A DNA stretch of 64,000 nt from assembly GCF_016862555.1 (NCBI RefSeq), contig NZ_BONE01000031.1, forward strand, positions 1 to 64,000, read 5' to 3'. Made by a program: the position numbers and the translations under genes. Shown here in pieces: positions 1 through 64,000 of the stretch. Origin of the DNA: Asanoa siamensis. GTDB lineage: Bacteria; Actinomycetota; Actinomycetes; Mycobacteriales; Micromonosporaceae. Position 1 is the first letter of the stretch, and each line of letters opens with the position of its first letter. The notes below the pieces were generated by a model. That model saw only the letters and a list, made by a program, of their open reading frames with translations. It had not been told where the DNA came from and ran no database searches.

Positions 1-506
1 ATCGTGGTCCAGAACGATGCCACCGGGGGGTTGTCCGACTCCTGAAGTGCCTCGCCCAGACGCATGAAGGTTGCCTCGAAATCCTGCGCCCCCTTCACCG
101 GATCGACCCTCGTGGGATCCACCGACATCGCCGCGCCGACCCAGTGCTGCGCGGGCGCGACGCGAGTCTGCACCTGAACTGGTTGATCGTAAGAGCTGAG
201 AATTTCCATACCGCGTTCTACGGCCGAATCTTGGCGGGCCCGCAGAATGTTGAGGTCGTCAATGAACCGGGTGAGGTGCTCAGCAGCGCGGTCCGGGTTG
301 TCGACCACCTCTCGCACCTGCGCCAAGGACATCCCCATCTGACGCAATACCTTGATCATCGCGGCCCGGCGAAGCTGCCCGCCGCTGTAGCGCCGATAGC
401 CGGTCTCTGGGTCAACGCTGCGCGGCTCGAGCAGGCCGTTCTCGTCATAGAAACGCAACGCTTTGATGGTGAGTCCGCTGGCATGTGCGAACCGGCCGAT
501 CGTCAT
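1..506 (-). CDS. MerR-family regulator, GyrI/BmrR-like effector domain (partial)
   Basis: The reverse strand encodes a protein that begins MTIGRFAHASGLTIKALRFY, a MerR winged-helix start, followed by the wing sequence ETGYRRYSGGQ and a coiled-coil dimerisation helix to about residue 115. After that begins a domain (around APAQHWVGAAMSV) that looks like the GyrI/BmrR-type ligand-binding domain. The gene runs off the left edge, so the C-terminus is missing. AGGAGG lies 10 bases before the ATG at 506; a TTG one codon upstream is the alternative start. MerR proteins of this class sense small hydrophobic molecules and activate promoters with over-long spacers by untwisting them. Such a promoter lies directly upstream at 562-592, implying autoregulation. 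The ligand cannot be told from the sequence. Confidence 0.85.
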   Translation of the reverse strand, partial: MTIGRFAHASGLTIKALRFYDENGLLEPRSVDPETGYRRYSGGQLRRAAMIKVLRQMGMSLAQVREVVDNPDRAAEHLTRFIDDLNILRARQDSAVERGMEILSSYDQPVQVQTRVAPAQHWVGAAMSVDPTRVDPVKGAQDFEATFMRLGEALQESDNPPVASFWTT

Positions 507-561
507 CAAGAAAGGTCCTCCTGTCACTTAAGCCGACCAGAGCTCCAGCCGACCTCATCCC

Positions 562-592
562 ACGATCGGCGCTCCCGCAACAGGAGGGTCAA
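562..592 (-). promoter_or_regulatory. MerR-type promoter with 19-bp spacer
   Basis: On the minus strand TTGACC (592-587) and GATCGT (567-562) are separated by exactly 19 bp. The spacer carries a CTCC-N7-GGAG dyad. A 19-bp spacer with a centred dyad is the signature of promoters that MerR-family activators remodel. Transcription would start about 50 bases before the MerR start codon at 506. Confidence 0.7.
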
Positions 593-718
593 GCATTTCA
601 GCCGTCAGTCAGATCCTCGATGGCCAGATCCGTTGGCATCAGGGTGTCGGCCAGCGAGGCTGCGTCGCAGCGCAGCGTCGGAAACGTCGACCTGGGGTCG
701 GCTCGGCCTGGGCGCTAC

Positions 719-1090
719 TTACACCCGTAGCCTGCTGTAGCGCCAGCCCGCACCCGGCGGATACAGCGGCGGCACCCGGTGGAAGGTCCGCACCAGCTCG
801 GCCGGCTCGACCCACTGGGCCAGGTCGATCATGGGATAGTCGTGCCAGTGACCGATGCCCGAGGTGTGGGTCAGCAGGTGGTGCAGCGTGATGTCCCGCC
901 ACTCCCGCGGGCAGCCGTCGATCCACCGGCTCACGGGATCGTCGAGGGCCAGCGTGCCGGCCTCGACGAGCAGGAGCGCGGCGGCCGCGGTGAACTGCTT
1001 GCTCACGGAGGCGAGCTGATACCGCGTATCCGTGACGTCGTCCACGATGACGTCCGTGCCCTGCCGCACCAGCGTCTCGGCTCGCATCAT
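719..1090 (-). pseudogene. Truncated beta-lactamase-family serine hydrolase
   Basis: The 123-residue product carries the SxxK active-site motif of class C beta-lactamase/esterase-type serine hydrolases (YQLASVSKQFTAAAALLLVE) and the following HHLLTHTSGIG segment. It stops after PPGAGWRYSRLRV, at the place where the family has its YxN motif (normally like WRYSNSGY). Family members are normally 350-450 residues, so about two thirds are missing, including the second and third catalytic motifs. I see no continuation in the 200 bases downstream. Two ATG codons at 1090 and 1087 are possible starts. It is probably non-functional, left by a deletion or rearrangement ending near position 725. Confidence 0.75.
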
Positions 1091-1156
1091 GACATCGACG
1101 CTAGTCCCTCCCGATACTCTTGGCACTCCTGATGTCCCCCCGGCGGAAGTGGTCCT

Positions 1157-2419
1157 ATGAGCGACGTGGAGGCCTCCGCGCTGGCCGCGGTCGACGAAGC
1201 GGCCATCGCGCGGATGCTGCTCGACCTTCTCGCCGTGCCGAGCGTCACCGGCACCGCGGCGGAGTCGGAGCTTCAGCACAGCCTCGCCCGGCACCTCGCG
1301 GTCGCCGATCTGGACGTCGACCTCTGGTCCATGGATCTGGCGGCACTGCGGGCACATCCCCAGTTCCCGGGTCTCGAGGCCCCGCGCACGGAGGCCTGGG
1401 GTCTCGTGGGCGCCACCACGGGCCGGGGCGACGGGCCGACGCTGATCCTGCAGGGGCACGTCGACGTCGTCCCGCCCGGCGACCCGGTGCGCTGGGCGGG
1501 TGACCCGTTCCGGCCGAGGATCGTAGGGGACGTGGTGCACGCCCGGGGCGCGTGCGACATGAAGGCCGGCGTGGTGGCGATCGTCGCGGCCCTGGCGGCG
1601 GTACGCGAGGCGGGCGCGCGGCTGCGTGGCCGGGTGGCGGTGCACTTCGTCGTCAGCGAGGAGGACGGCGGGCTGGGCGCGTTCGGCACCCTCGCCCGCG
1701 GCCACACCGGCGACGCCTGCATCATCACCGAACCGACCAGCGGCGCGGTCATGACCGCCAACGCCGGCGCCCTGACGTTCCGCATCGAGGTGCCCGGGCA
1801 GGCGACCCACGGCAGCACCCGGTACGCGGGCGTCAGCGCGATCGACGCGTACCTGCCGATCCACCGGGCGCTCGCCGCGCTCGAAACGCGCCGGAACGCC
1901 GACGCCCACCCGCTCATGTCCGACTACCAGATCCCGTACCCGCTGTCGGTCGGCACGGTCCGCTCCGGCGACTGGGCCAGCAGCGTCCCCGACCTGCTGG
2001 TGGCCGAGGGTCGACTGGGCGTGCGGCTGGGCGAAGAGCCGGCAGCGGCCCGGGCGGACCTCGAGGAGTGCGTGGCGGCGGCGTGCGCGGACGACCCGTG
2101 GCTGCGCTCCCACCCGGCCACGGTCACCTGGCCCGGCGGCCAGTTCGCGAGCGGCCAACTGCCGGCCGGGCATCCGCTGGCCGCCGTCGTCGGCACCGCG
2201 CACGCGGACGTCACCCGCGGCCCGCGACCGGCCGAGCGCGGCGCACCGTACGGCAGCGACCTGCGCCTCTACGCGGGCGCGGGCATCCCGACGCTGCAGT
2301 ACGGACCGGGCGACGTGCGCCTGGCCCACGGCCCGCGCGAACAGGTCCGCGTCAGCGACATCGTCACCGTCGCCCGCACGCTGGTGCTCGCCACCTTGCG
2401 CACGGTGGGCGCGGAATAG
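1157..2419 (+). CDS. M20-family metallopeptidase (ArgE/DapE/CPG2-like)
   Basis: The 420-residue protein has the M20 zinc-site motifs in order: GHVDVVPPG near residue 98, RGACDMKAG near 131 and SEEDGG near 172, where the Glu pair contains the general base. A later EP supplies another ligand, and a lid/dimerisation domain follows (AGALTFRIEVPGQATHGSTRY). Enzymes of this family hydrolyse N-acyl amino acids or peptides using two zinc ions. No signal peptide is visible, so it is presumably cytoplasmic. The length is normal and the ATG at 1157 is the first in frame. It is divergent from the broken hydrolase gene and ends in a strong hairpin shared with the convergent FG-GAP gene. The substrate is unknown. 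Confidence 0.9.
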   Translation: MSDVEASALAAVDEAAIARMLLDLLAVPSVTGTAAESELQHSLARHLAVADLDVDLWSMDLAALRAHPQFPGLEAPRTEAWGLVGATTGRGDGPTLILQGHVDVVPPGDPVRWAGDPFRPRIVGDVVHARGACDMKAGVVAIVAALAAVREAGARLRGRVAVHFVVSEEDGGLGAFGTLARGHTGDACIITEPTSGAVMTANAGALTFRIEVPGQATHGSTRYAGVSAIDAYLPIHRALAALETRRNADAHPLMSDYQIPYPLSVGTVRSGDWASSVPDLLVAEGRLGVRLGEEPAAARADLEECVAAACADDPWLRSHPATVTWPGGQFASGQLPAGHPLAAVVGTAHADVTRGPRPAERGAPYGSDLRLYAGAGIPTLQYGPGDVRLAHGPREQVRVSDIVTVARTLVLATLRTVGAE

Positions 2420-2424
2420 CGACA

Positions 2425-2453
2425 GGGCCGGCCCCGCCCAGCGGGACCGGCCC
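2425..2453. terminator. Bidirectional hairpin between convergent genes
   Basis: A 13-bp stem with one mismatch (left arm 2425-2437, right arm 2441-2453) closes a 3-base loop just after the M20 stop and 12 bases from the FG-GAP stop. It has no T-tract, as is usual for actinobacterial terminators. Confidence 0.7.
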
Positions 2454-2464
2454 CTCGGCGCCGG

Positions 2465-3640
2465 CTATCGGTGGACGATGACGGCGATACTCATGTAACT
2501 GGTGCTGATGATGTCGGCTCGGCCGTCACCGCTGACGTCCGCGACGGCGACGCCGTCCACGCTCCGCGCCACGTTGTCCATCTCGACCAGCCCGTACGCA
2601 CCGAGCGTGCCGTCGGACCGCTGCGGGCTCACACTGACGGCCTGCCAGCTGTGGTGGGCCACCGCGAGGTCGGCGCGTCCGTCGCCGGTGAGGTCACCGA
2701 TCGCCATCCCGGCCGGGATGTCATGGACCGGATACACCGACGGTACGGCCGTCGGCCCGCCGGAGCGGCCGGCGAAGACGTTCACGGCGCTGTTGGGGAC
2801 GTTCGCGTCCGTCGCCATGACGAGGTCGACGCGCCCGTCCCCGGTCACGTCACCGACGGCGGCGCTGGCGGTCGGCCACCGGTAGCCGTCGGCGTCCGGC
2901 GCGACCAGATGGTGCGAGGCCGGCGCGAACGTGCCGTCCGCCCGCTGGAGCCGAACCCAGGTGCCCTTGCCGTAGAACTGGGCGACGTCCGGTCGCGCGT
3001 CGCCGTTGAGATCGGCGACGAACACCTGCTCGCCCGGTGCGCCCGTGTCGAACGGTCCGGTCAGGGTGACCGGGGCCGCGAACACGCCGCGCGACGCCTG
3101 CCGGTGGATCGTGACGGTGCCCGGCAGGACCGAGACGACGAGGTCGGTGCGCCGGTCGCCGTCCATGTCCGCCAACGCGACGTCGGCCGCGCCGCTGCCG
3201 CTCGCGGCGAGGACCGGCGCCGTCAGGTTTCCGGACCGTTGGTAGAAGAGGTCCACGCCGGCCCGGGTCGACAGCGCGGCGTCGGTGCGGCCGTCACCGT
3301 CGAGGTCGCCGACCGCCACCCGCACCTCACCACCGGCCTCGCCGTGCGCGACGATTCGCCGCGGGGCGCCGTAGCCGCGGTCGGGCTGCTGCGCGTAGAC
3401 CAGCAGCGCGTTCACGTCGCCGTTGCCGAACGCGGATACGCCGACCAGGATGTCGGGCCGGCGGTCGCCGGTGACGTCGGCGACGGCGACACTGTCGGTG
3501 TTCGGTGCCCCGGTGGACAGATACCGTGGCGGAAGGAAGTCGGCGACCCCGTCCGCGCTCGCCATGGCGGGAAGCGCGGCGACCCCCGTCACCGCTGCCG
3601 CGACCACCGCGGTCACGCGCCATGCCCCGTAACGATTCAC
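2465..3640 (-). CDS. Secreted FG-GAP/VCBS repeat protein
   Basis: The 391-residue product starts at a GTG (3640) preceded four bases upstream by AGGAGA; an ORF extension further upstream lacks a site. A signal peptide occupies about residues 1-30, ending near AMASADG. The rest contains at least seven DxxGDxxxD repeats (for example DVTGDRRPDILVG, DLDGDGRTDAAL, DLTGDGRADLAV), spaced about 55 residues apart. These are the calcium-binding loops of FG-GAP/VCBS beta-propellers, so a seven-bladed extracellular propeller is likely. No enzyme domain is attached. Such stand-alone propellers are common in actinomycetes and their ligands are mostly unknown. Confidence 0.9.
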   Translation of the reverse strand: MNRYGAWRVTAVVAAAVTGVAALPAMASADGVADFLPPRYLSTGAPNTDSVAVADVTGDRRPDILVGVSAFGNGDVNALLVYAQQPDRGYGAPRRIVAHGEAGGEVRVAVGDLDGDGRTDAALSTRAGVDLFYQRSGNLTAPVLAASGSGAADVALADMDGDRRTDLVVSVLPGTVTIHRQASRGVFAAPVTLTGPFDTGAPGEQVFVADLNGDARPDVAQFYGKGTWVRLQRADGTFAPASHHLVAPDADGYRWPTASAAVGDVTGDGRVDLVMATDANVPNSAVNVFAGRSGGPTAVPSVYPVHDIPAGMAIGDLTGDGRADLAVAHHSWQAVSVSPQRSDGTLGAYGLVEMDNVARSVDGVAVADVSGDGRADIISTSYMSIAVIVHR

Positions 3641-3750
3641 GTCGTCTCCTATCGACAGTGGACCTGAGGCCGGCTCCACTGCCCGGAAAGGATCGACGCG
3701 AAACGGCGGTATGCGCGAATCTTCGCTGGGTGCCGCGAATGATCAGAAAG

Positions 3751-4473
3751 CTAGACCGAGGCCACCGCCGCGAGGATGGCGTCGATCGTCACCTGCGGGC
3801 GCGAGACCATCGAGACGTGGGAGGCGTCCACGTCGGTGACCGTGGCGCCGGCGCGTTCGGCCATGCGGCGTTGGGTCGCCGCCGGGATCACGTGGTCGTC
3901 GTTGCCGACCACCGTCCAACTCGGCAGCGACTTCCAGGCCGGTACGCCGGACGGGGTGTTGTTGGCGCTCAGCGTGATCGGGCGCTGGCTCTGCACGATC
4001 AGCCAGCGGTCGGCCTCCGGCAGGTCCTGGGCGAAGACGTTGTGGACCGAGTCGGGCTTGAGGAACGCGTCGAGGTCGCCCTCCGGTGCGCCCGGGTAGC
4101 CGACCAGGTCCAGGACCGTGGTCGGGTCGGGGACCGCGAGGGCCGAACCCGAGTCGCCCAGGATCTGGAACACGGTCTCGCCCTCGTCGGGGGCGAAGGC
4201 GTCGATGTAGACCAGCGCCCGCACGTCGCCGCCGGCCTTCGCGGCGTTGGTGACCACGAAGCCGCCGTACGAGTGGCCGACCAGCACCACCGGCCCGCTC
4301 GTCCGCTGCTCCAGGCACGACGCGACGTAGGCGGCGTCGGTGGTGGGCCCGCGGAGCAGGTTCGGCAGCGTCAGGACGGTGTAGCCCTGCGTCCGCAGCG
4401 ACGTCGCGACGGCGTTCCAACTGGACCCGTCGGCCCACGCGCCGTGCACCAGGACGATGGTGGGCCGGGCCAT
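3751..4473 (-). CDS. Alpha/beta hydrolase
   Basis: The 240-residue protein opens with ARPTIVLVHGAWADGSSW (oxyanion HG motif) and has the nucleophile elbow GHSYGG around residue 77. A late Asp (NDDHVIPA) and His (DASHVSMVSRP) complete the triad. The ATG at 4473 has AGGGAG six bases upstream. A paralogue of the same size and motif order lies at 33253-33960. Family members are esterases or related hydrolases with small organic substrates; nothing next to it fixes the substrate. Confidence 0.88.
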   Translation of the reverse strand: MARPTIVLVHGAWADGSSWNAVATSLRTQGYTVLTLPNLLRGPTTDAAYVASCLEQRTSGPVVLVGHSYGGFVVTNAAKAGGDVRALVYIDAFAPDEGETVFQILGDSGSALAVPDPTTVLDLVGYPGAPEGDLDAFLKPDSVHNVFAQDLPEADRWLIVQSQRPITLSANNTPSGVPAWKSLPSWTVVGNDDHVIPAATQRRMAERAGATVTDVDASHVSMVSRPQVTIDAILAAVASV

Positions 4474-4553
4474 GGCGATCTCCCTCGCGTCGGCGGTAGC
4501 GGTCCGTTTCCGATCGTGCCACCGCACACCGGCGCCCGCGCTGGATCGGGGAA

Positions 4554-4709
4554 CTACAGCCCGGCGGGGAAGGTGAAGGTCGACGGCGGAGACGCCTGCT
4601 GGGTAGACACCTGCCACTCCGTGCAGAATTGTCCCAGGCCGAACTCGGCCAGGACCGTGTGCTGGTTGAGGGCCAGCGGGCACGGTCGCCCGCGCCCGCC
4701 GGCGTGGTT
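4554..4709 (-). other. Possible coding remnant downstream of the fasciclin gene
   Basis: In the same frame as the fasciclin gene, directly after its stop, an open stretch of about 51 codons runs to a TAG at 4554. It includes LAEFGLGQFCTEWQVSTQQA and ends FTFPAGL. Only about five codons end in A or T, so composition is coding-like, yet no start codon with a ribosome site is present. It may be the C-terminal relic of a lost gene or chance; I do not recognise it. Confidence 0.25.
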
Positions 4710-5363
4710 TCAGGGCAGGTCGATCGGGCGCAGCACCCGGTCGATGCCATGGGCGATCTGCCGGTTGCCTTTGTTGACGTCGAACCTGTTGACGCGCGGG
4801 TCGCGGTCGCCGCGGTCGGCGTCGACCAGCCTGACCCGCTTCCACCAGTGGCCGTACACGTCGACCTTGATCGTGGATCCCGCGGCCGTCGTCAACCGCG
4901 CGCCGTCCGACTTCAGTGCCGCCGCACGGTTGATCGTGGCGCCCGGGACCACGTGGTAGAGCAGCACCGACTCGACGGTGTCGATGCCCAGCCCGGCCAC
5001 CGCGGTGAACGACGCGCGCTCGCCCGGCAGCCGACCGGTGTGCTTCAGGTCGGCGACCAGCCGCTGGAAGGCGCGGTCGTTGGGGATGAACGCGGTCAGC
5101 GCCGTCTTTCCGTCGGCGAGCACACCGACGGCGCTGCCCGGCTTGGCCGCCAGCACGGCCCGCACCGCGGCGGCCAGGATGTCGTAGTCGCCGCCGTTGC
5201 GGTCGAAGCCGCTCGTGTCCGCGGTCAGCACCGCGGCGAGCGACCTGGTGCCCAACGGCTTGCCCTTGCCGTGCGCGTCGGCGGGGGCGGCGGCGAGCGC
5301 GGAGGTGACGAGCGCGACGGACGCGATGGCCGCGGCGCGCTTGCCGAGTCCGATGAACCTCAT
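4710..5363 (-). CDS. Secreted fasciclin-domain protein (MPT70/MPT83-like)
   Basis: The 217-residue protein has an N-terminal signal sequence (residues 1 to about 30, ending ADA) and one fasciclin (FAS1) domain. The domain shows the usual landmarks: TALTAFIPNDRAFQRL (the FAS1 H1 block), then LLYHVVPGATI (the H2/YH block) and a closing NRQIAHGIDRVL. FAS1 proteins mediate surface contacts. In mycobacteria, MPT70 and MPT83 are FAS1 proteins made under control of SigK and its anti-sigma factor RskA. Here the gene sits 86 bases downstream of an rskA-like gene, which supports the same relationship. No lipobox is seen, so it is probably secreted rather than lipid-anchored. Confidence 0.88.
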   Translation of the reverse strand: MRFIGLGKRAAAIASVALVTSALAAAPADAHGKGKPLGTRSLAAVLTADTSGFDRNGGDYDILAAAVRAVLAAKPGSAVGVLADGKTALTAFIPNDRAFQRLVADLKHTGRLPGERASFTAVAGLGIDTVESVLLYHVVPGATINRAAALKSDGARLTTAAGSTIKVDVYGHWWKRVRLVDADRGDRDPRVNRFDVNKGNRQIAHGIDRVLRPIDLP

Positions 5364-5378
5364 CGTCAGGGTGTCCCT

Positions 5379-5426
5379 TCCGAGTACGGGGGTGATGGCT
5401 GCGGTGCCACCACCCCGTACTTCGGA
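5379..5426. promoter_or_regulatory. Large imperfect hairpin in the fasciclin leader
   Basis: Arms 5379-5398 and 5407-5426 pair over about 18 positions with two single-base bulges around an 8-base loop. It overlaps the candidate -10 element and the leader of the fasciclin gene. It may be an attenuator, an rskA terminator or an operator. Confidence 0.4.
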
Positions 5427-5447
5427 CGTGCCGCCGATGGCGGATGC
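5420..5447 (-). promoter_or_regulatory. Candidate SigK-type ECF promoter of the fasciclin gene
   Basis: The minus strand shows GCATCC (5447-5442), a 16-bp spacer, and CCGAAG (5425-5420). From memory, mycobacterial SigK promoters have CCATCC and CGAAT-like elements with a similar spacer. The element lies immediately after the rskA stop and about 50 bases before the fasciclin start. Confidence 0.45.
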
Positions 5448-5449
5448 AC

Positions 5450-6145
5450 CTAGGAGGTGAGGGTTCCGCGCAGGAGGCTGCGGCCCGAGTGCGCGGCGTC
5501 GCCGTCGTGGGGCTCGTCGCTGACGTCGACCAGGCGGTAGCGGTTCAGGTCGACGCCGGGCGGCACGGTCAGCACGGCGTCGGGCCGGTCCGACAGGTTG
5601 CCGACCGCGACCATGCGCGTGGGATCGTCGGGGTCGATCAGCCACACCTCGTGGAACCCGGTCGTCAGCGGCAGGTTCCGCACCTCGACGCGCATCTGGC
5701 CGGCGGACAGCACGCGTACGCTGCCGCCCGCGGTCGCCGGCACGGTCGGCAACGGGGACAGCGTCGCCCGCGCCGCCACCGTCTCGGCCGGGGCGCGGTG
5801 CAGCCACCGGTCGACCGCGACCGTTCCGGCGACCGCGAGCACCGCGGCCGCCGCCGCGGCGAGCACGGGCACCAGCCAGCGTGGGCGGCGCCGCCGCTCG
5901 GCCGGCGCGACGACAGCGGCGGGCGCGCCGGCCAGGTCGGCCTCGACGCGCTGCCAGATCCGCTCGGGCGGCGGCGGCAGGTCGCGTACCTCCTGGCTTT
6001 CCGCGCCCAGGCCGGCGACCGTACGCAACGTGTCGAGCTCGTGCCGGCAGGCCGTGCACCCCGTCAGGTGGTCGGCCTCCGTGGCCACCTCGGTCTCCTC
6101 AGAGAGCGCGAGAAGAACCAGCCGATCGGGATCGAGATGCCGCAC
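5450..6145 (-). CDS. rskA: Anti-sigma-K-like factor (RskA), zinc anti-sigma domain
   Basis: The 231-residue protein begins at a GTG (6145) with GGAGG six bases upstream; the start lies inside the 3' end of the sigma gene (47-bp overlap), suggesting coupled translation. The N-terminal part has the zinc-binding H-x3-C-x2-C motif (HLTGCTAC, about residues 26-33). One membrane helix follows near residues 90-110 (WLVPVLAAAAAAVLAVAGTV). The external C-terminal domain contains GFHEVWLIDPDDPTRMVAVG, a hallmark of the RskA extracellular domain. Known RskA proteins hold SigK at the membrane and release it by regulated proteolysis. Sigma upstream and fasciclin downstream support the assignment. Confidence 0.85.
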   Translation of the reverse strand: MRHLDPDRLVLLALSEETEVATEADHLTGCTACRHELDTLRTVAGLGAESQEVRDLPPPPERIWQRVEADLAGAPAAVVAPAERRRRPRWLVPVLAAAAAAVLAVAGTVAVDRWLHRAPAETVAARATLSPLPTVPATAGGSVRVLSAGQMRVEVRNLPLTTGFHEVWLIDPDDPTRMVAVGNLSDRPDAVLTVPPGVDLNRYRLVDVSDEPHDGDAAHSGRSLLRGTLTS

Positions 6146-6770
6146 CGTCCACCTCCCAACGGCGTCGCAGGTTCGCCAGCCCACGGCGGATGTGGCTTTT
6201 CACCGTACCGAGGGGGAGCCCGGTGACGGCCGCTATCTGCGGGTGGGTGAGGTCGTCGAAGAACGCCAGCTCCAGCGTGCGCCGCTGCTCGGCGGGCAGC
6301 CGGCCCAGCTCGTCGGCCACGACCAGCCGGTCGACGATGCGCTCGGGGAGCTCCGGCTGGTCCGCCGGGGCGACCTGCGCGCCGATGCTGCGGGCGACCC
6401 GGTCGTCGCGTACGGCCGACCGGATCCGGTCGATCGCCTTGCGCCGGGCGATCCCCAGCAGCCAGCCCAGGATCGTGCCCCGCTGCGGGTCGAACGAGTC
6501 CCGCCCCGACCAGGCCGCCACGAACGTGAGCTGCGTGACGTCCTCGGCGTCGGCGCGGTTGCCCAGCAGGCGCTGCGCGAGGTAGAGCACGGCGGCGCCG
6601 TGTCGCTCGTACGCGGTGCGCAGCGCCTTCTCGTCGCCGGCGCGCAGCCGCTCGGCGAGCTCGTCGTCGGTAATGGTCAACCTCCTCCCGGGCAGCCGTT
6701 CTCTGTTCCATTCGCTCCGCGGGCACCGGATGGACGCACCTTTCTTACCCATGCGCGTCGCATCCGCCAC
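6099..6770 (-). CDS. sigK: ECF RNA polymerase sigma factor, SigK type
   Basis: The 223-residue product has sigma region 2 (RAGDEKALRTAYERHGAAVL through DAEDVTQLTFVAAW) and region 4 (LPAEQRRTLELAFFDDLTHP through LPLGTVKSHIRRGLANLRR). I place the start at GTG 6770 because AGGGAGGA lies seven bases before it; a TTG at the MTITDDEL position has its purine tract directly against the codon. The neighbour downstream is an RskA-like anti-sigma gene and the next a fasciclin gene, the same order as the mycobacterial SigK regulon. The gene is divergent from the FAD oxidoreductase, with only 47 bp between the starts, so that oxidoreductase may also belong to the regulon. Confidence 0.85.
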   Translation of the reverse strand: MADATRMGKKGASIRCPRSEWNRERLPGRRLTITDDELAERLRAGDEKALRTAYERHGAAVLYLAQRLLGNRADAEDVTQLTFVAAWSGRDSFDPQRGTILGWLLGIARRKAIDRIRSAVRDDRVARSIGAQVAPADQPELPERIVDRLVVADELGRLPAEQRRTLELAFFDDLTHPQIAAVTGLPLGTVKSHIRRGLANLRRRWEVDGAASRSRSAGSSRAL

Positions 6771-6817
6771 CGGTCGATCCTCCCTAGGATCAGACAGGAC
6801 GGAGAGGCGGCCCCACG

Positions 6818-8353
6818 ATGGCGAAGCGGTCGATGCTCCTAAGGCGGATCACCGGCAATGTCCCGCGGCGGATGGACACCCCAGGCGGCGCCCTCGGGTC
6901 GTCCGTGGACCCGGGCGCCACGGCGGTGGTCGTCGGCGGCGGGATCGCGGGCGTCACGGCCGCGCTGACGCTGGCCGAGCGCGGTGTGGCGGTGACGCTG
7001 CTCGAACGCGGGAGCCGCCTCGGTGGGCGGCTGACGACGTGGCCGATGCGCCTGCGCGACGGCACGCCCCAGGTGGTCGAGCACGGCTTCCACGGGTTCT
7101 TCCGCCAGTACTACAACCTGCGGGCCTTGCTGCGCCGCATCGACCCGGAGCTCGGCTTCCTGCGACCGCTCGGCCGCTATCCGGTCGTGTCCCGGCAGTG
7201 GCCGCCGGAGGAGTTCGCCGGCCTGTTCGGCCTGCCGCCGGTCAACCTGCTGTCGCTGCTCGCCCGCTCGCCGAGCCTGCGGCTGCGCGACCTGCGGCAC
7301 GCGGACAGCCGGGCCGCCCTGCCGATGCTCGCGTTCGACATGGCGGAGACCTACCGCGAGTTCGACACGGTCTCCGCGGCCGCCTTCCTGGACAGCCTCG
7401 GCCTGACGACCCGCGCCCGCGCCATGCTGTTCGACGTCTTCGCCCACTCGTTCTTCAACCTCGAGGCGGAGATGTCGGCGGCGGAGATGCTCATGCAGTT
7501 CCACTTCTTCTTCGTACGCAATCCCGAGGGTCTCGACATGGACGCCCCGGACGCCGACTACGAGAGCGCGATCTGGTCACCGCTGGCGGAGCGGCTGGCC
7601 GCCCTGGGCGTGAAGGTCAACACGGACACGACGGTCGACCGGATCGAGCCGGGGTGGACGGTCAGCGTCACCGGTGGCGCCCGGGTCTCGGCCGACCACG
7701 TCGTGCTGGCGGTCGATCCGGCCGCGGCCCGCGAGATCGTCGGCGCGTCGCCGGAGGTCGTACGCGCCCACCCGGACTTCGGCGCCCGCGTCGCCGCGCT
7801 GCGCACGGCCCCGCCGTACGCGGTCGACCGCATCTGGCTCGACGGCGACGTCAACGCCGACCGGGCGACGTTCACCAGCGTCTCGGCGGAAGCCACGCTC
7901 GACTCCGTCACGCTCTACCACCGGGCCGAGCGGGAAGCACGCCAGTGGGCGGCCCGCACGGGTGGCAGCGTGCTGGAGCTCCACGCGTACGCGGCCCCGC
8001 GCGACGTGGACGCGTCCACCCTGGCCCGTCGCATGCGCGCGGAGCTCAACGCCATCTGGCCCGAGACGCGGGCGCTGTCCGTGTTGGACAGTGACCACCG
8101 GGTGGGGCACAACGCCCCGGCCTTCGACCTCGGCGGCGACGCGACCCGCCCGAGCACCCGGACGGGCCTGGACGGCCTCTACGTCGCCGGCGACTGGGTG
8201 CGGATGCCGTTTCCCTGCGCGCTCATGGAACGCGCCGCCGCCTCGGGCCTCCTCGCCGCCAACGCGATCCTCGACCACCACGGCGTACGCCCGGCGCCGG
8301 TCCTGTCGGTGCCGCCACGCGGATTCCTCGCCAAGCGCCGCGGCGGCTCATGA
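6818..8353 (+). CDS. FAD-dependent oxidoreductase, CrtU/phytoene-desaturase-like
   Basis: The 511-residue protein has an N-terminal dinucleotide-binding motif (VVVGGGIAGVTAALTLAERG, about residues 36-55) and the LLERGSRLGGRLTT continuation. It then has EHGFHGFFRQYYNLRALLRR, a stretch typical of the CrtU (isorenieratene synthase)-like branch of the carotenoid desaturase/amine oxidase superfamily. The C-terminal FAD closure (GLYVAGDWVRMPFPCALMERA) is intact. The rest of a carotenoid cluster (CrtE, CrtB, CrtI) is not in the window, so the substrate is uncertain. GGAGAGG lies ten bases before the ATG. Its stop overlaps the ATG of a 17-codon P-loop remnant. Confidence 0.8.
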   Translation: MAKRSMLLRRITGNVPRRMDTPGGALGSSVDPGATAVVVGGGIAGVTAALTLAERGVAVTLLERGSRLGGRLTTWPMRLRDGTPQVVEHGFHGFFRQYYNLRALLRRIDPELGFLRPLGRYPVVSRQWPPEEFAGLFGLPPVNLLSLLARSPSLRLRDLRHADSRAALPMLAFDMAETYREFDTVSAAAFLDSLGLTTRARAMLFDVFAHSFFNLEAEMSAAEMLMQFHFFFVRNPEGLDMDAPDADYESAIWSPLAERLAALGVKVNTDTTVDRIEPGWTVSVTGGARVSADHVVLAVDPAAAREIVGASPEVVRAHPDFGARVAALRTAPPYAVDRIWLDGDVNADRATFTSVSAEATLDSVTLYHRAEREARQWAARTGGSVLELHAYAAPRDVDASTLARRMRAELNAIWPETRALSVLDSDHRVGHNAPAFDLGGDATRPSTRTGLDGLYVAGDWVRMPFPCALMERAAASGLLAANAILDHHGVRPAPVLSVPPRGFLAKRRGGS

Positions 8354-8403
8354 ACGGTTACGTGCTCGTGGGTGGGTGGCCCGGGTCCGGCAAGACCACT
8401 TAA
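8350..8403 (+). pseudogene. 17-codon stub of a P-loop ATPase/kinase gene
   Basis: An ATG overlapping the oxidoreductase stop (ATGA) opens MNGYVLVGGWPGSGKTT and then TAA. The peptide is a perfect Walker A start (GxPGSGKTT after a hydrophobic strand), as at the beginning of AAA/nucleotide-kinase-like proteins. The frame closes immediately after the P-loop. The translational coupling suggests the kinase was once the second gene of this operon and that all but its first 17 codons were deleted, with a junction at about 8400. Confidence 0.55.
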
Positions 8404-8407
8404 TCGG

Positions 8408-9010
8408 TCAGGGCCGCAGGGCGACCGCCCGCATCGCGACGTCGACCGAGGCCTGGAGCTCTTCCCGGCTCGCGCCGGCCGCCGCGTGGACGGCGTGGCC
8501 CTCGCTCAGCGCCATCACGAACCGGGCCAGCGCGCGGGCGTCCACGCCCTCCGGGAGGTCGCCTTCCTCCGCCGCCCGGGAGAGGCGCTCCACGATCGCG
8601 GACTCGGTGGCCGCCCTGCCGGTGGCCAGGATCTCGGCGATCCGGTTGTTCTCCGGCGAGCAGGCCAGGCCACCCTGGATCGACAGGCAGCCGGCCGGGT
8701 GGTCGTCGGCGGTGAGGCCGTCGGCGCTGGCGCGCAGGAAGCCCTCGATGGCCGCGTACGCGGTGGGTGCGGCCAGTGTGGCGCGGGCCCGGGCCACCTG
8801 GCCCTCGTGGTAGCGGGCGAAGGCGCGCTCGAACAGCTGCTCCTTGCTGCCGAACGTGGCGTACAGGCTCGGCCTGTTGATGCCCATCGCGCTGGTCAGG
8901 GCGCTCAGGGAGGCGCCCTCGTAGCCGTGCCGCCAGAAGACGTCGGTGGCGCGTTCGAGGACCGTCTCCTCGTCGAAGGCCCGCGGTCGTCCGATGGCTG
9001 AAGTGCTCAT
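8408..9010 (-). CDS. TetR/AcrR-family repressor
   Basis: The 200-residue protein has a TetR helix-turn-helix in residues 10-60 ([20 protein letters not shown] and [20 protein letters not shown]). The ligand domain contains [11 protein letters not shown], which resembles the subgroup that controls adjacent oxidoreductase genes. It is divergent from the SDR gene at 9126, with 115 bp between them. Three copies of a palindromic site lie in that interval, so it probably represses both itself and the SDR gene until an inducer binds. Confidence 0.9.
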
Positions 9011-9021
9011 GGCGTTCAGTC

Positions 9022-9101
9022 TACCGCTCGGTACAAAAGGTGATCGGGCTCACTACCGATCGGTACAGAAATTGCTACGGTGGTCGTGCAACCGACCGGT
9101 A
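9022..9101. promoter_or_regulatory. Three TetR operator copies (TACCGATCGGTA type)
   Basis: The sites TACCGCTCGGTA (9022-9033), TACCGATCGGTA (9054-9065, perfect palindrome) and AACCGACCGGTA (9090-9101) are each followed by CAAAA or CAGAAA. Start-to-start spacing is 32 and 36 bp, about three helical turns. They fill the interval between the divergent TetR and SDR genes, and the last lies 25 bases before the SDR start. Confidence 0.75.
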
Positions 9102-9125
9102 CAAAAATCCTCCCGGAGGAACCAG

Positions 9126-9812
9126 ATGACCATCACCCTGATCACCGGCGCCAACAAGGGCATCGGCTTCGAGACCGCCAGGCAGCTTCTCGAACGAGGC
9201 CACACCGTGTGGCTCGGCGCCCGCGACGTCGAGCGGGGCGAGCGGGCCGCGGCGGCGCTGGGCGCGCGGTTCGTGCAACTCGACGTCACCGACGACGCCT
9301 CGGTGCGCGCGGCGCTCGCGACCGTCGACGCGGTCGAGGGCCGGCTCGACGTCCTGGTGAACAACGCGGGCGTGCTCGGCGCCGACGCCACCGACGGGCC
9401 GTCGGCGCTGCGCGTGTTCGACATCAACGCGGTCGGGGTCGTCCGGGTCACGGAGGCCGCCCTGCCGCTGTTGCGCAGGTCCGCGAACCCCAGGGTGGTC
9501 AACGTCTCCAGCAGCATGGGGTCGTTCTGGGCGGTCACCAACCCCGAGCGGCCGGAGTACGGCATGCCGCTCCCGCTCTACGCGGCGTCCAAGGCGGCGG
9601 CCACGATGCTCACCGTCCAGTACGCCAAGTCCCAGCCGGGCATCAAGTTCAACGCCCTCGAGCCCGGCACCACCGCGACCGACATGACGGCCGCGTTCGG
9701 GATCGGGCGGTCGGTGACGGAAAGCGCGAAGACCGTCGTACGCCTGGCCACGCTCGACCCGGACGGCCCGACGGGCACCTTCACGGACGAGTACGGCCAC
9801 CTGAGCTGGTAG
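9126..9812 (+). CDS. Short-chain dehydrogenase/reductase
   Basis: The 228-residue SDR has the cofactor motif TGANKGIG (residues 7-14), the NNAG motif near 80 and the catalytic YAASK near residue 150. ATG 9126 has GGAGGAA just upstream. Acidic and basic residues after the second strand (GARDVERGE) suggest NADP(H). It is divergent from the TetR regulator and preceded by its operators, so it is probably induced by a small carbonyl compound or drug. Its stop lies four bases from the end of the convergent, frameshifted membrane gene. Confidence 0.88.
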   Translation: MTITLITGANKGIGFETARQLLERGHTVWLGARDVERGERAAAALGARFVQLDVTDDASVRAALATVDAVEGRLDVLVNNAGVLGADATDGPSALRVFDINAVGVVRVTEAALPLLRRSANPRVVNVSSSMGSFWAVTNPERPEYGMPLPLYAASKAAATMLTVQYAKSQPGIKFNALEPGTTATDMTAAFGIGRSVTESAKTVVRLATLDPDGPTGTFTDEYGHLSW

Positions 9813-9815
9813 GGG

Positions 9816-10107
9816 CTACGCGGTCCAGTCGAGCCAGGCATCGCCGGCCGAGAGGACCGCGAGCCCAGATCGCGACGGCGGCGACGGGCACGGCCGGCGT
9901 CCAGAGTGGACGGGCGCGTAGCAGGGTGATCGCGAGCGCCAGCAGGGCGGCCCAGATGACGAGCAGGACACCCACCGCCCAGGCGGGGACGGCGAGCCCG
10001 CTGACCACGTAGAGGAACAGCACCGCGATGTGCCCGGCGATGCCGGTCCAGCCCACGACCCGGCCGACCGGGCTCGGCCGGACGGCTGATCCGGAGGAGT
10101 TCGTCAT
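9816..10107 (-). pseudogene. Small two-to-three-helix membrane protein, frameshifted near its end
   Basis: From ATG 10107 the product reads MTNSSGSAVRPSPVGRVVGW, then two hydrophobic helices (GIAGHIAVLFLYVVSGLAV; VGVLLVIWAALLALAITLL) and a third beginning PVAAVAIW. In the open frame it continues as a basic tail to a stop at 9781, inside the SDR gene. Dropping one G in the TGGG at about 9869 restores IWLAVLSAGDAWLDWTA and a stop at 9816, just outside the SDR gene. That hydrophobic-then-aromatic ending is what such proteins normally have. The whole span is 292 nt, 3n+1. This is either a real one-base insertion or a sequencing error. Confidence 0.65.
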
Positions 10108-10234
10108 CCGCCCAGGATGACAGCGATCGTGTGACGAGCTGCCACGCAATGTCGACCAGCTCGACGGAGCACGAACGCATGATCTCGCTGAGCACCGGTT
10201 CACCGGCACTCTCGCCGATGCTCTGGTGACGCGA

Positions 10235-10792
10235 TCAGTACTGGCCGCGGCCCACGACGGTGGCCGACGCCCGCAGCAGTGCCTCGGCCGTATGGCGTCC
10301 GTCGCCGGCGGCCCAGCGTACGACGACGGATCTGTGGAGCCGTGCGGCCAGTACTCGTTCGCCGGACGCGGTCAGGGCCGCGGTCGCGGTCCAAGATGGA
10401 GCGCCCACGCCGACGGCGAGCCACCGGCCGGGCTCGAGCGGCGGGACGACTCGGGTCGTGCCCGGACCGCCTACCACGACGGGCACGTCTTGTCCGATAT
10501 GGAGTGCGCGGACGGCGCCCTGCACCGCGGTACCGATCTCGGCGTCCGTCCGGTCGCCGCCGGTGACGTCGACCGCCGTCTCGATCAACCCGTCCTCGGG
10601 CCGGCCGGGCTGCGCGGGCCGGGCGCTGCTGGACGGCGCGGGGCCGGCCGCGGCGAGCGTGGCGAGGACGTCGGCCAGCGTGACTCGGCCGCCTACACCG
10701 GTGCCCGCGATTGCCGACGGCTCGAACGCGTGCAACCGGGCTAGCGCGCGAACCGCGGGAGACAGGTAGCCGGTTGGCTGGGCGAGCGTCAT
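10235..10792 (-). CDS. E2-like protein: subunit-binding domain and degenerate acyltransferase domain
   Basis: The 185-residue protein begins with a peripheral-subunit-binding domain, YLSPAVRALARLHAFEPSAI and GTGVGGRVTLADVL (about residues 9-45). This is the domain by which E2 scaffolds bind E1 or E3. No lipoyl domain precedes it. The remaining 125 residues look like a shrunken E2 catalytic domain. Near the end the usual HxxxDG reads WAAGDG, so the catalytic His is absent. It is the last gene of a four-gene run in which every junction is a 4-bp overlap. I infer a structural adaptor rather than an active acyltransferase; a divergent independent function is possible. Confidence 0.6.
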   Translation of the reverse strand: MTLAQPTGYLSPAVRALARLHAFEPSAIAGTGVGGRVTLADVLATLAAAGPAPSSSARPAQPGRPEDGLIETAVDVTGGDRTDAEIGTAVQGAVRALHIGQDVPVVVGGPGTTRVVPPLEPGRWLAVGVGAPSWTATAALTASGERVLAARLHRSVVVRWAAGDGRHTAEALLRASATVVGRGQY

Positions 10793-11085
10793 TTCCCCTC
10801 CGCCAGCCGGTTGGGGTGTGACGCGAGCACCTCCACGGTGGCCGTGATCCAGGGCCACATGGGCAACGACGTGAGCGCCTCGTGCAGCGCGGTGGCCCCG
10901 GAGACCGACCACAGGCTCCACGACGCACGCCGCCCGGGTGCTCGCCAAAGCTCGCGCAGCATGCCCGAGCGCTGCAGCTCGTGCGCGCGCTCACGTTCCG
11001 CACGCCGCAGCGCCGACAGCTCGTCTTGGGAGACCTCGGCCGGCTCGGCGTACTCCAACCGCACCAGGTACTGCTCGGTGCTCAC
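10789..11085 (-). CDS. Muconolactone-isomerase-like protein
   Basis: The 98-residue protein has the muconolactone delta-isomerase family pattern: a first beta strand (YLVRLEYAEP), a long helix rich in Arg/Glu (RRAERERAHELQRSGML), LWRAPGRRASWSLWSVSG, and LPMWPWITATVEVLASHPN. The LWR-PG and LP-P-HP blocks match the family, and the length is right. GTG 11085 overlaps the E1 beta stop, and its own stop overlaps the next ATG. Known members isomerise muconolactone in the beta-ketoadipate pathway, but no other gene of that pathway is here. In this operon it may act on a sugar-derived lactone; that is inference. Confidence 0.75.
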   Translation of the reverse strand: MSTEQYLVRLEYAEPAEVSQDELSALRRAERERAHELQRSGMLRELWRAPGRRASWSLWSVSGATALHEALTSLPMWPWITATVEVLASHPNRLAEGK

Positions 11086-12059
11086 CAGGTGACCAGCTTC
11101 CGGACCTCGGACACGATCCGCGACACCGATGGGAGCCAGGCGTCCTCCAGCCCGGGGCTGTAGGGCACCGGCGTCTCGTCGGCACCGATCACGAGCGGCG
11201 GTGCGTCGAAAAGAGTGAAGTTGTCCGCGGTCATCCGAGCCACCAGCGACGCGCCCCAGGAGCCGCCGTGCGGCGCTTCCTGAACGACGGCGAGCCGGTG
11301 CGTGCGCCGCAGGCTGTCCGCCACCGCCTCGTCGTCGAACGGTACGAGCGTGCGCGGGTCGATCACGGTGGCGGAAATACCCTCCGCGGCCAGCTGGTCC
11401 GCTGCCTCCGCGGCGCGGTGGCGCATCTGCTGGATGGCGACGATCGTGACGTCCGTGCCCTCGCGCACGACGGTGGCCTTGCCAAGTGGGATCGCGAGGG
11501 TGTCTGCGGAGACCTCGCCCTTGAGCGCGAACAGGTTCTTGTGCTCGAACACCAGCACCGGGTCGTCGTCGGCGATCGCGGTGCGCAGCAGCCCGTACAG
11601 GTCTTCGACAGTGCCTGGTACCGCGATCTTCAGGCCGGGAATGTTGAGGAACCAGTTCTCCGCCGGCTGGCTGTGCTGTGCCGCGAACCCGGCTCCGGCG
11701 CCGTTGGCCATCCGTACGGTGACTGGCAGCCGCACCTGCCCGCCGGTCATGTACCGGTATTTGGCCAGCTGGTTGGCGAGCTGGTCGAAGCAAACGCCGG
11801 CGAAGTCGGCGAACATGATCTCGGCGATCGGACGCAGGCCGGTCATGGCCGCGCCGATCGCGGTGCCGACGATGGCTTGCTCGGAGATGGGTGTGTCGCG
11901 CACCCGCCGCGGACCGAACTCTTCGAACAGTCCGGCCGTCGTCTTGAAGGCCCCCCCGGCAGCGCCGACGTCTTCGCCGATCAGGAAGACGTCGGGGTCG
12001 GCGCGCATCGCGTCCGCGATGGCCACTGCGATGACCTTGCGGTAATTGATCTGAGTCAT
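11082..12059 (-). CDS. 2-oxoacid dehydrogenase E1 beta subunit
   Basis: The 325-residue protein is a full-length E1 beta of the PDH/BCKDH/acetoin dehydrogenase class. It starts MTQINYRKVIAVAIADAMRA, then has FLIGEDVGAAGGAFKTTAGL, DTPISEQAIVGTAIGAAMTG and EIMFADFAGVCFDQLANQLA. The C-terminal transketolase domain is present (VIDPRTLVPFDDEAV). With E1 alpha it forms the TPP-dependent decarboxylase. The ATG overlaps the E1 alpha stop (ATGA), indicating stoichiometric translation. The substrate is not fixed by sequence; acetoin dehydrogenase-like and branched-chain-like enzymes both look like this. Confidence 0.88.
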   Translation of the reverse strand: MTQINYRKVIAVAIADAMRADPDVFLIGEDVGAAGGAFKTTAGLFEEFGPRRVRDTPISEQAIVGTAIGAAMTGLRPIAEIMFADFAGVCFDQLANQLAKYRYMTGGQVRLPVTVRMANGAGAGFAAQHSQPAENWFLNIPGLKIAVPGTVEDLYGLLRTAIADDDPVLVFEHKNLFALKGEVSADTLAIPLGKATVVREGTDVTIVAIQQMRHRAAEAADQLAAEGISATVIDPRTLVPFDDEAVADSLRRTHRLAVVQEAPHGGSWGASLVARMTADNFTLFDAPPLVIGADETPVPYSPGLEDAWLPSVSRIVSEVRKLVTW

Positions 12060-13054
12060 GCCGCCGCCCCATACACGTCCCGCAGCCGGCTCGCCGGGTC
12101 AGGCTCGGGCATGTCCATGGCCCGGCGTAGCGCCGCGTCGACCTCGGCGGCGGCCTCCCGCTCGACGTCCTCCGGTGGCGGATGGGCGCCGCCGGCCCGC
12201 ATCGCGTCGCTCAGCAGCGTGATCGGGTCGCGGGCCAGCCACCGGTCGAGCTCGCCAGCCGGCCGGTACGTCGCCGGGTCGCTGCGTGAATGCCCGACCT
12301 GGCGATAGGTGTCGGCCTCGATCAGGGTCGGGCCCTGCCCGACCCGGGCCCGTGCCACGGCAGCCTCCATCACCGCATGGACGGCGACCACGTCGTTGCC
12401 GTCGACGTACTCGCCAGGCATGCCGTAGCCGGCGGCGCGGTCGGCGAGCCGGTCGATCGGGGTGGTCGAGCGCAGCGGGCTGTACTCGCCGTACTGGTTG
12501 TTCTCGATGAGGAAGACCACCGGGAGCCGCCAGACGGACGCCATGTTGAGCGACTCGTGGAAGGCGCCGATGTTGGTGGCGCCGTCACCGAAGATGGCCA
12601 CCGATACGTCGCCTCGACCGTGGTAGGATGAGGTCAGTGCCGCGCCTACGCTGATGGGCAGGTGGGCGCCGACGATGGCGTTGCTGCCCAGTGCACCGAC
12701 CGACACGTCGGTCAGGTGCATCGACCCGCCCTTGCCGCCACAGAGACCGCCCGCCCTGCCCAGGATCTCGCCGAAGCACGCGTCGAGCGGCGCGCCCTTG
12801 GCGATCACCGCACCGTGCCCGCGGTACGTGCAGGTCATCGTGTCGGAGGGCCGGAGCGCGGCGCAGGCACCCACTGAGACAGCCTCCTGACCCTGGCACA
12901 GGTGCGTGCTGCCGCGTACCAGGCCTCGGGTGAACAGGTCCATGACGGTGTTCTCGAACAGCCGGATCCGCCACATCTGGCGGAGGAGGTCGGCGGCGCC
13001 TTCGGGGGCGCCGCCGGCCAGCGATGCGGTGGCGGGGGACAGCTCGACGGGCAT
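12056..13054 (-). CDS. 2-oxoacid dehydrogenase E1 alpha subunit (TPP)
   Basis: The 332-residue protein carries the thiamine-diphosphate motif GDGATNIGAFHESLNMAS, running on to IENNQYG, at about residues 155-190. It also has the conserved GKGGSMH loop (about 108-114) and the GHSRSDPATYR segment that in PDH-type E1 is the phosphorylation/active-site loop. It follows the LacI gene by 18 bases with AGGAA before the ATG, so it belongs to the same transcript. The nearest functional relatives are E1 alpha of pyruvate, branched-chain or acetoin dehydrogenases. No E3 gene and no lipoylated E2 are in the window. Confidence 0.88.
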   Translation of the reverse strand: MPVELSPATASLAGGAPEGAADLLRQMWRIRLFENTVMDLFTRGLVRGSTHLCQGQEAVSVGACAALRPSDTMTCTYRGHGAVIAKGAPLDACFGEILGRAGGLCGGKGGSMHLTDVSVGALGSNAIVGAHLPISVGAALTSSYHGRGDVSVAIFGDGATNIGAFHESLNMASVWRLPVVFLIENNQYGEYSPLRSTTPIDRLADRAAGYGMPGEYVDGNDVVAVHAVMEAAVARARVGQGPTLIEADTYRQVGHSRSDPATYRPAGELDRWLARDPITLLSDAMRAGGAHPPPEDVEREAAAEVDAALRRAMDMPEPDPASRLRDVYGAAA

Positions 13055-13072
13055 GGTTCCTCTTCGCTCTTC

Positions 13073-14119
13073 CTAGGAGGTCAGCCGTGCGGGGGGAGCG
13101 CACGAACCGGCGGGCCGGAACCCGGTCGGCAGGACCTCGATGCGTGGTGGTTGGCCATCGATGAGGTCGAGAAGCAGTCCGGCCGCGGCCCGGCCGATCG
13201 CGGCCGTATCGCGCGAGATGGTGGCCAGCGCCGGCGTGAGGAAGCCGGCGAGCGTCAGATCGTCACAGGTGACGAGGCTGACGTCGTGCGGAACGTGGAC
13301 GCCGAGCTCGCGGGCCGCGTGCAGCACGCCGACCAGGATCTGGTTGCTGCCGGCGATGATCGCGGTTGGGGGTTCCTTGCCGCTGAGCAGCTCCATGGTG
13401 CTCTTGTATCCGTGCTCCGGGCTGAACGTGCCGTGCCGCACGGTCGCGTTGACCCCGGACCCGCGACAGGCCCGACGCAGCGCCTGCTGCCGCTCGCGGC
13501 TGGGGCGCACGGCGGCGCTGCCGTTGATGAGCGCGATCCTCTGGTGGCCTAGCGAGATCAGGTGGGCGACCGCCTCGCCGATGCCCCGCGCGTGGTCGGA
13601 GAGGACCGCGGACCGGACCGCCGGCAGCTCACGGTCGATGAGGACGACCCGCAGCTTCAGGCTCGACAGCGCCTCCGTGATGCCAGGATGGCCTTCGTCC
13701 GATACAGAGATGAGCATGCCGTCGACCCTGCGGCGAGAGAGCATGCGGATGCGATCCGCCTCCGTGCTCGGATCGCGGAACGCGTTGGTGATGAGGAGGC
13801 TGAAACCGCGGTCCTGCAGCCGGGTCTCCGCTGCCAATGCGATCTCGGCGAACAGGGGGTTGGAGATGTCCGAGACGATGAAGCCGATCGACATCGTCGC
13901 GCCTCGTCGCAGGCTCTGCGCCAGCATGTCCGGCTCGTAGCCGAGCGCGCTGACCGCATCGAGAACGCGGTTGCGCATGACCGCCGAGACGTCGGGATGG
14001 CCGGACAGCACGCGCGATACCGACGAGGGGGCGACGCCGGCCCGGTCGGCGACCTGCCGGATCCCCGTGCGACTGGCAGGGGAGGTGTCGGCCGCGGCGC
14101 CAAGGGGGGCGGCCGTCAT
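13073..14119 (-). CDS. LacI-family transcriptional regulator
   Basis: The 348-residue protein has a LacI helix-turn-helix at about residues 18-45 (IRQVADRAGVAPSSVSRVLS) and the hinge helix GYEPDMLAQSLRRG. A periplasmic-binding-type effector domain follows (IGFIVSDISNPLFAEIALAA, DGMLISV, GHQRIALINGS). ATG 14119 overlaps the stop of the TIM-barrel gene. Three TGGAA-N4-TTCC palindromes at 15064, 17388 and 17566 are good candidates for its operators; each lies in a control region of the surrounding sugar genes. A 6-deoxysugar or derived acid is the likely inducer. Confidence 0.9.
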   Translation of the reverse strand: MTAAPLGAAADTSPASRTGIRQVADRAGVAPSSVSRVLSGHPDVSAVMRNRVLDAVSALGYEPDMLAQSLRRGATMSIGFIVSDISNPLFAEIALAAETRLQDRGFSLLITNAFRDPSTEADRIRMLSRRRVDGMLISVSDEGHPGITEALSSLKLRVVLIDRELPAVRSAVLSDHARGIGEAVAHLISLGHQRIALINGSAAVRPSRERQQALRRACRGSGVNATVRHGTFSPEHGYKSTMELLSGKEPPTAIIAGSNQILVGVLHAARELGVHVPHDVSLVTCDDLTLAGFLTPALATISRDTAAIGRAAAGLLLDLIDGQPPRIEVLPTGFRPAGSCAPPARLTS

Positions 14120-14994
14120 CGCGTCCCCGCCGCCGGCGTCGACGTGTCGTCCTGGCAGGCGGACAGAGCGGCGCGCAACCTGTCCCGGAGGCAGACGGTC
14201 TCGGTGAGGTTGTCGACCTTGTCGCAGTCGCGCCATGACGCCCAGACATACTCCGTGGTGAGCCACCCGTCGTAGCCGACGTGGGTGAGCGCCCTGACCA
14301 TCCGGGCCCAGTCGATCGTGTTCTCCGCGGCAGAGGCCTGCAGCAGGCCCGGTGCGCCACCGCGGGCCTGCACGTGCCGCACGTGCGGCAGCAGCGGCTC
14401 GATGTCGTCTTCGGTGGCGCCTGCGCAGACGAAGTGCGCGTAGTCGATGGTCAGCCCGAGGCCCGGACAGGCCGCGACCAGCGCGGCGGTCCGCCCGGGC
14501 GTGTCGATGATGCTCTCCACGTGTGGCTCGACCGACAGCCGGAGCCCGCGTGCCTCCGCCGCGCGTAGCATGGCGCCCAACGTCCCTGCCGCGCGGTTGA
14601 TGCTCTCGTGCCACGGCTCGTCCGGGTGCGCGATGCCGGGGAGCACAGTCACGCCGCCGCTGCCCACCGCAGCGGCGAAGTCGAGGGCGGGCTCGAGCAG
14701 CCGCACCGCTTCGGCGCGGACGCCCTCGTCGGGGTGGCTCGGCGCGTACCGGGCGAAGTCGTCGGCAAGCTGGACGAAGACGTCGGCGACCACGAGCCCG
14801 CGCGTCTCGACCCGCTCGCGCACCTGTCCGGCCAGCCGCTCGACGCCAATGGTGGCCAGATGCTCCGGCCGGAGGTGGCTGCCCCCGGCGAAGAGACCGA
14901 CATCGACTCCGGCAAAGCCCAGCCTGGCGATGAGGTCGAGCGCCGCCCGGTGGTCGACGGCTGGCCAGGTGTAGTCGGCGCAGGCAAGTCGCAC
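14116..14994 (-). CDS. Sugar-phosphate isomerase/epimerase-like TIM-barrel protein
   Basis: The 292-residue product starts at GTG 14994 with GGGAGGAG seven bases upstream. It has the xylose-isomerase-like (AP endonuclease 2) barrel with its usual metal ligands: Glu in LSVEPH, Asp/His in LTIDYAHFV, His in HVRHVQARG and a late Glu in LTTEYVWAS. Members isomerise, epimerise or dehydrate sugars and keto-sugars such as hydroxypyruvate, inosose or tagatose. It is the first gene of a six-gene operon and divergent from rhaM, with a LacI-type operator between them. Confidence 0.8.
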   Translation of the reverse strand: MRLACADYTWPAVDHRAALDLIARLGFAGVDVGLFAGGSHLRPEHLATIGVERLAGQVRERVETRGLVVADVFVQLADDFARYAPSHPDEGVRAEAVRLLEPALDFAAAVGSGGVTVLPGIAHPDEPWHESINRAAGTLGAMLRAAEARGLRLSVEPHVESIIDTPGRTAALVAACPGLGLTIDYAHFVCAGATEDDIEPLLPHVRHVQARGGAPGLLQASAAENTIDWARMVRALTHVGYDGWLTTEYVWASWRDCDKVDNLTETVCLRDRLRAALSACQDDTSTPAAGTR

Positions 14995-15019
14995 CTTCAA
15001 CTCCTCCCGTAAGGGCTTC

Positions 15020-15079
15020 TTGACACGCACACCTGGATGCGGTTGATTGGTGACCGTAGCAGGCTGGAAACGGTTCCGG
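15020..15079. promoter_or_regulatory. Divergent promoter region with LacI operator (rhaM side)
   Basis: TTGACA at 15020-15025 faces the rhaM gene. An operator-like element, GGAAACGGTTCC (15066-15077, 10 of 12 positions symmetric, central CG), lies about 44 bases downstream, where a repressor would block initiation. The -10 element is weak. The interval also drives the divergent TIM-barrel/LacI/E1 operon. Confidence 0.6.
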
Positions 15080-15091
15080 AAGGGGTTGAGG

Positions 15092-15406
15092 ATGAGGCGG
15101 GCATGCTTCACCTTCCTTTTACGACCAGGGTGCGAGTCGGAGTACGAACGTCGGCACCGGGAGGTGTGGCCGGAGTTGCAGGACGTGCTGCGCGCCTCGG
15201 GCGTACGCAACTACACGCTCTTCCGGCACGGCCGCACGGTCATCGCCTACTGCGAGTGCGAGCCGGACGCACCGACCGCTTTCGGCCTGGCGGGCGCCAG
15301 CGAGGTGAACGCCCGCTGGTCGGCCTGGTTCGAAGACGTCATCGAGGAGCTCACCGACTCCGACGGCAACCTCCGTTACGCCGCCGAGGTATGGCATCTG
15401 GATTAG
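15092..15406 (+). CDS. rhaM: L-rhamnose mutarotase
   Basis: The 104-residue protein has exactly the length of E. coli RhaM/YiiL and conserves its YERRH block (Tyr18, His22). It also keeps WPEL and the RWSAWF counterpart of RWWKYM. RhaM interconverts the alpha and beta anomers of L-rhamnose, so that import and the next enzyme are not limited by slow mutarotation. ATG 15092 is chosen because it restores that length; an upstream in-frame codon at 15047 would give a 15-residue extension unlike the family. It is the strongest pointer to the substrate of the whole region. L-fucose mutarotases belong to a different family. Confidence 0.85.
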   Translation: MRRACFTFLLRPGCESEYERRHREVWPELQDVLRASGVRNYTLFRHGRTVIAYCECEPDAPTAFGLAGASEVNARWSAWFEDVIEELTDSDGNLRYAAEVWHLD

Positions 15407-15437
15407 CGTCCGAGCATTGGTCGGCCTTGCCGATCGC

Positions 15438-16196
15438 TCAGTAGGCCAGCCAGCCGCCGCTGACGTTGAGGATCGTGCCGGTGACGAAGGCGGACTCGGG
15501 GGAGGCGAGGAAGAGCGTGGGGCCGACGAGGTCTTCCGGCTGGCCGACGCGGCCCAGTGGGGTCGCCGCGACGATCGCGTCGATCGCCGCGCCGCTCAGC
15601 ATCGGTGTGTCCACAATGCCGGGAGCGATGCCGTTGACCCGCACGCCGTAGGGGCCGTAGGTGCGCGCCAGGCCGCGCACCATCGTCGCTACGCCTCCCT
15701 TCGTGGTGGCGTAGACGACGCTCGCGCCGTAACCGCCGGTCCAGAACGACTGCGACGTGTACAGCACGATCGAGCCACCGCCCTGCTCCCGTTGTTGCTC
15801 GGCGACGGCGCGGGCGAGGAAGAAGGTCGCCTTGAGGTTGACGTCGTGCTGGTGGTCCCAGTCGGCTTCGGTCACGTCGGGCACCTCCTGGCGGCGCAGC
15901 ACCGCCGCGGTGTGCACCAGCACGTCGAGCCCGCCGAGCCGGGCAGCGCACCCTTCGGCCAATGCCTGGGCGCCGTCCGCGCCGGACAGGCGGACCGGCA
16001 GCGTTGTGTGCCCGCCTCCGGGCAGGGATTCGGCCAGCGCGTCGAGCGCGTCGCCATCCACATCGGAGAGCGCCAGCCTGGCCCCGGCCCGGGCGAGTCC
16101 GTTGGCGAGCGCGTAGGCGATGCCACCGCAAGCGCCGGTCAGCAGGACCCGTCGCCCCGCGAGCGAGTGGGCGCCACGGTCGGGCTCGGTGGTCAC
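15438..16196 (-). CDS. SDR-family sugar/sugar-acid dehydrogenase
   Basis: The 252-residue SDR has TGACGGIAYALANGLARAG as cofactor site (a GxxGG variant), the NAG-equivalent VHTAAV near residue 90 and the catalytic YATTKGG near 160. The C-terminal VTGTILNVSGGWLAY is typical of sugar and sugar-acid SDRs (3-oxoacyl reductase/glucose dehydrogenase type). Asp in SDVDGD suggests NAD(H). GTG 16196 overlaps the enolase stop. A role as L-rhamnose 1-dehydrogenase or as the 2-keto-3-deoxy-acid dehydrogenase of the diketo-hydrolase route would fit. Sequence alone does not decide. Confidence 0.82.
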   Translation of the reverse strand: MTTEPDRGAHSLAGRRVLLTGACGGIAYALANGLARAGARLALSDVDGDALDALAESLPGGGHTTLPVRLSGADGAQALAEGCAARLGGLDVLVHTAAVLRRQEVPDVTEADWDHQHDVNLKATFFLARAVAEQQREQGGGSIVLYTSQSFWTGGYGASVVYATTKGGVATMVRGLARTYGPYGVRVNGIAPGIVDTPMLSGAAIDAIVAATPLGRVGQPEDLVGPTLFLASPESAFVTGTILNVSGGWLAY

Positions 16197-17353
16197 CGCG
16201 CCACCGTCCAGCGCTCGACGAAGTCGGGGTCGAGCTCCCAGCCAAGACCGGGGGCATCGGTCAACACCAGCTCGCCGTTCTCCAGCGGGGGACGGTTCGC
16301 CACGAGGTTCCACCAGAACGGGTCCCGCTCGGGGTGGAAGCACTCGGCGTACGTGCCGTGCGGCACGCTCGCGAGCAGGTGGGTGGAGACCTGCGGCTCC
16401 TCGTGATGCCCCATCTGAACGTCGTACGCCGTGGCGATCGCGGCGGCGCGGCGCCACGCCGTAGGCCCGCCGCTCCAGGAGGCGTCGAAGTTGCAGACGT
16501 CGACCGCGCCTGACTCCATGAGGTCGCGGCAGCCGGACGGGGAGAGCTCGCTCTGCCCGGCGCAGACCGGGATGCCGCCGCGCATGCGTACGTCGCGCAG
16601 CGCGCGGCGGTCGTTGGCCCATTGCACCGGTTCCTCGAACCAGCGGATGTCCAGGTCGGCGACCCGCCGGCACAGGTCGAGCGCCTCGCCGGTGGAGTAG
16701 CCCTGGTTGGCGTCGATGGCGATGACAAAGCCGGGCCCGGCGGCCTCTCGCGCCGCTTGGATCCGCGCCGCGTCGACGGCGGGTGTCCGGCCGCCGACCT
16801 TGAACTTGATGCCGGCCAGCCCCACCTCCTGGTAGTAGGCGATCTCGTCGGCGATGCTGCCGAGCGGCTCGCCGTAGTAGCCGCCGATGGCGATGAGCGG
16901 GATCCGGTCGCGGTAGCCGCCCCAGAGGCGCCACAGCGGCTGCTCCAGCGCCTTGCCGACGGCGTCCCACACGGCCGTGTCGACACCGGCGACCGCGACC
17001 AGGCCGAGTCGGCGGTCGCGCAGGATGTTGAAGGTCGCCGGGTACGCCGCCTTCCACACCTGTTCTGTACGCATCGCGTCCATGCCCAGCAGGCGTGGGG
17101 CGATCTCCTGCTGGACGATCGCCTCGATGTCCAGCAGGGACTTGTCCTCGTCGCCGACGTACGCCTCGCCGGTGACTCCGGCGCTCGTGCGGATCCGGAT
17201 GATCAAGGTGGCACGGTGGGTCATCCGGTAGTAGCTGCCCCGAAACTCACGGGCCAGCGGGGCGATCAGCGGGATCGTCTCGATGGACGCGATCGGAAGG
17301 CGGGCAGCGGGGCGCGCGGTCGTGGCTCCCTGGACGGGCGAGATCGATGACAC
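16193..17353 (-). CDS. Enolase-superfamily sugar-acid dehydratase
   Basis: The 386-residue protein starts at GTG 17353 with AGGAGG eight bases upstream. It carries the KxK catalytic pair (AGIKFKVGG), metal ligands Asp (AIDANQGYS), Glu (WFEEPVQW) and Glu (CAGQSELS), and a His in VQMGHHEEP. This is the mandelate-racemase-type active site used by many sugar-acid dehydratases. It is the first gene of a two-gene operon with the SDR and has a perfect TGGAA-N4-TTCCA operator in its leader. L-rhamnonate or a related 6-deoxyaldonate is a reasonable substrate, by context only. Confidence 0.85.
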   Translation of the reverse strand: MSSISPVQGATTARPAARLPIASIETIPLIAPLAREFRGSYYRMTHRATLIIRIRTSAGVTGEAYVGDEDKSLLDIEAIVQQEIAPRLLGMDAMRTEQVWKAAYPATFNILRDRRLGLVAVAGVDTAVWDAVGKALEQPLWRLWGGYRDRIPLIAIGGYYGEPLGSIADEIAYYQEVGLAGIKFKVGGRTPAVDAARIQAAREAAGPGFVIAIDANQGYSTGEALDLCRRVADLDIRWFEEPVQWANDRRALRDVRMRGGIPVCAGQSELSPSGCRDLMESGAVDVCNFDASWSGGPTAWRRAAAIATAYDVQMGHHEEPQVSTHLLASVPHGTYAECFHPERDPFWWNLVANRPPLENGELVLTDAPGLGWELDPDFVERWTVAR

Positions 17354-17387
17354 CGAGGGGGCCTCCTGAACGCCCTGTAACGGCCAG

Positions 17388-17407
17388 TCCTGGAAACCAT
17401 TCCAGGA
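17388..17407 (-). promoter_or_regulatory. LacI operator in the enolase/SDR leader
   Basis: TCCTGGAAACCATTCCAGGA has perfect 8-bp arms around a 4-base centre and ends 35 bases before the GTG at 17353. On the minus strand a weak promoter, TTGGCC-17-TACGAG, lies immediately upstream, placing the operator at the start of transcription. Confidence 0.7.
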
Positions 17408-17524
17408 CCTCGTACGCCGGACGGTAGACCTGGCCAAAGGTTTCCCGCAAGCCCCCTGCGCTCCAAGAAGGCTGCCTATACCAGCCAGTATGTAACGATC
17501 ACGTCGTCCTCGGTGTTCACACCC

Positions 17525-17585
17525 TTGACATCTGGTTAGCGCGCGGTCTACCAATAGCCAACTTGCGCTGGAATCATTTCCAGCG
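17525..17585 (+). promoter_or_regulatory. Promoter and LacI operator of the ABC importer operon
   Basis: TTGACA (17525-17530) is followed after 18 bp by TACCAA (17549-17554) as a weak -10. CGCTGGAATCATTTCCAGCG (17566-17585) has perfect 8-bp arms around TCAT and sits across the expected start of transcription, 21 bases before the ATG of the binding protein. Confidence 0.7.
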
Positions 17586-17606
17586 AATCCGTAAGGAGGC
17601 AGCCAG

Positions 17607-18686
17607 ATGAGGCCGAGTCACCATCGGCGGCGAGTCAGAGGTGTCTCGCTGTCCTTGGCACTGGTCGCCGCGCTAGGCGTGGTCAGCGCCTGCGGCGGCG
17701 GGACGAACGATTCACCCTCCGCGACGCAGCAGACCGGCGCGAGCAGCGCCGCCGCGGGGGACAGCGGGCCACAGTTCGTCGACTTCCGGACCGTCGAGCC
17801 AGGGAGCGGCGCCGGCCTGAAGTTGGGCTACATCTCCCTGTCCGAGGCGGTGCCGTTCATCAAGCTGGTCAGCGACTCGATAAAGAAGCAGGCCGAGGCG
17901 GCCGGCGCTGAGCTGGTCTTCTGCGACAGCCAGGGCGATGCGGCCAAGGCCCTCGAGTGCGCCCGAAACTTCAAGACCCAGGGTGTGCAGGGCTACCTGA
18001 ACTTCCAGCAGGACGCCAAGGCCGCCGCGGCCATCTGTCAGGCCGGTCCGCAGGTCCCGGTCGTGGCGATCGACATCCAGCAGGATCCCTGTCAGAAGGC
18101 GTTCATGGGCGCCAACAACGACCGGGCCGGCTTCATCGCCGGCGAGGCGGTCGGAAACCACGCGAAGAGCCAGTGGGACTGCCAGTACGACGGCTTCGTC
18201 TCGCTGGAGCAACCGGAGGCCGGCGCGGTCAACGAGGCTCGAATGGGTGGCTACCGCAAGGGTTTCGAGAGCGTCTGCGGGCCCGGCTCGGTCAAGAACC
18301 TCAAGAAGGTGAACGCGTTCCGGGTCGACATGGCGCGGACCGCGGTGGCCGATGTGTTGACCTCGCTGCCCGGCGCCAAAAAGATCATCGTGGTGGGGAT
18401 CAACGACGACTCCATCCTCGGCGCGCTCGCCGCCGCTCGCACGGTGGGCCGCCAAGGCGATGTCTTCGTCGCGGCCCAGGGCGCGGACCCATCCTCGTGG
18501 TGCGAGATCAAGTCCAACCCCAACTGGATCGCGGACACGGCCTACTTCCCGGAGCGATACGGCGAGATCGGTATCCCCTACCTCATCGACCTGGTCAAGA
18601 ACAAGTCTGTCCCGGCGAACCTGCTGGTCAACCACCAGGCCGTGACGAAGGACAACGTCGAGCAGCTGTACCAGCCGAGCTGCTGA
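17607..18686 (+). CDS. Sugar ABC transporter substrate-binding lipoprotein
   Basis: The 359-residue protein has a lipoprotein signal with lipobox VVSAC, acylated Cys at residue 29. It then has a type I periplasmic-binding fold of the ribose/rhamnose class (LKLGYISLSEAVPFIKLVSD and later GINDDSILGALAAARTVGR). Several Cys residues in the mature part are unusual for this family and could form disulfides. It is first in an operon with the ATPase and permease, and has a LacI-type operator directly before its start. The position next to rhaM makes L-rhamnose or a rhamnose-containing oligosaccharide a candidate ligand. Confidence 0.88.
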   Translation: MRPSHHRRRVRGVSLSLALVAALGVVSACGGGTNDSPSATQQTGASSAAAGDSGPQFVDFRTVEPGSGAGLKLGYISLSEAVPFIKLVSDSIKKQAEAAGAELVFCDSQGDAAKALECARNFKTQGVQGYLNFQQDAKAAAAICQAGPQVPVVAIDIQQDPCQKAFMGANNDRAGFIAGEAVGNHAKSQWDCQYDGFVSLEQPEAGAVNEARMGGYRKGFESVCGPGSVKNLKKVNAFRVDMARTAVADVLTSLPGAKKIIVVGINDDSILGALAAARTVGRQGDVFVAAQGADPSSWCEIKSNPNWIADTAYFPERYGEIGIPYLIDLVKNKSVPANLLVNHQAVTKDNVEQLYQPSC

Positions 18687-18711
18687 CCACGGAACCGAGG
18701 TGGAGGCGCCA

Positions 18712-20214
<1,503 letters not shown>

Positions 20215-20232
20215 CTGCCGGGAGATCCCCAC

Positions 20233-21249
20233 ATGACCCAGCTGACGTCCGATCCGCAGGCCGCCGGGCCGCCGCCGGTCGAGACCACTGCCGTCCTGAC
20301 CGCCACACGCCCAGGCCGGTCCCTGCCCGAACTGGCGGGCCTGCTGGTCGTACTGGTGGTGCTGATCGGATTCTTCGCCTGGCGCAGTCCCTACTTCTTC
20401 AACGTGGACAACTTCCTCAACATCCTCACCGCCATCGCGGTAACCGGGATCATCGCGATGCCGGGCACGATGCTGCTGGTGTCCGCCCAGGTCGACCTGT
20501 CGGTAGGCTCGGCGGCGGCGTTCTGCGGGGTCGTGCTGGCGGTGGTCGCGGAGAGCAGCGGCCTGGCCGCCGGCGTTCTCGTCGCGCTCCTGGCCGGGCT
20601 GGCGCTGGGCGTCGCCAACGGCTTCCTGGTCACGGTGGTCAAGGTCAACGCGCTGATCACGACGCTCGGTACGCTCGCCGTGCTGCGCGGCTTCACCCAG
20701 CTCACCGCCGACGGCCAGACCGTACTGCTGGGGATCGGGTTCGGCTGGCTCGGCACCGCCCGCCCGCTGGGCATTCCGCTGCCGGTCATCCTGCTGGCCG
20801 TGGTCGTCGCCGCGTCGTTCGTGGCCATGCGCTACACCGTCTTCGGCCGGTCGCTCTACGCCATCGGTGCCAACGCCGCAGCCGCGCGGCTCGTCGGCAT
20901 CCGCAACCGGGCGGTCATCTTCGCCGCGTTCGTGCTCTCGGGCCTGGCCGCCTGCCTTGCGGGCCTCATCCTTACAAGCCAGCTCTCCGCGGCGTCGCCG
21001 ATCGCCGCAAGCGGCCTGGAACTCAGCGTGATCACCGCGATCGTCCTGGGCGGAGCAAGCCTCTCCGGTGGGCGGGGCAGCGTCGGTGGCACGATCGTCG
21101 GCCTCGTCATCATCGGCGTCCTCAACAACGGGCTGATCCTGTTGAATGTCAACACCTTCTGGCAGGACATCGCGCGCGGAAGCCTACTCATCCTCGCGGT
21201 CTCCTTCGACCAGCTGCGCCAGCGCCTCCAACCCAACACACGCGGCTAG
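20233..21249 (+). CDS. Sugar ABC transporter permease (RbsC-like)
   Basis: The 338-residue membrane protein has eight to ten hydrophobic segments. It also has family landmarks: SPYFFNVDNFLNIL, AQVDLSVGSAAAFCG, ANGFLVTVVKVNALITTLGT, and VFGRSLYAIGANAAAARLVG, the coupling region. It works as a homodimer with the two-domain ATPase and the binding lipoprotein encoded just upstream. The ATG follows the ATPase stop by 18 bases with GGGAG in between. Confidence 0.92.
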   Translation: MTQLTSDPQAAGPPPVETTAVLTATRPGRSLPELAGLLVVLVVLIGFFAWRSPYFFNVDNFLNILTAIAVTGIIAMPGTMLLVSAQVDLSVGSAAAFCGVVLAVVAESSGLAAGVLVALLAGLALGVANGFLVTVVKVNALITTLGTLAVLRGFTQLTADGQTVLLGIGFGWLGTARPLGIPLPVILLAVVVAASFVAMRYTVFGRSLYAIGANAAAARLVGIRNRAVIFAAFVLSGLAACLAGLILTSQLSAASPIAASGLELSVITAIVLGGASLSGGRGSVGGTIVGLVIIGVLNNGLILLNVNTFWQDIARGSLLILAVSFDQLRQRLQPNTRG

Positions 21250-21259
21250 GGGAATCCTC

Positions 21260-22312
21260 ATGACGCTTCGGCTTGGCGTTATCGGCGCCGGCTCCTGGGC
21301 CAACGCGGCACACCTGCCAGCCCTCGCGGCCCGCAAGGAGGTGGAGTTCGTGGCCGTGTCACGCAAGGGCGAGCCGGCACTGCGGCGGATACGCGAGCGG
21401 TACGGCTTCACCGAGGCGAGCGAGGACTACCGGGTCGTGGTGGACGCCGGCTGCGACATCGTCGTCGTGGCCAGCCCGGCGGCGTTCCACCACGAACACG
21501 CCAAGGCCGCCCTCATGGCCGGCGCTCACGTGTTGTGCGAAAAGCCTTTCACCATCGAACCGGACCACGCCCGGGACCTTGTCGAGACCGCCCGCCGTCA
21601 CGACCGACAGCTGCTGGTCAGCTTCGGGTGGAACTACATGCCCATCGTGCGGCGGGCCAAGGAGCTGGTCGCGATCGGCGGCATCGGGCACCTGGAGCAG
21701 ATGGCCATCACGATGTCCTCCCAGACCCGCGAGCTGCTCGCCGACCGGGGCGCCTACCCCGACGCCAGCGCCGACTCGGCACCAGAGCCAGCCACCTGGA
21801 CCGACCCGGCGCTCTCCGGCGGCGGGTACGGACAGGCTCAGCTGGCACACGCGCTCGGCCTCGCCCTGCACCTCGTACCGGCCCGGGTGACCGAGGCGTT
21901 CGCCTGGATGTCGCCGTCTCCCAGCGCGGGTGTCGAGCTGCACGACGCGATCGCGCTGCGGTTCGACGGCGGCGGTGTCGGCACACTCGCCGGGGGCTCG
22001 GCCCACCTGGGCGCCGGCGGCAACAAGCACGCGCTCGCGCTACGGGCCATCGGCGACGAGGGCCAGCTACTGGTCGACGTCGAGCGGGAATGCGTCTGGC
22101 TGTACCGCAACGACGGAACCGACGAGCGTCTGGAGCTCGCCGCCGGCGACGGCGCATACGCGTTCGCCGGACCGGCCGACGCGCTCGTCGACGTCGCCCT
22201 CGGCCGCGTCGAGGAGAACCGGGCGCCGGGCGAGCTCGGCCAGCTCACCGTCGAGGCGCTCGACGCAGCGTACCGCTCGGCGGCCAGCGGCAAGCCGGAG
22301 GCGGTGCGGTGA
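21260..22312 (+). CDS. Gfo/Idh/MocA-family sugar oxidoreductase
   Basis: The 350-residue protein has the N-terminal Rossmann motif GVIGAGSWANAAHLPALAA and the EKPF motif (LCEKPFTIEPDHA) whose Lys is catalytic in this family. The C-terminal alpha/beta domain follows. ATG 21260 comes 11 bases after the permease stop. Such enzymes oxidise sugars or keto-sugars (for example inositol, glucose, 1,5-anhydrofructose) with NAD(P). Its stop overlaps the GTG of the second enolase gene, suggesting sequential steps. Confidence 0.85.
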   Translation: MTLRLGVIGAGSWANAAHLPALAARKEVEFVAVSRKGEPALRRIRERYGFTEASEDYRVVVDAGCDIVVVASPAAFHHEHAKAALMAGAHVLCEKPFTIEPDHARDLVETARRHDRQLLVSFGWNYMPIVRRAKELVAIGGIGHLEQMAITMSSQTRELLADRGAYPDASADSAPEPATWTDPALSGGGYGQAQLAHALGLALHLVPARVTEAFAWMSPSPSAGVELHDAIALRFDGGGVGTLAGGSAHLGAGGNKHALALRAIGDEGQLLVDVERECVWLYRNDGTDERLELAAGDGAYAFAGPADALVDVALGRVEENRAPGELGQLTVEALDAAYRSAASGKPEAVR

Positions 22313-23445
22313 CCGGCTCGCGGATCGCCCGAGTCGAGGCATGGCCAGTCGCATACACCGAACCAAACGACCACGATGGACAGCGCTTCGTCACGATCGT
22401 GCGGCTGACGGCCGACGACGGGACCACCGGCTGGGGCGAGGCCGTGACGTTGTTTCGCGAGGCAGCGCTCGCCACGGCGGTGCTGGTGGACGGTCTGGCC
22501 GAGGTGGTCGTCGGCGCTGACGCCGGCCGGCCGGCCGCGCTGTGGCATGCGGTGAAGGAGCAGACCTGGTGGTACGGCGAGGGTGGCATCGCCACGTTCG
22601 CGCTGTCCGCCATCGACATCGCGGCCTGGGACCTGACCGGCCGGCTGCGCGGCGTGCCCGTCGTCGACCTGCTCGGTGGCGCGGTGCATGAGAGCCTACC
22701 GATCTGTGTCACCTCCCACGCCACCATGGCCGACCTGGGCGAGGAGGCCGAGCGGTTCGCCGGCTGGATCGACGAGCTGCGGGCGATCGGCTGCAAGGTC
22801 GGCTTCGGCAAGCGCGGCGAGGCCAACCTCGGCTTCGACCACGACCGGGACATCGCGTTCGTCCGCCGGCTCCGCGGCGCGATCGGCGACGAGCGGCAGA
22901 TCATGATCGACCTCGGGGTGCGGGTGCGGTGGAGCGTCGCCGACGCTGTCCGCCGGGTACGCGGCTTCGAGGAGGAACGCGTCCACTGGGTCGAGGAGCC
23001 GCTGGGTGCGGACAACCCAGCGGGTTACGCGACCCTGAGGGCGAAAACGAACACGTTGATCGCGTACGGCGAGCGGGAGTGGACGGTGAGCGGCTACCGA
23101 CGGATCGTCGACACCGGCACCGTCGACGTCGTCGGCATCGACGCCGGACGGGCGGAAGGGCTGACCGGCTTCATGCGGGCCAGCCAGTATGCCTCCTCGG
23201 CACAGCGGCAGGTCAACGCGCACGCGTTCGCTGGGCCGCTGTCATATGCGGCGGGCCTCGCCGCTTCCCTGGTATCCCCGACCTGCCACCAGATGGAGGT
23301 CGCGCCGCTGGTCAACTCAGCGGTCCGCGACCTCGCACCAACCTTGCCTCGCCCGAGCCACGGCCGGGTCACCGCCCTGCCCGGAGCCGGGCTCGGCGTC
23401 GAGATCGATGAAAGCGCTTTGGGTGCGATGCGCCTCGAGCCATAG
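22309..23445 (+). CDS. Second enolase-superfamily enzyme
   Basis: The 378-residue protein has the enolase-superfamily capping domain, then a barrel with GCKVGFGKRGE where the KxK is altered, metal ligands in MIDLGVRVRW (Asp), VHWVEEPLGADN (Glu) and IAYGERE (Glu), and NAHAF near the usual His position. It differs clearly from the first enolase (16193-17353), so a different acid sugar or a racemase function is likely. GTG 22309 overlaps the oxidoreductase stop. It is the last gene of the importer operon. Confidence 0.8.
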   Translation: MTGSRIARVEAWPVAYTEPNDHDGQRFVTIVRLTADDGTTGWGEAVTLFREAALATAVLVDGLAEVVVGADAGRPAALWHAVKEQTWWYGEGGIATFALSAIDIAAWDLTGRLRGVPVVDLLGGAVHESLPICVTSHATMADLGEEAERFAGWIDELRAIGCKVGFGKRGEANLGFDHDRDIAFVRRLRGAIGDERQIMIDLGVRVRWSVADAVRRVRGFEEERVHWVEEPLGADNPAGYATLRAKTNTLIAYGEREWTVSGYRRIVDTGTVDVVGIDAGRAEGLTGFMRASQYASSAQRQVNAHAFAGPLSYAAGLAASLVSPTCHQMEVAPLVNSAVRDLAPTLPRPSHGRVTALPGAGLGVEIDESALGAMRLEP

Positions 23446-23708
23446 AGAGGTAGGGCCATCACGGCCAATCTGACGCGTGAAGGCAAATTGTAAGCCGCGG
23501 CGGTGAAGCTGGTGGGCAACCGATCCGGTCCCGAGAAGGACCTGTAGCGCACAACACTGTGGACGGACGCGACACGGAGCCCGGGCGGCGCCGCACCTAG
23601 GCGTAGGCCTCGGTTGGGCAGCGGTCCAATGTGGCGTCACGCGATCCCACGGCTGGCCGTGCCACTGTCCGCATCCGCATCCCTCTGACCCCCACAGGAA
23701 GTGAGTCA

Positions 23709-25676
23709 GTGAATCTCTCTCCACCCAGAACGGGCACCCACCCCCGACGTGCGGCCCTGGTCAAGTCGACCGCCTTCGTACTCGGGCTCACCGTGATTCT
23801 CGGCACCGCATCGACCGGAGTCGGCTGGGCGGCCGACCCGCGCGTGGCGGTGACACCCAACGCCGGCCGACTGGCCGATGACATCCTTGATCCCACCGCC
23901 CATGCCCGCATCACCTATGAGGGTTCGGTCAACATCGCCAGCTTCCAGCAGGACGGGCTGTTGACCCACGGCAACTACCAGTACGTCGCCTGGTACCGGT
24001 CCGATGGCCGGGCGACCGTGTCCCGCCGCAGCTTGCCCGGTGGCAACTGGCAGAGTCTCGAGCTCGACGGGTTCCTCGACGCCAACGACTCGCACAACAC
24101 GATATCGATGGCGGTAACGCCCAGCGACAACCGACTCCATATCGCGCTCGGCACCCACGCTGCGGCCCAGCTCTACATCCGCAGCGTTCCTGGCTTGGCC
24201 ACCGGTAACGCGACCTGGTCGTCGCGTTCTTTCGAGGGGCTCCGCCGGGCACTGCCCGGCGCCAGCGGCGCGCCGACTACCTGGACCTACCCCCAGTTCG
24301 AGCTGGTCGGGGGCCGGATGCTGCTCACCTTCCGCGAGGGCGGCAGCAACAACGGGCGCCAAGCGCTCCTCCGCTACAACGACGACCCGGGCGGAACCTG
24401 GACTTTTCTAGGTCTTTTCACTGACTCCACCGGGTCCTACACGAGCCCGTTCGGCGCCAGTCCCAGCCGGAACATGTACCCGCACGGGTTCACGCGGAAC
24501 CCGGTGAACGGCGACCTCGTCATGACCTTCACCTGGCGCGAGCAGAGCAGCGCATGGTGCCATCCGGGTGGGCTCGGCAACCACGACATCGGCTACGCCC
24601 GCAGCTCGGACGGCGGCCGGACCTGGGTCAACAACGGGGGCACCACAATCGGTACCACCGGCTCGGCCGACCGGATCGCGCTGTCCGACCCGCACGTCGT
24701 GGTGCCGATTCCGATCAATCAGGGCATGATCAACTCCGAGGCGCAGGCCTTCGACAGCACCGGCCGGATTCACGTGATGACGTCCCAGTTCAACGCTGCG
24801 GACCTTGCCAGGCTGGGCGGTTGCCACACGTCGACCTACACCCAACGCAAGCAGTACGCCAAGCCGTTCCACCACTGGCGTGAGGCCAACGGCACCTGGC
24901 GCACGATGGAGCTGCCTTTCTACAACAACAGCGCGGGGCGGACGAAGATCCTGTTCGATGCCCACGACACCGCCTACGTCGTGTTGCCGGACGGCCGCAT
25001 CGTGGCCGCCACCGCGGCCACGAACTGGCAGGACTGGCGAGTCGTCTTCCAGGACTCCGCGGTGCGCCCGATCGCCGAACTGACCGTCGACCGGCAGCGA
25101 CTGCGGCGGGACGGCGTTCTCAGCGTCGCCTACATCGAGCAGAGTGTTAACCACGCGCCGTCCGCGTTCCGGGTGGCGGACTTCCAGACCGCGCCGGGTC
25201 AGGGGAACCTGCCCCGGTCCACGGTCCCGGAAGCGGCTCCCGTTCCCTATCAGGGAAGCGCGCCTACCTTCCCGACCGCGACCGCCTCCAGCGCACAGCC
25301 GAACTACCCGGCCCCGCTGGCCGTCGACGGCTCCACCAGCTCCTTCTGGGTCAGCGCGGGCACCACCGAGGGTGCGGGTCCGCAGCCCTCTCGGCCGGAG
25401 ACCCTGACCGTCAACTACGGGAGCGCACGCCGGATCACGGCGGTCACCGTGGTGCCGCGGGTGCCGTTCGGCCCAAGGGCGCTGACCTTGGAAGCCAGGG
25501 TCAACGGAGCGTGGCGAAGCCTGGGCGCGTTCAACCAGCCGGACGCGACCGCTACCTTCGACGTGGCAGACGTTGACGCCGACCAGCTCCGTCTCGTGAT
25601 CACCGCGTCCTATGACGGAACCAAGCCGCCAGAACGAACCCGCAACGTACAGGTAGCGGAGGTGACGGCCAGGTAA
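23709..25676 (+). CDS. Secreted BNR_4-type polysaccharide lyase with F5/8C domain
   Basis: The 655-residue protein starts at GTG 23709 (AGGAAG seven bases upstream) with a signal peptide ending near residue 43 (VGWAADPR). Residues about 70-500 form a beta-propeller of the BNR_4 type, with the DSHNTISMAV and LHIALGTHAAAQLY segments. Related BNR_4 proteins include ulvan lyases and the PL42 L-rhamnose-alpha-1,4-glucuronate lyase that releases rhamnose from gum arabic. A C-terminal F5/8C (CBM32-like) domain spans about 525-655. The 263 bases upstream hold no gene I can support. Next to rhaM, an importer and sugar-acid enzymes, a role in freeing L-rhamnose outside the cell is attractive; a sialidase-like or non-catalytic role is not excluded. 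Confidence 0.7.
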   Translation: MNLSPPRTGTHPRRAALVKSTAFVLGLTVILGTASTGVGWAADPRVAVTPNAGRLADDILDPTAHARITYEGSVNIASFQQDGLLTHGNYQYVAWYRSDGRATVSRRSLPGGNWQSLELDGFLDANDSHNTISMAVTPSDNRLHIALGTHAAAQLYIRSVPGLATGNATWSSRSFEGLRRALPGASGAPTTWTYPQFELVGGRMLLTFREGGSNNGRQALLRYNDDPGGTWTFLGLFTDSTGSYTSPFGASPSRNMYPHGFTRNPVNGDLVMTFTWREQSSAWCHPGGLGNHDIGYARSSDGGRTWVNNGGTTIGTTGSADRIALSDPHVVVPIPINQGMINSEAQAFDSTGRIHVMTSQFNAADLARLGGCHTSTYTQRKQYAKPFHHWREANGTWRTMELPFYNNSAGRTKILFDAHDTAYVVLPDGRIVAATAATNWQDWRVVFQDSAVRPIAELTVDRQRLRRDGVLSVAYIEQSVNHAPSAFRVADFQTAPGQGNLPRSTVPEAAPVPYQGSAPTFPTATASSAQPNYPAPLAVDGSTSSFWVSAGTTEGAGPQPSRPETLTVNYGSARRITAVTVVPRVPFGPRALTLEARVNGAWRSLGAFNQPDATATFDVADVDADQLRLVITASYDGTKPPERTRNVQVAEVTAR

Positions 25677-25723
25677 CCCGGAGGAGAGACGCGGATGTGA
25701 CCGCCGAATGCGGGTCTGTAGGA

Positions 25724-25762
25724 ACAACGGTGCAACTCCTGATCAAGGAGTTGCACCGTTGT
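25724..25762. terminator. Perfect 17-bp hairpin after the lyase gene
   Basis: Arms 25724-25740 and 25746-25762 are perfectly complementary around a GATCA loop, 48 bases after the lyase stop. There is no T-tract. It marks the end of the sugar region and the left side of the low-GC island. Confidence 0.75.
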
Positions 25763-25891
25763 CCTACCGTCTGAGTGAGGCCGAGGTCGCGGCCATTCTG
25801 GGCCGGCTCCCAGATGCGGCCTCCGCTAGATCCATACAATCTTGCGCCCCCATTCCCGGTGGAATGTGAAGGTAGGCCCTCGGCGAGGAAC

Positions 25892-26128
25892 ATGGACGTT
25901 GTCTTCGATCTCCCACGTCAGGCATACGGCCGCCGTCGACAGACGGGATCACGCGGATTCGCGACCGCGGCCGGAGCCGTCGCTGCCGAAGAGATCGCCC
26001 GCTGCCACAACAGCGGCGAGATCCCTCCAGCGGGCTCGGTCGCGGCGAGTTGCTGCCGCAGGACCAACGAACGGGACCTTCGCTGGCGGCCTCGTCGCCA
26101 GTTCACAGCGGGCCTCCCCAGCGGCTGA
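25892..26128 (+). pseudogene. N-terminal fragment of a tyrosine integrase
   Basis: The 78-codon open frame reads MDVVFDLPRQAYGRRRQTGS and then RGFATAAGAVAAEEIAR. Actinobacterial phage and element integrases share an N-terminal block of the form DLP-x-GRRRQ-x-GGFAT-x-EA before the catalytic domain. The reading frame then degenerates and ends; no R-H-R-Y catalytic region is present. A second diverged copy of the same segment lies at 29015-29141. Confidence 0.5.
25911..26046 (+). repeat. Direct repeat copy A (integrase relic, left border)
   Basis: About 136 bp align with 29015-29141 in the same orientation. Shared landmarks are GCCGTCGACAGA, GCGGATTCGCGACC and CCTCCAGCGGGCTCGGTCGC. Point differences and small indels show the copies are old. 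Confidence 0.7.
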
Positions 26129-26229
26129 GGAAGGGAACGCAGAGAAAAACAACTACGATTACTGTCAGGATGATCGCAAGCACGGCCCTCACCGCTCACC
26201 GCCGAGGAGGACGCTTGACGGTAGCGCCG

Positions 26230-27450
26230 TCACACCAAATCGCCCGTCAAGAAAAGCGTCGCCATGGCGCACACCAGTGGCACCGACACCACAGCCAAGC
26301 CCATCACGACTCCGGTTCGAAGGTGTCGCATCAGCAGCACGAGCGGCAACATCAGTGTGTGAGACCGATATTGAGACAAGTTTGCGCCCACCACTAAAGG
26401 CACAATGAGTAGCAGCGGGCCGTATACCATTGCCAACGTCCTATCAAGTGTCGTGACCTGTGCGCGCGAAGCCGGTCTAACTACGGCGATGAGGGCGAGC
26501 CCCACCATGCTGGCGCTAAAAAGCAGCTCGGCGGAGACTATGTGCGGAGATCGGTCGAGGAGCGCCAGTACGGTGCGCACTGGATTATTTACGCCGTGCC
26601 CGTAGTTACCCTGGATCGACAGGTAAGCAGTAAACCGTCCAGTAGTAAAGAACAACAAGCCAAAGACGGCAAATGTTCCAACGCTAACCGAGCCTGCAAC
26701 GTATGCCGCAGGGATGATCTGTCGCCAGGTCCTGTTCGGTGCGAGAAAGAAGAACGCAGCAGCGGCGGGCGCAAGAACCGCTGCGAGCGGGTACGCCATA
26801 GCCGCCGCGCCGCCTGCCAATCCTGCGATTGCCCAGTGGCCGCGTGTCAGCAGTGTGAAGGTGATCATTGTGAGCAGTACAGTCAGCGACATGGGAAATG
26901 TGGCATGGAAATACACACTGCTCGGCAATGCTGCCGCAACCGTCAGACAACCGAGATTTGCTGCGTTGACCCTAGCGTCAAGCAGCCGCCAAACAGCAAC
27001 AAGAACCCCCAACGCGCACACCTCGGCCAGCAGCACGCCAGTAACGTCCAGGCCAAGCCCGGTGATTCTGGAAAGTCCATTGAGGACATAAGGAAAGAGG
27101 GGGAACCACCCTGCATTGCCACAGAGAGAACCTGCCGTTCCCACTGAGGGATTGATTTCTGAACAGGGCGCCGCATAGTAGCCATTGTGTGCGATGTCGA
27201 GATAAATACCGCCGTCCCACCGAATTCGAGACGCGGTGTCCAGCCAGTCGAAATCAGCCCTGGTTGCAGCCAACGCAAATACCAGATGCCTCGCCAGATA
27301 GGCGCCCACCGGAAGCAAGAACCAAGAACGAAGAAATCTGGAAACTTCTTGTGATTGTCTTGGAGTTGGTTGGGTCTCACTTAAGTAGATCGGACAGTTC
27401 GCCAAACCTGGTTCGCTGCGATCGGTACGCACGGACGGTCCAGCGCGCAA
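26230..27450 (-). CDS. Polytopic membrane glycosyltransferase, PIG-V/GT-C-like
   Basis: The 406-residue protein has about ten membrane helices. A luminal-type motif, IRWDGGIYLDIAHNGYYAA, with later AGWFPLFPYVLNGL, resembles the WDxxxYxxIAxxGY and FFPLYP motifs of PIG-V-like mannosyltransferases. The TTG at 27450 is chosen because GGAGGA lies six bases upstream; longer in-frame starts would overlap the anti-sigma gene. GC content is visibly lower than in the flanking genes. It follows the sigma/anti-sigma pair and could be in their regulon. The acceptor and donor are unknown. Confidence 0.6.
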   Translation of the reverse strand: MRAGPSVRTDRSEPGLANCPIYLSETQPTPRQSQEVSRFLRSWFLLPVGAYLARHLVFALAATRADFDWLDTASRIRWDGGIYLDIAHNGYYAAPCSEINPSVGTAGSLCGNAGWFPLFPYVLNGLSRITGLGLDVTGVLLAEVCALGVLVAVWRLLDARVNAANLGCLTVAAALPSSVYFHATFPMSLTVLLTMITFTLLTRGHWAIAGLAGGAAAMAYPLAAVLAPAAAAFFFLAPNRTWRQIIPAAYVAGSVSVGTFAVFGLLFFTTGRFTAYLSIQGNYGHGVNNPVRTVLALLDRSPHIVSAELLFSASMVGLALIAVVRPASRAQVTTLDRTLAMVYGPLLLIVPLVVGANLSQYRSHTLMLPLVLLMRHLRTGVVMGLAVVSVPLVCAMATLFLTGDLV

Positions 27451-27523
27451 TTGATTTCCTCCGGAAAGCTGAGAACGCTGCGACGTGCCCGTTCGACGGA
27501 CTTCTTCCCGCGGATTTGCACCT

Positions 27524-28381
27524 TCAGGAAGGGGTGCTGATGGCGGGCTCGGGATCGCTATTCGTTGGTCGTCCCTCATCGTCAATGGGTGCCTGCACCC
27601 GGCCACCCAACCGTGAGAGTTCCTCCCCCACGACGGGGCCCTTGCTGGTAGCCGTTCCCAGCACGTTGCCGCCGGCAGCGTACGCCGTAACGGTGATTGA
27701 CCCAGGCCCGGAGTAACCGTGGGCCGTCAGGTATGCCTCTTGCGGAAGAGGTTTACCGTCGCGTACGACCCAGAACAGAGTCCAGCCTGTCTCCCCATTT
27801 GCAATGATGGCGGCGTCGGATGTTTTTCCCTCCGATCCGACAGTGATGCGCTGCGCCGAGCCGCTGAATACCCCAACATCGAGCAGTTTGCCCGGTCCGA
27901 GGGGGAGTTGGGAGCTATCGAACCGATGACTCGAATGATCAGGACGCTTGCCGCTGATGTTGCCGTCGGCCGCGCGGGAGAGAACCGTCGTATCCCAGGA
28001 AACGACCATGGAGGTGGCCGAGTCACGAAACGCCACGGTCAGCGCAGGGTTCTCTCGTGTGCCTGCAAGGCCGAAGACGACCGCGTATTCGTTGCGCCCC
28101 GCTGTAAGTACAGCGCCGGTATCGACGCTTTCGCCTAGGAACGCGGGGCCATCAGTCGGTGAGATGGCCGTCACCGACCCGCCGACCCGCCCTACCTCCA
28201 TGATTACGGATACAACGGGGAAGGCCAGGGCGCACACTGCCAACACGACTGACGCGGCCACTGCACGTCGTCGCCGCTGAATCTGACGGCCTCGCTGGCG
28301 AACGGCCGTTAGATCAATTGAACCCGCGACTATTACGGACCCCTCATTAAGCGCGTCCCGCAGGTCTTGGATCTCTCTCAT
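27524..28381 (-). CDS. Probable membrane anti-sigma factor
   Basis: The 285-residue protein has a short cytoplasmic N-terminus (MREIQDLRDALNEG), one membrane helix (about residues 40-62, AVAASVVLAVCALAFPVVSV) preceded by RRRR, and a soluble external domain of about 220 residues. I recognise no family in the external part. Its ATG overlaps the stop of an ECF sigma gene (ATGA), and this arrangement is the main reason for the call. It lacks the H-x3-C-x2-C zinc motif, so sigma binding would use another fold. Confidence 0.6.
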   Translation of the reverse strand: MREIQDLRDALNEGSVIVAGSIDLTAVRQRGRQIQRRRRAVAASVVLAVCALAFPVVSVIMEVGRVGGSVTAISPTDGPAFLGESVDTGAVLTAGRNEYAVVFGLAGTRENPALTVAFRDSATSMVVSWDTTVLSRAADGNISGKRPDHSSHRFDSSQLPLGPGKLLDVGVFSGSAQRITVGSEGKTSDAAIIANGETGWTLFWVVRDGKPLPQEAYLTAHGYSGPGSITVTAYAAGGNVLGTATSKGPVVGEELSRLGGRVQAPIDDEGRPTNSDPEPAISTPS

Positions 28382-28905
28382 CTTCCCTCCCGTTGGCTCG
28401 CGGAGACCGTCATGTCATCGGTTTTGAACTCGTGCGAAACACGCAGTTTGGCTAAGGCGCGTGCGTTGGTGCTCTTGACCGTTCCGAGTGAAATGCCGAG
28501 TTCACGGGCCGTTTCTTGTTCAGTCAGGTCGGCAAAATAGCGCAATATTACGACGCCGCGCTCACGACGAGTTAGCTCGCGTAACGCACGAGTTACGGTG
28601 TCACGATCCAAGACGTGGCTGTCATGGTCAGGAAGACCTATCTCCGGCAGCCGCTCGGCGGGTATCTCCGGTCGCCGCTTGCGTCTGCGCCACCAATCTG
28701 TGTGCAAGTTGACGATCGTTCGCCGCGCGTAACCGAATGCGTCGTCCGTGCGCACGCGGCCCCATGCCACATAAAGCCGTGCAACTCCCTCGGAAACGAG
28801 GTCATCGGCGGCCGACTGGTCACCGCCGCACAGCAGGGTGGCGAACTGCACCAGGCGGTAACCGTTGCCGCGGACGAACTCATCGAACCCGTCGTCGTCT
28901 CGCAC
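28378..28905 (-). CDS. ECF sigma factor of the SigE-like actinobacterial group
   Basis: The 175-residue protein has region 2 (NGYRLVQFATLLCGGDQSAADDLV through GYARRTIVNLHTDWWRRRKR) and region 4 (LTRRERGVVILRYFADLTEQ and LGISLGTVKSTNARALAKL). GTG 28905 is the start. The small size and the DWWRRRKRR segment are typical of the short SigE-family sigma factors abundant in Micromonosporaceae and Streptomyces. It is the first gene of the lower-GC island and is coupled by a 4-bp overlap to the membrane protein that probably controls it. Confidence 0.85.
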   Translation of the reverse strand: MRDDDGFDEFVRGNGYRLVQFATLLCGGDQSAADDLVSEGVARLYVAWGRVRTDDAFGYARRTIVNLHTDWWRRRKRRPEIPAERLPEIGLPDHDSHVLDRDTVTRALRELTRRERGVVILRYFADLTEQETARELGISLGTVKSTNARALAKLRVSHEFKTDDMTVSASQREGR

Positions 28906-29014
28906 AGACCCACCGTCCTTCCTTCTCCTTTAGTACGACGGCAGCGGTGCGGATGGTTGTGCGAGCGGGGGCACGCGACCAGAAAACCTTTCAGCGGGAG
29001 CCGGCGAACCGTCG

Positions 29015-29141
29015 TCCCGCGTCACGCAGACGGCTGCCGTCGACAGATGAGGCGACGCGGATTCGCGACCACGGCCGAGGCCCTCGCCGCCGAAGAAATC
29101 GCCCGCGGTGACAGCACCCCTCCAGCGGGCTCGGTCGCCGG
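29015..29141 (+). repeat. Direct repeat copy B (integrase relic, right border)
   Basis: This copy reads in frame as VPRHADGCRRQMRRRGFATT and then AEALAAEEIARG, matching copy A at 25911-26046 in both DNA and protein. No further integrase domain is recognisable downstream. Together the two copies bracket about 3 kb carrying the sigma, anti-sigma and membrane glycosyltransferase genes. Confidence 0.7.
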
Positions 29142-29871
29142 TGAACGGGTGCTGCCGGTCGCCGCGTACTGGCGCACGAACGTGACGGTGCGACCGATCG
29201 GCCTGCTGCGCGAGGTCTCGCACTCGGCCGCGCACCGGGTCATCGACACCCTCGGCCCGCTGCTCGCCCTCGCACCCGTCCGCCGCCGGCCAGTCACCTA
29301 CATGACGAGCTGGAAGGGGTTCATTGCTCAGCTGCAGTGCCAGACGACCGGTGCGGTGCCGCCGGGCCTGTGCCGATGCCGCGTTGCCGGCGATGATCTG
29401 TCCGTCGAGGCTGATCCCGTAGAGAGGCGTGTCAAGGGAAGCGGTGTTGTCGTCGAGACGGCGCAGTGTCAGCGTCTGCGGTCCGCCGAGCAGCACTGCA
29501 CGTCGACCGTGACCCTTGGCGGTGATCTGGCCGTCGGTGCTGACCGAGGCGCCGCACGGCTGTGGTGAAGGGCGGCGACTGCCGGTCAGTTGGGGGGCGC
29601 CGAGAAGAGCTGTTCGACGTTGACGACTCCGGTGTGGGAGTGGGGCGGCACCTCGCGCTTCGCCTCCACACCGTGTCGTCGCGTTCCGGTGCTGCGTCTC
29701 ACGTCTCCAGGGTGACGCTCACCCGCACCACGGCCGAGGTCGTCCGCACCACGATCAGGCGCCCGTTGCCGGCGGCGATGTGGCCCGCCGAGTCCTAGAT
29801 GGCCCCGGACGGCGTGACGTCCGGGTCGTGGCCGGCGTCGCGGATGACGACCATCGACCGACGGACCGATG
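29142..29871. other. Decayed intergenic stretch, no intact gene
   Basis: No open frame here has a convincing start, ribosome site and family match. On the minus strand, 29350-29570 reads as short blocks such as VSTDGQITAKGHGRRAVLLG and YGISLDGQIIAGNAAS. These recall HAF-type extracellular repeats (GxIxxxGQIVG) but are not closed into a gene. On the minus strand around 29700-29790, GHIAAGNGRLIVVRTTSAVV is another isolated block interrupted by stops. I read the stretch as the remains of one or two secreted-protein genes next to the integrase relic. Confidence 0.35.
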
Positions 29872-31080
29872 TCAGGCCACGAACGGCGGCCGGCGCCATT
29901 CCGTCCACGCGCGCAGGAGCCACTCGACCGGGCCGTACCGGAATCTGGCCATCCAGGCCCGGCTCACCACCAACTGTCCGCAGTAGACGACGATCGCGAT
30001 GCCGATGGCGGCAGTGGGGCTGACCGTGCCGGCCAGGCCGAGCCCGACGCCGCTGAAGATCAGCACGGCGACCATGGACTGGCCCAGGTAGTTGGACAGC
30101 GCCATCCGGCCGGCGGGCGCGAGGGCGGCCACGATCCGGGCACCGCGCGGACCGTGGAAGAACCGCAGAGCGGTCGCCACGTACGCCGCGGCGAGCAGGG
30201 GAGCGGTGAGGATGCTGATGAGCAGCCCGGTCACGTTGTGGGTGCCGCCGCCGGCGGCGAAGACGATGCCACCGGCGATGCCGATCGGGTAGCCGACACG
30301 CTGGATGAGCCGAAGCTGCCGCTGGTAGGCGGTGGTGTCGGCGAGCGCCCGCCGCCGCCCGGCCGCCAGCCCCACCAGGAAGGCGAACAGGGCGAGCGGG
30401 CCTTGCACCGCCAGCGCCGACAGCATCGCCGGCATCGACCGCAGGTGCTCGCCGACGAGCGAGCCCAGGCCGCCGCGCAGTGCTTCGGTCGAGGCCGCGC
30501 CCGCCGCCTGGGCCGCGGCCGGGTCGGGGACCAGGTCGACGCCGCCGACGGCGGTCAGCGCGATCGCGAAGGCCACGACGCCGGTGATCACCGCGCCCGT
30601 GACCAGGGCCGTGCGCTCCCGTGTCCGGCGCATACCGAGCAGCACCAGGCCGAGCAACGCGTACGTGGTGAGAATGTCGCCCTGGAACAGCAGGACGGCG
30701 TGGACGAGGCCGATGGCGAACAGCCCCGCGAGCCGGCGGAGGAACCGCGGCGTGAACTCGACGCCGCGGCGCGCGGCGGAGTCCATCTGCAGGGTGAAGC
30801 TGTAGCCGAACAGGAAGGAGAAGACGAGGTACGCCTTCATGGTGACGAGGACGTCGACCAGCCGGGGGAGCAGCATCTCCAGCCCGGAGGCGTACTGGGG
30901 ATCCGGCACCAGATGGAACGGGTAGCCCGACGCGAAGTAGGCGATGTTCACCACGAAGATGCCGAGCAGGGCGAGCCCGCGCAGGGCGTCGACGCCGGCG
31001 ATCCGGTTGTCGGCCGGCGAGGCGCTAGCCACCCGGACGTTCTGCTGCGCGCGCTGCGGAAAGTTCGGCACGCTCCACAC
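29872..31080 (-). CDS. DUF418-family membrane protein
   Basis: The 402-residue protein has eight to ten membrane helices. It starts RIAGVDALRGLALLGIFVVN (the acyltransferase-3-like opening shared by DUF418 proteins) and ends with the DUF418 hallmark YGPVEWLLRAWTEWR. Members are often annotated as YeiB-like. Their function is unknown, although the fold suggests acyl transfer across the membrane. Start choice between GTG 31080 and GTG 31071 is open. It is followed upstream by the DUF4062 gene in the same direction with a 62-base gap. Confidence 0.85.
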   Translation of the reverse strand: MWSVPNFPQRAQQNVRVASASPADNRIAGVDALRGLALLGIFVVNIAYFASGYPFHLVPDPQYASGLEMLLPRLVDVLVTMKAYLVFSFLFGYSFTLQMDSAARRGVEFTPRFLRRLAGLFAIGLVHAVLLFQGDILTTYALLGLVLLGMRRTRERTALVTGAVITGVVAFAIALTAVGGVDLVPDPAAAQAAGAASTEALRGGLGSLVGEHLRSMPAMLSALAVQGPLALFAFLVGLAAGRRRALADTTAYQRQLRLIQRVGYPIGIAGGIVFAAGGGTHNVTGLLISILTAPLLAAAYVATALRFFHGPRGARIVAALAPAGRMALSNYLGQSMVAVLIFSGVGLGLAGTVSPTAAIGIAIVVYCGQLVVSRAWMARFRYGPVEWLLRAWTEWRRPPFVA

Positions 31081-31142
31081 GCTAGGCAGCGCCGGTGCGG
31101 GTGGACAGCCGGTTGGCAGGCCGGTCGCGGGTACCGCTGGCC

Positions 31143-33260
31143 CTACCTCGTCAGTCCTCCGGTGCGGCCGGGGAACGTTCGGGCCGCTGTATCGGGGTCA
31201 CCCGCACCGAGCGCGATGATCCCCGTCCGACTGCGGCACAGCGCGCGCACCCAGGCCCGGTGGGTGCCTTCACTCAGGCGCCGGGACTCCGCCTGCAGCG
31301 CGGCGGCCCGGTCGGGCGCACCGTGGCGCAGGGCGATCGCGCCCAGGATGCCCGCGGCGAGTGCCCGGTCGCCGTCGTCGCCGCGTTCCCCCAACAGCGA
31401 CCGGGCCCAGGTGAGCGCGGCCTCCGCGCGTTCCAGGTCACCGCTCACGAACGCGGTGGCGCCGGTGCCGAGCGCCAGGTGCGCCGCCGCCCCGTCACCG
31501 AGGTCGGTCGCGTGCGCGGCGATCCGGTCCAGGTAGCGCGCGCTCTCCTCGAGGTCGCCGTTGCACCACCAGAACACCCAGATGGCCCAGGCGAGGCGGA
31601 CGGCGTCGGCCCACTGGCGTTCGTCGACGAACCAGTTCATCGTCGCGTGCAGGTTCTCGTGTTCGGTCTCCAACCGCGCGAGGGCCGACGGTTCGCCGCC
31701 CAGCAGCGGTTCCAGCCGTTCGGCGAGCCCGAGGAAGTAGCGCGCGTGCGCCTGGTGCGCCGCGCGCCAGCCGCCGCTGTCGCGGAGCCGGTCCAGCGCG
31801 TACCCCCGGATGCTGCCGAGCATCCGGAACCGCCGCTCGCCGTGATGCTCCACCTGCTTGACCAGGCTGCTCTCGATCAAACCGTCGAGTGTGTCGACGG
31901 CGTCGATCCCGAAGATTGACTCGACCGCCGCCAGGTCGAAGCCGCCCGCGAACGCCCCGAGGTGGCAGAACAGGTGCTGTCCGGGCGGGTCCAGCAGGTG
32001 GTGGCTCCAGTCGATGGTGTCGCGTAGGGTGCGCTGCCGCACCGGGAGGTCGCGGGCCCCGCCCCGCAGGCAGCCGAAATCACCGCGCACCCGGTCGAGC
32101 AGGGCGGACGGCTGCAGCACGCGGACCTTCGCCGCCGCGAGCTCGATGGCCAACGGCAGGCCGTCGAGGCGCCGGCAGATCTCGGTCACGGCCGCGACGT
32201 TCTCCGGTGTCAGCGCGAAGTCCCGCCGGGCGGCCCGGGCGCGGTCGACGAAGAGCCGGACCGCATCCGTCGGTGCGTCCAGGGAGTCGGCGCCCGTCGC
32301 GGGCAGCGGCAGCGGGGCGACCTCCACCGCGTGCTCGCCGGTCAGCCGCAGCGGGGCCCGGCTGGTCACCAGCGCCGTGACCCCGGGCGCCGACCGGAGC
32401 AGGTCACTGACCACCGGGGCGGCATCGGCGACGTGCTCGAAGTTGTCGATCACGAGCAGCAGTGCACGGTCGCGCAGGTGAGCCTTGACGTCGTCGACCG
32501 GAGGCCGGCTCGTGCTGGTGTGCACGCCCAGCACCTGCGCCAGCGCCGCGCCGACGAGCTCGGGTGTGGTCACAGTGGACAGTTCGACGAACCGGACGCC
32601 GTCCGGGAACGCCTGGGTCAGCTGCCCGGCCAGCTCCGCGGCGAGCCGGGTCTTGCCGACCCCGCCCGGCCCGGTCAGCGTCACGAGCCGTACCTCGGCG
32701 GCGTTGAGCAGGTCTCCGAGCCGGCGCACCTCGGCGCCGCGGCCGACGATCGGGCTCGCCGGCGCGGGCACGGCCGCCAGCCGCGGATCGGGCTCCGGCG
32801 GCACCGCGGGCGCGTCGAACCGCTCGCTGAGCAGCCGGGCGAGGTCGTCGCGGACCAGGCGGTCCAGGTCCCCGGCGGCGCCGAAGACCCGGTACGACAC
32901 GCGGGCGTCCCGCCGGATCCGCGCGAGCAGATCCGCGAGCCGCGGGTCGCGGTCCGGCGCGGGCTCCCTGACGTACACGAGCTTGGGCAGGTCGGCGGCG
33001 AGCGCGAACTCGCCGTCGGCGGCGTCGCCGTGGGCCTGCCAGTAGACGCCCACGAACACCTGACTCTGGGCGAGATAGGCGCGGTGGATGTCGCGGACCG
33101 GGTGAGGCCGCGCGCCACTCTCGGCCAGCACGGGGATCAGCCGGAGGCCTAGCACCGCGTCCTTGACGGCCGCGCGTTCGACGGCGAGTTCGTCGAGAGT
33201 GGAGCTGACGTAGACGCGGAGCCGGTTGTCGGGCGTTCGGATGGGAAGTGCGTCAGCCAC
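31143..33260 (-). CDS. DUF4062-NB-ARC STAND ATPase with TPR-like tail
   Basis: The 705-residue protein starts at GTG 33260, overlapping the hydrolase gene by 8 bp. Residues about 13-170 are DUF4062 (LRVYVSSTLDELAVERAAVK, then a TIR/deoxyribosyltransferase-like fold). Next is an NB-ARC-type NTPase with Walker A GPGGVGKTR and Walker B LLLVIDNFEH, a winged helix, then TPR-like helices (RLAWAIWVFWWCNGDLEESA). The tail ends abruptly after ALGAGDPDTAARTF, shorter than in many homologues, so a C-terminal truncation is possible. STAND proteins oligomerise on a trigger; relatives serve as regulators or as immune-type sensors. The trigger here is unknown. Confidence 0.82.
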   Translation of the reverse strand: MADALPIRTPDNRLRVYVSSTLDELAVERAAVKDAVLGLRLIPVLAESGARPHPVRDIHRAYLAQSQVFVGVYWQAHGDAADGEFALAADLPKLVYVREPAPDRDPRLADLLARIRRDARVSYRVFGAAGDLDRLVRDDLARLLSERFDAPAVPPEPDPRLAAVPAPASPIVGRGAEVRRLGDLLNAAEVRLVTLTGPGGVGKTRLAAELAGQLTQAFPDGVRFVELSTVTTPELVGAALAQVLGVHTSTSRPPVDDVKAHLRDRALLLVIDNFEHVADAAPVVSDLLRSAPGVTALVTSRAPLRLTGEHAVEVAPLPLPATGADSLDAPTDAVRLFVDRARAARRDFALTPENVAAVTEICRRLDGLPLAIELAAAKVRVLQPSALLDRVRGDFGCLRGGARDLPVRQRTLRDTIDWSHHLLDPPGQHLFCHLGAFAGGFDLAAVESIFGIDAVDTLDGLIESSLVKQVEHHGERRFRMLGSIRGYALDRLRDSGGWRAAHQAHARYFLGLAERLEPLLGGEPSALARLETEHENLHATMNWFVDERQWADAVRLAWAIWVFWWCNGDLEESARYLDRIAAHATDLGDGAAAHLALGTGATAFVSGDLERAEAALTWARSLLGERGDDGDRALAAGILGAIALRHGAPDRAAALQAESRRLSEGTHRAWVRALCRSRTGIIALGAGDPDTAARTFPGRTGGLTR

Positions 33261-33960
33261 TGCACTCGGCCGCCGCGTCGAGGATGAACCGGGCGACCGC
33301 CTCCGGCTCGGAGACCGGCAGCGCGTGCGAGGCACAGGGCACCTCGACCGTGGCGCGGGCGCCGGCGCGCTCCGCCATCAACCGCGCGGCCGCCGCGGGG
33401 ATGGCACGGTCGAACTCGGGATGGATGAACCAGGACGGGATCGTCCGCCAGGCGGGCTCGCCCGACCCCTCGGTCAACGCGCGCGTGTTGAGCGGCCGCT
33501 GCGCGGCGGCCTCGACGGCGGCCTGTTCGGGGGACAGGTCGGCGGCGAAGTGCTCGTGGTACTCGTCCCGCTCCACGTACATGTCGGACGTGCCGTCGGG
33601 CAGCGGCACCTCGAGCAGGTGCTCCCCGAGCGTGGCCCCGCCGAACTTCAGGGTGAGGTCCGGGACGTTCTCGCCCTTCTCCGGCGCGAGCCCGGCCACG
33701 AAGACCAGCGCCTTGACGTCGTCGTTGCCGACGGCGGCATTGGAGATCACCGCGCCGCCGTACGAGTGCCCGACGAGCACGATCGGGCCGTCGACGGTGG
33801 CCAGCAGGGCACGGACGCTCGCGGCGTCACCCGTGAGGCTGCGGAGGGGGTTGGGTGCGGCGATCACGGTGTGACCGGCGCTCAGCAGGCGGGTGATCAC
33901 CCCGCTCCAGCTCGCGGACTCGGCGAACGCGCCATGGACGAGAACGACGGTGGGTTTCAC
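33253..33960 (-). CDS. Alpha/beta hydrolase (paralogue of 3751-4473)
   Basis: The 235-residue protein begins VKPTVVLVHGAFAESASW at GTG 33960 (GAGGAG seven bases upstream). It has the nucleophile elbow GHSYGG near residue 75 and a late His (VPCASHALPVSEP). Motif order and spacing match the hydrolase at 3751-4473. Its 3' end overlaps the DUF4062 ATPase gene by 8 bp, so the two are co-translated. This is a curious pairing of a small esterase with a STAND ATPase. Confidence 0.88.
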   Translation of the reverse strand: MKPTVVLVHGAFAESASWSGVITRLLSAGHTVIAAPNPLRSLTGDAASVRALLATVDGPIVLVGHSYGGAVISNAAVGNDDVKALVFVAGLAPEKGENVPDLTLKFGGATLGEHLLEVPLPDGTSDMYVERDEYHEHFAADLSPEQAAVEAAAQRPLNTRALTEGSGEPAWRTIPSWFIHPEFDRAIPAAAARLMAERAGARATVEVPCASHALPVSEPEAVARFILDAAAECSG

Positions 33961-33995
33961 GATGCTGCTCCTCACGCCTCGGCGTGCACCATCCA

Positions 33996-34015
33996 GCATG
34001 CAATATATTGCGTGC
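33996..34015. promoter_or_regulatory. AT-rich 20-bp palindrome upstream of the hydrolase/STAND operon
   Basis: GCATGCAATATATTGCGTGC is symmetric at 18 of 20 positions and lies 36-55 bases before the hydrolase start. It is by far the most AT-rich spot nearby and looks like an operator overlapping a -10 element (TATATT on the minus strand). Confidence 0.55.
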
Positions 34016-34057
34016 TGACAGAGAGCGACAACGTGTGTACGACCACAAGCCCAGGGG

Positions 34058-35812
34058 CTAGGTCCGCAAGGTCTCCATCACCGGGCGGCGGGCGGCGACC
34101 AGTGCGGGCACCGCGGTCAGCGCGGCCACGGCCGACAGCACGCCGAGCGCGGTGGCGAGCAGCCACGCGACCGGTGGGTACGCGATCTCGTCCCGGCTGA
34201 CCAGCGTGAGCAGCCCGAGGCCGGCCGGCACGCCCAGGGCGGCACCGGGAACGGCGGGGAGCACCTGGGCCACCGCGAGGCCCACGCTCGCCTGCGCGGG
34301 CGTGGCACCCAGCGTCCGCGCCACCGCCAGCGGCTGCCGGGCGTCGAGCACCGCGGTCCAGGTGCTGACGATCGCGTTGACGAGCGCGAGCCCGCACAGC
34401 GCGACCATGACGACGACCACGGCCTGGTCCTGCCGCTCGCCGCGAGGGTTGGCGAGCGCGGTGTAGCCGAGGTCGAAGTGCTCCACCCGGCCCCGGAGCA
34501 CCAGCAGGCCCACGAGCGCGGTCGTCGTGATCAGGGTGTTGACCATGACCAGCCGGGCGCGGCGCGGGCGGCGGGCGTTGATCCGCACTCCGATCAACAG
34601 CGCGGTGGGCAGCCGCCGGGACAGCCAGATCCGCCACCGCCGGCGGCGGGGTGGCGTCGCCGCGTCGGCCAGCGCGTGCACCGTGCTGGTGGCCGCGGCC
34701 CGCACCACCGGCACGAGGGTCGCCGCCACCGCGATCGCGAGGGCGAGGACCGTCACGGCGATCACCGTACGCAGCGCCGGCGGTTGGGTGTTGATGGTGC
34801 CGATGAGCCCGGCGCTCGGGCGGATCAGCACCGGAGCGGCGAACCAGCCGGCGGCCAGGCCCGTGGCGGCGGCGGTCAGCCCGATCGCGAGGTACTCGGC
34901 GAGGTGGACGGCGGCGATCATCGCCGGTCCGGCGCCGACGGCCTTGAGCAGGCCCACCCGGCGGCGCTGGGCCATGATCCGGCCCGCGACGACACCGGCG
35001 ACGCCGGCCAGCGCCAGGCCGCTGAGCAACCAACCGCCGACGAGCAACGTCAGCCGCGCGTCGCCGTACAACCGGCCGTTGAGGTCGCCGATCGACTGCC
35101 AGGTCCTGAGGTCGGGGCCGAGGCGGTAGGCCGCGCTGGCCGCCGGGTCGGCCAGCGTGAGGTTCAGCGTGTAGGACAGCGGCCGTCCGTCCGCGAGTCC
35201 GGCGATGTCCCGCTGGTCGACCCAGATCAGCCCGCCGCGCTCGACCAGGACGCTGCCGGGATGATGCCACCCGGCGTACGGATACGTCGGCCGCGCCGCG
35301 GTGACGGCTGTCCCCGTCACCCGCATCGGACGGCCCTCGACGCTGACCGTGTCGCCGGTGCTGATCCGCAGCGCGTCGGCGAAGGCCCGCTCGACGACGA
35401 CACCGCCGGGGCGGACCCAGACGCCGTCGGTCACCGCGGGCCGGTCGACCGCCGCGGGCGCGGCGTCCCGGCCCTCGACGACGACGTGCGCGGTCGCGTC
35501 GTGCGCGGTCATCGTCAGGTAGGCGACCGGGAACGGTCCACTGTGGTTGGTGACGCCTGCCTCCGCCGGCCACGGTGCGAGGTCGTCCAACGCCGCCCGG
35601 CCGGTGGACAGCGGTGTCCCGACCACGTCCGGGCCCGCGGTGGCGGCCCGGGTCTGCGCGTACGGCCGGTCGGCGACCTCGCTCAGCGTCAGGCCCAGCG
35701 TCAGCGTGGCGGTGGCGGCGGTGATGGCGACGAGCAGCAGCAGGGTCTCGGTCCGCCGGCGGCGCAGGTCCCGCAGCAGCAGCCGGCAGACCAGCAGGAG
35801 GCGACCGGCCAT
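34058..35812 (-). CDS. ABC exporter permease, FtsX/MacB-like
   Basis: The 584-residue protein has an N-terminal helix after RRRRTETLLLLVAITAATAT, a large external loop (about residues 45-270), three helices (WLLSGLALAGVAGVVAG and following), a second block, and a C-terminal FtsX domain with three helices (VALCGLALVNAIVSTWTAVL through to LATALGVLSAVAALTAVP). The LLKAVGAGPAMI and ARTLGATPAQ segments are the coupling helices of two FtsX domains in one chain. The ATG lies one base beyond the ATPase stop (TGAGATG). It forms an exporter with that ATPase, under a PadR regulator in the same operon. The substrate is unknown; peptides or drugs are typical. Confidence 0.85.
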   Translation of the reverse strand: MAGRLLLVCRLLLRDLRRRRTETLLLLVAITAATATLTLGLTLSEVADRPYAQTRAATAGPDVVGTPLSTGRAALDDLAPWPAEAGVTNHSGPFPVAYLTMTAHDATAHVVVEGRDAAPAAVDRPAVTDGVWVRPGGVVVERAFADALRISTGDTVSVEGRPMRVTGTAVTAARPTYPYAGWHHPGSVLVERGGLIWVDQRDIAGLADGRPLSYTLNLTLADPAASAAYRLGPDLRTWQSIGDLNGRLYGDARLTLLVGGWLLSGLALAGVAGVVAGRIMAQRRRVGLLKAVGAGPAMIAAVHLAEYLAIGLTAAATGLAAGWFAAPVLIRPSAGLIGTINTQPPALRTVIAVTVLALAIAVAATLVPVVRAAATSTVHALADAATPPRRRRWRIWLSRRLPTALLIGVRINARRPRRARLVMVNTLITTTALVGLLVLRGRVEHFDLGYTALANPRGERQDQAVVVVMVALCGLALVNAIVSTWTAVLDARQPLAVARTLGATPAQASVGLAVAQVLPAVPGAALGVPAGLGLLTLVSRDEIAYPPVAWLLATALGVLSAVAALTAVPALVAARRPVMETLRT

Positions 35813-35813
35813 C

Positions 35814-36522
<709 letters not shown>

Positions 36523-36530
<8 letters not shown>

Positions 36531-37038
36531 GCCTGGTCCACACCCTCTCGCACGCTTCCAGCCAGTCCAGGTCGGCCCGCAGCCGGAGCACCACGCCCTC
36601 GAGCAGCAGGCCGGCGACCGGGTCGACCGACCGGTCGAGGGCGGCCCGCTGCGCGTCGCGCAGGCGGCGCAGCACCTCGCGCCGCTGCGTGTCGACCAGT
36701 GCCACGGGATCGGCCAGCCCGGCGGCCGCGGCGGACACGAGCTTGAGGTGGAACTCCGTGAGGTCCGGCTTCGGCCAGCTCACCTCGGTCAGCCAGGCGG
36801 TGACGCGCTGCTGCCCCGCGGGGGTGAGCGTGTGGACCCGGCGGTCCGGCCGGTCGGGCAGACCCGCGGACCGCTCCGCCGTCACCAGCCCCGCCCTGGC
36901 CAGTCGGCCGAGCGTCACGTAGATCTGCCCGGCGTTCATCGCCTCGCCGAGCGGACCGAGGGCGGCACGCAGGCGCGTACGCAGGTCGTACCCGTGTGCC
37001 GGCTCCTTCGCCAGCATCGCCAGCACCACGTCCTGCAT
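36523..37038 (-). CDS. PadR-family transcriptional repressor
   Basis: The 171-residue protein starts at ATG 37038 with GGAGGGGG five bases upstream. The winged helix reads MQDVVLAMLAKEPAHGYDLR through AGQIYVTLGRLARAGLVTAE and RRVHTLTPAGQQ, the PadR signature. The C-terminal helices (Vir-like dimer domain) follow. PadR repressors often control adjacent ABC exporters and release DNA when a transported drug binds. The operon order PadR-ATPase-permease fits this. Confidence 0.9.
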
Positions 37039-37057
37039 CGGCACCCCCTCCGTGATC

Positions 37058-37067
37058 ATCTATAGAT
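37058..37067. promoter_or_regulatory. Candidate PadR operator
   Basis: ATCTATAGAT is a perfect palindrome 20 bases before the PadR start, followed on the plus strand by AACGGCTAGCTAT, which carries a second small dyad. It is an AT-rich spot in a GC-rich setting, as expected for an autoregulatory PadR site. It may also serve the divergent SDR at 37139. Confidence 0.5.
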
Positions 37068-37138
37068 AACGGCTAGCTATGCGCGCTGTCAACCGCGTCG
37101 GTTCGAGTAAGTTCCGCGCCACGGGGTAGGCCGGACGC

Positions 37139-38092
37139 ATGGCGGAGAAGACCCGAGTGGTGGTCGTGACCGGTGCGTCCAGCGGGATCGGCCGGGCCAC
37201 CGCGCTGGCGTTCGCCGCGCGTGGCGACGAGCTCGTCCTGGCGGCGCGGTCCTCGGTGGCGCTGCAGCGCATCGCGCGTGACTGCCGGGCGTTGGGCGCG
37301 CGCGTACGGGTCGAGCCGGTCGACGTCAACGACGCCGCGAGCCTGCGTGCCCTCGCGGCCGCGCCGGAACGGATCGACGTCTGGGTGCACACCGCCGCGG
37401 TGATGGCGTACGGGCGGTTCGAGGACCTGCCCCCGGACGTCTTCGAGCAGGTCGTGCGGACCGACCTCCTCGGTGCCGCGTCCACCGCGCGCGAGGCCCT
37501 GCGGCGGTTCCGCGCCCAGGGATCCGGGGTGCTCGTCCTCGGCGGCTCGGTCCTCAGCTTCGTCGCCGCGCCCTACATGAGCGCGTACGTCACCAGCAAG
37601 TGGGGACTGCGTGGGCTGGCGCGGGTGCTGCAGCAGGAGACCCGCGACGCCCCGGCCATCCACGTCTGCCTGATCGACCCGGGTGGCGTCGACACGCCGA
37701 TCTACCGCAGCGCCGCGAACTACACCGGCTGGATCGGTCGGCCGCCACCGCCCGTCGACCCGCCCGAGAAGGTCGCCGCGGCGATCGTCGGCCTGGCCGA
37801 CCGGCCGCGCCGCGCACGGTCCGTCGGGCTGGCCAACCGCTTCATGCGCATCGGGTTCGCCGCCATGCCTCCGGTGTACGACCGGCTCGTCGGCCCCCTG
37901 ATGCGGCGCGCCGGCCTCTCCCGCGATCCCGTCGAGGCGCACACGGGCAACGTCTTCACGCCCCTGCCGAACCTCGACGACACCACCGCCGGGTGGGGTC
38001 GGCACTGGCTCCGGCCGGCCGGGGTGGCCGCCGTGACCGCGGTCGCCGCGGCCGTCGGCTGGCGGACGGTCGCGTCCCGCCGGTCGTCCTAA
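37139..38092 (+). CDS. Short-chain dehydrogenase with C-terminal membrane segment
   Basis: The 317-residue SDR has TGASSGIG (about residues 10-17), VHTAAV at the NNAG position and the catalytic YVTSK near 148. After the SDR core (to about 230) it continues for 80 residues and ends in a hydrophobic stretch (PAGVAAVTAVAAAVGW), probably a membrane anchor. It is a paralogue of the frameshifted SDR that converges on it (38089-39035); the two stop codons overlap. The substrate is unknown. Confidence 0.85.
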   Translation: MAEKTRVVVVTGASSGIGRATALAFAARGDELVLAARSSVALQRIARDCRALGARVRVEPVDVNDAASLRALAAAPERIDVWVHTAAVMAYGRFEDLPPDVFEQVVRTDLLGAASTAREALRRFRAQGSGVLVLGGSVLSFVAAPYMSAYVTSKWGLRGLARVLQQETRDAPAIHVCLIDPGGVDTPIYRSAANYTGWIGRPPPPVDPPEKVAAAIVGLADRPRRARSVGLANRFMRIGFAAMPPVYDRLVGPLMRRAGLSRDPVEAHTGNVFTPLPNLDDTTAGWGRHWLRPAGVAAVTAVAAAVGWRTVASRRSS

Positions 38093-39035
38093 CCGGACCG
38101 GGCCGCCTGCTCCCGTCCCCACCACTCGCCGAGGCGGCGGCGAAGCCGACCCCGGCGGTATCCACCGTGGACGGTGCCGGCCGGCGGGGAGTCGAAGAGC
38201 GCTCCGGAGCCGTGCGCGGCTCGGGTCGGGCGGATGAGCCCGATCGCCGCCCACCAGCCGACCAGCGACTCCGTGAGGCGCGGCGCCACCCGGTGGGAGG
38301 CCAGGATCGCGTACGAGACCACCCCGACCGTCGTCTGCCGGCGCGGGCTGCGGGCCTGGGCGAGGATCGCGGCCGCGAGGCGTTCCGGCGCGTACGCCGG
38401 CGGGATCGCGCGCAGCTCGTGGCCGGCGTGGTTGGCGGCCCGCACGAAGAACGGCGTGTCGACCGGCCCCGGCAACACCAGGCACACGTGGATGTCGCGC
38501 TCGCCGGCGACGGCCTGCCGCAGGTTCAGCGCCAACCCGCGGACGGCGAACTTGCTCATCGAGTAGAGCGGGATCATCGGGTTGAAAAACACGACAGCAA
38601 CGATCCGACGATGACGAGTACGCCGCTTCCCTGGCGCCGGAACGCGTTCAGCGCGGCGCGGGCGCACAAGGTGGTGCCGAGGACGTTGACGTCCACGAGG
38701 CGGCGGATCTCGTCCACGGATTCCGAGCCGAACGGTCCCGCGATGCCGACGGACGCCGCCTCGACCCAGACGTCGACCCGCCCGTAGTGCTCCTCCGCCC
38801 GCGCCGCCAGCCGGTCCACGGCCGCCGGATCGGCGATGTCGGTGGGCACGACCAGCACCTGCCCACCCCGGCCCCGGCACTCACGGTCCACGTCGGCGAG
38901 CGCGTCCGCGTCGCGCGACACGAGCACGAGCCGCGCGCCGGCGGCCGCGAAGGCCCGCGCGGTCGCCCGGCCGATGCCGCTGGACGCGCCGGTGATCACG
39001 ACAACGGCGTCCTGGATGGTCCTGCGCCTACGCAT
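38089..39035 (-). pseudogene. SDR paralogue interrupted by a one-base frameshift
   Basis: The 5' part (from ATG 39035) encodes VVVITGASSGIGRATARAFA and runs to GSGVLVIVGSLLS, then a premature stop at 38574. The remainder, in the next frame, begins VFFNPMIPLYSMSKFAVRGL with the catalytic YSMSK and ends at 38089. Alignment with the intact paralogue at 37139 (SVLSFVAAPYMSAYVTSK) shows the joined product would be full length. One base is missing near 38598, just before a run of five T on the coding strand. This is a true mutation or an assembly error; cofactor and catalytic motifs are otherwise intact. Confidence 0.8.
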
Positions 39036-39192
39036 CACAACGGGTACCCGCGTCGACCCACGGAAAACTCGACACCATCGATCCCGTTCGGCACTGCCGG
39101 TGCGTACGACCGCAGGGGTCCCAGCGGTGTCGGACAGCGCGCTGACCAGCCGGTAACGTCGGTCAGGCACGATCCACCTGCGGGGGTGCGGT

Positions 39193-40422
39193 ATGGGAGC
39201 AGTGGTCGGCGCGGGGGGCATCGACGCGATCCTGGCTGGCCGGGCGGTGTCGAGCGTCTACCAGCCCATCGTGGACCTGGCCCGCGCCGAGGTCGTGGCC
39301 TACGAGGCGCTGGCCCGCGGGCCCGCGGAGACCCCCTGGCACAGCCCGCAGACGCTGCTCGACACCGCGCGATCCGTCGGCCGGCTCGGTGAGCTCGACT
39401 GGGTCTGCCGGGCCGCCGCGTTCCACGGCGCGTTCGCCGCCGGGATCCCGCGCGCCCTGCCGCTGTTCGTCAACATCGAGCCCGTCTCGGCGCGGGTCGA
39501 CTGCCCGGCGGACCTCCAGCCCGTCGTCGACCGGGCGACCGACGAGTTGCAGGTCGTCGTCGAGGTGACCGAGCGGTCGGTGACCGACGACGTCGCCGGC
39601 CTGCTCGCGGCGCTGGACGAGTGGCGGTCCGGCGAGAACCGGGTGGCGCTCGACGACGTCGGCGCCGACGCGGACAGCCAGGCGATGATGCCGCTGCTGG
39701 AACCGGACATCATCAAGCTCGACAAGGCGGTCACCCACGACCTGACCACCCCGCAGGCGGTACGGGTGGTCGACGCCGCGCGCGCGGAGGCCGCCCGGAC
39801 GGGTGCGCTGATCCTGGCCGAGGGCATCGAGACGGCCGGCCAGCTCACCGCGGTCCGGGCGGCCGGCGCGACGCTCGGGCAGGGGTGGCTGCTGGGCCGG
39901 CCCGGCCCGCTGCCGGCCACGTTGCGCCCGCCCACCGTGCCGCTGCCGCCCGGCCGTCCGATGCGACCGGTGCGGGGCACGACGCCGTACGAGGTGGCCT
40001 CGGCCGGGCAGCGGACCGAACGCGCGTCGCGCCGCGACATGCTCAGCCTGAGCCGGACGCTGGAGGAGCGCGGCATCGCCGCGACCGAGCCGACCGTCCT
40101 GCTGACGTCGTTCCAGGAGGCGCGGCGGTTCGACGACGCCACCCGGCGCCGCTACGAGGCGATCGCGCGGGAGGGCATCTTCACCGCCGCCTTCGCCCTG
40201 GACATGCCGGCCCGGCCGGCCGGGCGGGTACGCGGCTGCGACATCCCGCGCGGCGACCCCCTCGCGGGCGAGTGGACGGTCATCGTGGTCGGCAGCCGGT
40301 TCGCGGGCGGACTCTTCGGCCGCCAGCACGGCGCCGACAGCTTCGACCTCGTCACCTCCACCGACCGCGAGGTCGTCCTCGCGGCCGCCGCGACCCTCAC
40401 CCGCCGGCTGCGCCCCGCCTAG
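39193..40422 (+). CDS. EAL-DICT protein (c-di-GMP phosphodiesterase candidate)
   Basis: The 409-residue protein has an EAL domain (about residues 10-245) followed by a DICT domain (about 275-405, with SFQEARRFDDATRRRYEAIA). Most catalytic positions of EAL phosphodiesterases are visible: Glu in YEALARGP, Asn in FVNIEP, Glu in VEVTER, the Asp pair in ALDDVGAD, Lys in IIKLDK, Glu in AEGIET and Gln in GQGWLLG. Loop 6 (DDFGTG normally) is altered to DDVGAD, so activity could be reduced. DICT is a sensory module of unknown ligand found with c-di-GMP and two-component domains. No membrane segment is present. Confidence 0.85.
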   Translation: MGAVVGAGGIDAILAGRAVSSVYQPIVDLARAEVVAYEALARGPAETPWHSPQTLLDTARSVGRLGELDWVCRAAAFHGAFAAGIPRALPLFVNIEPVSARVDCPADLQPVVDRATDELQVVVEVTERSVTDDVAGLLAALDEWRSGENRVALDDVGADADSQAMMPLLEPDIIKLDKAVTHDLTTPQAVRVVDAARAEAARTGALILAEGIETAGQLTAVRAAGATLGQGWLLGRPGPLPATLRPPTVPLPPGRPMRPVRGTTPYEVASAGQRTERASRRDMLSLSRTLEERGIAATEPTVLLTSFQEARRFDDATRRRYEAIAREGIFTAAFALDMPARPAGRVRGCDIPRGDPLAGEWTVIVVGSRFAGGLFGRQHGADSFDLVTSTDREVVLAAAATLTRRLRPA

Positions 40423-40471
40423 GCCTGGCCGTTCACGGCGAGTCGGGGCGTTTCGGAACTAACCTGACCAT

Positions 40472-42511
40472 GTGCCGATGTCACGCTCGCGCCGCGGCGC
40501 CGCCGCTGCCGCCCTGGTCTGGCTGGTCGTCGCCGCGCTGACGGTGCTGCCGGGCGGTGCGGCCCGGGCCGACCAGCCGCTGCGGCTCAACGAGCAGCTC
40601 ACCGACCGGTCGGACGTGCTCGGCGGCCGGGCGGGCGAGGCGGCCGGCGCCCTGCAGCGGCTGCGGACCACGACCGGCCTGCAGCTCTTCGTCGTCTTCG
40701 TGCACACCTTCAGCGGCCGCGGCGCGCAGCAGTGGGCCGACGACACGGCGATCCGCAGCGGCCTCGGCGATCGCGACGCGCTGCTCGCGGTGGCCACGCA
40801 CGACCGCGAGTTCGCGTACTCGTTCCCCCGGAACTTCCCGCTCAGCGACGCCGAGCTGGCGTCCGTGGCGGCGACCGCCATCGAGCCGCCGCTCGCCGCG
40901 AACGACTGGGCGGGCGCGGTCGTCGGGGCGTCCGACGGCTACGCGGCGGCGCTGGCCGGCCAGCCCATCCCGACACCCGCGATCCAGCCCGGCCAGCCCG
41001 ACCCGACGGGCGGCGGGGGCGGGCGGGGCGCGCTCATCGGCGGGCTCGTCGCCGCGGGCCTCGTGGTCCTGGGCATCGGCGCGTTCGCCCTCTACCGGCG
41101 CCGCCGCCGGACCGCCGGCCGCCGCCCGGCCGCGGAACCGGCCGGCACACCGACGCCGGCGCTGCACGAGCGGGCCAACTCGCTGCTGGTCGAGCTCGAC
41201 GACGAGCTGCGCTCCAGCGAGCAGGAGCTGGCGATCGCCCAGGGACAGTACGGCGCGGAGGCCACCGCCGGGTTCACGGCCGCGCTGGAGCGCGCCCGCG
41301 CCGAGGTGGCGGAGGCGTTCCGGCTGCGGCTGACCCTCGACGAGCACACCGGCGACGACGCCGCCACCCGGACCGTCCTCACCGAGATCATCCGGCGCTG
41401 CGAGGAGGCCGACCGGCGCCTCGACGCGGAGGCCGACGCGTTCGACCGGCTCCGCGAGATCGAGCCCAACGTGGAATCGCTGTCGGCCGGGCTCGGCCGC
41501 CGCGCCACCGCGCTGTCCGCCCGGCTGTCCGCCGCCGAGGGCGCGGTCGCGGACCTGGGTCGCCGCTACACCGGCCCGGCGGTGACGACGGTCGCCGCCA
41601 ACCCCACGCAGGCCCGGGAACGGCTCGGCTTCGTGACCACGGCGCTGGCCCGGGCCGACGCCTCGGCCGCCGCGGGTCGCCGCCCGGAGGCCGCCCTGGC
41701 GGTCCGGGCCGCCGAGGAGGCGGTACGCCAGGCCGAGACGCTGCTGGACGGGGTCGACGAGGCGGGCACCAACCTGGCGGCCGCCCGGGCCGCCGCCGAC
41801 GCCCTGCTGACGGAGATCGACGCGGAGGTCGTCGAGGCCCGCGCCGCCCGCCCGGATCCCGACGGCGCCCTCACCACCGCGGCCACGGCCGCCACCGCGG
41901 TGACGACGTCCGTGCGGGCCGGCCTCGGCGCGGACCGGACGGACCCCGCAGCGGACCTGCGCCGGCTGCAGGAGGCCGACGCCCAGCTCGACCGGGCCCT
42001 GGCCGCCTCGCGGGACCAGGCGCAGCGGGCGGCCCGGGCCCGGACGCAGCTCGGCCAGGCCCTCCCGGTCGCGCGCGCTGAGGTCGCGGCGGCCGACCAG
42101 TACCTGACGACGCGCCGTGCCGCGCTCGGGCCCCAGCCGCGCACGCTGCTGGCCGAGGCGCACCGCCAGCTCGCCCGCGCCGAGGCGCTCGCCACCGACG
42201 ACCCCGGTGCGGCGCTGGCGGCGGCCCAGGAGGCCGGCCGGTTCGCGAGCGCGGCCAGCCAGGCCGCGTACGCGGAGGTCGAGTCCTGGCAACCGGGCCC
42301 GTGGGGCCAACCCCGCTACGGCCGCGGCGGCGTCGGCGGCGAGGCGCTACTTGGCGCGATGCTCGGCGGCATCCTCGCGGGCGGCGGCGGCCGCTACCGC
42401 TCCCGCTCCGCGGGCTGGGGCGGCGGCTTCGGCGGCAGCGCGACCCGCTCCCGCCGCACGGGCGGCGGCGGCTTCGGCGGCGGCCGCCGCGGCGGCGGCG
42501 GCCGCTTCTGA
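40472..42511 (+). CDS. TPM-domain membrane protein with long helical region
   Basis: The 679-residue protein has a signal sequence (to about residue 34), an external TPM domain (about 38-165, TDRSDVLGGRAGEAAGALQR and GDRDALLAVATHDREFAYSF), one membrane helix (GGLVAAGLVVLGIGAFALY) and a basic stop-transfer. An Ala/Arg/Glu-rich coiled-coil-like region of about 400 residues follows. The tail is very Gly-rich (GGGFGGGRRGGGGRF). TPM domains are linked to phosphatase-like or photosystem-repair functions in other lineages; in actinomycetes the role is unclear. TAACCT six bases before the GTG at 40472 would fit a leaderless transcript; ATG 40478 is an alternative start. Confidence 0.82.
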   Translation: MPMSRSRRGAAAAALVWLVVAALTVLPGGAARADQPLRLNEQLTDRSDVLGGRAGEAAGALQRLRTTTGLQLFVVFVHTFSGRGAQQWADDTAIRSGLGDRDALLAVATHDREFAYSFPRNFPLSDAELASVAATAIEPPLAANDWAGAVVGASDGYAAALAGQPIPTPAIQPGQPDPTGGGGGRGALIGGLVAAGLVVLGIGAFALYRRRRRTAGRRPAAEPAGTPTPALHERANSLLVELDDELRSSEQELAIAQGQYGAEATAGFTAALERARAEVAEAFRLRLTLDEHTGDDAATRTVLTEIIRRCEEADRRLDAEADAFDRLREIEPNVESLSAGLGRRATALSARLSAAEGAVADLGRRYTGPAVTTVAANPTQARERLGFVTTALARADASAAAGRRPEAALAVRAAEEAVRQAETLLDGVDEAGTNLAAARAAADALLTEIDAEVVEARAARPDPDGALTTAATAATAVTTSVRAGLGADRTDPAADLRRLQEADAQLDRALAASRDQAQRAARARTQLGQALPVARAEVAAADQYLTTRRAALGPQPRTLLAEAHRQLARAEALATDDPGAALAAAQEAGRFASAASQAAYAEVESWQPGPWGQPRYGRGGVGGEALLGAMLGGILAGGGGRYRSRSAGWGGGFGGSATRSRRTGGGGFGGGRRGGGGRF

Positions 42512-42585
42512 CGAGACCCGACACGCACGGCCCCGACGTCGGGCGAACAACCTGGCCCGAACCCGGACCAGCGTCCTGCCGACCC

Positions 42586-42750
42586 GGTCCTGCCGACGGT
42601 CCCGGAAGCCGCGCGGTAGAGCCGATCCGGCGAGGCCGCCGCGTCGGTCGCCCCCGGCGGGCAGCTCCTGGTCCTGCCGACCGTTCCGGAAGCCGCGCGG
42701 TAAAGCCGATCCGGCGGGGCCGCCGCGGTCTGTCGCCCCCCGGCGGGCAG
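42586..42750 (+). repeat. Two tandem ~80-bp intergenic repeats
   Basis: Copy 1 (42586-42664) and copy 2 (42670-42750) share GGTCCTGCCGAC, CCGGAAGCCGCGCGGTA, AGCCGATCCGGCG and CCCCGGCGGGCAG in the same order, with about ten differences. They fill most of the 288 bases between the TPM gene and the convergent DUF1648 gene. No start codon with a ribosome site is associated. They may be an interspersed repeat family or a transcribed 3' element. Confidence 0.75.
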
Positions 42751-42799
42751 TGCGGTCGGCGTCGCGCCGCGACCTCCTCGACGCCGGCCGTCCGAGCAC

Positions 42800-43756
42800 T
42801 CAGCCCGTGGGCTGGCGGTCGCGGAGCGCGTTGAGGAGGGCCGCCGGCACGCGGGGGTCGCGGACCGTGACCGCGAAGCGGTGGCCGTTGGTCTGCTCGA
42901 CGACCAGGCCCGGCCCGGAGCGGGTGACGAACGCCGAGCGCCCCGGGACCATGACGCGGTAGCCCCAGCCGCCCCAGCGCAGCGGGTCGATGTCCTCCAC
43001 CGTGGCGTGGGCGATGCGGTCCAGCGCGATGACCTTGAACGGCAGGCGGAGCAGGCCCGCCGTGAGGCGCAGGCCGCGGCGGTCGACGCAGACCCGCACC
43101 TCGGCCAGCACGAGCAGTGCCGCGAGCGGCACCAGCAGCACCGTCCACATCCACGGCCGCGGCGCGCTCGTCGCCAGCGCGACCGCACCCACCAGGAACG
43201 CGACCGCGGTGGCGCCGACCAGCAGCCGGGAGCGCAGCACCGTCACCCAAGCGGCCTGCTGCGTGGGGCCGAGCGTCATCGGCGGTGGCGTGCCGTCCGC
43301 GGACCGGTCCCGGGGCGGCCGCCGCAGCGGGCCGGCCAGCGCGTAGAGCGCCACGCCGTAGGCGAGGCCGACGAAGAACCACGACAGCCGCCAACTGAGA
43401 CGCGCGTCGTCCGGCGACCCCGCGGCGGCCGTCGAGGCCGCGGTCGCGAGCCAGAGCCCGGCCGACGCGCCGCCCACGCCACCGGCCGTGCCGAGCATGA
43501 ACCGGGACCCGGGGCCGAACCGGCCGGCGGTGGCCGCCGCGCCCGTGCCCAGCGCGCCGGCGAGCAGGGCGAAGAGCAGCGTCACCGTCCACATCGTCGT
43601 CGCCGTGGTGAAGCCGTCCGGCCGGCCCGACGGACCCCAGTGCGTCGCCAGCGTCGACGGCAGGTCGGGCCAGCGCCCGGGTGAGGACGCCAGCACCACC
43701 GCGGCGGGCGCCCAACTCGCGATCGCGGCCAGCACGGGCCGGAAACGTCGTGTCAT
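42800..43756 (-). CDS. DUF1648-type membrane protein
   Basis: The 318-residue protein has an N-terminal helix, then LPSTLATHWGPSGRPDGF, the conserved DUF1648 loop, and further helices (about seven in total). A soluble C-terminal region (VCVDRRGLRLTAGLLRLPFK onward) looks like a PH-like domain. ATG 43756 overlaps the stop of a YtrA-type GntR gene. GntR-YtrA/DUF1648 pairs are common in actinomycetes and Firmicutes and are thought to respond to cell-envelope stress. Confidence 0.8.
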   Translation of the reverse strand: MTRRFRPVLAAIASWAPAAVVLASSPGRWPDLPSTLATHWGPSGRPDGFTTATTMWTVTLLFALLAGALGTGAAATAGRFGPGSRFMLGTAGGVGGASAGLWLATAASTAAAGSPDDARLSWRLSWFFVGLAYGVALYALAGPLRRPPRDRSADGTPPPMTLGPTQQAAWVTVLRSRLLVGATAVAFLVGAVALATSAPRPWMWTVLLVPLAALLVLAEVRVCVDRRGLRLTAGLLRLPFKVIALDRIAHATVEDIDPLRWGGWGYRVMVPGRSAFVTRSGPGLVVEQTNGHRFAVTVRDPRVPAALLNALRDRQPTG

Positions 43757-44106
43757 GGTCGTACCTCCTTGAGCATCGCGGTGATGTCGTCGTCGCCCAG
43801 GCCGAGCCGGCGGGCCTCGGCCACGAACGCCCGGGCCAGCTCCGCCAGCCGCATCCGGTCGGCGCTGACGTGGCCGCTGACCACCGCACCGCGCCCCCGG
43901 CGCAGGTCGATGAGGCCCTCGTCGCGCAACTGGGCGTAGGCGCGCAGGACGGTGTGCATGTTGACGCCGAGCGCGGCGGCCAGGTCACGGGCGGGCGGCA
44001 ACCGCTCGCCCGCGGTCAGCTCGCCGCGGGCGAGGCCGCCCCGCACCTGGCCGGCGATCTGGTCGGCCAGCGGCAGGGGGGAGGCCGGGTCAACGGTGAA
44101 CAACAT
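43753..44106 (-). CDS. GntR-family regulator, YtrA subfamily
   Basis: The 117-residue protein has a GntR winged helix ([20 protein letters not shown] and [20 protein letters not shown]) and only a short C-terminal dimerisation tail, which defines the YtrA subgroup. I choose ATG 44106: it has no ribosome site, but a -10 element TACTAT ends seven bases upstream, as expected for a leaderless mRNA. TTG 44127 is a possible longer start. A TGTTC-N11-GAACA palindrome covers the -10 and start codon, implying tight autorepression of itself and the membrane gene. Confidence 0.88.
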
Positions 44107-44142
44107 GTTCGCATAGTAATAGAACAAGTGGCTCTACGCCAA
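44106..44142 (-). promoter_or_regulatory. Leaderless GntR promoter with overlapping operator
   Basis: On the minus strand TTGGCG (44142-44137), an 18-bp spacer and TACTAT (44118-44113) lead to the ATG at 44106. The palindrome TGTTC-N11-GAACA occupies 44106-44126. Repressor bound there would cover the -10 element and the first coding base. Confidence 0.65.
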
Positions 44143-44174
44143 CCGAGCGGGTCGCAGCCACCACTGCGTACAGT

Positions 44175-45005
44175 GTGTCGGTGGCGGATTTACGGCAGCG
44201 GATCCTCGCGGACCTCGGCGTCCGGGCGACGATCGTTCCCAAGGTCGAGATCCGGCAGCGGGTCACCTTCCTCAAGGACTACCTGCGGTCGACCCCGGCC
44301 CGGGGCTTCGTGCTCGGGGTCAGCGGCGGCCAGGACAGCACCTTGACGGGCCGGCTCTGCCAGCTCGCCGCCGAGGAGGTGCGCGCGGAGGGCGGCGACG
44401 CCGTGTTCGTCGCGGTGCGGCTGCCCTACGGCGTGCAGGCCGACGAGGACGACGCGCAGACCGCGCTGGGGTTCATCCGGCCCGATCGCGCGGTCGTGGC
44501 CAACGTCAAGCCGGCCACCGACGACGTCGCGACCGAGGCGGCGCGGGCGCTGGGCCAGGCCGGGCTGCGGGACCTCGTCCGCGGCAACGTCAAGGCCCGC
44601 GAGCGCATGGTCGTCCAGTACGCCATCGCCGGGGAGCTGAACCTGCTCGTCGTCGGCACCGACCACGCGGCCGAGGCGGTGACGGGCTTCTTCACCAAGT
44701 ACGGCGACGGCGGCGTCGACCTGACCCCGCTGACCGGCCTGACCAAGCGCCAGGGCGCGGCCCTGCTCCAGGAGCTCGGCGCCCCGCCCAGCGCCTGGGA
44801 GAAGGTGCCCACCGCCGACCTCGAGGACGACCGGCCCGCCCTGCCCGACGAGGTGGCGCTCGGGCTGACCTACGCCCAGATCGACGACTACCTCGAGGGT
44901 GTCGAGGTCGCGCCGGAGATAGCGGCGAAGGTCGAGTCGGTCTACCTGGCGACCCGGCACAAGCGCGCGGTCCCCGCGACCCCGCTCGACGACTGGTGGC
45001 GCTGA
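44175..45005 (+). CDS. nadE: NH3-dependent NAD synthetase
   Basis: The 276-residue protein has the PP-loop motif GVSGGQDST (about residue 44) and the NAD synthetase segments [55 protein letters not shown] and [12 protein letters not shown]. The length is that of the bacterial ammonia-dependent enzyme without a glutaminase domain. It makes NAD from nicotinate adenine dinucleotide, ATP and ammonia in the cytoplasm. The start is at GTG 44175 or GTG 44181. It is divergent from the GntR/DUF1648 pair. Confidence 0.93.
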
Positions 45006-45020
45006 CCCGGGCCGTCAGCG
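45000..45020. terminator. Short hairpin holding both stop codons (nadE/tctC)
   Basis: CGCTGAC (45000-45006) and GTCAGCG (45014-45020) pair around a 7-base loop. The stops of nadE and of the convergent binding protein lie in the two arms. A 7-bp stem without T-tract is modest. Confidence 0.4.
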
Positions 45021-45974
45021 GGCGATGCCGAGGTCCGTCAACGTACGCGAGCGCAGGCTGTCGGCCTCGCGCAGGAACGCGCCGAAGTCCGCGCCCGGCA
45101 GGTAGGCGTCGGTCCAGCGGTTGCGCGCCACCGTGTCACCCCAGGCCGGTGCCGCCCGCAGGCCGTCGGCGATGCCCAGCAGCGCTCGCTCGTCGGCATC
45201 ACCCAGCCCCGGCGGCGCCACCAGCCCGCGCCAGTTGAGGAACACGACGTCGACGCCCGCCTCCCGCAGCGTCGGCGCGTCCACCCCGGGCGTACGGGCG
45301 GCGCCCGTCACCGCGAGGACCCGCAGCTGGCCCGAGACGATCTGCTGGACGTACTCGCCGAGGCTGGACACCGCGACCGCCACCCGGCCCGCGAGCGCCG
45401 CCGCCAGCAGGGTCCCGCCGCCGTCGTACCGGACGTAGCGGACCGACCGCGGCGGGATCCCGAGCGCCCGCGCGACCAGCATCGGCGCGAGGTGGTCCGG
45501 CCCGCCGGTGGTGGAGCCGCCGCCCACGGCCAGCGTCGACGGCGCCGCGCGCCAGGCGGCCACGAGGTCGGCGAGCGTCCGCAGTGGAGAGTCGCGGGTC
45601 ACCACGAACGCCTCGGGCTCCTCGACCAGCCGGGCGACCGGCGTGACGTCCGCGAGCGTCGGCGCGCCGGGCAGGGTGTGCTGGGCACCGACGAGCCCGA
45701 GCCCCATCAGCATGAGCATCGCGCCGTTGCCCCGCTCGTACACGAGCCGCTGGAGGCCCACCGCGCCGCCGGCGCCGGGCAGGTGGAAGATCTCGATGCC
45801 CCGCGCCACCCCGCTGACCTCGAGCGCGGTGCCGACCGCCCGCGCCGTCACGTCGTAGCCGCTGCCGGGCGCGTTGGGCACCATGAGCCGCAACGGCGGC
45901 GGAGCCGCCCGGTCGCACCCGGCCAGGGCGGCTACCGAGGCGGCGAGGAGCGTCCGGCGGCGCACGCCCACCAT
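45015..45974 (-). CDS. tctC: TctC-like binding lipoprotein (second of operon)
   Basis: The 319-residue lipoprotein has a lipobox LAGC (Cys20) and the TctC/Bug fold (LRLMVPNAPGSGYDVTARAV, GGGSTTGGPDHLAPMLVARA, VVFLNWRGLVAPPGLGDADE). It captures di- or tricarboxylates outside the cell. It lies two bases after tctA, at the end of an operon that already starts with another TctC, so the transporter has two binding proteins, perhaps for different substrates. The two share the fold and the LNWRG block but differ in most positions. Confidence 0.88.
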   Translation of the reverse strand: MVGVRRRTLLAASVAALAGCDRAAPPPLRLMVPNAPGSGYDVTARAVGTALEVSGVARGIEIFHLPGAGGAVGLQRLVYERGNGAMLMLMGLGLVGAQHTLPGAPTLADVTPVARLVEEPEAFVVTRDSPLRTLADLVAAWRAAPSTLAVGGGSTTGGPDHLAPMLVARALGIPPRSVRYVRYDGGGTLLAAALAGRVAVAVSSLGEYVQQIVSGQLRVLAVTGAARTPGVDAPTLREAGVDVVFLNWRGLVAPPGLGDADERALLGIADGLRAAPAWGDTVARNRWTDAYLPGADFGAFLREADSLRSRTLTDLGIAR

Positions 45975-45976
45975 CC

Positions 45977-47509
45977 TCAGTCCTCGCCCGTGACCACCGC
46001 CAGCCGGTCCGCCCGCCGACCGCGGAACAGCTTGGGCAGGTGCGGCAGGGCGAGCGCGGCCACGGCGAGCAGCAGCAGCGCGAGCGTCAGCGGCCGGGTC
46101 ACGAAGATCGACAGGTCGCCGTCGGCGAGCAGCAGCGCGCGCCGGAACTGGGTCTCCATCAGCGGTCCCAGGATCAGCCCGAGGATGGCGGGCGCGATCG
46201 GGAAGTCCAGGTGCCGCATGAGCATGGCGACCAGGCCGATGCCGTACGCGAGCAGCACGTCGACGATGTTCCCGGACACCGCGTACACGCCCAGCGTGGC
46301 GAACACGAGGATGCCGGCGTAGAGCAGCGGCCGCGGCACCTGCAGCACCTTCACCCACAGCCGGATGAGCGGGAGGTTGAGCGCGAGCAGCAGCACGTTG
46401 CCGACGAACAGCGACGCGATCAGCGCCCAGACCAGACTGCTCTGGGTCTGGAAGAGCTGCGGGCCCGGGGAGAGGTTGAAGTAGCTGAACGCGGCCAGCA
46501 TGACCGCGGCGGTGGCGGAGGTCGGAATGCCGAGGGTCAGCAGCGGTACGAGCACCCCGGAGAACGACGCGTTGTTGGCCGCCTCGGGGCCGGCGACGCC
46601 CTCGATCGCGCCCCGGCCGAACTCGTCCTTGTTCTTGGCGCGCCGCTTCTCGTACATGTAGGACAGGAACGTGGGCAGTTCCGCGCCGCCCGACGGCAGC
46701 GCGCCGAACGGGAAACCGAGCGCGGTGCCGCGCAGCCACGGGCGCCAGGACCGGGCCCAGTCGGCGCGGGAGAGCCAGGCGAAGCCCGTCGCCGGCTCCA
46801 GCGGCACCGGCTTCTCGGGCAGGTCCCGCAGGCGCGAGGCGATGAACAGCGCCTCGCCGACCGCGAACAGGCCGACGATCACGACCACCACGTCGATGCC
46901 GTCGAGCATCGACGCGACGCCGAAGGTGAAGCGGGCCTGGCCCGTCAGCGCGTCGATCCCGACGACACCGAGGAACAGCCCGAACGTCAGCGACATCAGG
47001 CCGCGGACGAGCGACGCACCGACCACCGCGGTGACGGTGACCATCGCGAGCAGCGCCAGCGCGAAGTAGTCCGAGGCGCGGAACGACACCGCCAGCCGGG
47101 CCATCGGCTCGGTCACGAACGTGAGCAGGACGGTCGTGATGATCGCGGCGACGAACGAGCCGATCGCGGCCGTGGCGAGCGCGGCGCGGGCCCGGCCGCG
47201 CCGGGCCATCTGGTAGCCCTCGATCGAGGTCGCCACCGAGGCGGACTCGCCGGGCGTGTTGAGCAGGATCGAGGTGGTGGAGCCGCCGTACATGGCGCCG
47301 TAGTAGATGCCGGCGAACATGATCAGGGTGCCGGTCGGGTCGTCCAACTCGAGCGCGACGGGCAGCAGCAGCGCGATGGTCAGGGCCGGGCCGATGCCGG
47401 GCAGCATGCCGACCAGGGTGCCGACGGTGACACCGATGGCCGCGTACAACAGGTTCTGCGGCGTCAGCACCGTGCCGAAGCCGTCGACGAGGTCGGCGAA
47501 CGCGTTCAC
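45977..47509 (-). CDS. tctA: Tripartite tricarboxylate transporter large membrane subunit
   Basis: The 510-residue protein has about twelve membrane helices and the TctA motifs [40 protein letters not shown] (with TPGESASV after it) and [20 protein letters not shown]. TctA forms the transport pore. GTG 47509 overlaps the tctB stop by 4 bp. Confidence 0.94.
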
Positions 47510-48012
47510 AGCGGCAGCACCCCCGCCGGAAGCACGATGCCGAGCAGCTTGGTGAAGGCGAGGTAGACGGTCAGGGAGAGCGCGAGACCGACGATCGCGT
47601 CACGGGCGATCACCTCGCGGAACGGACGGGTGGAGAGCAACTGTGCCGCTCCGATGTAGAACGCGAGGGTGGCGAGCACGTAGCCGACCGCCGTGTACTT
47701 CAGGACGAACGCGTACGTGACGAGCAGCGCCAGCAACAGGAGCGGCGCCCGCCAGGCGGGGCGGGGTCCGTCGTCGGTCGCCGGGGTCCGGCGGCGCCAG
47801 GCGACGACCTGGGTGCCGAGATAGAGGCCGGCCACGACCACCCACAGCCCGGTGACCACGAGCGGTGCGAACGTCGGCCCGCCCAGCGTGACGCCGCGGT
47901 CGGCGCCGACGACCAGCGCCCGCGCGAACAGCGCCAGCCCGGCCGCGACGAGGACCACGCCGGCGGCGAGCCCGGCCAGCGGGCTCGCCTCCGGCCGACC
48001 TGGTTCGGTCAC
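47506..48012 (-). CDS. tctB: Tripartite tricarboxylate transporter small membrane subunit
   Basis: The 168-residue protein has four predicted helices ([80 protein letters not shown]), including the typical TctB ending [12 protein letters not shown] 48012 overlaps the stop of the first binding-protein gene, and its stop overlaps tctA. Confidence 0.88.
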
Positions 48013-49031
48013 TGGCCAAGCCCGATCTCGGCGAGAACCGAGGTGATCCGGGTGCTCTCGGACTCGAAGTACGCCTTCGCCTCGTCGCCGGACTTGTAGA
48101 AGTCCTGCCACTTCTTCTCGGCGAGCGCCTGCTTCCACGCGTCGGAGGCGTGCAGCTTGTCGACCAGCCCGATCACCGCGGTCCGGTCGGCGTCGCTGAT
48201 CCCGGGCGGTGCCACGACGCCGCGCCAGTTCAGCAGTTCCACCTCGTACCCGGCGTCCTTGATCGTCGGGGTGGGCGTGCCGGCCCCGACGTCCTCCGGC
48301 GCCGCGCCGGAGACGGCCAGCGCCCGCAGGTCGCCGGCCTTGACCAGGTCGGCGAACTCGCTGGCACCGGAGACCCCGACCGAGATGTCGCCGGAGAGCA
48401 GCGCGGCCTTGGCCTCACCGCCGCCCGAGTAGGCCACGTACTGCTTCGCCACCGTCTTCGCGTCGGCGCCGGCCGCCTTGGCCAGCAGCCCGACGAGGAT
48501 GTGGTCGGTGCCGCCGGCCGAGCCGCCGCCCCATTTCACCGCGGTCGGGTCGGCCTTGGCGGCGTCCAGGAGATCCTTCAGGCTCTGGTACGGCGAGTCG
48601 GCGCGCACGACGACGACCTCGGACTCGGAGGTCAGCGTCGCGATCGGCGTCGTCCCGGTCAGGTTCACCTGCGACTTGTTGGTGACGACGCCACCGATCA
48701 TCACGAGGCCGGTGATCATGAGCTGGTGGGCGTTGCCGGAGTGGCTGCTGACGAGCTCGGCCAGGCCGATCGTGCCGGCGGCACCGTTGACGTTGCGCAC
48801 CTCCGCCGACTGTCCGTTGAGGAGGCTCGCGTCCTGCAACGCCTTCTGCATCGAGCGGGCGGTGGTGTCCCACCCGCCACCGGCGGCCGCCGGCGCCATG
48901 ATCTGCAACGTCTTGCTCGGGTACGCCGCGGCGGCCGGCTCCTCCTTCCCACCGACCGACTGCTCCGCGCAACCGGCCGCGCCGAGGACGAGCGCGGACA
49001 CCGCTATGCCGAGGAACCTTCTGCGCATCAT
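48009..49031 (-). CDS. tctC: TctC-like binding lipoprotein (first of operon)
   Basis: The 340-residue lipoprotein begins with two Met codons (ATG 49031 used; GGAGCG eight bases upstream) and a lipobox AAGC (Cys21). The Bug/TctC fold is clear: LQIMAPAAAGGGWDTTARSM, NVNGAAGTIGLAELV, WGGGSAGGTDHILVGLLAKA and ELLNWRGVVAPPGISDADR. It is the first gene of the tct operon and divergent from a CitA/DcuS-type histidine kinase, whose response regulator probably activates this promoter when the substrate is present. Confidence 0.92.
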   Translation of the reverse strand: MMRRRFLGIAVSALVLGAAGCAEQSVGGKEEPAAAAYPSKTLQIMAPAAAGGGWDTTARSMQKALQDASLLNGQSAEVRNVNGAAGTIGLAELVSSHSGNAHQLMITGLVMIGGVVTNKSQVNLTGTTPIATLTSESEVVVVRADSPYQSLKDLLDAAKADPTAVKWGGGSAGGTDHILVGLLAKAAGADAKTVAKQYVAYSGGGEAKAALLSGDISVGVSGASEFADLVKAGDLRALAVSGAAPEDVGAGTPTPTIKDAGYEVELLNWRGVVAPPGISDADRTAVIGLVDKLHASDAWKQALAEKKWQDFYKSGDEAKAYFESESTRITSVLAEIGLGQ

Positions 49032-49224
49032 GGGGGTGACGCTCCTGTCGCGGAGGGATGGCGGGCGTGCTACCGCGCACCATGCCCGAGCCCGCGGCGG
49101 CGGGTCACGCTTGTGGCCGCACAGGAACTTCTGGTCGTTTCGGTCGCGGCCGACGGAGCCCGCCTTTCGCCGGAACGGCCGGCGAGTACCCTCGGTCGAC
49201 ACACCGGCCGCGAGGAGCAGGCGT

Positions 49225-50763
49225 ATGCGCTGGCAGCTCACCCTCACCCGGCAGCTCCTGCTGTTCCAGCTCGGCATCGTGCTGCTGGTCGTGGCCGCGG
49301 TCGCCGCGGTGTCATTGGCCGGGTCCGCCGCCGCGTTCCGGCGCGAGGAGGGCGGCCGGTTGCGGTCGATCGCGGCGAACCTCGCCGCCAACGAGACGGT
49401 CCGACAAGGTGTCGGCGACCCGCTCTGGCAGGAGCCGCTGGCGGGAGTGGCCGAGACCGCGCGCAGCGTCTCCGGATCCTCCTTCGTCGTGCTGACCGAC
49501 GCGGGCGGGACCCTGCTGACCGGCCCGGACAGCGGTCGCCGGGCTCCGTTGGGCGACAGCTACGGGCTCGCCGGCCGCGGCTGGCTCGGGGTCGTGGACG
49601 ACGGGTCCCGGTTCCTCGTCGCGCACGAGCCGATCCTGGACCCGGGCGACGCCCGCGTGCTGGGCCTGGTGATCGCCGGCAAGGCGTACCCGTCGTGGCC
49701 CGAGCTGATCGCGGCCGCCACCCCGGACCTGCTGACCTACCTGCTGCTCGGGTCCGTGCTCGGCGTCGGCGGCTCCCTGCTGCTGGCCCGCCGCGTGAAG
49801 CGGCAGACGCTCGGGCTCGAGCCGCGCGAGATCGCCGGGCTCGTCGAGCACCGCGAGGCCATGCTGCACGGCATCAAGGAGGGCCTGATGGGCCTGGACA
49901 CCGCCGGCCGGGTGACGCTGGCCAACGACGAGGCGGTCCGGCTGCTCGGGCTGCCACCCGACGCCACGGGCCGCCCGCTGCGGGCGATCGTCGGCGCGCC
50001 GCTGGCCGACCTGCTGACCGGCGGCATCGACGAGCCCGACGCGGTCGTCGTGCAGGACGCCCGGGTGCTGGTGCTCAACCGGATGCCGGTGGTCGTGCGC
50101 GGCACCGCGGTCGGGTCGGTGACGACGCTGCGCGACCAGACCGAGCTGTCCTCGCTGGAGCGTGAGCTGGCCCTGAGCCGCACGGCGACCGACACCCTGC
50201 GGGCGCAGGCCCACGAGTTCACGAACCGGCTCCACACGATCTCCGGGCTGCTCCAGCTCGGCCAGCACGAGGAGGCGGTCACCTTCATCATCAGCGCCGG
50301 TGAGGCCCAGGAGGCCCTGAGCAACGAGGTGCAGTCGCGGATCGCCGACCCGGCCCTGGCCGCGTTGATCATCGCCAAGGCGAGCGTCGCCGCCGAGTTG
50401 CGGGTGAAGCTGGCCGTCCGGGCCGACAGCGGCATCCCCACGCCGCTGGACGACCAGCTCTCGGCCGACCTCGTCACGGTCACCGGCAACCTCGTCGACA
50501 ACGCCATCGACGCGGTGTCGCCGGGCGGGCGCGTCGAGGTGGGTGTCCGCCACGACGGCACGGACCTGGTCGTCACGGTCTGGGACTCGGGCGCCGGCGT
50601 CGGCGGCGACCTCGCCGACCAGGTGGTCCGCAGCGGGTTCACCACCAAGGGCGGCGACGGTCACCGCGGCCTCGGCCTCGCGCTGGTGAGCCGGGTCTGC
50701 GCGGCCCGCGGGGGAGCGGTCACGGTCGACGGGCCGACGTTCACGGCGCGGCTGCGCGCATGA
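49225..50763 (+). CDS. Sensor histidine kinase of the CitA/DcuS family
   Basis: The 512-residue kinase has two membrane helices (about residues 9-32 and 168-188) around an external PAS-like sensor. A cytoplasmic PAS follows (HGIKEGLMGLDTAGRVTLAN), then the phospho-acceptor block AHEFTNRLHTISGLLQLG. The ATPase domain has an N-box (VTGNLVDNAIDAV), GAGVGG and GHRGLGLAL. CitA/DcuS sensors detect citrate or C4-dicarboxylates directly. ATG 49225 has GAGGAG eight bases upstream. It lies divergent from the tct operon, which it most likely controls. Confidence 0.92.
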   Translation: MRWQLTLTRQLLLFQLGIVLLVVAAVAAVSLAGSAAAFRREEGGRLRSIAANLAANETVRQGVGDPLWQEPLAGVAETARSVSGSSFVVLTDAGGTLLTGPDSGRRAPLGDSYGLAGRGWLGVVDDGSRFLVAHEPILDPGDARVLGLVIAGKAYPSWPELIAAATPDLLTYLLLGSVLGVGGSLLLARRVKRQTLGLEPREIAGLVEHREAMLHGIKEGLMGLDTAGRVTLANDEAVRLLGLPPDATGRPLRAIVGAPLADLLTGGIDEPDAVVVQDARVLVLNRMPVVVRGTAVGSVTTLRDQTELSSLERELALSRTATDTLRAQAHEFTNRLHTISGLLQLGQHEEAVTFIISAGEAQEALSNEVQSRIADPALAALIIAKASVAAELRVKLAVRADSGIPTPLDDQLSADLVTVTGNLVDNAIDAVSPGGRVEVGVRHDGTDLVVTVWDSGAGVGGDLADQVVRSGFTTKGGDGHRGLGLALVSRVCAARGGAVTVDGPTFTARLRA

Positions 50764-51434
50764 TCCGGGTGCTGGTCGTCGACGACGACTTCATGGTGGC
50801 CCGGGTGCACACCGGGCTCGTCGAACGCGTGCCCGGGTTCACGGTCGTCGGGGTCGCGCACACGGGCGAGGACGCGCTCGCCGCGGTCGACCGGCTCGGT
50901 CCCGACCTCGTGCTGCTCGACATCTACCTGCCGGACGTCTCCGGGCTGGAGGTGCTGCGCCGGCTGCGGGAGAAGGCCAGCCCCGTCGACGTGCTGGTGG
51001 TGACCGCCTCGCGCGACGCGCAGACCGTCCGCGACGCCCTGCGGGGCGGGGTCGTGCACTACGTGGTCAAGCCGTTCTCGTTCGACACCCTGCGGGCGAG
51101 CCTGGAACGCTACGAGGCGGCGCTGCAAAGGTTCGCCGCGGCGGGCCCGGACACCACGGCGCAGACCGATGTGGACAAGCTGTTCGGCGCGCTGCGGGTG
51201 ACCGACGTGACGCTGCCCAAGGGGCTCAACCCGACCACCGCGGACCTGGTGGTCTCCGTCCTGCGGGACAGCGAGACCGACCTGTCCGCGGCGGAGTGCG
51301 CGGAGCGGGCCGGGCTGTCCCGGGTCAGCACCCGCCGCTATCTCGAATACCTGGCCGGCACGGGCCGCGCGGAGGTGCGGCGGCGGTACGGCGGAACGGG
51401 CCGGCCGGAGCACCGCTACCGCTGGATCCGCTGA
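50760..51434 (+). CDS. Response regulator of the CitB/DcuR family
   Basis: The 224-residue protein has a receiver domain with acidic pocket VVDDD, phospho-acceptor Asp54 (LLDIYLPD), Thr in VVTAS and Lys in VVKPF. The C-terminal region has an unusual helix-turn-helix (LSAAECAERAGLSRVSTRRY) typical of CitB-type regulators. Its ATG overlaps the kinase stop (ATGA). Its target is probably the divergent tct operon. Confidence 0.92.
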   Translation: MIRVLVVDDDFMVARVHTGLVERVPGFTVVGVAHTGEDALAAVDRLGPDLVLLDIYLPDVSGLEVLRRLREKASPVDVLVVTASRDAQTVRDALRGGVVHYVVKPFSFDTLRASLERYEAALQRFAAAGPDTTAQTDVDKLFGALRVTDVTLPKGLNPTTADLVVSVLRDSETDLSAAECAERAGLSRVSTRRYLEYLAGTGRAEVRRRYGGTGRPEHRYRWIR

Positions 51435-51488
51435 CGGGTCCGTCGATATGGGCCGGGTGGCGCGCGGTCTCGGGCCAGAATCGGTCAT

Positions 51489-53222
51489 ATGGCGCGTACG
51501 GTGGCCCAGGCGATGGTCGGCACGCTCAAGGCGTCCGGCGTGCGGCGCGTCTACGGCATCCCCGGTGACTCCCTCAACGGCTTCACCGACGCCCTGCGCC
51601 GCGACGGCGGCCTGGCCTGGGAGCACGTCCGGCACGAGGAGGCGGGCGCGTTCGCCGCGGCCGGCGAGGCGGCGATCACCGGCGAGCTGGCCGTCTGCGC
51701 CGGCAGCTGCGGGCCGGGCAACCTGCACCTGATCAACGGCCTGTACGACGCCAACCGCAGCGGCGTGCCCGTCCTGGCGATCGCGGCCCACATCCCGGCC
51801 GAGGAGATCGGCAGCGACTACTTCCAGGAGACCCACCCGCAGAACCTGTTCGCCGAGTGCAGCGTCTACTGCGAGCTGGCCAGCATCCCGGAGCAGGTGC
51901 CGCGGCTGCTGGAGATGGCGATGCGGGCCGCGCTGCAGCGTCGGGGTGTGGCCGTGCTGGTCGTACCCGGTGAGATCTTCCTCGACGACGCCGTCGGTCG
52001 CTGGCCGACCGCCGTGCGCCGGGCACTCGCCGTCGTGCGGCCGGACGACGCGTCGCTGGCCGCGGCCGCCGAGGTGCTCAACCGGGCGCAGCGGCCGACC
52101 ATCCTGGCCGGCGCGGGCTGTGCCGGCGCGCACGAGCAGGTCATCGCCGTCGCCGGCGCGCTGAAGGCACCGGTGCTGCACGCGATGCGGGGCAAGGAGC
52201 ACGTCGAGCACGACAACCCGTACGACGTCGGCATGACCGGGCTCATCGGGTTCAGCTCCGGCTACCGGGCGATGGAGCACTGCGACGCCCTGCTCATGCT
52301 CGGCACCGACTTCCCGTACCGGCCGTTCTATCCGGAGGACGTGCCCGTGGTCCAGGTCGACGTGCGCGGCGAGCGCATCGGCCGCCGCGTGCCCGTCCGG
52401 GTGCCGCTGGTCGGCACGGTCCGCGACACCGTCGACGCGCTGCTCCCGCTGCTCACCCCGAAGGCGGACACGGCCCACCTGGACCGGATGACCGCCCACT
52501 ACCGCCGCGCCCGGGCGCGCCTCGACCGCCTGGCCGAGCCCAGCCGCGGCGACCGCCCGCTGCACCCGCAGCACGTCGCCGCGACGATCGACCGGCTGGC
52601 CGCCGACGACGCGGTGTTCACCACCGACGTCGGCACCCCGTGCATCTGGGCCGCGCGCTACCTGCACATGAACGGCCGGCGCCGGCTGATCGGCTCGTTC
52701 AACCACGGCAGCATGGCCAACGCGCTTCCACAGGCGATGGGCGCCCAGGCCGTCGACCGCGGCCGGCAGGTGGTCGCCCTCTCCGGCGACGGCGGGCTCG
52801 CGATGCTCCTCGGCGAGTTGCTGACGCTGCGCCAGCAACGGCTCCCGGTCAAGGTCGTGGTGTTCAACAACGGCGCGCTGTCGTTCGTGGAGCTGGAGAT
52901 GAAGGCGGCGGGCATCGTCACGTACGCGACGGAGCTCTCGGACCCGGACTTCGGCGCGATCGCCGCGGCGGCCGGCCTGTTCGGGGCGCGGGTCGAGCGG
53001 GCAGACCAGCTCGAGTCCGCGCTGTCGGAGGCGTTCGCGTTCGACGGGCCGGCGCTGGTCGAGGTGCGCACGGCGCGGCAGGAGCTGTCGCTGCCGCCCA
53101 AGCTCACCTATGGACAGATCAAGGGCTTCACGCTGTACGCGACGCGCACCATCCTGTCCGGCAACGCCGACGAGATCGTCGAACTGGCCCACACGAACCT
53201 GCGCCAGCTCGACCTGGAATAG
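51489..53222 (+). CDS. poxB: TPP-dependent pyruvate dehydrogenase (quinone), PoxB-like
   Basis: The 577-residue protein has the three domains of the POX/ALS group. The N-terminal PYR domain carries the catalytic Glu (VRHEEAGAFAAAGEAAITGE). A central FAD/NAD-like domain follows (RPTILAGAGCAGAHEQVIAV). The C-terminal PP domain has the TPP motif GDGGLAMLLGELLTLRQQ and FNNGALSFVELEM. The length and the PHPQNLF and FTTDVGTPCIWAAR blocks fit pyruvate:quinone oxidoreductase, which makes acetate and CO2 at the membrane surface. It lies 54 bases after the response regulator gene and may belong to the same regulon of organic-acid metabolism. Confidence 0.88.
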   Translation: MARTVAQAMVGTLKASGVRRVYGIPGDSLNGFTDALRRDGGLAWEHVRHEEAGAFAAAGEAAITGELAVCAGSCGPGNLHLINGLYDANRSGVPVLAIAAHIPAEEIGSDYFQETHPQNLFAECSVYCELASIPEQVPRLLEMAMRAALQRRGVAVLVVPGEIFLDDAVGRWPTAVRRALAVVRPDDASLAAAAEVLNRAQRPTILAGAGCAGAHEQVIAVAGALKAPVLHAMRGKEHVEHDNPYDVGMTGLIGFSSGYRAMEHCDALLMLGTDFPYRPFYPEDVPVVQVDVRGERIGRRVPVRVPLVGTVRDTVDALLPLLTPKADTAHLDRMTAHYRRARARLDRLAEPSRGDRPLHPQHVAATIDRLAADDAVFTTDVGTPCIWAARYLHMNGRRRLIGSFNHGSMANALPQAMGAQAVDRGRQVVALSGDGGLAMLLGELLTLRQQRLPVKVVVFNNGALSFVELEMKAAGIVTYATELSDPDFGAIAAAAGLFGARVERADQLESALSEAFAFDGPALVEVRTARQELSLPPKLTYGQIKGFTLYATRTILSGNADEIVELAHTNLRQLDLE

Positions 53223-53325
53223 TCGTTCACCCCGGACGCCTTAATTGTCGTATGACAAGAAATGGTTTCGATTGATCCATGTCCACCCCTAGACTCACGG
53301 GCCTGAGATCACGGGGGAGGGCGCC

Positions 53326-54576
53326 ATGCTCGGACGTCGATCGGTTGTGCTCGCGTTGCTCGTGGCGCTGGGGGTGGTCCCGGCCACCGGGGCCGCGGCG
53401 GCCCCGCGCCGGGCCGACCTCACGGTCGCCGCCACCGTCGCACCGGCGACGGTCTCCACCGCGGGCGGCTCGGCCCAGCTCCGGGTCCCCGTGCGCAACA
53501 TCGGCGGCGCCCCGGCCGCGGACGCCACCGTGCGGATCACGCTGCCGGCGGGCATCGGGCTCGAGGGCGACTCGGTCGCGTTCGCCGACTGGACCTGTGC
53601 CGTCGCCGGCCCCGTGTGGACCTGCACCCACCCCGGCCTTGTCGCAGGTGCCGCGGCCGAGACGCTCACCTTCCCGCTGACGGTGGCGCCCGGGTCCGAC
53701 GGCGTCGTGCGCACCATCCCGGTCACCGTCGCGACCTCCACCCGGGAGGCCAGCACGCGCAACAACCGGGCGACCGCGGCCGTCCGCCTCGCCACGCCGG
53801 TCCCCGGTGACATCACCGTCGGGTTGACGGCCGTGCCCGCCGAGGTGGTGGTCGGCGACCGGATCGAACTGCGCGTCCAGGTGCGCAACTCCGGTGCCGG
53901 CGACGGCTGGGCCTACGTCAACGTCCCGTTGCCCGACGGCGTCGACTTCGTCTCGCCCAGCGGCACCGACGGCTGGGACTGCAACTTCGGCCGCGACGTG
54001 GAGACGGGCGTCCGCTCGTGGGGCTGCTCGTACACGAGCGGGTTGGCTCCCGGCGAGGCCGCCCTGCCCCTGCTGCTGTTCGCCACTCTCACCACGGGCA
54101 CGCCGGGCAGCGTCCTGCCGTTCTCGGTGACCGCCCGCCCGCAGGAGGGCGAGCCGGACCTCGACGACAACGTCGCCCGCACGCAGGTCACCGTGGTCGA
54201 GCCGGCGGTCGTCAGCGGCGTCGTCTGGGCCGACCACGACGGCGACGGCCGGCGGGCGGCCGACGAGTCCGGCAGCGGCTACCGCGTCGGCGTGTGGCTC
54301 GTCCCGCTCGCGCCCGCCGACGGCGAACCCGCCGAGATCCCGGCCACCGTCGCGGCCGACGGCACCTACCGGGCGGCGGTCAAGCCCGGCGCCTACCGCG
54401 TGCAGGTGCGTCTGGACAACTGGGTGTGGGCGGACTTCACCGCGGCCGACGCCGGCGATTCCGACATCGTCACGGTGGACCACCAGACCTACCAGGTGGT
54501 GGGCGACAGCGCGGCGCTCGACCTGCGCGGCGGCACGGAGACGGTCGTCGACGCCGGCGCCCGCTACGTGAGTTGA
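53326..54576 (+). CDS. Secreted DUF11 / SdrD-B-like repeat protein
   Basis: The 416-residue protein has a signal peptide (to about residue 26, GAAAAPRR), then two CARDB/DUF11-like beta-sandwich repeats (LRVPVRNIGGAPAADATVRI and LRVQVRNSGAGDGWAYVNVP). An SdrD B-type domain closes it (VSGVVWADHDGDGRRAADES, a calcium-binding DxDxDG loop). No anchor or enzyme domain is seen. Such proteins are extracellular structural or adhesion modules. Confidence 0.85.
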   Translation: MLGRRSVVLALLVALGVVPATGAAAAPRRADLTVAATVAPATVSTAGGSAQLRVPVRNIGGAPAADATVRITLPAGIGLEGDSVAFADWTCAVAGPVWTCTHPGLVAGAAAETLTFPLTVAPGSDGVVRTIPVTVATSTREASTRNNRATAAVRLATPVPGDITVGLTAVPAEVVVGDRIELRVQVRNSGAGDGWAYVNVPLPDGVDFVSPSGTDGWDCNFGRDVETGVRSWGCSYTSGLAPGEAALPLLLFATLTTGTPGSVLPFSVTARPQEGEPDLDDNVARTQVTVVEPAVVSGVVWADHDGDGRRAADESGSGYRVGVWLVPLAPADGEPAEIPATVAADGTYRAAVKPGAYRVQVRLDNWVWADFTAADAGDSDIVTVDHQTYQVVGDSAALDLRGGTETVVDAGARYVS

Positions 54577-54623
54577 CGTAACGGGTTTCGACCCCGCGAC
54601 GCTTTCCCACGGGGGGAGGCGCC

Positions 54624-55532
54624 ATGTCCGCGGCAATCGACGTCAACGGCCTGATCGCGCTGGCCGATCAGGTACGCGCCGCGCCGGCGCGACGCCTGGA
54701 GCTGACCGCCGCCTGCGACGGCGTGGCGTGGCTCGCCCACGTCCCGGCCGCCACCGAGTCGTGCGTCAACCTCCTCGCCCAGAGCGACCCGCGGGCCCGC
54801 GAGATGCCCTGCGAGCTCGGCAGCAGCTCGATGGAGGTGCCCAGTGCCGTGGCGACCTTCCGCCGGTGGTGGCCCAAGGCGGTCATCGCCATGGGCGACC
54901 CGGGGCAGCCCGACCCGCGCGAGCCGTTGCGACCCGGCGTCGTGCTCTGGCGGTTCGACGGTGTCACCGCGTCGCCGGCGATCGGGCCGCCGAGCGCCAC
55001 CGGGTCCGCCGCGATCGCGGCTCTCTTCGCCGGCCTGCCGTGGGAGCCACCGTCGCTGATGGTCGAGGCGGCCGCGCCGCTCGCCGACGTCGAGGTCGAG
55101 GACCTGCTGGCCAGCCTGGTGCATCCGCTGCGGCTGCCGTCCGGCCGGTGGGAGCGCTCGCCCGGTTCGTGGGAACGCTACCTGCAGGCGTGGTGCTGCC
55201 TGGGCCTCCTGCACCACCGGCCGGAGCAGCCGTGGCCGACCTCGGCCCGGCGGCGGCTGCTGGTCGAGCTCGCCTACGGTGTCGAGGACTGGGTCACCGA
55301 AGCGGCTCTCTACGCCCTGGTCGCGGCCGCCTGGGCCGACCCCGCCTGCCGCGCGGACGTCGCCGAGCTGGTCCGGACCCGATACAGCCTGATGCGCGCG
55401 GCGGCCGAGACCAGACCCCTGACGATCGGGGCCTCGGTCGCCCAACTGGTCGCCATCACCCCGGAAGCGCCGCCGCGACGACGGTCTCTGTTGGACAAGG
55501 TCAGGCGGCGGCCCACTTCCGGACAGCGGTGA
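54624..55532 (+). CDS. Hypothetical protein, 302 residues
   Basis: I do not recognise this protein. It is soluble, starts MSAAIDVNGLIALADQVRAA after a GGGGGAGG ribosome site, and has a Trp/Arg-rich middle (WERSPGSWERYLQAWCCLGL) and a predicted helical C-terminal half (EDWVTEAALYALVAAAWADP). Codon use matches its neighbours, so it looks like a real gene. Its last 32 bases overlap the convergent TPR-like gene. Confidence 0.7.
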   Translation: MSAAIDVNGLIALADQVRAAPARRLELTAACDGVAWLAHVPAATESCVNLLAQSDPRAREMPCELGSSSMEVPSAVATFRRWWPKAVIAMGDPGQPDPREPLRPGVVLWRFDGVTASPAIGPPSATGSAAIAALFAGLPWEPPSLMVEAAAPLADVEVEDLLASLVHPLRLPSGRWERSPGSWERYLQAWCCLGLLHHRPEQPWPTSARRRLLVELAYGVEDWVTEAALYALVAAAWADPACRADVAELVRTRYSLMRAAAETRPLTIGASVAQLVAITPEAPPRRRSLLDKVRRRPTSGQR

Positions 55533-56487
55533 AGCCGTCGGCCTGCTTCATCCAGAAGTAGCCGTAGGTCGGGACGCTGCCCAGGTAGCGACCGACCTGG
55601 TCGAGCAGGACCCTGGTGCCGGCCCGGTCGTGGTCGGCCAGGTAGTTGGCGAGCGCCAGCCAGTGCCGCAGCGTGGTGCCCCGGCCGGTCAGCCGGGGCT
55701 CGCCGGCGCCGCGCCACTTGGCGGCGCACCACTCGATCTCGGCGATCACCTCGGGCCGGCGGAAGTAGTCCATCTTGGCCCCCAGCGACTCCGGCCGCGC
55801 GTTGAAGCCGTGCTCCGTCAGCGCGTACTCGAAGTGGGCCAGCAGCGGCAGCATCGCCACCGAGGAGCCCACGGGTGCGGCGGTGGCGGGCTGCCGGGCC
55901 GCCGCGAACATCTGCTCGTGCGAGCCGTACCACTTCCGGCACAGGTAGGTGACGGCCACCAGGTGGGCCGCGAAGTTGAACGGGTCACGCTTGACCGCCT
56001 CGGCGGCCGCGGCCGCGAACTCGTCCTGCCGGCCGTGCCCGTCGGCGAGCATCGAGGTCATCAGGACCATCCACGGGTACGGGTCGTCCGGGTTGAGCTC
56101 CACCGCGCGCCGGCTGGCGTGCGCCGCCAGCGTGGAGAGGCGGTCGAACTCGTGGAACTGCTCGGCCGTGGTCTCGCGGGCGGACCCGGAGCCGCGCGCG
56201 TCGCCGGCGAGCTCGAGCAGGGCCTCGGCGCGCAGGATGGCGACGGTCGGATCGGCGGGTGCGGCGGCCTCCCAGGCGTCGAGCCACTGTGGCTGGTGCC
56301 CGGCGGCCTTGCCCAGCACCCAGAGCCGGCGGTCACGCAGCTCCCAGTCACGGCCGGTGACCGCGATCAGGTCGCGGGCGGCCGCCCAGTCACCGCCGAG
56401 CACGCGGTCACGCACAGCGCGTAGCTCGACATCGGCCTGGCTGTAGTCCAGATCCGGTTTGGGCATCCTGCGCAGCAGTCCGAACAT
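55501..56487 (-). CDS. TPR-like protein (DUF4034-like)
   Basis: The 328-residue protein is all helical in appearance, with repeats resembling tetratricopeptides (RAVELNPDDPYPWMVLMTSM; EAVKRDPFNFAAHLVAVTYL). The N-terminal DWAAARDLIAVTGRDWELRD block and overall size recall DUF4034 proteins of unknown function. No signal or membrane helix is seen. It converges on the hypothetical gene at 54624-55532 with a 32-bp overlap, which is unusual here. Confidence 0.65.
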   Translation of the reverse strand: MFGLLRRMPKPDLDYSQADVELRAVRDRVLGGDWAAARDLIAVTGRDWELRDRRLWVLGKAAGHQPQWLDAWEAAAPADPTVAILRAEALLELAGDARGSGSARETTAEQFHEFDRLSTLAAHASRRAVELNPDDPYPWMVLMTSMLADGHGRQDEFAAAAAEAVKRDPFNFAAHLVAVTYLCRKWYGSHEQMFAAARQPATAAPVGSSVAMLPLLAHFEYALTEHGFNARPESLGAKMDYFRRPEVIAEIEWCAAKWRGAGEPRLTGRGTTLRHWLALANYLADHDRAGTRVLLDQVGRYLGSVPTYGYFWMKQADGFTAVRKWAAA

Positions 56488-56555
56488 GCGGGCGATCCTA
56501 GGGATCGACGCCGGTGCGCGCTGCCCCGCTGGCGCGTACCGGTCATGCTGAACTG

Positions 56556-56933
56556 GTGCGACTCATCCTGAACGTGCTCTGGTTCATCTTCGGCAGCGGC
56601 CTCCTGCTCGGCCTCGCCTACGGCGTGGCGGCCCTGATCTGCTTCGCGCTCGTCGTCACGATCCCCTTCGGCATCGCGTCGCTGCGGCTGGCGGTCTACT
56701 CGCTGTGGCCGTTCGGCCGCACGATCGTCACCCGCCCGGGCGCCGGCGTCCCGTCGGGCATCGCGAACATCCTCTGGGTGGTGCTGGCCGGCTGGTGGCT
56801 GGCGCTGGCCCACATCGTCGCGGGAGTCGCCCAGTGCGTGACGATCATCGGCATCCCGTTCGGCATCGCCAACTTCAAGCTGGTGCCGGCGGCCTTCTGG
56901 CCCCTCGGCCGCGAGATCGTCGACCTCGACTGA
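56556..56933 (+). CDS. yccF: YccF-family inner membrane protein
   Basis: The 125-residue protein contains two YccF (DUF307) repeats: VLWFIFGSGLLLGLAYGVAA with TIPFGIASLRLAVYSLWPFG, and ILWVVLAGWWLALAHIVAGV with GIPFGIANFKLVPAAFWPLG. The paired IPFGIA-WPFG/WPLG signature is diagnostic. GTG 56556 is the start. Function is unknown. Confidence 0.9.
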   Translation: MRLILNVLWFIFGSGLLLGLAYGVAALICFALVVTIPFGIASLRLAVYSLWPFGRTIVTRPGAGVPSGIANILWVVLAGWWLALAHIVAGVAQCVTIIGIPFGIANFKLVPAAFWPLGREIVDLD

Positions 56934-56940
56934 CGGGGCT

Positions 56941-56972
56941 GTGACCCGGACCGCGCGGGCGGCCCGGGTCAC
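56941..56972. terminator. Strong bidirectional hairpin between yccF and the GH64 gene
   Basis: Arms 56941-56954 and 56959-56972 pair over 14 positions with one mismatch around a 4-base loop, filling the 44 bases between two convergent genes. There is no T-tract. Confidence 0.8.
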
Positions 56973-56977
56973 GTCGC

Positions 56978-58744
56978 CTACCAGCCCACGGCGACCAGGA
57001 GCCACCGCGGGTCGGCGTGGGAGATGAACGAGGACTGTTCGGCGTAGTCGTCGTACGGGAAGCCGTAGGACAGGTTGTCGATCGCGCGGTCGTGCCAGAA
57101 CTTCGCGTAGTAGTTCGCCGGCGGCGCCTGGTAGAAGGTCGCCGGGTTCGACCACTGTGACTGCGGCAGGTGCGCCACGTGGCGGTTGAGGGCCGCGCAT
57201 CCCGCCGCGTTGTTCGCCAGCGGACCCGCGCACCCGAGTATGTCCGATGTGGACGCCGGCAGGCCGTTCGCCGCCGCGTACGCGGTCAGGTAGTTCTGAT
57301 AGGCGCCACCGGCGCGGAACTGGGGTGAGTTGCCCGGCGACGGGATCCGGTACGGCGCCTGGATCGTCGCCAGGTGCTTGAACTCCGCCGGCACCGCGTC
57401 GGAGAAGCGCTGGAACGTGACCGCGCGGTCCTCGGCGAACGTCGCCTCCGTCTCACCGACCGCCGCGTCGTAGCCGTCGTCCGCGCGCAGCCGCATCGCC
57501 AGCTTCAGCGCGAACGCGTCGACCCGGGTCGTGTTGCCGTTGAACACGTTCGGCCCGACCGTGAACTCGATGAAGTCACTGTATTCGCTGGTCGGTGAGC
57601 CGAGGTGGAAGTACATCCGCCCGGCCGTGTTGGCCGGCATGTCGAAGTAGGGCTGCTCGGCGATCGAGTGCACCTGCCCGTTGTAGCTCCAGTAGACCTG
57701 GCTGTCGGGGTAGCGGCCGTTGGTCCGGTTCAGGATCTTGACCATGACCACGTTCTGCGCGGGCGGGATGGCGCTGGTGTCGCCCCAGAAGCCACCGGTC
57801 GGCGGCGGGTTCGTGGGCGGCGGCGTCGGACCGCTTTCGGTGGTACGCACGACGAACTCCCACAACGAATAGCCGTACGGCGTGGCCCGCAAGGTGCCGT
57901 TCATCCGCACGTAGCGACCCGAGCCACTCACGGCCAGGGTCTGCGTGCCGCCGGCGCCGGTCGTGGTCGAGTAGACCGTCTGCCACGGACCGTCCGGCCC
58001 GCCGGACACCTGGATCTGGAAGGCCCGCGCGAACGCCGGCTCCCACTGCAGGACGACCTGACAGAGCGTCCGGGTGCTGCCGAGATCAACGCGGATCCAC
58101 TGTGGATCGGCGAAGGTGCTCGACCAGCGGGTCGCACCGTTGCCGTCGAATGCCGCCGACGCGGGCATGGTCGCGTTCTCGACCGTGGACGCCGCGGCCG
58201 GCCGGTTGAGCGCGGCGTTGCCCGAGCAGGTCGGCCCGGTGTCGATCAGGCCGTACACCTGGAACTCCCAGAGCGAGTACCCGTACGGCGTGCCGCGCGC
58301 GGTGGCGTTCATCCGCACGTACCGGCCGGCTCCCGTGACGGTCAACGCCTGGGTGCCGCCGGTCCCGGTGGTGGTCGAGTAGATCGTGGTCCACGGCCCG
58401 CCGGCGGCGGTCGCCACCTGGATCTGGAAGGCCCGCGCGTAGGCGGCCTCCCACTGCAGGACCACCTGGGAGACCTGGGTGATCGAGCCGAGGTCGACCT
58501 GGAGCCATTGCGGGTCGCCGAACGCGCTCGACCAGCGGGTGCCGGCGTTGCCGTCGACGGCGGCAGACGCGGGCGAGGCGGCGTTCTCGGTGGATGACGC
58601 GGTGGCCGGCTTGCCCTGGGAGACCAGGACGAGGGCGGCGTCGGCGGGCGACCGGGTGGTCGCGACGAGCAGCCCGGTGAGCAGGGTGGCCGCGGCGACC
58701 ACGGCGAGCGCGGCGCGGCGGGATCGGGAAAGAGCCAGAGGCAT
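56978..58744 (-). CDS. Secreted GH64-like beta-1,3-glucanase with two F5/8C domains
   Basis: The 588-residue protein starts at ATG 58744 with a signal peptide (to about residue 36). Two F5/8C (CBM32-like) domains follow (about 40-165 and 175-300; each with TRWSSxFxDPQW and YGYSLWEF). After a short Pro/Thr linker comes a catalytic domain with VVMVKILNRTNGRYPDSQVY, FIEFTVGPNVFNGNTTRVDA and YDAAVGETEATFAEDRA. These match the GH64 laminaripentaose-producing beta-1,3-glucanase family as I know it. It probably cuts beta-1,3-glucan of fungal walls or laminarin outside the cell. It is divergent from a GH3 gene with near-identical accessory domains and shared operators. Confidence 0.8.
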   Translation of the reverse strand: MPLALSRSRRAALAVVAAATLLTGLLVATTRSPADAALVLVSQGKPATASSTENAASPASAAVDGNAGTRWSSAFGDPQWLQVDLGSITQVSQVVLQWEAAYARAFQIQVATAAGGPWTTIYSTTTGTGGTQALTVTGAGRYVRMNATARGTPYGYSLWEFQVYGLIDTGPTCSGNAALNRPAAASTVENATMPASAAFDGNGATRWSSTFADPQWIRVDLGSTRTLCQVVLQWEPAFARAFQIQVSGGPDGPWQTVYSTTTGAGGTQTLAVSGSGRYVRMNGTLRATPYGYSLWEFVVRTTESGPTPPPTNPPPTGGFWGDTSAIPPAQNVVMVKILNRTNGRYPDSQVYWSYNGQVHSIAEQPYFDMPANTAGRMYFHLGSPTSEYSDFIEFTVGPNVFNGNTTRVDAFALKLAMRLRADDGYDAAVGETEATFAEDRAVTFQRFSDAVPAEFKHLATIQAPYRIPSPGNSPQFRAGGAYQNYLTAYAAANGLPASTSDILGCAGPLANNAAGCAALNRHVAHLPQSQWSNPATFYQAPPANYYAKFWHDRAIDNLSYGFPYDDYAEQSSFISHADPRWLLVAVGW

Positions 58745-58778
58745 GCGAAGACTCCTGCGGGGACGGAAGCAGGGGTGA

Positions 58779-58909
58779 GAGAGCGCTCTCAGGCGCAGAC
58801 GCTCGTCCCCGAGGGGTGGCCTTGTCAAGAGGCAATTCGACAACGCCGAATATTCGTCCCCTTGACTGGCGAGCCGCGAGTCGTGAACCTGTTGGAGAGC
58901 GCTCTCCAA
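58779..58909. promoter_or_regulatory. Divergent promoters with two GAGAGCGCTCTC operators
   Basis: GAGAGCGCTCTC occurs at 58779-58790, and the 18-bp perfect palindrome TTGGAGAGCGCTCTCCAA at 58892-58909. TTGACA on the minus strand (58828-58823) faces the GH64 gene, and TTGACT (58862-58867) faces the GH3 gene; each operator lies 30-40 bases downstream of its -35 box. The sequence resembles CebR-type LacI-family sites that control cellulose and glucan genes in actinomycetes. Confidence 0.75.
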
Positions 58910-58937
58910 GTTCGTCCGTCCCCGAATAGGAGTGCAC

Positions 58938-61900
58938 ATGCCAGCCCCACCCCGCCGCCGGCTGCTCGTCGCCGGCGCGATCCTCGCCATGCTCGCCACC
59001 GGGGTCCCCGCGACCCCGGCCGTAGCCGCCGGCCCCCTGATCTCCCAGGGCAAGCCGGCCACGGCCTCGTCCACCGAGAACGCCGGCACCCCCGCCTCCG
59101 CCGCCGTCGACGGCAACCCCGGCACCCGCTGGTCCAGCGCCTTCAGCGATCCCCAGTGGCTCCAGGTCGACCTCGGCGCCACCGCCGCGATCGACCAGGT
59201 CGAACTCGTCTGGGAGTCGGCCGCCGCGTCCGCGTTCCAGATCCAGGTCGCCGCCTCCGCGACGGGCCCGTGGCAGACCGTCTACTCCACCACCACCGCG
59301 ACCGGCGGCACCCAGACCCTCGCGGTCACGGGATCCGGCCGCTACGTCCGCATGTACGGCACCGCCCGCACCAGCGGCTGGGGCTACTCGCTCTGGGAGT
59401 TCCGTGTCTTCGGCACCACCGGTGGCGGCGGCCCCACCGACCCGCCACCTGCCGGCGGCACCCCGATCTCCGCCTTCAAGACCGTCAACGCGTCCTCGTA
59501 CGAGGGCGGCAACGCCCCCGCCGCGGCCGTCGACGGCCGGACCACCACCCGCTGGTCGAGCCAGTACAGCGATCCACAGTGGATCAGCGTCGACTTCGGC
59601 GGCACCGCCAGCATCAACCAGGTCGTCCTCACCTGGGAGAGCGCCTACGCCTCCGCGTACCGCCTGGAGACCTCGACCAACGGCACCACCTGGACCAGCG
59701 TCTACAGCACCACCGCCGGCCGCGGCGGCACGGAACGGCTCGCGGTCACGGCGAGCGGCCGCTTCCTGCGCCTCTACGGCACCGCCCGCGCCACCGGCTA
59801 CGGCTACTCGCTGTGGGAGTTCCAGGTCTTCGGCACCGTGGACACCAGCGCGACCAGCCCGCCGCTGCTCTCCGGACCGACCCGCCCGCCGGCGACCACC
59901 GGCCAGTTCGCGCTCAGCGCACCCGCCGACGGCGCGATGGTCACCACCACCCGCCGCCCGGCAATGTCCTGGGCCGCGGTCGGCGGCGCCACCCGCTACC
60001 AGGTCTGGATCAACGTCAGCCGCACCGACTACGACTTCGCCGCGACCGGCAACCTGATCGACCTCTACACCCGCGTCGCCGAGGTCACCGGGACGTCGTA
60101 CACGCCGACCTGGGATCTATCGGATCGTTGGACCTACAAGTGGTACGTCACCGCCGGCAGCACGACCAGCGCCATCCGCCGGTTCAGCGTCTACGTGCCC
60201 ACCCTCGAAACGGTCGCGGACGGCATCAACGTCGTGGCCGGCGCCCGCGACCTCGACCGCAACGGCACGATCGCGCCGTACGAGGACTGGCGCCAGCCGA
60301 TCGAGACCCGGGTCAACGACCTCCTGGGCCGGATGACGGCCGAGGAGAAGGCGTACCAGATGTTCTACAACGCCCAGGCGTTCCCGCGCGCGGGCTGGCA
60401 CTTCGGCCCGGCCGGCGCGGCCGACCTGCACGCCGCGCTGCTCGGCTCCTCGGGCACCCGGCTCGGCATCCCGTTCGTCTCGGCCGGCGACACCATCCAC
60501 GGCTACCAGACCACCTACCCGACGCAGAGCGCGCTGGCCGCGGCCCGCAACTACCCGCTGCAGTACAAGCTCGGCGACATGCAGCGCCGCGAGCAGCTCG
60601 AGGTCGGCACCCGCGGTGTGCTCGGCCCGCTGGCCGAGGTCGGCACCAAGGTGCTCTACCCGCGCATCCAGGAGGGCAACGGCGAGAACGCGGTCGTGGC
60701 CGCGGCCCAGGTGCGGGCGCTCGTCGCGGGCCTGCAGGGCGGCCCGGAGCTCAACCCGCGCTCGGTGCTCGCCACGGTCAAGCACTGGCCGGGCGAGGGC
60801 GCGGGTGGCGAGGCGCTGATCGTCTACGACGGGGTCACCATCAAGTACCACCTGATCCCGTTCCGGGCGGCGATGGAGGCGGGCGCCGTCAACATCATGC
60901 CCGGGTACGCGGGATCGTCCTTCCTGGACCCCGGTGGCCCCGGGGCCGGTGACAGCGCGCCGATCCTCGCGTACCTGCGACAGAATCTGGGTTATCAAGG
61001 CCTGATCACCACCGACTGGCTGCCCTGGGGCGCGTGGGTCGGCGCGGCGCGGGCCGGCTCCGACGTGATGGGCGGCGCCGACCCGGGCGCGACCGGCTTC
61101 TCGATGGGCACCTTCATCAGTTCCGTGGGCGCGGCGCGGATCGACGACGCCGTGCGCCGGGTGCTGCGGATCAAGTTCCAGCTCGGCCTCTTCGAGAACC
61201 CGTACGGCGACCCGGTCAACGGCCCGTACCGGATGCACCAGCCGTCCTACACCGCCCTCGCCAACCAGGCGTCGCGTGAGGCCATGACGCTGCTGAAGAA
61301 CGACGGTGCGGTGCTGCCGCTGCGACTGGCGGCCGGCGACACGGTCGTGGTCGCCGGGCCGCGCGCCACGGACACGTCCGCGTGCTGCATCTGGACCAGC
61401 TACTTCCACCAGGAGTACGGGTCGCTGACGATGCTGGACGCGATCCGGGCCAGGGGCGCGCAGGCCGGCGTGAACGTGGTCTCCGGCGACGCGCCGAACC
61501 CGAAGCTGGCGATCGTCGCGGTGGGGGAGGGTTCCTACACGCACGGGACGCAGTGGGTGAAGGAGCAGCCGTACCTGCCGCCGGACCAGCTCGCCCTGAT
61601 CCGCAACTTCCGCGCCCGGGGGATCCCGGTGGTGGTCGCGCTGGTCATGCCCCGCCCGTACGTGATCACGGAGTGGCACGACCAGGCGAACGCGATCGTC
61701 GTCACCTACCGCGGTGGCGAGGAGATGGGGCCGGCGCTGGCCAGCCTGCTCTTCGGTGACTACGCGCCGACCGGCAAGCTGCCCTGGCAACTGCCACGCA
61801 GCCTGACCGACGTGCTCCGCCCGGGCGGCAGCGACGTGCTGGCGGACGCGACCGAGGCCTGGGACCTGCCCTACGACCTCGGCGCCACGGCCGCCCAGCG

Positions 61901-61994
61901 CACGACGCTGCGGTCCCAGATCGACGCCGGCCAGCAGCCGACGCCGACGGGCAACCCGCTCTACCAGTACGGAGCGGGGCGCACCGGCTTCTAG
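58938..61994 (+). CDS. Secreted GH3 beta-glucosidase-like enzyme with two F5/8C domains
   Basis: The 1018-residue protein starts at ATG 58938 (AGGAG five bases upstream) with a signal peptide of about 31 residues. Two F5/8C domains follow (about 35-160 and 175-300), then an Fn3-like module (FALSAPADGAMVTTTRRPAM) and a GH3 catalytic region from about residue 430. KHWPGEG and the nucleophile Asp693 in GLITTDWLPWGAW are visible, and the GH3 C-terminal domain ends near EEMGPALASLLFGDYAPTGK. GH3 enzymes release glucose from oligosaccharide ends. It is divergent from the GH64 gene with shared operators, so the two probably work as endo- and exo-acting beta-glucan enzymes. Its stop overlaps that of the VOC gene. 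Confidence 0.9.
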   Translation: MPAPPRRRLLVAGAILAMLATGVPATPAVAAGPLISQGKPATASSTENAGTPASAAVDGNPGTRWSSAFSDPQWLQVDLGATAAIDQVELVWESAAASAFQIQVAASATGPWQTVYSTTTATGGTQTLAVTGSGRYVRMYGTARTSGWGYSLWEFRVFGTTGGGGPTDPPPAGGTPISAFKTVNASSYEGGNAPAAAVDGRTTTRWSSQYSDPQWISVDFGGTASINQVVLTWESAYASAYRLETSTNGTTWTSVYSTTAGRGGTERLAVTASGRFLRLYGTARATGYGYSLWEFQVFGTVDTSATSPPLLSGPTRPPATTGQFALSAPADGAMVTTTRRPAMSWAAVGGATRYQVWINVSRTDYDFAATGNLIDLYTRVAEVTGTSYTPTWDLSDRWTYKWYVTAGSTTSAIRRFSVYVPTLETVADGINVVAGARDLDRNGTIAPYEDWRQPIETRVNDLLGRMTAEEKAYQMFYNAQAFPRAGWHFGPAGAADLHAALLGSSGTRLGIPFVSAGDTIHGYQTTYPTQSALAAARNYPLQYKLGDMQRREQLEVGTRGVLGPLAEVGTKVLYPRIQEGNGENAVVAAAQVRALVAGLQGGPELNPRSVLATVKHWPGEGAGGEALIVYDGVTIKYHLIPFRAAMEAGAVNIMPGYAGSSFLDPGGPGAGDSAPILAYLRQNLGYQGLITTDWLPWGAWVGAARAGSDVMGGADPGATGFSMGTFISSVGAARIDDAVRRVLRIKFQLGLFENPYGDPVNGPYRMHQPSYTALANQASREAMTLLKNDGAVLPLRLAAGDTVVVAGPRATDTSACCIWTSYFHQEYGSLTMLDAIRARGAQAGVNVVSGDAPNPKLAIVAVGEGSYTHGTQWVKEQPYLPPDQLALIRNFRARGIPVVVALVMPRPYVITEWHDQANAIVVTYRGGEEMGPALASLLFGDYAPTGKLPWQLPRSLTDVLRPGGSDVLADATEAWDLPYDLGATAAQRTTLRSQIDAGQQPTPTGNPLYQYGAGRTGF

Positions 61995-62362
61995 CCCGGT
62001 CGGGTCTCGGTCAGGGCGAGGTTGTGGCCGTCCGGGTCACGGAAGAACGTCATCCACAGCTCACCCGTGTCGTCCCGGTGCACCAGGTGCGGCTCGTCGA
62101 GGAAGGAGACCCCCTCCTTGGCGAGCCGCTCCCGCTCGGCGACCAGGTCGTCGACGGTGAAGTAGAGCGTCACCTTGCTGGCGAACGCCTCGGACTCGGG
62201 CACGCCGAGGTAGAGGCGGACGTCGCCGCTCTGGAAGAACGCCATCGACTGCCCCGGCACGTCGAAGAGGAACGGGATGCCGAGCACGTCCCGGTAGAAC
62301 CGGACCGACCGCTCGAGCTCGCTCACGCTGACGTGGATCTGGGAAACCGCACCAACCGACAT
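61991..62362 (-). CDS. VOC-family (glyoxalase-like) protein
   Basis: The 123-residue protein has the two beta-alpha-beta-beta-beta units of the vicinal-oxygen-chelate fold: IHVSVSELERSVRFYRDVLG at the start and FFRDPDGHNLALTE at the end, with metal-ligand positions His10 and the late Glu. The family covers glyoxalases, dioxygenases and resistance proteins; the substrate is not evident. It converges on the GH3 gene with overlapping stops. Confidence 0.88.
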   Translation of the reverse strand: MSVGAVSQIHVSVSELERSVRFYRDVLGIPFLFDVPGQSMAFFQSGDVRLYLGVPESEAFASKVTLYFTVDDLVAERERLAKEGVSFLDEPHLVHRDDTGELWMTFFRDPDGHNLALTETRPG

Positions 62363-62386
62363 GCCTCTCAGCTCACCAGTCGTCGC

Positions 62387-63265
62387 TCAGCGTCGCAAGC
62401 GGACACCCGCGCGGACCGCGCCCACGCTCGCGGCGATGACGAGCGCGATGGCCAGCGCGTCGGTCAGGCCGAGCCGCTGGTGCAGCACGAGCCAGCCCGC
62501 GAGCGCCGCGAGGGCGGGCCCGAGGCTCGTCAGGACGGCGAAGGTCGCGGTGGGCATGCGGCGCAGGGCGGTCAGTTCCAACGTGTACGGCAGCAGCGAG
62601 GAGAGCACCGCGACCGCCGTGCCGAGGGCCAGCACGTGCGGGTGGAGCAGGGCCGCCCCGCCGTCGGTGACGCCCAGCGGCAGGGTCAGCACCGCGGCGG
62701 CGGCCATGGCGAGGGCCAGGCCGTCGAGCTTCGCGAAACGGGCGCCGACGCGGGCACTGAGCAGGATGTACGCGGCCCACATGGCGGCGGCGCCCAGGGC
62801 GAAGGCGACGCCGGCGAGGTCCAGCCGGCCGAGGCCGGTGCGGCCGAGGAGGGCGACGCCGGCGAGGGCGATGCCGGCCCAGGCCCAGCTCGCCGCCTTC
62901 CGGGCCGTGACGACCGAGAGCCCCAGTGGCCCGAGCACCTCGAGGGTCACCGCGAGGCCGAGCGGGATGCGGTCGATCGCGTGGTAGAAGAGCGTGTTCA
63001 TGCCAGCCAGGGCGACGCCGAAGCCGCCGGCCAGGGCCCAGTCGGCGGCGCCGCGGCCGCGCAGCCGGGGCCGGCAGACGGCGAGCAGGACCACGGCGGC
63101 GATGGTCAGGCGCAGGGTGACGACGCCGCCGACGCCCGCCTGGGGGAAGAGCAGGGCCGCGACCGCGCTGCCGAACTGGACGGACAGGGCGCCGGCGAGG
63201 ACGAGGGCCACCCCGCCGTCGGCGCGAGTCCGGGTCGCGGTCGGCGGGGTCAGCACGGCGGTCAC
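62387..63265 (-). CDS. EamA/RhtA-type exporter
   Basis: The 292-residue protein has ten membrane helices in two EamA halves (ALVLAGALSVQFGSAVAALL to ASWAWAGIALAGVALLG; LAGVAFALGAAAMWAAYILL to LTDALAIALVIAASVGAVRA). NTLFYHAIDRIPLGLAVTLE and LPYTLELTALRRMPTATFAV are RhtA-like. Such proteins export amino acids or other metabolites. GTG 63265 is the start. It is divergent from a LysR gene that probably controls it. Confidence 0.88.
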   Translation of the reverse strand: MTAVLTPPTATRTRADGGVALVLAGALSVQFGSAVAALLFPQAGVGGVVTLRLTIAAVVLLAVCRPRLRGRGAADWALAGGFGVALAGMNTLFYHAIDRIPLGLAVTLEVLGPLGLSVVTARKAASWAWAGIALAGVALLGRTGLGRLDLAGVAFALGAAAMWAAYILLSARVGARFAKLDGLALAMAAAAVLTLPLGVTDGGAALLHPHVLALGTAVAVLSSLLPYTLELTALRRMPTATFAVLTSLGPALAALAGWLVLHQRLGLTDALAIALVIAASVGAVRAGVRLRR

Positions 63266-63320
63266 GAAACGACGGTAAGGTCGGCCGCCGTACGCCCGGA
63301 AATGCCGATTTCCCTGGGCT

Positions 63321-63326
63321 TATGCT
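63321..63326 (+). promoter_or_regulatory. Candidate -10 element of a leaderless LysR transcript
   Basis: TATGCT ends nine bases before the ATG at 63335, with no ribosome site between except a weak CTAGG. This spacing is that of leaderless actinobacterial mRNAs. Confidence 0.4.
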
Positions 63327-63334
63327 TCTAGGTT

Positions 63335-64000
63335 ATGACCGTCGACCTCCGGCATCTGCGGGCCTTCCTGGCGATCGCGGACGAGGGCTCGATCACCCGC
63401 GCCGCGGCCCGGCTGCACGTGACCCAGCCGGCGCTGTCGCGGACGCTGCGCCAACTCGAGGAGCACCTGGGCGCCCGGCTGGTCGACCGGTCCACCCACC
63501 ACCTGCGGCTGACCGCCGCCGGGCAGGCCTTCCGGGACCGCGCGGCGGCCGCGGTCGCCGCGGTCGACGACGTGCTCGACCCGGCCCGGGTGGGCAACGC
63601 GCCGCTGCGCCTCGGGCATGCCTGGTCGGCGCTCGGCGCGCTCACCACGCCGCTGCTGCGCCGCTGGCGGGAGCGTCATCCGGAAACGCCGCTGGAGCTG
63701 ATGCGCATCGACGACCGCACCGCCGGCCTGGCCCGGGGCCGGGTCGACGTGGCGATCCTGCGGGGACCGGTGGACCTGCCCGGGGTGGCCGTCACGCCGC
63801 TGCTGCGCGAGGGCCGGGTGGCCGCGGTCCCGGCCGACAGCGCCCTGGCCGCGGCGGCCGCCCTCGGTCTCGACGATCTGGCGGACCAGCCGATCGCGGT
63901 CAACAGCCGCAGCGGCACGACGACACTGGAACTCTGGCCGCCGTCCCGCACCCCGGCCGCGACGGTCGAGGTGGCCAACACCGACGACTGGCTGGCGGCC
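63335..64000 (+). CDS. LysR-family regulator (partial, cut by the right edge)
   Basis: The visible 222 residues have the LysR winged helix (LRHLRAFLAIADEGSITRAA with LHVTQPALSRTLRQLEEHLG) and most of the effector domain. It shows GLARGRVDVAILRGPVDLPG and DDLADQPIAVNSRSGTTTLE. The end lies outside the window. It is divergent from the EamA exporter gene, the usual arrangement for an exporter and its regulator. Confidence 0.9.
   Translation, partial: MTVDLRHLRAFLAIADEGSITRAAARLHVTQPALSRTLRQLEEHLGARLVDRSTHHLRLTAAGQAFRDRAAAAVAAVDDVLDPARVGNAPLRLGHAWSALGALTTPLLRRWRERHPETPLELMRIDDRTAGLARGRVDVAILRGPVDLPGVAVTPLLREGRVAAVPADSALAAAAALGLDDLADQPIAVNSRSGTTTLELWPPSRTPAATVEVANTDDWLAA

Follow-up and report, generated by a model that had tools for sequence, protein, structure and literature searches.

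Our analysis indicates that four genes of Asanoa siamensis, encoding the E1 alpha and E1 beta subunits of a 2-oxoacid dehydrogenase, a protein of the muconolactone isomerase family (MIase-like) and a short E2-like protein, belong to an operon that degrades a sugar or a sugar acid. The pairing of such an E1 with an MIase recurs in other bacteria, and the short protein with its peripheral-subunit-binding domain (PSBD) was found nowhere else in the searches made. As a tentative reading, which we regard as a good possibility rather than as probable, the operon serves sugar-acid catabolism, its E1 borrows a lipoyl carrier in trans from the E2 encoded on contig C7 of the same genome, and the PSBD protein acts as docking adaptor. 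The window, i.e. the whole stretch of DNA analyzed, comprises 64,000 nucleotides of contig C31, and its relevant features are the following.

12056..13054, minus strand: E1 alpha, 332 aa, TPP-binding half of 2-oxoacid dehydrogenase E1 (PF00676, 7e-75)
11082..12059, minus strand: E1 beta, 325 aa, 4-bp overlap with E1 alpha (PF02779/PF02780)
10789..11085, minus strand: MIase-like protein, 98 aa, GTG start, 4-bp overlap with E1 beta (PF02426, 3.7e-26)
10235..10792, minus strand: E2-like docking protein, 185 aa, PSBD plus an orphan C-terminal part of 123 aa, 4-bp overlap with the MIase-like gene (PF02817, 3e-9)
10664..10765, minus strand: PSBD within the E2-like protein (PF02817, 37-40 bits)
10795..10801, minus strand: Shine-Dalgarno-like GGAGGGG 5' of the E2-like ATG, read from the sequence
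13073..14119, minus strand: LacI-family regulator, directly upstream of E1 alpha (PF00356, PF13377)
14116..14994, minus strand: xylose-isomerase-like TIM-barrel protein, 4-bp overlap with the LacI gene (PF01261; gene call)
15047..15406 (start uncertain), plus strand: L-rhamnose-mutarotase-family protein, between the operon halves on the opposite strand (PF05336, 1.4e-22)
15438..16196, minus strand: SDR dehydrogenase, 4-bp overlap with the dehydratase gene (PF13561; gene call)
16193..17353, minus strand: enolase-superfamily (MR_MLE) sugar-acid dehydratase-like protein 1 (PF13378/PF02746)
17679..21249, plus strand: sugar ABC transporter (binding protein by PF13407; ATPase and permease judged by sequence only)
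21260..22312, plus strand: Gfo/Idh/MocA-like oxidoreductase (NCBIfam matches below cut-off)
22309..23445, plus strand: enolase-superfamily protein 2 (NCBIfam matches below cut-off; PDB relatives)

The coordinates confirm the four-gene arrangement proposed from the sequence-only reading, with 4-bp overlaps at all three junctions and all genes on the minus strand. The unit extends beyond positions 10235-13054, as the genes for the dehydratase, the SDR, the isomerase and the LacI regulator lie upstream on the same strand. The suggested link of the module to sugar genes is indeed strong, as seen from the dehydratase, SDR, isomerase, LacI regulator and importer in the cluster and from related loci. 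The closest PDB relatives of dehydratase-like protein 1 (4h83, 3no1 and 3msy, E about 1e-188) bear molecule names that state no activity. E1 alpha was recognized as E1_dh (7e-75) and E1 beta as Transket_pyr (7e-41) plus Transketolase_C (1e-30); the GDG...ENN TPP motif and the GHS loop of the former align with human PDH E1 alpha (1ni4) and the HSQ and DTPISE motifs are present in the latter, so that the TPP motif and the catalytic His/Glu motifs are intact. Likewise, the 98-residue, GTG-initiated protein is a family member as had been proposed, matching PF02426 with 91.6 bits (cut-off 26.7).

An E1 alpha gene lies within 10 kb of an MIase gene in 8 of 27 genomes (own included), compared to an expectation of 0.21; the 27 genomes were chosen by hand for strong MIase hits, and six of the eight belong to one genus. 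Seventeen E1-MIase loci are spread over three groups of the E1 tree, and only one of them carries a full lipoyl E2, fused to the MIase. Neither a lipoyl nor a PSBD match was obtained in 15 of the 17, within the DNA covered at each locus, therefore no conserved requirement for a dedicated docking protein is seen. That homologous operons always include a lipoyl E2 and an E3 proved incorrect, because the related E1 alpha/beta operons are mostly devoid of an E2, and there was no support for the assumption that an E1 of this kind requires a lipoylated E2 of its own. Free lipoyl domains of 79 and 86 aa adjoin E1 alpha/beta in loci L135, from the genus of the host, and L138, and, with L042 included, lipoyl domains are found beside E1s in two of the three groups of the tree. 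The order E1 alpha-E1 beta-MIase-E2-like was seen in no other locus examined, the nearest being L175 with a fused E1 followed by an MIase and the end of the contig.

Most of the MIase loci examined are not located beside an E1. An E1 was present in 3 of 25 loci of one set (within the DNA covered), within 1.5 kb in 4 of 30 of another (window's copy included; a fifth, L151, has an E1 at 2.6 kb once extended and equals L176) and within 1.5 kb in 1 of 29 of a third, which excludes a 25%-identical TPP enzyme in L075. In a set of 19 loci only the MIase of the window has an E1 beside it, and two of seven plasmid regions with an MIase contain one. No E1 was detected by tblastn in L100, L102 and most of L116, and L103, L173 and L174 were judged via tblastn or ORF lists. 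Judged by title among the matches listed, the open-access literature gave nothing relevant on MIases with 2-oxoacid dehydrogenases, rhamnonate, TPP enzymes or the acI lineage, on the use of sugar acids by dehydrogenases that lack lipoyl, or on diketo-deoxy acids or rhamnonate with E1.

As stated in the sequence-only reading, the E2-like protein has a subunit-binding but no lipoyl domain: E3_binding (PF02817, 3e-9, 37.4 bits, cut-off 23.7) is its only Pfam family at E<=1, and matches to NCBIfam E2 models are confined to the PSBD part. This PSBD is 49% identical over 37 residues to that of the C7 E2 and 36% identical over 33 residues to that of the C42 E2 of the host. In 12 genomes chosen by hand (at most 150 candidates scored per genome), 24 of 25 PSBD sites are in frame with an E2 catalytic domain, the exception being the one in the window. 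No full-length relative of the E2-like protein was present among the matches listed for 200 genomes of the family (16 candidates scored per genome) or in the plasmid collection. The notion that the module keeps only a docking scaffold would fit the Asanoa siamensis genome alone; the protein is not conserved together with the E1s.

In the whole host genome, PF00364 has eight matches, none of them on C31, and a lipoyl-type lysine motif is limited to C7 (two) and C42 (one). PF00198 is found on C7, C42 and C14 only, with none on C31, and the E3-type family PF02852 has nine matches, again none on C31, one of which adjoins the C7 E2. Contig C42 harbors a separate E1-E2 locus. The PF00364 protein on C14 was rejected as a free lipoyl partner on account of its ESMKM motif, which is of the biotin rather than the lipoyl type.

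With a lipoyl carrier used in trans, the pathway might proceed as follows. The dehydratase would yield a 2-oxo-3-deoxy acid, which the SDR could oxidize further, and the MIase-like protein would probably tautomerize or isomerize the substrate ahead of the E1 step. E1 alpha/beta, judging from its motifs, would decarboxylate the resulting 2-oxo acid, and the remaining fragment would most likely be passed in trans to the lipoyl domain of the C7-encoded E2, an E3-type gene being present on C7 as well. The small PSBD protein, judged by its domain, may be the adaptor that docks E1 or E3 into this shared machinery. The coupled gene order, the sugar genes, the intact E1 motifs and the E1-MIase proximity speak for this reading, as do the lipoyl domains in relatives (Rhodococcus sp. 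WB1, L135 and L138), the greater similarity of the window PSBD to the C7 than to the C42 E2 and the PF02852 gene beside the former. Against it stand the 15 of 17 loci without a lipoyl or PSBD match and the combination of E1 and aldehyde dehydrogenase (ALDH) in L137-L139, which would rather fit an aldehyde being released in free form. A further counterpoint is that the C-terminal region is an orphan and the protein occurs in a single genome, which would be compatible with decay of the E2-like gene.

It is also possible, if slightly less likely, that E1 alpha/beta needs no lipoyl carrier at all. It would then be a TPP-dependent enzyme acting on a 2-oxo or 2,4-dioxo sugar acid, be it as a non-oxidative decarboxylase, a carboligase or a C-C lyase. 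The MIase-like protein, often together with one of glyoxalase fold (VOC), would prepare the enol or keto form of this acid, and an ALDH would oxidize any aldehyde. This would agree with the finding that a single one of the 17 E1-MIase loci contains an E2 catalytic domain, and with the genome G903, a single contig of 1.5 Mb, the two PF00198 matches of which (one in a 1225-aa frame also matching E1) are both far from this E1. It would further account for ALDH-like neighbours of E1 alpha/beta in L137-L139 (assigned by Pfam in L137, from the sequence in L138 and from size alone in L139) and for VOC proteins beside E1/MIase in L128-L133, L171, L173 and L176 (Pfam was run on L128, L171, L173 and L176). 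However, lipoyl domains accompany the E1s in two of the three groups, and the window PSBD is hard to explain in this way unless it is a leftover. A broader proposal, that a widespread and undescribed sugar-acid pathway exists in which a carrier-free E1 alpha/beta and an MIase-fold partner, often with a glyoxalase-fold protein, cleave or decarboxylate the 2-oxo or 2,4-dioxo sugar acid, and that this genome gained a stand-alone PSBD adaptor, appears somewhat unlikely.

Less probable still, the E2-like gene could be a decaying and now functionless remnant of a full E2 that lost its lipoyl and half of its catalytic domain, while E1 and MIase work as in the relatives. No second copy of the protein was found in the listed matches of the 200 family genomes, in 296 genomes of the class, in the plasmid collection or in the E1-MIase loci, the gene is collinear with the Rhodococcus fusion of MIase, lipoyl, PSBD and catalytic domain, and second-position G+C is high in the C-terminal part. 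In addition, Foldseek with a low-confidence predicted model of the full-length protein (pLDDT 44) placed E2 cores at ranks 1-4 (E 0.14-0.26), which might point to an E2 origin; the equally uncertain model of the C-terminal part (pLDDT 39) disagrees, with no E2 core among 50 listed. On the other hand, the frame is open, with a ribosome-binding site, 4-bp coupling and a PSBD above the Pfam cut-off, and the window E1s are not sister to those of Rhodococcus. No statistical link joins the C-terminal part to the E2 catalytic domain: it gave -2.6 bits with the respective HMM and no Pfam match, and 28 out of 150 shuffled sequences attained its profile score (for the last 75 residues, 81 out of 300), so that homology to that domain is not supported. 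Thus the letters WAAGDG, described earlier as standing in place of HxxxDG, are present, but their reading as a mutated catalytic motif is not supported, as the 123 residues score like shuffled sequence. Weak local matches to this part (E<=0.01) occur in 30 of the 296 class genomes (own included); the best non-self match (2.7e-4) contains a stop, and the best stop-free one (4.1e-4) spans 66 residues. A frameshifted full-length E2 is not supported either, because, when E2 sequences were compared with positions 8001-14500 by tblastn, no match outside the MIase and PSBD genes was better than E 0.26.

Finally, an ordinary branched-chain or pyruvate dehydrogenase with E2 and E3 encoded elsewhere and sugar genes adjacent by chance is very improbable, since, although both subunits match PDH/BCKDH families and E1 beta scores high enough (331.7 vs 321 bits) for the NCBIfam subfamily named pyruvate dehydrogenase E1 beta, E1 alpha reaches neither of the two equivalog cut-offs for PDH E1 alpha (316 vs 394 and 242 vs 411 bits), the host has its separate C42 locus with an E1 distinct from the window group in the tree (support 0.996), and the nearest E1 relatives found (L176, 65% and 69% identity) lie in another dehydratase-LacI-SDR-MIase cluster.

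Family models tend to name E1 alpha/beta genes pyruvate or branched-chain dehydrogenase. Loci of the present kind, which are found on Actinomycetota plasmids, in relatives of the host and in MAGs with the labels Chloroflexi and Bryobacteraceae, point to a sugar-acid route with an E1 and an MIase-family partner, the E1 usually having no carrier of its own. Two points thereby become testable: whether E1 alpha/beta is able to function in the absence of lipoyl, and whether a PSBD protein that stands alone can bring a foreign E1 to a common E2/E3 core.

Among known systems, muconolactone isomerase and 5-chloromuconolactone dehalogenase belong to the same family as the MIase-like protein, the relatives of which include 4fpi and 1mli; its Glu30 and His68, presumably the catalytic residues of the family, align with 4fpi, and the MIases linked to E1 in L171 and L175 lack the equivalent of His68. 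The protein of the window differs in its score with the NCBIfam equivalog for true muconolactone isomerase (CatC), which stays under the cut-off (69.9 vs 130.6 bits), and in its sugar context, no catechol-pathway gene being among the cluster genes identified by Pfam. With the E1 alpha/beta of PDH, BCKDH and acetoin type, the window E1 shares the build of a two-subunit TPP enzyme with TPP and catalytic motifs intact in both, but its contig carries neither a lipoyl nor an E2 catalytic or E3-type domain, and MIase, dehydratase and SDR genes accompany it in the sugar-acid operon.

A precedent for lipoyl supplied in trans exists in actinobacteria, according to passages of PMC10415282 and PMC7568260, where OdhA/KGD shares the lipoyl of AceF. 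The use in trans described in these passages for OdhA/KGD is for the window E1 a suggestion of ours, and OdhA has its own E2 acyltransferase domain, whereas the operon has only a separate PSBD protein. The cluster on plasmid pWB1 of Rhodococcus sp. WB1 (NZ_CP015530.1) likewise has E1 alpha/beta followed by MIase and PSBD, and adjoins sugar isomerase, SDR and Gfo/Idh/MocA genes. There, however, E1 is fused and the MIase is joined to a complete lipoyl-PSBD-acyltransferase E2, whereas the genes in the window are separate and the E1s of both systems share only 42-43% identity.

Our analysis confirmed that the genes form one tightly coupled set:

13054 to 10235, minus strand: four-gene set encoding E1 alpha, E1 beta, a muconolactone-isomerase-family protein (MIase, PF02426) and an E2-like protein

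The products comprise 332, 325, 98 and 185 aa, respectively, and the 4-bp overlaps described in the sequence-only reading are present at all three junctions. Pfam assigned E1_dh, Transket_pyr/Transketolase_C and MIase to the first three proteins and E3_binding only to the last. When aligned to solved E1 structures, E1 alpha keeps the TPP motif and the loop His and E1 beta the HSQ and ISE motifs, residues which we take to have catalytic or cofactor roles. Upstream on the same strand are a LacI regulator, a TIM-barrel isomerase, an SDR and an enolase-superfamily dehydratase, with 4-bp overlaps at two junctions of this stretch. On the opposite strand nearby are genes for a rhamnose-mutarotase-family protein, a sugar ABC transporter, a Gfo/Idh/MocA-like protein and another enolase-superfamily member. 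For the first dehydratase the PDB matches are 4h83, 3no1 and 3msy (E about 1e-188), whose molecule names state no activity; the rhamnose-mutarotase-family gene gives a hint, but no more, of a 6-deoxyhexose as the sugar.

The combination of E1 with MIase is a recurrent sugar module and the finding with the wider reach. Among 27 genomes picked from strong MIase matches, the window's own included, eight have an E1 alpha (E<=1e-40) no more than 10 kb from MIase, where uniform placement would lead one to expect 0.21; as six of these belong to one genus, they represent three independent lineages. Other searches yielded further cases, and 17 loci with both genes were compared. Most MIase loci found do not adjoin E1. 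MIase-family genes were also seen beside two ABC ATPase-matching stretches apart from any E1 (L141, L142, L143) and, by sequence reading, next to a FAD-dependent-looking gene (L045, with an IclR-like gene, and L046, with SDR-like and CitE-like genes). MIase domains are duplicated in tandem in L057, L058, L163 and L168.

The MIase-linked E1s form three groups in an unrooted tree built from 26 E1 pairs: the window, L176, L096, L097, L173 and L174 (support 0.996), together with the MIase-free loci L134-L139; L042, L175, L171, L117 and L103; and L128-L133. The E2-linked E1s of L196, L192 and L193 are placed between the groups, so that those linked to MIase do not make up a single clade. Excluding E2-linked controls, the TPP motif and HSQ are each kept in 22 of 23 pairs (exception for both: L171), as is DTPxxE (exception: L138). 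The fused E1 of Streptomyces chartreusis (L171:6002-7978) lacks the usual TPP-motif/HSQ pattern in the aligned extract and has strong Pfam matches.

The nearest relative found, L176, shares 64–65% identity with the window in E1 alpha, 69% in E1 beta, 65% in the dehydratase and 54% in LacI. Its order is dehydratase-E1 alpha-E1 beta-lactonase-like, divergent from LacI-MIase-SDR-Iso_dh-VOC, and no E2 was found within the 13 kb read. Locus L173 of a 1.5-Mb genome has consecutive LacI-VOC-MIase-E1 beta-E1 alpha-SDR-MR_MLE genes. In six genomes of one genus the order is SDR-E1 alpha-E1 beta-VOC-LacI, and MIase is found no more than 9 kb away. A fused E1 beta-alpha accompanied by genes for MR_MLE, MIase, amidohydrolase-like and ABC proteins occurs in two MAGs labelled Chloroflexi; in L096 these are joined by an SDR and two rhaM-like matches. 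VOC-fold proteins of 151–164 aa recur beside E1 and MIase in L128-L133, L171, L173 and L176 (Pfam run on L128, L171, L173 and L176).

By tblastn, lipoyl and E2 catalytic domains occur in only one of the 17 loci, the Rhodococcus sp. WB1 plasmid (L042), whose lipoyl-PSBD-acyltransferase E2 has MIase fused at its N terminus. A peripheral-subunit-binding domain (PSBD, PF02817) occurs in two, this plasmid and the window. The sequence available for L175, L117, L103 and L097 is short or stops not far past these genes, so that domain absence there weighs little. None of the six MIase-free loci L134-L139 showed an E2 catalytic domain. A free lipoyl domain was found in two of them, L138 and L135, the latter from the window's genus with the order E1 beta-E1 alpha-79-aa lipoyl domain-amidohydrolase-like-MR_MLE (L135:4311-8527), indicating that lipoyl domains accompany some E1 members and not others. 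Directly after E1 alpha/beta, L137:4953-8385, L138:3027-6853 and L139:1079-4496 encode a protein of 482–484 aa. Pfam identifies that of L137 as an aldehyde dehydrogenase; the L138 protein is assigned likewise from its similar sequence, and the L139 protein matches in size only.

The PSBD of the E2-like protein scored 37.4 bits (cut-off 23.7) and, judged by its sequence, is genuine. Of the host's own E2s, the one on contig C7 has the closer PSBD, at 49% over 37 residues against 36% over 33 for the one on C42. In a survey of 12 hand-chosen genomes, limited to 150 scored candidates in each, 24 of 25 PF02817 sites belong to frames that are 428 aa or longer and also match the E2 catalytic domain PF00198 (one, in G041, ends at a contig edge); the sole exception is the window's, whose frame has no PF00198. 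Outside the PSBD the protein has no Pfam match, no E2-catalytic signal and only weak, local matches elsewhere, so that WAAGDG, previously read as replacing HxxxDG, is a resemblance for which homology is not demonstrated. A full-length relative was absent both from the matches listed in a search of 200 family genomes and from the plasmid collection, making the stand-alone PSBD protein so far an oddity of a single genome.

By their families, the dehydratase would yield a 2-oxo-3-deoxy acid, SDR steps would follow, the enol/keto or lactone form may be adjusted by the MIase-like protein, and decarboxylation or cleavage of the 2-oxo acid would fall to E1 alpha/beta. We tentatively favour a reading in which the C7 E2 lends its lipoyl carrier and the PSBD protein serves as the adaptor. 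The proposed lack of an own lipoyl domain is borne out, as none of the eight PF00364 matches in the genome lies on the window's contig, C31. By a lysine motif, which we assume to separate the two types, two matches on C7 and one on C42 are lipoyl-type and the others biotin-type, in a census of PF00364 only that leaves out the glycine-cleavage H family. E2 catalytic domains are found on C7, C42 and C14; of nine E3-type (PF02852) matches none is on C31 and one adjoins the C7 E2. The host has a second E1 pair without E2 (L134, G000:C5:58000-72000, E1 genes at 5722-7688), 53–55% identical to the window's and adjoining cupin, SDR-like and peptidase-like genes.

Alternatively, the E1 may quite conceivably be a TPP enzyme working without any carrier. 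That the E2-like gene is a remnant seems unlikely. At the DNA level it looks functional, with an open frame, GGAGGGG preceding the ATG and no flanking remnants, although the pattern of G+C by codon position is less marked in it than in the E1 genes. An ordinary dehydrogenase, placed among these genes by chance, is very improbable.

The open-access texts searched yielded no description of this combination. The four-gene set is real, well-formed and unusual, and represents a new variation on the theme of E1 alpha/beta enzymes.
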